23,322 nucleotides of DNA, taken from IMG/VR virus record IMGVR_UViG_3300049448_000062, positions 1-23,322 of that record; one strand, written 5' to 3'. The translations under genes and the position numbers were made by a program. The notes beneath the pieces are model-generated. The model searched no databases, was not told the DNA's origin, and saw only the letters and a list, made by a program, of their open reading frames with translations. Each line of letters opens with the position of its first letter. Within the stretch, counting starts at the first letter, position 1. Origin of the DNA: a virus. Shown here piece by piece: positions 1 through 23,322 of the stretch.

Positions 1-32
1 CCGAAACGCGGGTTTTCGCTAATTAACTAGTT

Positions 33-527
33 ATGGGCAATCAGAACTCTGGAAGGCGTCCTAAGCCTACGGCGTTAAAGGTGTTACAGGGCAATCCAGG
101 AAAAAGGCCGTTGAATGGCTTGGAACCGAAGCCCCCGGCTGGCCTTGTGGTGAAGCCGAAGCTGTCGCCGATGGCTGCAGTCGTCTGGGACGAACTGGCG
201 CCGCTCGCCCAGGCGATGGGGACGCTAACCACGGCTGACATCAGGTCCTTCGGCACGCTCTGTGAGCTCCAGGCGACGTTTACGCTGGCGACACAGGAAA
301 AGTATCGGGAGGCGTTCACCCCGTTCATGGTCACGACGGCTGTGGACAGTGCGGGCACCGAACACATGAACGTGAAGGAACATCCGGCCATCAAACTGGA
401 GCGGGACACGGCGGCGGCGTTGCGGCCGTACTATGAGAAGTTTGGCTTGGAGCCGGTCGGACGGGCGCGGATTCAGATCCCGAAGGCTGACGAGCCTGTG
501 TCCAAGTGGGCGGGCGTCCTGAAGTGA
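33..527 (+). CDS. terS: Terminase small subunit, P27 family
   Basis: 164 aa. The N-terminus carries the P27-family signature GRRPKPTALKVLQGNPGKRP (residues 7-26), followed by a helical region and the WDELAPLAQAMGTLT segment typical of this family. The small subunit recognises phage DNA and loads the packaging motor. The ATG at 33 puts the signature at the usual place near the N-terminus, although no good Shine-Dalgarno is visible in the 32 bases before it. The stop overlaps the GTG of the large subunit by 4 bases (GTGA at 524-527), so the two are probably translationally coupled. Family assignment is by motif recognition. Confidence 0.93.
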   Translation: MGNQNSGRRPKPTALKVLQGNPGKRPLNGLEPKPPAGLVVKPKLSPMAAVVWDELAPLAQAMGTLTTADIRSFGTLCELQATFTLATQEKYREAFTPFMVTTAVDSAGTEHMNVKEHPAIKLERDTAAALRPYYEKFGLEPVGRARIQIPKADEPVSKWAGVLK

Positions 528-2080
528 CAGAAACCGCCGCCGCCCGCGCCATTCGCCTGATCAACCAACTGACGCACACGAAGGGGCCGTCAGCCGGCCA
601 GTCGTTCGACCTGCGACCGTGGCAGACCAAGATCCTGAAGCAGCTCTTCAAGACCAGGAAGGATGGGCTCCGCCAATACCGAACCTGCCTCCTGATGCTG
701 CCTCGAAAGAACGGCAAGTCGGAACTGGCGGCGGCTTTGGCGGTGTACTTCCTGCTGTTCGACGGGGAGATCGGCGCGGAAGTCTACAGCGCTGCGTCGG
801 ACAAGGACCAGGCGGCGCTGGTGTTCAACGTCGCCGCGCAGATGATCCGGAACGATGCGGAGTTGCTCGCCCAATGCGAGATCATCGACTCCCAGAAGCG
901 GATCGTCCATCGGAAGTCAGGCTCGTTCTATCGGGCTATCTCGGCTGAGGCGTACTCCAAGCACGGCTTCAACGCCTCGGTGGTGATCTACGACGAGCTG
1001 CACGCGGCGCCGTCTCGGGAGTTGTGGGACGTGCTCTCAACAAGCCAGGGCGCGCGCTCGCAACCTCTCATGATCGCCATTACCACGGCAGGGTATGACC
1101 GGCACTCGATCCTGTGGGAGCTCTACGCGCACGCCCAGAAGGTGGCCGAACACCCTGACCTAGACCCGACGTTCCTGCCGGTCCTGTACGAAGCGCCGAT
1201 CGATGCCGACTGGACCGACGAGAAAGTCTGGAAGCAGTGCAACCCAGCCCTTGGGGACTTTCGCAGCCTGGAAGAGATGCGGGTCATGGCGGCTCGAGCC
1301 AAGGAGATCCCGGCGCAGGAGAACACCTTTCGGCGCCTGTATCTGAACCAGTGGACCGAACAGGCCGCGCGTTGGATCTCGATGCCCTCCTGGGATGCCT
1401 GTTCGGTCGTCGGTTCAGCGTTATCGGTCGCGGAGTTCAGGGCGAGGCTGCGGGGTCGGAAGTGCTGGGTCGGCATGGACCTGAGCTCCACCAAAGACCT
1501 GACGGTGCTCGTGGCTGTCTTCCCTGGCGATGGGGGCTTCGACGTGCTGTGCCAGTTCTTCGTGCCGAAGGACAACATCCTTGGACGGTCGACGCGGGAC
1601 CGCGTGCCGTACACCGAATGGGAACGACTCGCGTATCTGATTGCCACGGCTGGGAACGTGGTCGATTACGAAGCCGTACGGCATCAACTCCTGCTGTGGG
1701 CGAAGGAGTTTGAGATCAAGCAGATCGCCTTCGACCCGTGGAACGCGACCGACCTCGTGAACCGGTTGCAGGATCAGGACGGCTTCACCTGCGTGCAAAT
1801 TCGGCAGGGGTTTGCCTCGCTATCCTCGGCCACGAAAGCGCTGGAACGCGCCGTTCTGGGCAAGGAGTTACGCCACGACGGACACCCGATTCTGCGGTGG
1901 AACATCAGCAACATCGCGGTGGAAACCGATCCGGCCGGCAATCTCAAGTTGTCGAAGCGCGTCTCCACTGAGCGGATTGACGGGGCCGCGGCACTGGTGA
2001 ATGCGTTGTCGGTGATGCAGCAGCCGCAAGTCGCTGAACCGCAGTACCAGATCATTGTGGCGGGAGGCCGGAAGTCGTGA
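524..2080 (+). CDS. terL: Terminase large subunit (ATPase-nuclease)
   Basis: 518 aa from the GTG at 524, chosen because it gives a GTGA overlap with the small subunit; an in-frame GTG at 506 would add six residues. The N-terminal packaging ATPase shows a Walker A-like PRKNGKS (residues 60-66) and Walker B VVIYDE (153-158). The C-terminal RNase H-like nuclease domain has the expected acidic residues: D319 in VGMDLSSTKD, D404 in IAFDPWN and D486 in STERIDGAAALVNAL. This is the Terminase_1 / YmfN-like type that pairs with P27 small subunits. The protein translocates DNA into the prohead through the portal and cuts the concatemer. It is full length with no missing catalytic residue. The stop overlaps the next gene by 4 bases. 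Confidence 0.95.
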   Translation: MTETAAARAIRLINQLTHTKGPSAGQSFDLRPWQTKILKQLFKTRKDGLRQYRTCLLMLPRKNGKSELAAALAVYFLLFDGEIGAEVYSAASDKDQAALVFNVAAQMIRNDAELLAQCEIIDSQKRIVHRKSGSFYRAISAEAYSKHGFNASVVIYDELHAAPSRELWDVLSTSQGARSQPLMIAITTAGYDRHSILWELYAHAQKVAEHPDLDPTFLPVLYEAPIDADWTDEKVWKQCNPALGDFRSLEEMRVMAARAKEIPAQENTFRRLYLNQWTEQAARWISMPSWDACSVVGSALSVAEFRARLRGRKCWVGMDLSSTKDLTVLVAVFPGDGGFDVLCQFFVPKDNILGRSTRDRVPYTEWERLAYLIATAGNVVDYEAVRHQLLLWAKEFEIKQIAFDPWNATDLVNRLQDQDGFTCVQIRQGFASLSSATKALERAVLGKELRHDGHPILRWNISNIAVETDPAGNLKLSKRVSTERIDGAAALVNALSVMQQPQVAEPQYQIIVAGGRKS

Positions 2081-2271
2081 GACGTGGTGCCCGTCGAACG
2101 GTGTGTGCGCCTGACGAGGCCGGATCATCGGTCAGCGTCTACTTGCCGGCTCGTCTCCACGATCGCCTCGCGCAGTTGGCGTATCAGCACGACATCTCCG
2201 TGTCACAGGTCATGCGCAACCTCCTGATTCTTCGGCTCCCGAAGCCGCCCTCAATCTCTACAGATAAATAG
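2077..2271 (+). CDS. Small ribbon-helix-helix (CopG/Arc-like) protein
   Basis: 64 aa starting at GTG (GTGA overlap with terL), with a clear GGGAGG at 2062-2067, 9 bases upstream. After a basic N-terminus comes a strand-like segment SSVSVYLPARLHDRLAQLA followed by YQHDISVSQVMRNLLILRL, the strand-helix-helix layout of RHH DNA-binding proteins. Such proteins act as dimers or tetramers on palindromic operators. A 15-bp perfect palindrome lies 17 bases after its stop, just before the capsid gene, which makes it a candidate target. RHH proteins are not a standard member of the terminase-capsid interval. The fold call rests on pattern only; direct regulation of the capsid gene is inference. Confidence 0.7.
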   Translation: MRRGARRTVCAPDEAGSSVSVYLPARLHDRLAQLAYQHDISVSQVMRNLLILRLPKPPSISTDK

Positions 2272-2288
2272 CCGACCTCGGCATCCGT

Positions 2289-2303
2289 CTTTACACTGTA
2301 AAG
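2289..2303. promoter_or_regulatory. 15-bp perfect palindrome before capsid gene; candidate operator/promoter
   Basis: CTTTACACTGTAAAG is a perfect inverted repeat with 7-base arms around a central C, four bases before the capsid gene ATG at 2307. The loop is too short for an RNA hairpin, so a DNA-binding site is more likely. The contained TACACT matches a -10 hexamer at 4 of 6 positions, but no -35 is seen at 16-18 bp. The octamer TTTACACT recurs at 20289 before the tail tube gene. The gap 2272-2306 holds nothing else obvious and no strong Shine-Dalgarno. Confidence 0.5.
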
Positions 2304-2306
2304 TGG

Positions 2307-4301
2307 ATGCTCATACAAAGGGCGTACTCGTTTCTCCACGTCAAGAACGTGGACGGCGAGAAGCGTGTCATCACCGGCACCGCGACGACCCCGACGCCTG
2401 ATCGCATGGGCGACGTGGTTGAGCCGATGGGTGTCAACTACAAGAACCCGCTCCCGCTGCTGCTGTATCACGATTCGAAGCAGCCGGTCGGGCAAGTCAA
2501 GTTCTCCAAGCCAACCAAGGACGGCATCGCGTTCGAAGCCTCCATTCCAGCCATCTCTGAACCTGGCCGGTTGAAGGATCGCGTCGATGAAGCCTGGCAG
2601 TCGGTGAAGGCTGGCCTGCTGGCTGGCGTCTCGATTGGCTTCCGCTCACTCGAAGAAGCGTTCATGAAAGACACGGGCGGCATTCGGTTCCTCCAGTCAG
2701 AAGTGCTGGAGTTGAGCCTGGTCGCCGTGCCAGCGAACGCCGAAGCCACCATCTCCACCATCAAATCTCTCGACGTTGGCGCGCCCGCGACAGGGATCAG
2801 CGCTGATCGTCGCCACCCCTCGGCCGCGTCAGGCCTGCCTGTTGTCACGTTGACCACACACAAGGACCAGACCATGACGCACCGAGACAAGATCACCGCC
2901 TTCACGGGCGAACGCGCGTCCAAGCTCGCCAAGATGAACGAGCTGGCCGGCGCCAACGACGGCACCACGATGGATGCCGCCACGCAGGAATCGTTCGACA
3001 CGCTCACCGCCGAGATCAAGAGCATCGATGCGGATCTCGCCCGCCTCGAAACGCTGGACTCGCTGAACAAAGCGCAGGCCATCCAGGTCAATACCGAGAA
3101 CCCGACGCTGGCGCCGCGTGGTCCCTCGACACCGGTCGTCGGTGTCAAGGAAAGCATCCCGGCCGACCTCGAGTTCGCGCGCATGGTGCTCTGCAAGGCG
3201 GCCTCGTATATCGAAATGCAGAAGGGCAACTTCGTCACCCCGCTGCAGATCGCCAAGAGCCGGTTTCCCTCGGCCGAGCGCATCCACAACTACCTGATCG
3301 CGAAGACGGCGGTCATCGGTGGCACGACCACGGACAGCAACTACGCGGCCGCCCTGCTCGCGCAGGCCACGGTCCTGGAGTCGGCGTTCCTGGAGTTCCT
3401 CCGTCCCCGTACCATCGTCGGGAAGTTCGGGACCACGACCGCCACTGGCGTCGCGATTCCGTCCCTGAAGCGGGTGCCCTTCAACGTCAAGATCCAGTCG
3501 CAGACCTCCGGTGCGTCGGCGGGCTGGGTGGGAGAAGGCAAGCCGAAGCTGGTGACAAAGTTCAACACCACTTCGACCACCCTGCTCTTCACGAAGATCG
3601 CGGCGATTGCCGTGATCACCGAGGAGCTCGCGCGGTTCTCGTTCCCCGGCGCGGAAACGCTGGTGCGCGATGAACTGGCCAAGGCCGTCATCGAGCGGCT
3701 GGATCGGGACTTCATCGATCCGGACAAGGCCGTCTCAAGCGGCGTCAATCCGGCGTCGATCACCAACGGCGTGACGGCCAAGTCTGGCGCCGGCACCTCG
3801 GCGGCGAACGTCCTGACCGACGTCCAGAACCTCGTGGCGCCGTTTCTCCTGGCGAACTACGACGTATCGGATCTCGTGCTCATCATGCCGAACTCCCTGG
3901 CGCTGGTCCTCTCGCTCATGCAGAACTCGCTGGGCCAGGACTCGTTCAAGGGGATGACGGCGCAGGGCGGGACGCTGGCCGGGATTCCGGTCATCACCTC
4001 GCAGTACGCGGCCTTCGGCTCTTCTTACGGCAACGTGGTCATCTGCGTCAGCGCGGGCAACATTGCCCTGGCCGACGACGGGACCGTCAGCGTGGATGCG
4101 AGCCGCGAGGCGTCCATCGAAATGGTGGACTCTTCGAGCCAGGACGCGACGTCCGGCACGGGCGCCTCACAGGTCTCCATGTTCCAGACCAACAGCATCG
4201 CGCTGCGCGCGGAACGCGAGATCAACTGGAAGAAGCTCCGGTCGGACGCCGTCACGTTCCAGGACGACGTCAACTGGGGCAGCATCGGTTCGCCGTACTA
4301 G
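2307..4301 (+). CDS. Prohead protease (S78) fused to HK97-type major capsid protein
   Basis: 664 aa. Residues 1-160 are an S78/U35 prohead protease: catalytic His55 in LLLYHDSKQPVGQ, Ser109 in LLAGVSIGF, and SEVLELSLVAVPANAEA (131-147) supplying the usual acidic residue. Residues 190-260 form a helical delta/scaffold-like region, and about 280-660 are an HK97-fold capsid, including the substituted-serine-like stretch ATVLESAFLEFLRPRTIVGK and PSLKRVPF. In most phages these are two genes; here there is one open frame with no stop. An internal ATG at 2874 (Met190) is preceded by AAGGA at 2862-2866 with 7-base spacing, so a separate 475-aa capsid precursor could also be made. The protease would release the mature capsid by cutting the delta region. 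The ATG at 2307 has only a weak ribosome site. Confidence 0.93.
   Translation: MLIQRAYSFLHVKNVDGEKRVITGTATTPTPDRMGDVVEPMGVNYKNPLPLLLYHDSKQPVGQVKFSKPTKDGIAFEASIPAISEPGRLKDRVDEAWQSVKAGLLAGVSIGFRSLEEAFMKDTGGIRFLQSEVLELSLVAVPANAEATISTIKSLDVGAPATGISADRRHPSAASGLPVVTLTTHKDQTMTHRDKITAFTGERASKLAKMNELAGANDGTTMDAATQESFDTLTAEIKSIDADLARLETLDSLNKAQAIQVNTENPTLAPRGPSTPVVGVKESIPADLEFARMVLCKAASYIEMQKGNFVTPLQIAKSRFPSAERIHNYLIAKTAVIGGTTTDSNYAAALLAQATVLESAFLEFLRPRTIVGKFGTTTATGVAIPSLKRVPFNVKIQSQTSGASAGWVGEGKPKLVTKFNTTSTTLLFTKIAAIAVITEELARFSFPGAETLVRDELAKAVIERLDRDFIDPDKAVSSGVNPASITNGVTAKSGAGTSAANVLTDVQNLVAPFLLANYDVSDLVLIMPNSLALVLSLMQNSLGQDSFKGMTAQGGTLAGIPVITSQYAAFGSSYGNVVICVSAGNIALADDGTVSVDASREASIEMVDSSSQDATSGTGASQVSMFQTNSIALRAEREINWKKLRSDAVTFQDDVNWGSIGSPY
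2862..2876 (+). promoter_or_regulatory. Internal ribosome binding site and ATG inside the protease-capsid gene
   Basis: AAGGA at 2862-2866 is 7 bases before an in-frame ATG at 2874. The ATG sits exactly at the junction between the protease part and the capsid delta-domain part (MTHRDKITAFTGERA). It looks better as a start signal than the one at the annotated gene start. Confidence 0.55.
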
Positions 4302-4323
4302 AGCGAGCCGCGGTAGTCAATCC

Positions 4324-4351
4324 GACGGGCGGGGCTTCGGCTCCGTCCGTC
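4324..4351 (+). other. Very stable hairpin with UUCG loop after the capsid gene
   Basis: GACGGGCGGGGC (4324-4335) pairs with GCTCCGTCCGTC (4340-4351) along all 12 positions, ten Watson-Crick and two G-U, closing a C(UUCG)G tetraloop. It starts 22 bases after the capsid stop. No U-tract follows (CGCCTCGCG), so a classical intrinsic terminator is unlikely; a 3' mRNA-stabilising or processing element fits better. The rest of the gap 4302-4372 shows only the ribosome site of the next gene. Confidence 0.75.
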
Positions 4352-4372
4352 GCCTCGCGTTTGAGGATGCGT

Positions 4373-4639
4373 ATGACCGTCACCGTCCTGGCGTTGCGGG
4401 ACTTCTACTACTGCGGGCAAGACATCACCGCTGGCCAACCCGTGGCCATGATACCGATCGACGCCGCCGTGGAAGCACGGGCCGGCAACGTCAGCCTCGA
4501 CAAACAACTCCCCACCTATCACCGCCGAGACCTTCGGGCAGAAGAGGCTCCGCTGATGGCAGCCGTGCTTGAGGCGCTGCCCCCGGACCCGCCGAAGGTC
4601 GTGAAGCGTCGCCGCAGTCGCAAGAAGGTCATCGCTTGA
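4373..4639 (+). CDS. Small phage protein between capsid and portal
   Basis: 88 aa from the ATG at 4373, preceded by GAGG at 4363-4366 with 6-base spacing; TTG 4361 and ATG 4367 are in-frame alternatives but lack a spaced ribosome site. The first 50 residues look like a small beta-rich fold (MTVTVLALRDFYYCGQDI, then AGQPVAMIPIDAAVEARAGN). The tail is strongly basic (KVVKRRRSRKKVIA). Small ORFs of this general pattern occur beside phage head genes, but I cannot give a function. The stop overlaps the portal start by 4 bases (TTGA). The basic tail could bind DNA; that is inference. Confidence 0.75.
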   Translation: MTVTVLALRDFYYCGQDITAGQPVAMIPIDAAVEARAGNVSLDKQLPTYHRRDLRAEEAPLMAAVLEALPPDPPKVVKRRRSRKKVIA

Positions 4640-6066
4640 CATTCTTCGGCCTCACGATTACCAGAGACAAGGGTTCCCTGACGATTCGTCGGAAGGACGC
4701 TGTTCCCCCGATGGGCCTGACGGACGCGTGGCGCAGCACGGGTGGTTGGTGGCCACTGGTGCGCGAGTCCTTCGCAGGCGCCTGGCAGCGGAATGTGGTC
4801 GTAGACCGGCAGACCGTGATGACGTACGGCGCGGTCTGGGCCTGCATGACCCTGATCGCCGCGGACATCGCGAAGCTGTGGATCAAGCTGGTGCAGGAAG
4901 ACGCGAACGGCATCTGCACGGAAGTCGACAACCCCGCATATTCGCCCGTGCTCGCGAAGCCGAACCACTTCCAAACGCGCGTGAAGTTCTTCGAGTCGTG
5001 GATGCTGTCGAAGCTATCCTGGGGCAACACCTACGTGCTCAAGGAGCGCAACCATCGCGGCGGCACGAATCAGGGGAACGTGGTAGCGCTCTACGTGCTG
5101 GACCCGTCCAAGGTCAAGGTGCTCGTGGCGCCGGATGGGGCGGTCTTCTATCAGTTGACGACGGATTATCTCTCAGGCATTCAGGAGTCGTCGCTGATCG
5201 TCCCAGCCAGCGAGATCATCCACGACATTTGCGTGCCGTTGTATCACCCGCTCTGCGGCATCTCGCCCATTTACGCCTGCGGCCTCGCCGCGATGCAGGG
5301 CCTGAAGATCCAGCAGAACTCTGAGAACTTCTTCGCCAACGGCTTGCAGTTGAGCGGCATCTTGACGGCGCCAGGCGTGATCAGCGCAGAGACGGCCAAG
5401 CGTCTCGAGGACCACTTCAACGAGTACTACTTGGGCGAACACAATCGCGGGAAGGTGGCCGCGCTCGGAGACGGGTTGAAGTTTGAGCCGCTGACCTCGA
5501 CCGCCGTGGACGCGCAGTTGATCGATCAGTTGAAGTGGACGGCCGAGAACGTCTGCGCCTGTTTCCATGTGCCTGGGTACATGGTGGGCATCGGGCCGCC
5601 GCCGCCGTACACCGACATCCAGTCGATCAACCTCCAGTACTACACGCAGGCATTGCAGAACCCGATCGAGAACATGGAGATCCTGCTGAACGAGGGCCTG
5701 GAGCTCCCGACCAACCTGTCCGTCGAGTTCGATCTGGACGCACTCGCGCGCATGGACGCGAAGACGCAGATGGAGACGGCCTCGGCAGGCGTCAAGGGCA
5801 GCATCTTCACGGTGAACGAGGCACGCGCTCGATTTAACTTGGAGCCCAAGACAGGCGGCGACGAAATCTTCCTTCAACAGCAGTATTACAGCTTGGAAGC
5901 GCTGAACAAGCGGGACTCGATGGCTCCAGCCCCTGCGTCCATGACGCCAGCACCAGTTGGACAGGCAGATCCCACGCAGCCTGATCCACAGAAAACACTG
6001 TCTGACTTCAGGGACGCGGTTCGTCGTAAGGCTGCAGATGCTGGCCTATTGGCGGCAGTGGCATGA
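4636..6066 (+). CDS. Portal protein, HK97/Phage_portal family
   Basis: 476 aa from a TTG at 4636, supported by GAAGG at 4624-4628 (7-base spacing) and the TTGA overlap; an ATG at 4711 is the next candidate. Family features are the DRQTVMTYGAVWACMTLIA helix-forming segment near residue 60, KPNHFQTRVKFFESWMLSKL followed by the GNTYVLKERN strand, GISPIYACG, and a C-terminal clip/wing region. The portal is a dodecameric ring at one capsid vertex through which terL packs DNA and to which the connectors bind. Its position after the capsid gene is unusual for the HK97 group. The last 59 bases overlap the 3' end of an opposite-strand HNH gene. The stop sits in ATGA (6063-6066), as if it once overlapped a downstream start. 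Confidence 0.93.
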   Translation: MTFFGLTITRDKGSLTIRRKDAVPPMGLTDAWRSTGGWWPLVRESFAGAWQRNVVVDRQTVMTYGAVWACMTLIAADIAKLWIKLVQEDANGICTEVDNPAYSPVLAKPNHFQTRVKFFESWMLSKLSWGNTYVLKERNHRGGTNQGNVVALYVLDPSKVKVLVAPDGAVFYQLTTDYLSGIQESSLIVPASEIIHDICVPLYHPLCGISPIYACGLAAMQGLKIQQNSENFFANGLQLSGILTAPGVISAETAKRLEDHFNEYYLGEHNRGKVAALGDGLKFEPLTSTAVDAQLIDQLKWTAENVCACFHVPGYMVGIGPPPPYTDIQSINLQYYTQALQNPIENMEILLNEGLELPTNLSVEFDLDALARMDAKTQMETASAGVKGSIFTVNEARARFNLEPKTGGDEIFLQQQYYSLEALNKRDSMAPAPASMTPAPVGQADPTQPDPQKTLSDFRDAVRRKAADAGLLAAVA

Positions 6067-6583
6067 GGTGGTTGCGCTTCTTCTTGTTCGCGGTGCTCGT
6101 CAAGATTTGCAGGTTGGCTTCGACGTGCAGCCCGCAGACGATTGGACTGTTCAGGGGGACGATGTGATCGACGTCATGCTTGACGCCAGTCCGCTCTGTG
6201 AGTCTCAGCGCCTCCAGATAGACGGCCTTGATGGCTTCCGAGTTGGCCCAGGTCGGCGTGGCTTGGCGTTTCATCGCCATACGACGCATGACCAATTCCC
6301 GCTTGCGGTGTCGATTCTCAGATACCCATCTCTTCTCATTTTGGCGATGGCGATCGCTATTGGCTGCGCGCCACTTGCGCCACTCGTTTATTTTATGTTC
6401 CTTGTTGTTTTGGTACCACTCTGCGTAGGCGTTTGGGTGTGCTCGTCTCCACTTGGTCAGCTTCTGAATGTTGCATGGACGACAAGTGTACGAAAGCCCA
6501 TCTGGGGACGCCCGTCTAGTGCCGAACTCCGTTCGTGGCTTCCTGCATTCGCAGACGTTGCACCGCTTCAGTTCATCGATCAT
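6008..6583 (-). CDS. HNH homing-type endonuclease, free-standing
   Basis: 191 aa read on the minus strand from the ATG at 6583. The N-terminus has a zinc-finger-like Cys set (C8, C11, C34, C37 in RCNVCECRK and YTCRPCN), the middle is rich in Arg, Lys and Trp, and the C-terminus has the HNH motif: HDVDHIVPL (136-144), LHVEANLQI (152-160) and TANKKKRN (164-171). Such enzymes nick or cut DNA and spread into intergenic spots of phage genomes. The region is visibly more AT-rich than its neighbours, a sign of transfer. It sits between portal and fibre genes against the direction of all nearby structural genes. Its 3' end overlaps portal by 59 bases. A possible extended -10 (TGG-CATAAT on the minus strand, 6594-6602) would give a nearly leaderless transcript. 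Confidence 0.9.
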   Translation of the reverse strand: MIDELKRCNVCECRKPRTEFGTRRASPDGLSYTCRPCNIQKLTKWRRAHPNAYAEWYQNNKEHKINEWRKWRAANSDRHRQNEKRWVSENRHRKRELVMRRMAMKRQATPTWANSEAIKAVYLEALRLTERTGVKHDVDHIVPLNSPIVCGLHVEANLQILTSTANKKKRNHLMPLPPIGQHLQPYDEPRP

Positions 6584-6596
6584 GCCCAAGGCAATT

Positions 6597-7550
6597 ATGC
6601 CATTTAACGTCGACCAGATGGCGGACGTCGTGGTCTCCACAATTAAGGAGATCGTCAGCCCAATTGCCGCACGCCTGAAGGCCATCGAGGCCCGTGAGCC
6701 TATTCACGGCAAGGACGGCGAGATCGGTCCAGTCGGGCCAGCAGGCAAGGATGGCGTCAGCCTAACAGCGGCCGATGTCGAGCCGCTTGTCACGGTAGCT
6801 GTGACGAAAGCATTCCTGGCCCTGCCAACTCCCAAAGACGGGGCAGACGGCCTGGCTGGCAAGGATGGGGCTGACGGGCTGCAGGGCAAAGACGGGGCTC
6901 CTGGTCTCGACGGGAAAGATGGCGCCGAAGGTCTCCAGGGCAAGGACGGAGCGCAGGGACTGCAAGGCAAGGACGGCGCCGATGGCCTGAACGGGAAAGA
7001 TGGCGCTGACGGGCGAGATGGCGTCGACGGCAAGGATGGGCGAGACGGCATCGACGGGAAAGACGGCAAGGACGGCTCCAGCGTGACGCTGGACGACGTG
7101 GCCCCACTGGTTGAGGCGTCGGTAGCCAAGGCTGTTGCGGCCATTCCTGCGGCCAAGGACGGCGCCCCAGGCCACGACGGGGCAAACGGCAAGGATGGGC
7201 GAGATGGCTTGCCAGGCGTGCCGGGGCTGACCGGCGAGAAGGGCATCGACGGGACCGACGGCAAGGACGGCCTCGGCTTCGATGACGTCCACGTCGAGCA
7301 CGACGGGCATGGCGGATTCACCCTGAAGTTCATCCGCGGCGACCGCTCCAAGACATTCGGCGTGTTCCAGGTGCCTCGGTTTGAGTACCACGGCGTCTGG
7401 ACCCCCAAGCAGTACGAGAAGGGTGACGGCGTGACGTGGGCCGGCTCCCTGTGGATCGCGAAAACGACGACCTCCATGAAACCTGGTGACGGGTCTGACG
7501 GTTGGCAGCTCGCCGTCAAACGTGGCGCTGATGGGAAAAATGGCAAATGA
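6597..7550 (+). CDS. Collagen-like fibre protein with C-terminal carbohydrate-binding-like domain
   Basis: 317 aa from the ATG at 6597 (AAGG at 6588-6591, 5-base spacing); an ATG at 6582 is the alternative. A helical N-terminus (residues 3-34) is followed by Gly-X-Y repeats at about 38-53, 81-160 and 186-226, dominated by GKDGADG and GLQGKDG units. Two related non-collagen segments (58-80, TAADVEPLVTVAVTKAF; 164-186, TLDDVAPLVEASVAKAV) interrupt them and probably form trimeric coiled coils. The C-terminus (about 266-310, GVWTPKQYEKGDGVTWAG and W303) resembles the compact CBM5/12-like module found in phage fibres and chitinases. A trimeric fibre on the head or neck is likely; host adhesion is inferred. 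It is coupled by ATGA to the DUF115-like gene, which opens the glycosylation block, so it is a natural glycosylation substrate. Confidence 0.88.
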   Translation: MPFNVDQMADVVVSTIKEIVSPIAARLKAIEAREPIHGKDGEIGPVGPAGKDGVSLTAADVEPLVTVAVTKAFLALPTPKDGADGLAGKDGADGLQGKDGAPGLDGKDGAEGLQGKDGAQGLQGKDGADGLNGKDGADGRDGVDGKDGRDGIDGKDGKDGSSVTLDDVAPLVEASVAKAVAAIPAAKDGAPGHDGANGKDGRDGLPGVPGLTGEKGIDGTDGKDGLGFDDVHVEHDGHGGFTLKFIRGDRSKTFGVFQVPRFEYHGVWTPKQYEKGDGVTWAGSLWIAKTTTSMKPGDGSDGWQLAVKRGADGKNGK

Positions 7551-8221
7551 CCCACGCGCGCACGCCTGACGTCATTCTGGACACCGTAAGCCGGTCGTTC
7601 GAGGGTCAGCCCGTGGTCTGCATTGGGACAGGGCCGAGTCTGACCAAGGACGACGTGGCATCCGTCAAGGGTCAGGCCAAGGTCATCGCCATCAACGACG
7701 CGTATGCGTGGGCACCGGGGGCCGATGTGCTCTATGCCGCAGATGCCGCGTGGTGGCAGACACACAAGGACGCGCTGGCGTTCGCCGGCGAGAAGTACAC
7801 CGTGGTCAGCCCTGCCAAGATTGCCGATGGCGTGCAATTCCAAGGCGTGAAGCGCTTGCGCCATGCGGGCTATCGCGGCTTGTCCTTGCAACCGGATCGG
7901 CTCTGCCTAGGACTGGCTGGCGGATCGAACTCAGGCTATCAGGCGATCAACCTGGCCGTGCTCATGGGCGCCTCACGGATCCTGCTACTGGGGTACGACA
8001 TGCAGCGAGATGCGAACCGGCGCAACCACTTCTTCGGGAAGCATCCAGACGGCCTGTCGAACGCCTCGCCGTATGAACTGATGGCGCGGGCGTTCAATGA
8101 TCTCGTCGAGCCGCTGAAGCACCTCGGCATCCCTATTGTCAACTGCACGCGCGAAACGGCATTGACGGCCTTTCCACGGCAGCCGTTGCATGAGACGCTG
8201 GCGCAACAGGTGGCGGCATGA
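7547..8221 (+). CDS. DUF115/Maf-like (MptE-like fold) protein, copy 1
   Basis: 224 aa, ATGA overlap with the fibre gene. Motifs of the DUF115 (MAF_flag10) group are visible: PVVCIGTGPSL (22-32), a nucleotide-binding-like glycine loop, KVIAINDAYAWAPGADVL (45-62), and GYQAINLAVLMGASRILLLGYDM near 130-152. In Campylobacter and relatives, Maf proteins with this domain transfer nonulosonic acids to flagellin Ser/Thr, while MptE-like members are pterin diphosphokinases. A protein O-glycosyltransferase role fits the sugar-gene neighbours, but this is inference. The C-terminus (GIPIVNCTRETALTAFPRQP) closely matches copy 2 at 11813. The gene now ends 5 bases before the tail end of a minus-strand cassette, with no terminator between them. 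Confidence 0.82.
   Translation: MTHARTPDVILDTVSRSFEGQPVVCIGTGPSLTKDDVASVKGQAKVIAINDAYAWAPGADVLYAADAAWWQTHKDALAFAGEKYTVVSPAKIADGVQFQGVKRLRHAGYRGLSLQPDRLCLGLAGGSNSGYQAINLAVLMGASRILLLGYDMQRDANRRNHFFGKHPDGLSNASPYELMARAFNDLVEPLKHLGIPIVNCTRETALTAFPRQPLHETLAQQVAA
8209..8221 (+). repeat. 13-bp direct repeat, left copy, flanking the minus-strand cassette
   Basis: GGTGGCGGCATGA ends the DUF115-like gene (codons V-A-A-stop with an embedded ATG). An identical copy is at 9498-9510, on the other side of the minus-strand cassette, and both are followed by GGACG (one base further away on the right). It belongs to a family of similar junction sequences (see findings). Confidence 0.7.
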
Positions 8222-8226
8222 GGACG

Positions 8227-8505
8227 TTACTCCTTGGGCCGGATTCCGAAGCGAGAGAACGCGGCTCGTACCGCACGGTCCACGGAGCTGGCCGTCATGC
8301 GTGTCGGCGTGGCAACACCGAGGCACGAGCACCATACCTGCGCCGAGGACCGAGCTGTGGCTCCGCAGATATGGCATCGGTACTCAGTCTGGATAGACGG
8401 AGGTCTTCCGCCCTTCTGCCCGTTCAATCGAGCGGCGGCAGCCTTGGCCTCGCTCTTGGCTTTCCCGCCTTTACGTCCGAGGGAGACGGCGGCTCTGTTC
8501 TTCAT
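8227..8505 (-). CDS. Small protein with KGG-type basic motif and Cys cluster (cassette gene 5)
   Basis: 92 aa on the minus strand from the ATG at 8505, with AAGGAG about 8 bases upstream and an ATGA overlap with the preceding minus-strand gene. The N-terminus LGRKGGKAKSEAKAAAARLN followed by GQKGGRPPS is a recurrent basic motif in small bacterial and phage proteins. A CHIC plus CSC pair (YRCHICGA, WCSCLG) could bind zinc. Function is unknown. It is the last gene of the five-gene minus-strand cassette and converges with the DUF115-like gene. Confidence 0.75.
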   Translation of the reverse strand: MKNRAAVSLGRKGGKAKSEAKAAAARLNGQKGGRPPSIQTEYRCHICGATARSSAQVWCSCLGVATPTRMTASSVDRAVRAAFSRFGIRPKE

Positions 8506-8687
8506 GCTGCCTGCTCCTTGATGATCCGCTTGATTGCCTCGATGTGGCCGTTGGCCGATGCCCATGCTTCTGTTGTTGCGGTTTGGCCGACGTATGCATC
8601 GACTGCGGAGAGAGCCTTCAATGCTCTGTCCTGCGCTCGTTGCGCCTTCGCTCGTGCCCGAATCGCGTGCATGGCTGGTGACACCAT
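8502..8687 (-). CDS. Small helical protein (cassette gene 4)
   Basis: 61 aa on the minus strand from the ATG at 8687, which overlaps the upstream stop by one base (TAATG) and has AGAGGAG suitably upstream. Sequence such as MHAIRARAKAQRAQDRALKA and EAIKRIIKEQAA predicts almost all helix, rich in Ala, Arg and Lys. I do not recognise a family. The ribosome site and tight packing with its neighbours are the main support for it being real. Confidence 0.68.
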   Translation of the reverse strand: MVSPAMHAIRARAKAQRAQDRALKALSAVDAYVGQTATTEAWASANGHIEAIKRIIKEQAA

Positions 8688-8905
8688 TAGCGGATCTCCT
8701 CTGGTTCTGTCGGAAACTCGACGCCGTACTTCTTGGCCCATCGTCGCGCGTGGCGCCAGTCTGTGGTCACGCTTGTCCGGTGCATTGTTCGGCGCAGACG
8801 ACCGCCGTCTGGAATATCCCACTCGCTTACCATCGTCCACTGGAGTTCGCCAAGATAGCTACGCCTTAGTCGCAGGTAGTGGTCGCTGTGGCCGTGGCCT
8901 CTCAT
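8687..8905 (-). CDS. Small unknown protein (cassette gene 3)
   Basis: 72 aa on the minus strand, ATG at 8905 overlapping the preceding stop (ATGA). The ribosome site is weak (GGTGAAGCG). An internal ATG at 8833 would give 49 aa starting MVSEWDIPDGGRLRR. The N-terminus is rich in His, Arg and Tyr, the C-terminus acidic (GVEFPTEPEEIR). RHARRWAKKYGV suggests a basic helix. No family recognised; translational coupling supports the longer start. Confidence 0.62.
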   Translation of the reverse strand: MRGHGHSDHYLRLRRSYLGELQWTMVSEWDIPDGGRLRRTMHRTSVTTDWRHARRWAKKYGVEFPTEPEEIR

Positions 8906-9108
8906 CGCTTCACCAAGGGCATTACGAAGAACCCGAAGGTCTCATGTCCAGGTATGCCCTTGATCGCCTCTTCGGCGTGCTCACGGTAGCCGAACCCGCC
9001 GATGACCTCAAGGACCTCCCCGCCGCGGTGGGTCAGTTTGACGATGACGAACTCAGGACTAGCGCAGATCGGGCATCGCTTGACGGTCTTTTTGGTCTTG
9101 GTTGCCAT
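8902..9108 (-). CDS. Small CxxC protein (cassette gene 2)
   Basis: 68 aa on the minus strand from the ATG at 9108. Minus-strand GGAG lies 7 bases before it, inside the end of the previous gene, which stops only 3 bases upstream. It begins with a Lys/Thr-rich tail, then KRCPICASPEFVIVKLTHR: a single CxxC knuckle, so metal binding would need a dimer. The GGFGYREHAEEAIKGIPGHE region looks alpha/beta. No function recognised. Confidence 0.72.
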   Translation of the reverse strand: MATKTKKTVKRCPICASPEFVIVKLTHRGGEVLEVIGGFGYREHAEEAIKGIPGHETFGFFVMPLVKR

Positions 9109-9111
9109 TGT

Positions 9112-9378
9112 CTATCTCCATTCCGGAGCGATGTAAATCCTGACGCCGTAGTCCCGAGTCGCCTTTGTCCATGCCGGCGTGTCAGAGATGGCCAAGCCTG
9201 CCGACTTCGCCAGCTTGGCGATCCAAGCGTAGTCGGCCTTGCGGTAGAGCTTTACTTCGATGGTGTCCTCTCCGAGCGGCTTGGGTACCACGAAGAGGTT
9301 CTCGCCTCTCGCCTTGCCATCGATGGCCGCCAGGAGTTCGTCGCGCTTCCTCGTCGCCGTCGTCATCATCGTTTCCAT
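9112..9378 (-). CDS. Small alpha/beta protein, first gene of the minus-strand cassette
   Basis: 88 aa on the minus strand from the ATG at 9378. The longer open frame reaches an ATG at 9408, but that lies inside the -35/-10 spacer and cannot be on the transcript. The predicted transcription start falls at about 9378, so the mRNA may be leaderless; ATGs at 9369 and 9366 are alternatives. The sequence has a helix (RKRDELLAAIDGKA), strands (ENLFVVPKPLGEDTIEVKLY) and RIYIAPEW at the end. I do not recognise the family. Gene order and promoter make it the lead gene of a moron-like unit. Confidence 0.72.
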   Translation of the reverse strand: METMMTTATRKRDELLAAIDGKARGENLFVVPKPLGEDTIEVKLYRKADYAWIAKLAKSAGLAISDTPAWTKATRDYGVRIYIAPEWR

Positions 9379-9384
9379 GTAGAG

Positions 9385-9413
9385 AGTATTACCCAAGCGC
9401 TTGGGCATGTCAA
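9385..9413 (-). promoter_or_regulatory. Minus-strand sigma70-type promoter with palindromic operator in the spacer
   Basis: On the minus strand TTGACA (9413-9408, perfect -35) is followed by a 17-bp spacer and AATACT (9390-9385, 4 of 6 to the -10 consensus). Within the spacer lies a perfect 14-bp palindrome, CCCAAGCGCTTGGG (9392-9405). A protein bound there would block RNA polymerase, the classical repressor layout. This is the best sigma70-type promoter seen in the window, and it drives only the small minus-strand cassette. Confidence 0.8.
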
Positions 9414-9506
9414 TAGGGAATCGACCGGCCCAGATACGATTTTTGAAGAGAAAGCGAAACCATCAGAATTGCTAAGTATTATGGCTTTAGGACCGTTGGT
9501 GGCGGC
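9414..9506. other. AT-rich gap behind the cassette promoter
   Basis: No gene is supported here. The stretch is noticeably AT-rich and lies upstream of the minus-strand promoter, where an UP-like element could sit. On the plus strand TATTAT (9477-9482) matches a -10 at 5 of 6 positions, but no -35 is present at a proper distance, so a promoter for the downstream glycosylation genes is only a weak possibility. Confidence 0.4.
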
Positions 9507-9510
9507 ATGA
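9498..9510 (+). repeat. 13-bp direct repeat, right copy, flanking the minus-strand cassette
   Basis: Identical to 8209-8221. Its ATG (9507) is the start of the small zinc-ribbon gene. Before the cassette was inserted, that start probably overlapped the stop of the DUF115-like gene directly. Confidence 0.7.
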
Positions 9511-9683
9511 CGGACGCCGCACGTAAAGCCGTGCTCGCTAGTCGCTGGGCCTCCGTTGGGGCCTGCACGCGGTGTGGGTTGTTCATGCAGACCAAGCGCT
9601 TCCGGCGTTGCCTGCCCTGTCGTCGGAAGCACGCCCGCTGGGCGCTGGCCTTCTATCACCGTCGCAAGGCGGTGGCTGCGTGA
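9507..9683 (+). CDS. 58-aa zinc-ribbon-like protein
   Basis: A short gene of 58 aa between the ATG at 9507 and the TGA at 9683. Two CxxC pairs (C20, C23 in ACTRCGLF; C35, C38 in RCLPCRRKH) spaced by 11 residues form a plausible zinc ribbon, with a basic Arg/His/Trp-rich C-terminus, as in small nucleic-acid-binding phage proteins. It overlaps the next gene by 4 bases (GTGA), as do most + strand genes of this block, which strongly suggests it is real. GGTGG lies 4 bases before the ATG. Role unknown; a transcription or DNA-binding factor is possible. Confidence 0.72.
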   Translation: MTDAARKAVLASRWASVGACTRCGLFMQTKRFRRCLPCRRKHARWALAFYHRRKAVAA

Positions 9684-10519
9684 ACCTCCTGATCATTCCA
9701 GGCGGCAAGGAATCCGCACAGGTTCGCGGCCTCCAGTTGGGCCATGCCTTTGATGCGCGCGTCAGCGTCAAGCCCTCGCGCGGCCTGATCGCGTGGGCGG
9801 ATACCGTGGTCTGCGTCAAGCGCTCGCTGTTTGAGTTCGGCAACCTTGTGCGGGCCATTGGCAAGCCGCTGATCTGGGATGCCGTCGACTTCTGGGATCA
9901 GCCTGAGCAGAACGGCCTGACCGAGACTGAGGCGAAGGCGCTGCTGCACGCGCACATCGAGAAGTACCAGCCCGTGCTGGTGGTTGGCGCAACACGGTCG
10001 ATGGCTGATGCCGCTGGTGGCGTCTATCTCCCGCACCATTCACGGCCCGGACTCTCGGCTGGTCCTGTGCGTGAGAAGGTGCAGATCGTGGCGTATGAAG
10101 GCGTGCCGAAGTACCTCGGCAACTGGATGCACGCGATTGCTGGCGCGTGTATGAAGCGCGATTGGTCCTTCGTGATCAACCCAAAGGATCTGCGAGATGC
10201 AGACATCGTCGTGGCCTTCCGAGAGGGAAAGTATGACGGCTACATGTGCCGCGAATGGAAGAGCGGCGTCAAGATCGTCAACGCGATGGCGGCAGGACGG
10301 CCGATCATCACGCAGGACAACGCAGCCTTCCGCGAACTGTCGCCCATCGGCACCACGGTGACGGACCACCTTGAACTCGCGTCGGCCTTCGACAAGTACG
10401 CCGATCAGGCGCTGCGTCAGAGCGCGGTCGACCAGTCGCGATCGGAAGCCTTGACGCTGGAGCGCGTGGCCGCACGTTATCGTCGGATCCTGCTCGACGC
10501 CCATCAGGTGGCCTCGTGA
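9680..10519 (+). CDS. GT-B-type glycosyltransferase-like protein
   Basis: 279 aa from GTG 9680 (GTGA overlap). The N-terminal half is a Rossmann-like region (LLIIPGGKESAQVRGLQLG, PLIWDAVDFWDQP). The C-terminal half carries GVKIVNAMAAGRPIITQDN with AAFREL (about 197-220), the donor-site pattern of GT-B family 4 enzymes: an E/K-x-x-N-A-x-A-x-G-x-P segment followed by a conserved Glu. At 279 aa it is shorter than typical GT4 enzymes (about 350-400), so the acceptor domain may be reduced. Probable sugar transferase; donor and acceptor cannot be told. It ends with the repeated junction sequence GGTGGCCTCGTGA. Confidence 0.72.
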   Translation: MNLLIIPGGKESAQVRGLQLGHAFDARVSVKPSRGLIAWADTVVCVKRSLFEFGNLVRAIGKPLIWDAVDFWDQPEQNGLTETEAKALLHAHIEKYQPVLVVGATRSMADAAGGVYLPHHSRPGLSAGPVREKVQIVAYEGVPKYLGNWMHAIAGACMKRDWSFVINPKDLRDADIVVAFREGKYDGYMCREWKSGVKIVNAMAAGRPIITQDNAAFRELSPIGTTVTDHLELASAFDKYADQALRQSAVDQSRSEALTLERVAARYRRILLDAHQVAS

Positions 10520-11217
10520 AGAAGTATCCCAGAGTGTTCGGGGAAGTCGAGACCCTACAGCGCGTGGTCGCAGGGGCCAGTCTCGCGCGCTACGGTGACG
10601 GCGAGTTCAAGATGGCCTCGCGCGTGGTTGGCATCAAGTCGCAGGTCGCAAACGAGCGTCTCTCGGAGCGCCTCGCGTCTATTCTGACCACGTCTGGATC
10701 GTGCCTCGTGGGCGTGCCGAACATCCACGCAGTCATCGATGAGCACGTCTCCGACCAGAAGGTGGAGCACTGGTCGAAGTACCTGAATTATCGCTCGCTG
10801 CTATCAGACCGGCCCTACTACAGCAGTTTCGTGACGCGTCCGGATTCGGCACCGTGGATCAACACGCCTGAGTACTGGGCGCTGCTCGAGTCTCTCTGGC
10901 TCGGTCAGGACGTGACGCTGGTGCGCGGGAGCGGGAAGTCGCTCGTAGGAGAGGATCTGGACGGCGCGCGGACGGTCACGGAGATCGTAGCTCCGCGCCA
11001 GCATGCGTGGGCCGAGTACGCGTCACTCCTCGCGCGGATTGGGACGCCGAAGCGGGCGCTGCTCTGCCTCGGCCCGACAGCGACCGTGATGGCGGTGGAC
11101 CTGTGCGCGCGTGGTGTCCACGCGATCGATCTGGGCCATGTCGGGATGTTCCTCAGAAAAGTCAAGCGTGGCCAGCCGTTGGTCGTGACAGAGGAAGACA
11201 AGGTAGCCGTCGCATGA
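10516..11217 (+). CDS. GT-D fold glycosyltransferase (DUF1792-like)
   Basis: 233 aa from GTG 10516 (GTGA overlap). ASLARYGDGEFKMA (21-34) is the hallmark of DUF1792/GT-D enzymes: a strand followed by D-G-E, whose acidic residues bind the metal and nucleotide sugar. The C-terminal GTPKRALLCLGPTATVMAVD and IDLGHVGMFLR fit the second half of this fold. In streptococci the founding GT-D enzyme extends O-linked glycans on a serine-rich adhesin, so this gene fits a protein-glycosylation pathway. The length matches the family domain. The substrate is unknown. Confidence 0.82.
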   Translation: MKKYPRVFGEVETLQRVVAGASLARYGDGEFKMASRVVGIKSQVANERLSERLASILTTSGSCLVGVPNIHAVIDEHVSDQKVEHWSKYLNYRSLLSDRPYYSSFVTRPDSAPWINTPEYWALLESLWLGQDVTLVRGSGKSLVGEDLDGARTVTEIVAPRQHAWAEYASLLARIGTPKRALLCLGPTATVMAVDLCARGVHAIDLGHVGMFLRKVKRGQPLVVTEEDKVAVA

Positions 11218-11816
11218 CGATCGCCCACCGCGAGTTCCAGACCTACGCCGAGTATGTCTATCACCAAGGCGGCAAGGCCCGCGGCAACCGTGACGAGCTG
11301 CTGTCCCATCTCCAGAAGAAGACGGACGGCTTCGCGAAGATCTTCCGCATTGCGGCGAAGCATCTGAAGCCTGGATCGGTCCTGTGCCTTGGTGCGCGAA
11401 CCGGCGCCGAGTCAATCGGGGCAGAGCGCGCTGGCTTCGTCGGGTCTGTCGGTGTGGATCTGCATCCTGTCGGGCCGACGGTGCTGCAGGGCGACTGGCA
11501 CAGCTTGCCACAGTTCACGGATGCGTCGTTCGACAACGCCTACTGCAACAGCCTGGACCACTGCCTCTATCTCGACAAGTTCGCGGCCGAAGTGAAGCGC
11601 ATCCTGCGTCCTGATGGTCGGCTGTACCTGATGGCCACGAACCGCGAAGGCAACTCGGTGGAGTCGTGGCGCCAGAAGTGGAGCAAGAGCAACGAGGCGC
11701 TGTACTGGCAGACGTCGGACGATCTCTGCGCGGCGGTCTGCGCGTATGGCTTCGAGCGCGTGGCGCACTGGCGTGCGGGCAAGTGGGGCAACGACGTGCT
11801 GAAGGTGTCCGCGTGA
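11214..11816 (+). CDS. Class I SAM-dependent methyltransferase (copy A)
   Basis: 200 aa from ATG 11214 (ATGA overlap; AAGG about 10 bases upstream). Motif I is SVLCLGARTGAES (55-67), the acidic end of strand 2 is GVDLHP (80-85), and FDNAYCNSLDHCLYLDKF matches the Methyltransf_11 motif IV/post region with LRPDGRLYLM after it. It probably transfers methyl to a small molecule or sugar hydroxyl; methylated terminal sugars are common on surface glycans. Substrate is inference from the neighbouring glycosyltransferases. No DNA-methylase N/DPPY motif is present. Confidence 0.82.
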   Translation: MTIAHREFQTYAEYVYHQGGKARGNRDELLSHLQKKTDGFAKIFRIAAKHLKPGSVLCLGARTGAESIGAERAGFVGSVGVDLHPVGPTVLQGDWHSLPQFTDASFDNAYCNSLDHCLYLDKFAAEVKRILRPDGRLYLMATNREGNSVESWRQKWSKSNEALYWQTSDDLCAAVCAYGFERVAHWRAGKWGNDVLKVSA

Positions 11817-12445
11817 GCGTAGCCACGATGGAATACCGCAAGGCGTGGTCAATCCCACGAGAGTGGGCCGGCGAGCGCTGCTTCATCCTCTGCAACGGGG
11901 AAAGCCTCCGCGCGCAGAGGCATCTGATCCCGAAACTCAAAGGCCGGATCATCGCAATCAAGGAAGCCGTGCGCCTGCGGCCTGACGCGGACGTGCTGTT
12001 CGTTGCCGCCGAGCGTGCCGTGGACATCAATCCTCCCTTGTTCAAGCTGTTTACGGGGCAGTACATCATCGCCCGCAACAAGGTCCCGACCGGCTATCCG
12101 GAGTCCGTGCATCGCATTTGCCGCACGAAGGATCACGCGCACCTGTGCGATCTGCCGGATCACGTCTGTGGCTACGACTGCGGCACGTCAGCGATCAATG
12201 TGGCCTACCACTTCGGGGCGACAGAGATCATCCTGCTCGGGATGGATATGACCGGGAACCGCTGGTGCAATGGGGAGTTTGATCATCCGATGCCGGTTAT
12301 CCCCAATCAGCACCACGCACGGCACAAGTCGGTCCTGCCGGACATCGCGAAGGATGCGAAGGCGAAGGGCATCCGGATCGTGAACTGCTCACCGACGAGC
12401 GTGGTCACGGCCTTTGAGAAGCAGCCCTTGGAGGCGTTCCTGTGA
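11813..12445 (+). CDS. DUF115/Maf-like protein, copy 2
   Basis: 210 aa from GTG 11813 (GTGA overlap). It shares the layout of the first copy: RCFILCNGESL (22-32) replacing CIGTGPSL, RIIAIKEAVRLRPDADVLFV (45-64), CGTSAINVAYHFGATEIILL (123-142) and GMDM, ending GIRIVNCSPTSVVTAFEKQP. The two are paralogues that have diverged mainly in the middle (extra Cys and His residues here: HLCDLPDHVCGYDC). A glycosyl- or nucleotidyl-type transferase role is inferred from the family. It may act on a different acceptor or sugar from copy 1. Confidence 0.82.
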   Translation: MSVATMEYRKAWSIPREWAGERCFILCNGESLRAQRHLIPKLKGRIIAIKEAVRLRPDADVLFVAAERAVDINPPLFKLFTGQYIIARNKVPTGYPESVHRICRTKDHAHLCDLPDHVCGYDCGTSAINVAYHFGATEIILLGMDMTGNRWCNGEFDHPMPVIPNQHHARHKSVLPDIAKDAKAKGIRIVNCSPTSVVTAFEKQPLEAFL

Positions 12446-12594
12446 AGAAGTGGATCTATCGACGGTGCTACGCCTACGCCCACAACGGATTCCCTGGCTC
12501 GTACTTTGAGCTCGGCATCAACTACGAGCGCGGTGACGTCACGCTGATGCTGGGCTTCTGGTCCGTGGGTGTCTTTCTGCGTGGTAGCAAATGA
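12442..12594 (+). CDS. 50-aa protein of unknown function
   Basis: A 50-aa gene from GTG 12442 to TGA 12594, below the length cut-off of most gene finders. It has a strong ribosome site (GGAGG at 12430-12434, 7-base spacing) and 4-base overlaps with both neighbours (GTGA and ATGA). The sequence is aromatic-rich: MKKWIYRRCYAYAHNG at the start, then LGFWSVGVFLRGSK at the end. It might be a small beta protein; a weak hydrophobic stretch near the end is too short to call a membrane segment. No family recognised. Confidence 0.72.
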   Translation: MKKWIYRRCYAYAHNGFPGSYFELGINYERGDVTLMLGFWSVGVFLRGSK

Positions 12595-13262
12595 TCGTGG
12601 TCTACACGGCCATCATCGGCGGCTGCGACAGCTTGAAGCCTGCTCCTGTCGGCGCGGACAATTGCTATTGCTTCAGTGACGATCCAGCGATGTACGAAGG
12701 CATCGACGGTCGGGTCTTGGGGTGGCGTGTCGTGGGCGCCGGAGACTGGAGCGATCCACGTCGAGAAGCGTGGCACCTCCGTTGTGTGCCTCACGAACTG
12801 TTTCCGAGGGCTGACACGACGATCTGGATGGACGCCTCGTTCACGATGACGAACCTACCGAAGCTGCTCAAGGACTCGGCGGGCCACGAACTCGCAGCCT
12901 TGCGGCATCATGGACGCACCACGGTCACGGCTGAAGGCGCCGCGGTCGTGAAGGCGGGACAGGCCACGCAGGACGAAGTGGACACGCAACTCAGCGCCTA
13001 TCGCGCTGAAGGCTTCGGAATGATTCCGCTGTCGGTGTCCTGCATCCTCGTGCGACAGAACACGCCGAAGGTCACAGCGTTCAATAACCTGTGGGACTCA
13101 GAGATCAAGAAGTATCCCGGCGACAACACGCAACTGAGTCTGGACTATGCGGCGTGGAAGTCTGGACTGTTCTGGCATGCGCTGAAGGGCGGCAGGCTGG
13201 ACAACCCCTACGCGGTGCATGACCGCGCCGATCACAAGGCGCGACGAAAGCCGTACCGATGA
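12591..13262 (+). CDS. TOD1/MUCI70 (DUF616)-like glycosyltransferase
   Basis: 223 aa from ATG 12591 (ATGA overlap). MIVVYTAIIGGCDSLKPAPV at the start, NCYCFSD (24-30), the Arg/His-rich WHLRCVPHELFP (61-72) and IWMDASF (78-84) are the ordered motifs of the DUF616 (TOD1/MUCI70) group, a GT-A-like family in which the WxDAS segment takes the place of DxD. SCILVRQNTPKV and YPGDNTQLSLDYA match its C-terminal part. Likely sugar transferase; donor and acceptor unknown. Confidence 0.78.
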   Translation: MIVVYTAIIGGCDSLKPAPVGADNCYCFSDDPAMYEGIDGRVLGWRVVGAGDWSDPRREAWHLRCVPHELFPRADTTIWMDASFTMTNLPKLLKDSAGHELAALRHHGRTTVTAEGAAVVKAGQATQDEVDTQLSAYRAEGFGMIPLSVSCILVRQNTPKVTAFNNLWDSEIKKYPGDNTQLSLDYAAWKSGLFWHALKGGRLDNPYAVHDRADHKARRKPYR

Positions 13263-14062
13263 GCGAGACGATCCGCCTCTTCGTCGGATGCGATGGAACG
13301 AACTGTGATTTAGAGTCGCAGGTTGTGCTGGAGTATTCGCTGCGCAAGCACGCCAGTCAACCGGTCGAGATCGTCTGGATGCAGCAGGCCGCAGCGGGTC
13401 CGTGGAGCGACTGGAATTGTGCGCGTGGTAGGACTCCGTTCAGCGGGTTCCGATGGTCCGTGCCTTCCGTCTGCGGGTATGAAGGCAAGGCCCTGTACTG
13501 CGATAGCGACTTCGTGTTTTTATCTGACGTGGCTGAATTGTGGAACCAGCCGATTCCGGGCGTGGCGCTGATTAGGAACACTGAAGACAAGATCCAGCGG
13601 GCGGCCTGCATCCTGTTCGATTGTACCCACGCCAAGGGCCACGTCCCTCCGCTGAAGGCGCTGAAGAAGATCGCCGACCCACATGATCACTGCTGCCAAT
13701 ATTTCAGGCTGCATCGGGATCTGTTGGGGCGATTCGTGGGAAAATGGGACTGCATCGACTACGAGAAGGACTTCGAGTCCAGGCTGGCGTGGACGCCTGA
13801 ATCGATCAAGGCATATCACTACACCAGAATCTCCTCACAGTTGCAGTTGAAGCATGCCGTACCTCGGCTCGCGCGTGAAGGCCGATCCCATTGGTACACT
13901 GGCGCAATCCGTGCTCATCAGCGTCTGGAGTTGCAGGACATGTTCGACGGGTTACTTGCCGAAGCGCTCGCCGCTGGCTACTCTGTCGATCGGTATCGCG
14001 TCGCGCCATTCGCTGGCGCTACGAGACGAGACTTTGTCTATGCCAGCGAGAACCGGCGATGA
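13259..14062 (+). CDS. GT8-like (GT-A) glycosyltransferase
   Basis: 267 aa from ATG 13259 (ATGA overlap). RLFVGCDGTNCDLESQVVLE and SLRKHASQPVEIVWM form the nucleotide-binding start. FRWSVPSVCGYEGKALYCDS leads into the DSD metal site (82-84) and VFLSDVAELW, the GT8 layout in which a helix and the line 'Y-x-D-x-D-x-x-x-x-D-x-x-x-L' follow each other. AYHYTRI near residue 185 fits the late conserved His. The final 40 residues are less conserved. Its 3' end overlaps the GIY-YIG gene by 4 bases. Confidence 0.8.
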   Translation: MSETIRLFVGCDGTNCDLESQVVLEYSLRKHASQPVEIVWMQQAAAGPWSDWNCARGRTPFSGFRWSVPSVCGYEGKALYCDSDFVFLSDVAELWNQPIPGVALIRNTEDKIQRAACILFDCTHAKGHVPPLKALKKIADPHDHCCQYFRLHRDLLGRFVGKWDCIDYEKDFESRLAWTPESIKAYHYTRISSQLQLKHAVPRLAREGRSHWYTGAIRAHQRLELQDMFDGLLAEALAAGYSVDRYRVAPFAGATRRDFVYASENRR

Positions 14063-14748
14063 GTGACCGGTCCTACGTCTACGCGATCTCTGTTGATGGT
14101 GTTGTGCGATACATCGGAAAGGGCACCGGAGGCAGAGTCAAGAAGCATCTGGAAATAGCTCGACGTATTCTGCGCATGAGACGCCAGGGCCATAAGCCTA
14201 AGGAATCGTACTTCCACAACAAGTTGGCAAAGGCTCTGAGGGCTGGAGCAAACGTAACGCACCGGATCATTTGCTCGGGATTGTCCGAGGACAACGCGTA
14301 TGCCATGGAAGCGTTGGAGATCTCGCGCGCTCCGAAGGGCCAGTTGTGGAATCAGTGGTCTGGAGGATATGGCAGTAGGTTCGCATCGCCAGAGTTGCGC
14401 AAACGCATGAGCGAGTGGGCCACGAAGAGGGCCGAATCTGGTGGCCTGAAGTATTTCCACGATGCTGCCCATACGCCTGAAGTGTACAAGAAGCGTGGAC
14501 AGACCCTAAAGCAGACGTACCGAGATCGTCCTGAAATCGTTCTCCAGACGGCAGAGAAGTCTAGCCTGTGGTGGTCTGCCAACAAAGACGCGCAGCGAGC
14601 CAAGCTCACTGATGCGTGGTCTCGTCCTGAAACGCGTGCCAAGCACCGCGCCTACCTGGACAGTCCTCAAGGACGAGCCAATTTGAAGGCTGCCTCCGAT
14701 GCGCGATGGGCCAAGGTTCGTGCCGCCAAGATTGCGGTGGCCTCGTGA
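14059..14748 (+). CDS. GIY-YIG homing-type endonuclease
   Basis: 229 aa from ATG 14059 (ATGA overlap with the GT8-like gene). The catalytic domain occupies about residues 5-100: the 'GIY' strand is YVYAI (6-10), the 'YIG' strand VVRYIGKGTGGRV (15-27, with Arg26), and Glu84 in YAMEALEI plus the later LWNQWSGGYG complete the site. Repeated basic helix segments follow (PELRKRMSEWATKRA, YKKRGQTLKQTYRD, QGRANLKAASDARWAK), like NUMOD-type DNA-binding modules. It is a free-standing mobile endonuclease wedged between a glycosyltransferase and a methyltransferase, yet it keeps RTGA overlaps at both ends, so operon coupling is not broken. Confidence 0.88.
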   Translation: MSDRSYVYAISVDGVVRYIGKGTGGRVKKHLEIARRILRMRRQGHKPKESYFHNKLAKALRAGANVTHRIICSGLSEDNAYAMEALEISRAPKGQLWNQWSGGYGSRFASPELRKRMSEWATKRAESGGLKYFHDAAHTPEVYKKRGQTLKQTYRDRPEIVLQTAEKSSLWWSANKDAQRAKLTDAWSRPETRAKHRAYLDSPQGRANLKAASDARWAKVRAAKIAVAS

Positions 14749-15308
14749 TCGCTGACTTGACTGTGGACGACCTGATCAGTCCGGCCTATCGCCAGACGCA
14801 GATCGAACTCCACGCCAAGCCTCGCGGTTACGGCGGTAAGGGCGAGAAGTGGTCCGCTGCGGTGGCGGCCTGCGCCTTCGTGCGCGAGGTGAAGACGATC
14901 CTCGATTACGGGTGCGGACAGGGCAGCCTGAACCATGCGCTGAGTACCACACGGAAGCTCTATACGTTCTCGGAGTACGACCCTGCGGTGCCTGGGAAGG
15001 ACGGCCTGCCGGAGGCCGCAGATCTCGTGGTCTGCACGGACGTGCTGGAGCACATCGAGCCTGACAAATTGGGCGCCGTGCTGGTGCATCTGCGAGGGCT
15101 GACCAAGGTGGCGCTGTTCGTGGTGATCGCTGTGCGGCCGTCGAACAAGACGCTGAGCGATGGACGCAACGCGCACCTGATCCTAGAGGCTAGTGACTGG
15201 TGGCTGCGTCAGTTGCAGTCGTCTGGCTTCGCGCTAGAGCCGGACGAACCGAAGTGCTACGAGCCACGTCCTGATCATTCGTTTGTGGGAGTGTTTCGAC
15301 CATGCTGA
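14745..15308 (+). CDS. Class I SAM-dependent methyltransferase (copy B)
   Basis: 187 aa from GTG 14745 (GTGA overlap). Motif I is TILDYGCGQGSL (51-62), an unambiguous SAM-binding glycine loop; EYDPAVPGK follows strand 2, and DLVVCTDVLEHIEPDKLG (93-110) is the post-I/IV region of Methyltransf_23-like enzymes. The start ISPAYRQTQIELHAKPRGYG is often seen in small phage methyltransferases. Substrate unknown; sugar or lipid methylation is suggested by neighbours. The stop overlaps the next start in ATGCTGA. Confidence 0.85.
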   Translation: MIADLTVDDLISPAYRQTQIELHAKPRGYGGKGEKWSAAVAACAFVREVKTILDYGCGQGSLNHALSTTRKLYTFSEYDPAVPGKDGLPEAADLVVCTDVLEHIEPDKLGAVLVHLRGLTKVALFVVIAVRPSNKTLSDGRNAHLILEASDWWLRQLQSSGFALEPDEPKCYEPRPDHSFVGVFRPC

Positions 15309-15901
15309 CCGAGTTCTTCGAAGGCGCGGAGTTGACTGGCGATCGGCCTGCCGTGACGCGTCTGCGAAGCCGTACGGACCTCTGCAAACTGTTTGCCTCG
15401 CTGGCCTACAAGCGCGGCGCCGAGATTGGCGTCTGGGCAGGGGAGTTCTCAGAGGTCATCTGCCGCCTCAATCCAGGCGTGCATCTGATCGGCGTGGATC
15501 CGTGGCTCCAATACAAGCACTACAACGAGAAGAAGAACAACCAGGGACGGCTCGATCAGGCATACGCCGAGGCGCAAGAACGGGTCAAGCCATACGACTG
15601 CGAGCTGTGGCGCACCACGTCCCTGAAGGCAGCAGCGCGCGTGCCGGATGGTTCGCTGGACTTTGTCTATCTGGATGGGAATCATGCAAAGGCCTTCGTT
15701 GAACAAGACCTTGCTGCCTGGGTTCCCAAGGTTAGATCAGGTGGGATTCTCTCAGGGCATGATTATACGTTCAACACGAAGAAGCCTTGGATTCAAGACG
15801 TCAAGCCTGCCGTTGATGCGTTCACGCTCGATCGGAACATCACTCGGTGGTACGTGCTCGCTCAAGAGAAGGCCCCGTCCTTTTTCTGGGTGGTTGAATG
15901 A
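15302..15901 (+). CDS. Methyltransf_24-type SAM-dependent methyltransferase (copy C)
   Basis: 199 aa from ATG 15302 (GGGAG at 15287-15291; 7-base overlap ATGCTGA). GAEIGVWAGEFSEVIC (39-54) is motif I, LIGVDPWLQY (62-71) holds the strand-2 Asp, and DFVYLDGNHAKAFVEQDLAA with SGGILSGHDY are the classical Methyltransf_24 motifs (metal-type D-x-x-H). This family often methylates sugars or small phenols. PSFFWVVE is a normal family-style C-terminus, so the overlap of its last 40 bases with the HNH gene did not truncate it. The stop lies in ATGA (15898-15901), a start-stop overlap whose downstream partner has been displaced. Confidence 0.86.
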   Translation: MLTEFFEGAELTGDRPAVTRLRSRTDLCKLFASLAYKRGAEIGVWAGEFSEVICRLNPGVHLIGVDPWLQYKHYNEKKNNQGRLDQAYAEAQERVKPYDCELWRTTSLKAAARVPDGSLDFVYLDGNHAKAFVEQDLAAWVPKVRSGGILSGHDYTFNTKKPWIQDVKPAVDAFTLDRNITRWYVLAQEKAPSFFWVVE

Positions 15902-16395
15902 CGTCCATGCCGAGCGATGTATCTGCGTTGGGCCTCTCGGTGCATAGCCAGTTGGCGAGCATCCCGCTTACAGAGCAAGCAACGTCGTCCACCGGCTGGA
16001 CGATTGTTGCCAGGCGGGAACAGATGCCCGCGATTACAGTGCGTACGCGCGGCATGTTTAGCGGCCATGCTGGTACCTCTCAGCACGTTCTCGCGAGCCG
16101 TTGTGAGTTTCAGGTGCGAGGGGTTAACGCACGATCTGCGATCGCAGACTACGTGATCAAGTTGCGGTATGCCTCGACCAAGGCCCTTTGGGATTGGTTC
16201 AACAAGCCACGCATACAGCAGGCGATGGATCGGCCCTCGAATGTTGGCGACAGAATTGGCTCCATAGCCTGCGGTATTAAGAGATCCGGTCCACACCCAG
16301 CAACCCGTCTGTTGATCGACTCTTATCTTGGAGAAGATCCGTGTCAGGTGTTTAGTGTGCAGGCGCGGAACGATGAGATAGTCTTTATCAGCCAT
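15862..16395 (-). CDS. HNH endonuclease (HNH_3 type), free-standing
   Basis: 177 aa on the minus strand from the ATG at 16395, with a very strong ribosome site (AAGGAGG, 8-base spacing). DQQTGCWVWTGSLNTAGYG (28-46) and HRLLYAWLVEPIPKGL (57-72) are the AP2/HNH_3-style front part; LDHVVCDRRSCVNPSHL (79-95) contains the H-N-H core with zinc-binding Cys84 and Cys89, and LTTARENVLRG (97-107) is the usual tail helix. A second Cys pair with a His (THCNRGHLF, CLLCKRD) may form another zinc knuckle. It lies against the transcription of its surroundings between a methyltransferase and a GT2 gene. It is unrelated in sequence to the HNH at 6008-6583. Confidence 0.9.
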   Translation of the reverse strand: MADKDYLIVPRLHTKHLTRIFSKIRVDQQTGCWVWTGSLNTAGYGANSVANIRGPIHRLLYAWLVEPIPKGLGRGIPQLDHVVCDRRSCVNPSHLKLTTARENVLRGTSMAAKHAARTHCNRGHLFPPGNNRPAGGRRCLLCKRDARQLAMHREAQRRYIARHGRHSTTQKKDGAFS

Positions 16396-16493
16396 GCGCG
16401 TGTCCTCCTTCGTAGGGTGCGCTCGTGGTCAGGGTCGGGATGGTGTTTCAGCACTGTCCCGGCCCGTTCATTGTACGCCAACCGGGTGAAGGC
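16396..16493. other. Gap between HNH gene and GT2 gene
   Basis: This stretch contains the HNH ribosome site (minus strand) and the approach to the GT2 start. I see no convincing promoter. A plus-strand frame runs open across the HNH insertion from the stranded ATGA at 15898 to the GTGA at 16494-16497. Confidence 0.4.
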
Positions 16494-17276
16494 GTGAAGG
16501 ATCTGACCCTTGTCCTGCCGCACTACCAAAACCTGGGCATGTGGGCCGAGCAACAGAAGGTCTGGGCCGACTATCCCAAGGCGCTGCGGTCTCGGCTGCA
16601 TGTCGTGCTGGTCGATGACTGCTCACCGAAGGCCGAGCGGCCGACGCGCAAGTCGATCACGGTTGATGGCCTCGCCTCCTTGCGGATCTATCGCCTGCTG
16701 GAGCACAAGCGCTGGAACTGGCTGGCCTGCCGGAACCTCGGCGCAAAGGTGGCCACTCCGGGATGGCTGCTGCTGACGGACATCGATCATGTCATGCCGT
16801 CGCAGACGATGGGCGCGTTGATGCAAGCCGAGTTGGACACGCGCTGCGCCTATCGGTTCAACCGAGTGGACGCTCCTCGTCCCTGGCCGTATCACGTCCA
16901 CGAGTGCAAGCCCTACAAGCCGCACAACGATACGTGGCTGATGACGCGCGATCTGTTCTTCAGCAAGGGCGTGTTCGGCTATGACGAGCGGCTCTCCGGC
17001 TGCTACGGCACGAGCGGGGAGTTCAAGGACCGGGTCTTTGCTACCGCACGATCGGTGACGCGGCTCAATGAGGTCGTCATCCGCTACCCGCGCGAGATCA
17101 TCCCTGACGCGTCCACGCACCCGTCGGTCTACACCCGGAAGAACGATCCGGTCAACGACAAGGAACTCGAAGTGCGGAAGGCGCAACGTGATCTGGTCAA
17201 GAACTGGAAGCCGCTGCACGGTCTGATTCCGTACGAGGAAGTGTACTCATCACTCGGCGTGGAGGTTCCATGCTGA
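16494..17276 (+). CDS. GT2-like glycosyltransferase
   Basis: 260 aa from GTG 16494, which gives the typical GT2 start MKDLTLVLPHYQNLGMWAEQ; an ATG at 16425 would add 23 unlikely residues. HVVLVDDCSP (36-45) is the nucleotide-sugar strand with its Asp pair, NWLACRNLGAK (75-85) is the conserved R-N-x-G segment, and LLLTDIDHVMP (92-102) is the metal-binding DxD equivalent. GYDERLSGCYGTSGEFKDR is the acceptor/catalytic acidic region (E-x-F-x-x-R style). GT-A fold enzyme transferring a sugar from a nucleotide sugar; specificity unknown. Confidence 0.85.
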   Translation: MKDLTLVLPHYQNLGMWAEQQKVWADYPKALRSRLHVVLVDDCSPKAERPTRKSITVDGLASLRIYRLLEHKRWNWLACRNLGAKVATPGWLLLTDIDHVMPSQTMGALMQAELDTRCAYRFNRVDAPRPWPYHVHECKPYKPHNDTWLMTRDLFFSKGVFGYDERLSGCYGTSGEFKDRVFATARSVTRLNEVVIRYPREIIPDASTHPSVYTRKNDPVNDKELEVRKAQRDLVKNWKPLHGLIPYEEVYSSLGVEVPC

Positions 17277-18013
17277 GTATTGTGACGTGGAAGTGGAACA
17301 CGCCTGGCTACCGGTCGAAGTTTGGACCGGAGTCGGTCAACGTGCTCAAGTCGATGGTGGATCGCCACTACCAAGACCCGCACCGCTTTCTCTGCGTCAC
17401 CGATGATGCGGCTGGGATTGATACGTCTGTCGAGATCATCAAGCCGTGGAATGACTTCATCGACTTGCCATCCCCGCATGATCTGCAGGCGTCCAAGAAG
17501 CGCAACCCGAGCTGCTATCGCCGGCTGCGGGCCTACCATCCGGAGATCGGCGCGACGTTCGGTCCACGCTTTGTGATGATCGACCTGGACTGCGTGATCA
17601 CGGGAGACCTTCGGCCGGTCTGGAATCGGCCAGAAGACTTTGTTTCCTGGGGTGACACGAATCCGCAGAAGGGCAGCCACTACAACGGCAGCCTCTGCCT
17701 GATGACGGCGGGATGTCGGCCGCAGGTCTGGACCGAGTTTGATCCGAATACCTCCCCAGCGAAGGCGCTGCGCGCGTCCTGCTGGGGCTCCGACCAGGGC
17801 TGGATCTCGTACTGCCTCGGCCCGAAGGAAGCCAAGTGGGGCAAGGCTGACGGGGTCTACAGCTTCCGGAATCACCTACAGGGACAGCGACAGTTGCCGG
17901 CGAACGCGAAGATCATTGTCTTTCACGGCCGGATTGATCCCTGGTCTCCCGAGGCCCAAGACCTGCCGTGGGTGCAGCAGCATTACCGATTGGAGACGAC
18001 ATGCGCCGCGTAG
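17270..18013 (+). CDS. GT-A-like glycosyltransferase, phage/capsular type
   Basis: 247 aa from ATG 17270, with GGAGG at 17261-17265 and a 7-base ATGCTGA overlap. IVTWKWNTPGYRSKFGPESV and DRHYQDPHRFLCVTDDAAGI (31-50) are the start and nucleotide-binding region; RRLRAYHPEIGATFGPRFVM leads to DLD (105-107) in IDLDCVITGDLRP, the metal site of GT8-like enzymes. GSHYNGSLCLM and SDQGWISYC are the later motifs with the D-Q of the catalytic end, followed by IIVFHGRIDPW. Closest to the small glycosyltransferases found in phage structural regions. It overlaps the connector gene by 13 bases, which ties the sugar block to the head-tail genes. Confidence 0.82.
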   Translation: MLSIVTWKWNTPGYRSKFGPESVNVLKSMVDRHYQDPHRFLCVTDDAAGIDTSVEIIKPWNDFIDLPSPHDLQASKKRNPSCYRRLRAYHPEIGATFGPRFVMIDLDCVITGDLRPVWNRPEDFVSWGDTNPQKGSHYNGSLCLMTAGCRPQVWTEFDPNTSPAKALRASCWGSDQGWISYCLGPKEAKWGKADGVYSFRNHLQGQRQLPANAKIIVFHGRIDPWSPEAQDLPWVQQHYRLETTCAA

Positions 18014-18669
18014 CCATTCGCACGCGTGATTCACTGATCACGCCCGCGACGTACGAGCCCATCACGCCAGCAGAAGTCAAGCTGCAGACACGCCTCGGGA
18101 ATATGACGGCGGAAGATGCGCTGCTGGACATCTACATCGCGAAGGCGCGCAGCTTCTTCGAGGGGATCACGGGGCGGCAGTTGATGCCCGCCACGTGGGA
18201 GCTGTGGCTGGACGGCTTTCCGATTGACACGACGATTGAGTTGCCCAAGTCGCCGCTGCTCGATGTGGTCAGCGTCAAGTACATCGATGGCGACGGAACC
18301 GAGCAGACCCTCTCCGACACGCTCTACACGGTGATCAATCCGCAGGGCGAGAACCCCGAGCGCGGGTCGATCTCCCTGCTGTCGTCCACCTCGACCTGGC
18401 CAGCCGCATCCGAGCGGGCCTACTCGGTCAAGATTCGGTACGAGGCGGGGTATGTAGACACGTCCGTGAGTCCGCTGTCGCCCAACGTGCCGGCCATCAT
18501 CAAGGGGTTCCTGTTGCAGCTGGTGGGCGATTCCTACGAGTTCCGATCGCTCAGTACGGAGATTCGCGCCTCGCTGCTCGAGATCGATCCCGATGATTCC
18601 GTGATCCGTCACTTCAAGACGGCGGCACGGATTGAACCGTGGCGATGGGAGACCACGCCGTGGCTGTAA
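18001..18669 (+). CDS. Head-tail connector protein (HK97 gp6-like)
   Basis: 222 aa from ATG 18001 (GGAG at 17992-17995). ITPAEVKLQTRLGNMTAEDA followed by LLDIYIAKARSFFEGITGRQ is the N-terminal signature of the gp6/DUF-type connector (helices that form the ring under the portal). ATWELWLDGFP, the P-K-S-P-L strand and VKIRYEAGYVD form the family's beta part. A GTG at 17968 would add 11 residues but lacks a ribosome site. It attaches below the portal, which here is 11.9 kb upstream, so the adjacency has been broken by the sugar block. Confidence 0.9.
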   Translation: MRRVAIRTRDSLITPATYEPITPAEVKLQTRLGNMTAEDALLDIYIAKARSFFEGITGRQLMPATWELWLDGFPIDTTIELPKSPLLDVVSVKYIDGDGTEQTLSDTLYTVINPQGENPERGSISLLSSTSTWPAASERAYSVKIRYEAGYVDTSVSPLSPNVPAIIKGFLLQLVGDSYEFRSLSTEIRASLLEIDPDDSVIRHFKTAARIEPWRWETTPWL

Positions 18670-18980
18670 ACGCCGGGGCGCTCAATCACCTGTTCGCGCT
18701 GCAGTCGCCCACGCCTGGCGATCTCAGTCCGGACGCCTGGACGACAGTCGATGACATGGTGTGGGGAGAAATCAAGGCCGTGTCGCAGCGCGAGTCGTTG
18801 CGGTTTGGCGTGCCATTATCGGAAGGCCAGTTCGTGATCACGGTCTACTATCGCAGCGACGTGCGCGCGAGTTACCGGATGACCGAGCCCGACTCGGATC
18901 GGACGTTCCAGATCCTCGGCTATAGCGACCCGACCGGCGCCTTGGAACAACTCGATCTGCTCGTGGTGGAGGTGCTCTGA
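18660..18980 (+). CDS. Head closure / head-tail adaptor protein
   Basis: 106 aa from GTG 18660, chosen because GGGAG at 18647-18651 is 8 bases upstream and MAVNAGALNHLFALQSP then matches the usual start of this family (N-A-G-x-L-x-H-x-x-x-x-Q-x-P). ATG 18645 and GTG 18639 are longer alternatives. WGEIKAVSQRESLRFG and FVITVYYRSDVRASYRM fit the Phage_H_T_join (SPP1 gp16-like) beta barrel. The protein seals the connector after packaging. It overlaps its upstream neighbour by 10 bases. Confidence 0.85.
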   Translation: MAVNAGALNHLFALQSPTPGDLSPDAWTTVDDMVWGEIKAVSQRESLRFGVPLSEGQFVITVYYRSDVRASYRMTEPDSDRTFQILGYSDPTGALEQLDLLVVEVL

Positions 18981-19411
18981 TGGCCAATGGGGTGATCTTC
19001 ACGCTCGACGGGATCAACCAGTTGCGGGACATCTTCAAGCAGATCCCCGACGTGATCCAGAAGCCGCTGAGTGACCTGGAGCGCAAGACGGCGTATGCCA
19101 TCCAGGCGCGGGCGCGTAACTTGGCCCCACGCGACAAGGGCGACTTGATCAACGCGATTGCCGCTCAGCAGCGAGGCAAGACGTGGATCGTGGGCCTGCT
19201 CGACGTGTCGCTGCCATCGCGCGGTGGGAACTCAGCGCACCAGCATCCGTCCGTCTATGGCGTCTGGTACGAGTTCGGGTTCACGACGCGGAAGATCGCG
19301 CGGCATGCATTTATGAACCCAGCGGCCGAAGCGGAGCGGCCGCACTGGGAAACGGGCCTCGACGCGCTCGCGCGGCAAATTGAAGATGCGGTGGGAAGGC
19401 TGGCGGCCTGA
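18980..19411 (+). CDS. HK97 gp10-like tail/neck protein
   Basis: 143 aa from ATG 18980, overlapping the previous stop by one base (TGATG). ARNLAPRDKGDLINAI is the family's 'A-P-x-x-x-G-x-L-x-x-S/A-I' signature, and YGVWYEFGFTTRKIARHAFM matches 'Y-x-x-x-x-E-F-G' followed by 'P-F/H-x-x-P'. This family belongs to the head-tail interface of HK97-type phages. Length is normal. Confidence 0.9.
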   Translation: MANGVIFTLDGINQLRDIFKQIPDVIQKPLSDLERKTAYAIQARARNLAPRDKGDLINAIAAQQRGKTWIVGLLDVSLPSRGGNSAHQHPSVYGVWYEFGFTTRKIARHAFMNPAAEAERPHWETGLDALARQIEDAVGRLAA

Positions 19412-19860
19412 TGGCGAGCAGTTCAGTCCTCGGCCCAGGCACGGTAGCAGTTAGGGCGCTCTTGGCGGCCGATGCCGCGCTCATGGCCGCGATCGGCAGT
19501 CGGCTGTACCCGAATCCGGCTGATCCTCCTCAGAGCGGCGGCGGCCAGCCGTACGTGTCGGTGGAGTCGGTCTCTGAACTGCCATTCAACACGATGGGAG
19601 AACCGAACGCGCTGAAGTGGGGCAGCCTCGGCGGCATCAACGTCCGGATCAGCAGTCTGTCCCGCAGCGAGGCCGAGATTGCGTCCCTGCTCGTGCTCGT
19701 CAAGGCCGATCTGGACGGGAAGGCGCTGACCCTCTCTGGCTATGGCTCGGCCATCATCGAGTTCGTGGCGGTGCGAACGCTGGAAGACTGGATCGGCGGG
19801 GTCAAGGCGCGGGAGTGGATCGTAGAGTTCGAACTAACCGCCCATCAGGGGGCCGCGTGA
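19411..19860 (+). CDS. Tail completion protein (DUF3168-like)
   Basis: 149 aa from ATG 19411 (TGATG overlap). AVRALLAADAALMAAIGSRL followed by YPNPADPPQ is the standard opening of DUF3168/tail terminator proteins, with PYVSVESVSELPFN, the NVRISSLSRSEAEIASLL helix and REWIVEFEL at the end. It forms the ring that closes the top of the tail tube. It is positioned as expected between gp10-like and tail tube genes. Confidence 0.88.
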   Translation: MASSSVLGPGTVAVRALLAADAALMAAIGSRLYPNPADPPQSGGGQPYVSVESVSELPFNTMGEPNALKWGSLGGINVRISSLSRSEAEIASLLVLVKADLDGKALTLSGYGSAIIEFVAVRTLEDWIGGVKAREWIVEFELTAHQGAA

Positions 19861-20084
19861 GCCCTGAGACACGCGAACTAGCGAAGGCGCAACTCGTGGG
19901 CATCCGAGCGACGATCGGCGCCCTGCAGGCCCAGGTGGTCAGCCTGGAGACCCTTCTGGGCCAGGAGCCTGACGACCGGCCTGCGGAAGCCCGCGGCTGT
20001 CCCCATGCGGAGACGGAGAACGTGGGCACGTTCGGCGCGCCGGCCTACAAGTGCCTGGCGTGTCACGAAACCGTAACTGGGTGA
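19857..20084 (+). CDS. Small coiled-coil plus zinc-knuckle protein
   Basis: 75 aa from GTG 19857 (GTGA overlap). The first 38 residues are a probable coiled coil (KAQLVGIRATIGALQAQVVS). The C-terminus has Cys48, His50, Cys66, Cys69 and His70 (RGCPHAE and YKCLACHET), a plausible single zinc site. Function unknown; small proteins in this slot of siphoviruses are often dispensable or accessory. Confidence 0.72.
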   Translation: MSPETRELAKAQLVGIRATIGALQAQVVSLETLLGQEPDDRPAEARGCPHAETENVGTFGAPAYKCLACHETVTG

Positions 20085-20088
20085 TGGC

Positions 20089-20283
20089 ATGCTGATGGCA
20101 CCCGTGACGATTCATCGGATTGCGCAGGAGATCCAGCACCAGCGGGGACTCCTCACGACTGAGGAAACCTGGGCGCAAAAGCAGCCGGCGAGCTCTACGC
20201 GGGACGAGACGTTTCGGCGGATCAACTTCTGGCGAGGCGTGCTGAAGAAGGCGGAGCAAGATTTAGTCGTGCAGAACAGCTAG
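20089..20283 (+). CDS. Small helical phage protein
   Basis: 64 aa from ATG 20089 (ATG 20095 is an alternative two codons later). TIHRIAQEIQHQRGLLTTEE and RRINFWRGVLKKAEQDLVV read as two amphipathic helices separated by a short loop. I do not recognise the family. It lies immediately before the tail tube leader. No strong ribosome site is visible, so coupling to the preceding gene (4-base gap) is likely. Confidence 0.65.
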   Translation: MLMAPVTIHRIAQEIQHQRGLLTTEETWAQKQPASSTRDETFRRINFWRGVLKKAEQDLVVQNS

Positions 20284-20288
20284 ATTCG

Positions 20289-20296
20289 TTTACACT
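20289..20296 (+). promoter_or_regulatory. TTTACACT motif in the tail tube leader
   Basis: Same octamer as in the pre-capsid palindrome (2290-2297). Here it lies in the imperfect palindrome GTTTACACTAGAC. TACACT could serve as a -10, but no -35 is seen at the right distance. The remaining leader (20297-20383) holds nothing I can name; it contains short G- and C-rich runs only. Confidence 0.35.
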
Positions 20297-20383
20297 AGAC
20301 GGACATCCCTGGGTCTTTTCACGGGCAAAGGGACTCACCGCGGCGATGGATCCTGAATGGACTGTCGCACCTTGAGTGGCCAG

Positions 20384-20408
20384 AGCGCCCCTTTTCACAA
20401 GGAGCGCT
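20384..20408 (+). promoter_or_regulatory. Stem-loop masking the Shine-Dalgarno of the tail tube gene
   Basis: AGCGCCCCTT (20384-20393) pairs with AAGGAGCGCT (20399-20408) at nine of ten positions (one C-A mismatch), around a 5-base loop TTCAC. The 3' arm is exactly the ribosome site of the tail tube gene (AAGGAG at 20399-20404, 8 bases before ATG 20413). Folding would hide it, giving a plausible translational switch. Confidence 0.65.
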
Positions 20409-20412
20409 TCAC

Positions 20413-20838
20413 ATGGCTGTTAAAGGTATCGGCGCAAGTCTCTGGATCACGGACGACGCCACTTCCCCGCTCGTCCTCACCGACGTTTCCACCTATCTCG
20501 ACAAGATTGACGGATCGAGTTCCACCGACGCCCTCGACGGCACCACGTTCCAGCCCGACAACCCGCACCCGATCAAGGTCGAGATTCCCGGCCTGACCAC
20601 GCGCGGGTTCTCGCTCGGGGGCAAGTGGACGGCCGCCGCCGAGACGTTCTTTGACGCCATCGAAGGGTTGCAGAACCTCGAATACCAGTACGGGCCAGAA
20701 GGCACCGCGAGTGGCAAGAAGAAGATTTACGGCCACTGCAACTGCCTCTCGTACTCGGGGCCGCAGTCCTCGGTGTCCGGCATCACGACGTTCACCGTGG
20801 AGCTCAAGGTCACGAGTCGCAACGTCGGGACCTTCTAA
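20413..20838 (+). CDS. Major tail tube protein
   Basis: 141 aa from ATG 20413, with AAGGAG 8 bases upstream (masked by a stem-loop). Beta-rich sequence with ASLWITDDATSPLVLTDVST, TDALDGTTFQPD, GFSLGGKWTAAAETFFDAIE and SSVSGITTFTVELKVTSRNV corresponds to the short siphovirus tail tube type. Location just before the chaperone pair and tape measure confirms the role. It polymerises around the tape measure to form the tail tube and is needed in hundreds of copies, which fits the presence of its own leader and 3' hairpin. Confidence 0.87.
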   Translation: MAVKGIGASLWITDDATSPLVLTDVSTYLDKIDGSSSTDALDGTTFQPDNPHPIKVEIPGLTTRGFSLGGKWTAAAETFFDAIEGLQNLEYQYGPEGTASGKKKIYGHCNCLSYSGPQSSVSGITTFTVELKVTSRNVGTF

Positions 20839-20856
20839 ACAGCAGATCGGATCATA

Positions 20857-20890
20857 GGCGACTGAAGCTGCGCGGTGGGCTTCAGTCGCC
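20857..20890 (+). other. 12-bp perfect hairpin after the tail tube gene
   Basis: GGCGACTGAAGC (20857-20868) and GCTTCAGTCGCC (20879-20890) are perfect complements around a 10-base loop. It lies 18 bases after the tail tube stop and 10 bases before GGAG of the next gene. No U-tract follows, so RNA stabilisation, processing or attenuation is more likely than classical termination. Confidence 0.75.
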
Positions 20891-20909
20891 GTGACTCCTG
20901 GAGAACAAC

Positions 20910-21320
20910 ATGACGACTGTCGACTTCCCGTTCGGAGTCAAGAAGAACAGCGAGGGCGAAGCCTCGTTTGTCGATGTTCGCTTCCGCTTCACCATTCGTA
21001 CCGCGCGTGAACTGGAACGGGCCTCTGTCGTTGGGCTCAGCCTCCTGCTGGCTCGTGGTCAAACGGTGGAAGCGCTCGTGCTCCTAGTCTGCTACGGCCT
21101 CAAGTGGGAGCGCAAAACCATGAACGAGGACCACGCGGTCAATCTCCTCGATCAGTTCGTGGAGGCGGGCGGCAACGTCAACTCTCTGGCAGAAGCCTTG
21201 CGGAAGGCGCTGAACGAATCAGGTGTCTACGGGCCGAGCGCCACGGCGACGAAGGAAGCGATCGACCTCTCGCTGCCTCCGGAACCGGAGCCTGACCCTT
21301 TGGCGCCGACGATCCAGTAG
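20910..21320 (+). CDS. Tail assembly chaperone, G-like (upstream frame)
   Basis: 136 aa from ATG 20910 (GGAG at 20900-20903). The protein starts with a beta-like region (FRFTIRTARELERASVVG), continues with helices (VEALVLLVCYGLKWERKTMN, HAVNLLDQFVEAGGNVNSLA) and ends in an acidic Pro-rich tail (LSLPPEPEPDPLAPTIQ). The helical part with KWERKTMNEDHAVNLLD matches the G-type chaperones found between tail tube and tape measure. It probably binds the tape measure during tail assembly. The slippery site CCCTTTG lies at codons 130-131, six codons before the stop. Confidence 0.85.
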   Translation: MTTVDFPFGVKKNSEGEASFVDVRFRFTIRTARELERASVVGLSLLLARGQTVEALVLLVCYGLKWERKTMNEDHAVNLLDQFVEAGGNVNSLAEALRKALNESGVYGPSATATKEAIDLSLPPEPEPDPLAPTIQ

Positions 21321-21604
21321 ACGACGAACGCACGATGTTCGCGCGCTGGGTCGAGCGGATGGAGTTTGTCGCGTTTGGGACGTTACGGTTATCGCTCGTG
21401 CAGTTTGAGGATCTGACGCCGAAGGAGTTCCACCACGCCTTGCGAGCAGAGACCGAGAAAGAGCAGCGGGCGTTCGAACGTGTGGCGCAGTTGGCGTGTT
21501 GGGTCATCAATCCGTGGACGGGCGGCGGGAAGCCCTTGCAGGTACGGGATCTATTACGACGGCCTGGTGAACGGCGGCGGCAACGACCAGACGACGAGGA
21601 CTAG
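21296..21604 (+). CDS. Tail assembly chaperone, T-like extension via -1 frameshift
   Basis: This frame is -1 relative to the G-like gene and opens directly after a TGA at 21293-21295, exactly where the heptamer C CCT TTG (21296-21302) begins. A slip there would join residues 1-131 of the G-like protein to about 100 more residues (GADDPVDDERTMFARWVERM onward), a 231-aa G-T product. An ATG at 21335 exists, but no ribosome site precedes it, supporting frameshifting. The C-terminus is helical (FHHALRAETEKEQRAFERVA) and ends in a charged tail. The programmed shift at this location is established for lambda G-T and many siphoviruses. Stop at 21604 lies three bases before the tape measure start. Confidence 0.82.
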   Translation, partial: PFGADDPVDDERTMFARWVERMEFVAFGTLRLSLVQFEDLTPKEFHHALRAETEKEQRAFERVAQLACWVINPWTGGGKPLQVRDLLRRPGERRRQRPDDED

Positions 21605-21607
21605 ACA

Positions 21608-23322
21608 CTGGCATCCATTTCGAGCCTCATTGTAAAGATCGGCGCGAATGCCGACGAGTTGACGAAGGTCTTAGCCAAGGCCGGCGAGTCAACGAAAGAC
21701 CTTGACGCCTCGCTGAAGCGCCTCGGGAACACGCCGCTCGGAGTGGAGGCCACGAAGTCCGCGAACAACCTGAATGATGCGCTGAAGCGGGTCACGGATC
21801 AGCAGCAGAAACTCGGCCAGCAGGCGACGTTCGCAGCCACAGGCATCGAGAAACTCGGCGGTCCTGCCAGGCTCACCACCGATCAACTCAATCAGATGAA
21901 CGTGACGATCCAGAAAGGCCTGGATGCGTTCAGGGCATTGGGGCAGGAAGCCCCGGCAGAACTGCAGCGTGTCGCGGCTGCGGTCAAGGCCCAGCAGCAG
22001 GCGCTTGAGGGCAGTGGATCTGCGATCACGAAAATCACCAGTCTGCAGGGCGCCCTCACGAGTCAGCTCGCCGCTTACGCCGGTCCTGCCGCGATCGGGT
22101 TCGCGATCAAGCAGACGCTGGACTATGCCGACACGCTCACGAAGATGAGCGACCGGACTGGCATCGGGGTCATCGCCCTGCAGCGTCTCGAAGCCATTGC
22201 CAAGCCGTCCGGCAACACCATCGAAGAAGTCGCCAACGCGGTCAACAAGTTCCAGAAGAATCTCGCGGAAGGCGACAGCGCGGCAACTGGCGCGATCAAT
22301 CGGCTCGGCCTCTCGTTCTCCAAGCTGAAAGACCTCAATCCTGACGAGCAGTTCATCGCCATCGCAAAGGCGATCCAAGGCATCAAGGATCCGGCTGAGC
22401 AGACGTTGATCGCGGTGCAGTTATTCGGCCGCGGCGGAGCGGAGATCCTGCCGACCCTCAAGGCGAAGGTGGACGAGCTCGCGGATTCCACCGTCAAGAT
22501 GAGCGCGGAGTCAGTCAAGGCGCTCGATGACCTCGGCGACAAGTTCGGGCAACTCAAGACCAGCGCGCTGAACTCGCTCGGGGAACTGGTGGCCGAGGCC
22601 GCGCATGTCATCGAGGTGTACAAGAACTTACCCGGTGCCATCTCCAAGGCGATCGAGGACATCCGAAAGGGACGGGAATCCAAGATCCCATTCGAGGGCG
22701 CGGCGCGCACGGCGGCTGGCCTACTGGGGATTAACGGCGTCGATCAACTGTTCGATCAAGTGAACGCCCAAGCCTCGCCTGGCATCCCCAAGGCGACTGG
22801 CCCGACATCTGACCGGAATCTCTCGGCCACGCTGCCGACAAACATCGAAGCCATTACGGCAGGACTAACCAACTCAGCCCAGGCGCTGATTGCTATCGGT
22901 CAACAGCAGAAGGCCGTTGCGGACAGCCTGGGTCTGTCGCTTGAGGAATACCAGAAGAAACTCGGTGAAGTCAACGACAAGATCCGCCTGCTCACTGCGA
23001 CATCCTCGGGACTGAACGACGCGCAGAAGATCCAAGCCACCTCACTGGCTGCGCTAGGACTGTCAGAAGAAGACATCGCCCTGAAGTTGGGCACGTCTGC
23101 CAAGGCGGTCAAGGACTACTTCGAGGCCGTCAAGGCTGGGGCGTCTGCAGAGGTCGAGTTCCTGCGTCAACTGGATGCTCAGGCGAAGCTGCAGCGAGAC
23201 GCGGAAATCGCCACCATCGCGCTGTCTCTGGCCATCCGTGAGCACCTCCTGCCGAACACCGTTGCGCTCAAGGATCAACTCGCCGCTGTCGGGACGCAGA
23301 CCGTGCGGTTCGACGGAGAGTA
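21608..23322 (+). CDS. Tape measure protein, N-terminal part (runs off the window)
   Basis: At least 571 aa, open to the end of the window. The family opening reads (M)ASISSLIVKIGANADELT if translation starts at CTG 21608; GAGGA at 21596-21600 is 7 bases before it, and no ATG, GTG or TTG exists in frame until a TTG at 21659, which would remove this conserved start. Long helices follow (DASLKRLGNTPLG, NNLNDALKRVTDQQQKLGQQ), then TGIGVIALQRLEAIAKPSGN and ALQLFGRGG-like AVQLFGRGGAEILPTL, the conserved tape-measure core motif of the lambda/TP901 group. A hydrophobic stretch near QLAAYAGPAAIGFAI may be a membrane-active part. It sets tail length and later helps DNA entry. It shares its frame with the chaperone T gene, separated by TAG-ACA. 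Confidence 0.9.
   Translation, partial: MASISSLIVKIGANADELTKVLAKAGESTKDLDASLKRLGNTPLGVEATKSANNLNDALKRVTDQQQKLGQQATFAATGIEKLGGPARLTTDQLNQMNVTIQKGLDAFRALGQEAPAELQRVAAAVKAQQQALEGSGSAITKITSLQGALTSQLAAYAGPAAIGFAIKQTLDYADTLTKMSDRTGIGVIALQRLEAIAKPSGNTIEEVANAVNKFQKNLAEGDSAATGAINRLGLSFSKLKDLNPDEQFIAIAKAIQGIKDPAEQTLIAVQLFGRGGAEILPTLKAKVDELADSTVKMSAESVKALDDLGDKFGQLKTSALNSLGELVAEAAHVIEVYKNLPGAISKAIEDIRKGRESKIPFEGAARTAAGLLGINGVDQLFDQVNAQASPGIPKATGPTSDRNLSATLPTNIEAITAGLTNSAQALIAIGQQQKAVADSLGLSLEEYQKKLGEVNDKIRLLTATSSGLNDAQKIQATSLAALGLSEEDIALKLGTSAKAVKDYFEAVKAGASAEVEFLRQLDAQAKLQRDAEIATIALSLAIREHLLPNTVALKDQLAAVGTQTVRFDGE

Follow-up and report, generated by a model that had tools for sequence, protein, structure and literature searches.

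In the Cluster O phage Corndog, an O-methyltransferase gene and glycosyltransferase genes (gp35-38) lie between the portal and protease genes and are proposed to encode capsid modifiers; the Corndog-type enzymes were detected in infected cells and not in virions (PMC4351075). In phages Che8 and Rita, the capsid protein and the tail tube protein carry phage-encoded glycans (Freeman et al., 2023, cited in PMC11256854 and PMC12619734). In Maravista, a related phage, the glycosyltransferase genes are near the 3' genome end, outside the head operon. Coliphage P1 does not need its genes pmgO, pmgP, and pmgQ for plaque formation (PMC10695390), and a P1 knockout library has been described (PMC9024508).

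In this work, we analyzed 23,322 nucleotides of viral DNA (IMG/VR record IMGVR_UViG_3300049448_000062; this whole stretch is the window), in which a block of glycosyltransferase and methyltransferase genes lies among the head genes. The block is a modular cassette and no oddity of this contig. It probably serves virion glycosylation within the late structural operon, with O-methyl capping of a virion protein. Below, Mpt denotes an MptE/DUF115-like protein with a sialyltransferase fold, GTA the last, GT8-like enzyme, and MT a methyltransferase.

Organization of the locus

The cassette is bordered by the portal gene upstream and the head-tail adaptor gene Ad1 downstream (Table 1), and the matches of both to their PHROG families bear out the sequence-only reading, which had bracketed a glycosylation block between portal and connector. 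The true start of Ad1 is probably at about 18001. Between the borders there are genes for one collagen-like protein, two Mpt proteins, six glycosyltransferase-like proteins, and three methyltransferases. They do not form one run of overlapping starts, as had been described, because the GIY-YIG gene, the HNH gene, and a patch of small ORFs on the reverse strand break the run.

Table 1. Features between and including the borders of the cassette, with the match or motif that identifies each.
Feature	Position	Strand	Evidence
Portal protein (HK97-type), upstream border	4636-6066	+	phrog_2271, E 4.7e-116
Endonuclease VII/HNH-like gene, between portal and collagen (start approximate)	6008-6589	-	phrog_1035 endonuclease VII, 4e-19
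Collagen-like protein, portal-associated C-terminal domain	6582-7550	+	PF01391, 1e-19
Mpt1, MptE/DUF115-like, sialyltransferase-like fold	7547-8221	+	phrog_4603, 2e-46
Up to five small reverse ORFs breaking the cassette	8227-9408	-	Pfam, no match; PHROG, none convincing
GT-B-like glycosyltransferase	9680-10519	+	PF13692, 4.5e-3, under cut-off
GT-D-fold glycosyltransferase	10516-11217	+	PF08759, 5e-31; RxGDGE (DxE) motif intact
SAM methyltransferase MT1	11214-11816	+	PF08241, 5.6e-9
Mpt2, second MptE-like/sialyltransferase-fold protein	11828-12445	+	phrog_4603, 5e-17; recurrent second copy
TOD1/MUCI70 (DUF616)-like glycosyltransferase	12591-13262	+	PF04765, 1.3e-12
GT-A-like glycosyltransferase (first read as GT8)	13259-14062	+	DSD/DxD invariant in 7 relatives
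GIY-YIG endonuclease insertion, between GT8 and MT2	14059-14748	+	PF22945, 1.4e-6
SAM methyltransferase MT2, core cassette gene	14745-15308	+	phrog_24759, 8e-20
SAM methyltransferase MT3	15302-15901	+	PF13578, 9e-16
HNH endonuclease insertion, between MT3 and GT2	15862-16395	-	phrog_826, 3e-33
GT2-family glycosyltransferase, core cassette gene	16440-17276	+	PF00535, 3.8e-4, just under cut-off
GTA, GT8-type (LgtC/glycogenin-like), core cassette gene	17270-18013	+	phrog_1962, 1e-12
Head-tail adaptor Ad1, downstream border	17968-18669	+	phrog_442, 1.4e-19

The reverse patch, with five small ORFs, occupies the gap between the end of Mpt1 and the next forward gene, where Mpt1 and GT-D overlap in relatives. 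It is also present, up to 8917, in contig L108 (99.8% identical). Among the fetched loci only the small reverse ORF m8227 has a relative, a single one in L277, and a tblastn search with one of the small reverse ORFs gave no phage match. The endonuclease-VII-like gene was not found at the corresponding place in the relatives L007, L008, and L009; the GT-B-like gene is kept in these three and in L011. The forward ORFs 8218-9510 and 15898-16497 look like shadows. There are no nucleotide-sugar genes in the window, and transmembrane prediction gave a likely membrane segment in none of the cassette products, which all look soluble.

Enzymes of the cassette

The phrog_4603 profile spans most of Mpt1 and of Mpt2. 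The predicted model of Mpt1 (pLDDT 90.7) matched ST6GalNAc2 in Foldseek with a probability of 0.92 and a TM score of 0.42; against the PDB the best matches of Mpt were weak, with nothing significant past sialyltransferase-like and MptE hints. For a sialyltransferase activity of Mpt there is thus a resemblance of fold only. The two proteins had been read as DUF115/Maf-like; two MptE-like proteins are indeed present, but their PF01973 (Maf/DUF115) scores of 29.6 and 30.3 bits fall under the curated cut-off of 34.6. Nor is the pair unusual, as had been suggested, since many relatives and phage P1 also carry two. Mpt1 is proposed as the initiating glycosyltransferase. The loci selected by capsid comprised 18 with GTA and Mpt, 13 with Mpt alone, 32 with neither, and one with GTA but without Mpt. 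As GTA almost never occurs without Mpt, this suggests that Mpt acts first.

The six glycosyltransferase-like proteins are not supported equally. GT-D scored 108.7 bits against PF08759 (cut-off 27), matched GalT1 (4phr/4pfx) at 2e-23 in phmmer, and has an R-x-G-D-G-E motif that is invariant in 18 relatives. GTA matched no Pfam family at E ≤ 0.1; its model (pLDDT 94.3) has a GT-A fold with a DxD motif, which is an invariant DLD, and in Foldseek it matched LgtC (1.4e-8) and glycogenin, both at E of about 1e-8. GT-D, the DUF616-like protein, GT2, and GTA stand as glycosyltransferases, GT2 with a match just below its cut-off. Weaker are GT-B, also below its cut-off, and the gene at 13259, which has no Pfam match but an invariant DxD motif. 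The GT2 family was present in 84 of the 107 sequences examined. All three SAM methyltransferases were confirmed by family matches, and MT2 is 44-47% identical to genes of Tetraselmis virus S20 and of Caulobacter jumbo phages.

Distribution among phages

There are 497 GTA relatives in IMG/VR, and dozens of contigs have the order portal, (collagen), Mpt, variable glycosyltransferases and methyltransferases, GT2, GTA, connector. The recurrence of the same gene set in the same order excludes a chance arrangement. Collagen is not a constant part of this order. A GDP-mannose-dehydratase-like epimerase or FkbM methyltransferases occur additionally in some relatives. Cultured relatives include S20, Caulobacter jumbo phages, and P1; a similar block lies between tail and lysis genes in the jumbo phages, and another occurs in a podovirus. 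The jumbo phages CcrColossus and CcrPW have a larger cassette than P1 and grow on a laboratory Caulobacter strain. GTA came or went at least 13 times along the capsid tree, and gain and loss of the cassette therefore happen in modular fashion. In the prophage search, close GTA relatives were found only on the phage-looking MAG contigs L110 and L111, and the remaining top genome matches were distant chromosomal homologues (about 25-35% identity). The broad GTA alignment scanned across genomes gave no pattern.

The collagen-like protein

The collagen-like protein belongs to the portal module and not to the cassette, and its gene adjoins the portal gene with and without the cassette. Its C-terminus matches phrog_1289 (4e-30), and it has 27 + 13 + 6 Gly-X-Y triplets. 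The sequence-only reading had coupled the cassette to this fibre, and the O-methylated glycan could be built specifically on it in the manner of BclA, the tract of which is Thr-rich. The collagen gene does overlap Mpt1 by 4 bp. Moreover, collagen, scored as present at six or more Gly-X-Y repeats, was found in 26/32 with GTA and 19/46 without (p = 5e-4, uncorrected for descent). However, of 11 independent pairs on the capsid tree with a difference in GTA, 9.1 showed none in collagen. In phages of the window's capsid type it was present in 28 of 45 with cassette genes and in 17 of 33 with none (p = 0.36), and of the 24 long cassette records just 10 had a collagen that exceeded the cut-off. Ser and Thr together make up about 4% of the X/Y positions across 32 collagens; in the window the figures are 2.2% for Thr and 5.4% for Ser plus Thr. 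The co-occurrence, the tree pairs, the cassette-free carriers, and the Ser/Thr-poor repeats rule out collagen as an obligate partner. The coupling was therefore abandoned, as each occurs without the other, and the fibre as the specific target of the glycan is improbable.

Proposed role and acceptor

Gene content and order, motifs, folds, the recurrence in virion operons, the near-absence of GTA without Mpt, and the independence from collagen were observed, whereas enzyme activity, order of action, acceptor, and benefit are inferred. Late in infection, soluble Mpt would transfer the first sugar from a host nucleotide sugar to an abundant virion protein, at hydroxyl residues. GT-D, GT-B, the DUF616-like enzyme, GT2, and GTA would then lengthen the glycan sugar by sugar in the cytosol, its length being set by the size of the cassette, and the methyltransferases would add terminal O-methyl groups. 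The block probably acts on the virion, because it is kept in virion operons across phage types, its products look soluble, and there is precedent. Of the earlier proposal of an O-methylated glycan on fibre or capsid, this part survives and the specificity for the collagen fibre does not; hiding of the virion or host binding, also suggested there, may be the benefit. We found no virion chemistry report for any cassette-bearing phage.

Modification of the host surface (LPS or capsule), leading to a superinfection block or serotype change, is an unlikely function. The GT8-type enzyme LgtC works on lipooligosaccharide, the LPS core is open to cytosolic glycosyltransferases, and an integrase occurs in 10 of 24 long cassette records. 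However, none was seen in the other 14, the position within virion genes is constant across phage types, and Pfam revealed no flippase, polymerase, or membrane glycosyltransferase, in line with the lack of likely transmembrane segments. The gtrABC-type serotype-conversion clusters have a membrane flippase and a membrane glycosyltransferase, whereas neither was found in the window cassette.

A thymidylate-synthase-family gene is a usual partner in base hypermodification; just 3 of the 24 long cassette records have one, which argues against hypermodified phage DNA as the substrate of the glycosyltransferases. The operon is moreover structural and not replicative, and the methyltransferases match small-molecule/sugar types; one has the phrog label "DNA methyltransferase", but Pfam there gives Methyltransf_24. 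Although DNA hypermodification by glycosyltransferases is known from phages (Pyle et al., 2024, cited in PMC12619734), we regard this role as very improbable.

For the virion glycan, the capsid or another shared head, neck, or tail protein is a more likely acceptor than the collagen tract. The capsid C-terminus is possibly the site and a weak lead. Capsids with the tail "..NWGSxGSPx" made up 13 of 16 with GT2 and GTA and 0 of 62 others, a post hoc comparison; the S-P tail recurred in 2 of 5 fresh GT2-positive capsids and gave only four well-supported independent pairs on the tree, a number too small to judge it by. Besides the capsid, the C-termini of MTP, TT, Hc1, Neck1, Ad1, and Ad1b were inspected, and Neck1 tails are rich in Gly/Ser/Thr in part of the lineage, not in the window. 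Ser within the last four capsid residues was rejected as a general acceptor mark: the rule separated capsids with and without GTA among the training sequences (24/29 vs 3/17) but, fixed before the test, did not hold for the fresh ones (2/3 vs 13/29). It is conceivable, if doubtful, that one widespread, independently mobile Mpt-based system of siphoviruses, jumbo phages, podoviruses, and P1 sugar-coats the capsid C-terminus as a shield or surface tuner.

Comparison with known systems

The cassette is probably a widespread form of phage virion glycosylation with enzymes unlike the known ones. If this is true, a covalent sugar coating of the particle is not peculiar to mycobacteriophages; it would be a mobile module that is common among environmental phages and present even in P1. 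It would give a role to P1 genes long called "putative morphogenetic", account for the failure of proteomics to detect some capsid peptides, and allow tests, in the E. coli/P1 system, of what phage glycans are for (shielding, diffusion, host binding, particle stability). Since pmgO, pmgP, and pmgQ are dispensable, any benefit would be conditional.

The Corndog type resembles the window in having glycosyltransferase and O-methyltransferase genes among portal and capsid (head/connector) genes, but it has four genes against eleven or more in the window, and Mpt and GT-D were not reported there. No mycobacteriophage was among the tblastn matches listed for Mpt1, Mpt2, GT-D, GT2, MT2, and GTA (E ≤ 1e-5), and homology of the cassette enzymes to mycobacteriophage enzymes was not found. 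Virion glycans as in Che8 and Rita are proposed for the window, but no homologues were found. With BclA-like collagens the window protein shares the Gly-X-Y repeats and not the Thr-rich X/Y positions. The Maf/DUF115 proteins of flagellin glycosylation have a distant PF01973 similarity to Mpt; phrog_4603, the "alpha-2,3-sialyltransferase" family of phages, and sialyltransferase folds are nearer to it. In S20, a virus of Tetraselmis viridis, the block TVGG_00049-00041 has Mpt, GT-D, Mpt, MT2, GT2, and GTA between capsid and head-closure genes, as in the window, whereas collagen was not found and GT-B, DUF616, and GT8 were not detected. The S20 block has been annotated gene by gene only. The P1 genes pmgO-pmgP-ppp-pmgQ sit in another P1 operon, without GT-D, GT2, or methyltransferases; PmgO (4e-40) and PmgP (8e-13) match the Mpt profile and PmgQ (2e-25) the GTA profile, and these two Mpt homologues and one GTA homologue correspond to a minimal form of the cassette core.

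Gene Layout and Insertions

The complete IMG/VR record (23,322 bases) carries terminase, fused protease-capsid (phrog_617) and portal genes upstream of the block, and adaptor, head closure, neck, major tail and tape measure genes downstream. The genes that the sequence-only reading placed between portal and adaptor were all found, namely a collagen-like protein, two MptE-like proteins (Mpt), six types of glycosyltransferase (GT-B-like, GT-D, DUF616/TOD1, DxD GT-A-like, GT2 and GT8-like) and three methyltransferases. Its description of genes linked by overlapping starts holds for most successive genes, which overlap by 4-7 bases, but four interruptions had been missed. Genes that are split apart in the window overlap directly in relatives, as Mpt, GT-D and GT-B do in locus L009, so the four interruptions are insertions. 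The window shares 99.8% identity with another contig (L108) across 3123-8917, and this part is therefore no assembly artefact. Three endonuclease genes were inserted into a single late operon; a related GIY-YIG gene occurs inside the cassettes of loci L009 and L055, and a related HNH gene inside that of L011. The patch of small reverse ORFs has almost no counterpart in the fetched loci, where a single ORF had one relative (locus L277), and no database matches were found for these ORFs.

Features of the window and of cultured phages discussed in the text
Feature	Sequence	Position	Strand	Remark
Capsid C-terminus	window	4268-4301		
Endonuclease-VII-like gene	window	6008-6589	-	between the portal and collagen genes
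Small reverse ORFs	window	8227-9408	-	between Mpt1 and next forward gene
GIY-YIG gene	window	14059-14748	+	interrupts block
HNH gene	window	15862-16395	-	interrupts block
pmgO, pmgP, ppp (phosphatase), pmgQ	P1 NC_005856	79592-82150 (L029:3964-6522)		Mpt and GTA homologues flank ppp
Cassette relatives	CcrColossus	98832-103385		between tail and lysis genes
Cassette relatives	CcrPW	106444-110988		between tail and lysis genes

Enzymes and Recurrence of the Cassette

GT-D matched solved GalT1 structures at 2e-23, and its RxGDGE motif is kept in 18 relatives. The model of the last, GT8-type enzyme (GTA) was confident (pLDDT 94.3), with LgtC and glycogenin as best PDB neighbours and an invariant DLD. 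The Mpt1 model was also confident (pLDDT 90.7); its fold matches in PDB were weak, the most sensible being ST6GalNAc2, while its sequence places it in phrog_4603, a family with the name alpha-2,3-sialyltransferase, and a profile search hinted at MptE. No likely membrane span was found in any cassette product, and the sole hydrophobic stretch, in the second methyltransferase (MT2), we take to be a buried strand.

The GT-D scan gave 22 viral loci. Scanning with GTA yielded 497 relatives, and 80 of these were retained; a GT2 scan brought further loci, and gene order was obtained by simple gene calling and clustering. In the arrangement that recurs, portal is followed by collagen, (small adaptor), Mpt, variable GT and methyltransferase genes, GT2, GTA, adaptor, head closure and neck. 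FkbM methyltransferases and an epimerase are among the variable members, and PHROGs confirmed the downstream genes as connector and tail genes. In one group a portal of another type lies downstream instead. In loci L014, L015, L068, L090, L103 and L107 the cassette adjoins a different portal type (phrog_21), indicating transfer between phage groups. Modification of the host surface by these enzymes is disfavoured and keeps only a low probability, as membrane components are lacking and the cassette position is conserved; an integrase was found in 10 of the 24 long cassette records. Glycosylation of DNA is disfavoured, since a thymidylate-synthase-family gene occurs in 3/24 long records and the cassette genes sit in the structural operon.

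Among cultured viruses, Tetraselmis virus S20 carries Mpt, GT-D, Mpt, MT2, GT2 and GTA in the interval from capsid to head closure. The Caulobacter phages CcrColossus and CcrPW have genes of the Mpt, nucleotide-sugar transferase, methyltransferase and GT9-like kinds, and are a cultured system suited to testing; further cultured relatives are a podovirus and D3 orf7. Distant GTA homologues (L114-L189; about 25-35% identity), some of them paired, lie on Burkholderiales and other bacterial chromosomes. P1 encodes two proteins, PmgO and PmgP, that fit the Mpt profile, and another, PmgQ, that fits the profile of GTA. The three genes are dispensable for plaque formation (PMC10695390), and the homology likely gives a function to these "putative morphogenetic" genes.

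Collagen, Order of Action and Acceptor

Coupling of the glycan block to the collagen-like fibre, as proposed earlier, was not borne out. Among 39 non-redundant portal-to-neck intervals, collagen occurred in 16/28 with cassette genes and 7/11 without; in the larger set the counts were 28/45 and 17/33. GTA alone showed an association with collagen (26/32 vs 19/46, uncorrected), but across the 11 independent capsid-tree pairs with a GTA difference, 9.1 had none in collagen. Collagen exceeded the cut-off in 10/24 long cassette records. Residues at the X/Y positions of the tract are Pro, Asp, Ala, Arg, Glu and Lys, with about 4% Ser+Thr. By these counts, tree pairs and composition, collagen is therefore a neighbour inherited with the portal and no required partner of the cassette.

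Loci selected by capsid, independently of the cassette, comprised 18 with Mpt and GTA, 13 with Mpt only, 32 with neither and one with GTA only; GT2 was even less common. This nesting suggests that Mpt would act first and that the other GTs would extend after it, although it could also reflect acquisition history.

A literature summary (PMC12619734) places mycobacteriophage glycans on the C-terminal ends of the capsid and tail tube proteins, and C-termini were therefore compared here. A Ser within the last four capsid residues, set beforehand as the mark of GTA, failed on new data. A tail ending in S-P-x, chosen after seeing the data, occurred only with GT2 and GTA (13/16 vs 0/62); it is concentrated in part of the capsid tree and was present in 2/5 fresh cases. 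The tail "..NWGS[IV]GSPx" of the window and its relatives, found only in phages with GT2 and GTA, is a possible acceptor site, offered as a lead only. Gly/Ser/Thr-rich flexible Neck1 C-termini ending in L (L009, L030, L048, L050, L052, L074) were noticed in part of the cassette-bearing lineage and are absent in the window.

Comparison With Known Systems

Phage virion glycosylation itself is already known. In Corndog, genes for one O-methyltransferase and three transferases separate portal from protease; the enzymes were detected in infected cells and were absent from virions, and a capsid role was proposed (PMC4351075). Capsid glycans are described for Che8 and Rita (PMC11256854). A literature search mostly limited to papers outside subscription found neither a description of the Mpt/GT-D/GT2/GT8-like cassette nor a link of P1 PmgO/P/Q to one. 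We rate this cassette as a widespread and apparently new form of putative phage virion glycosylation.
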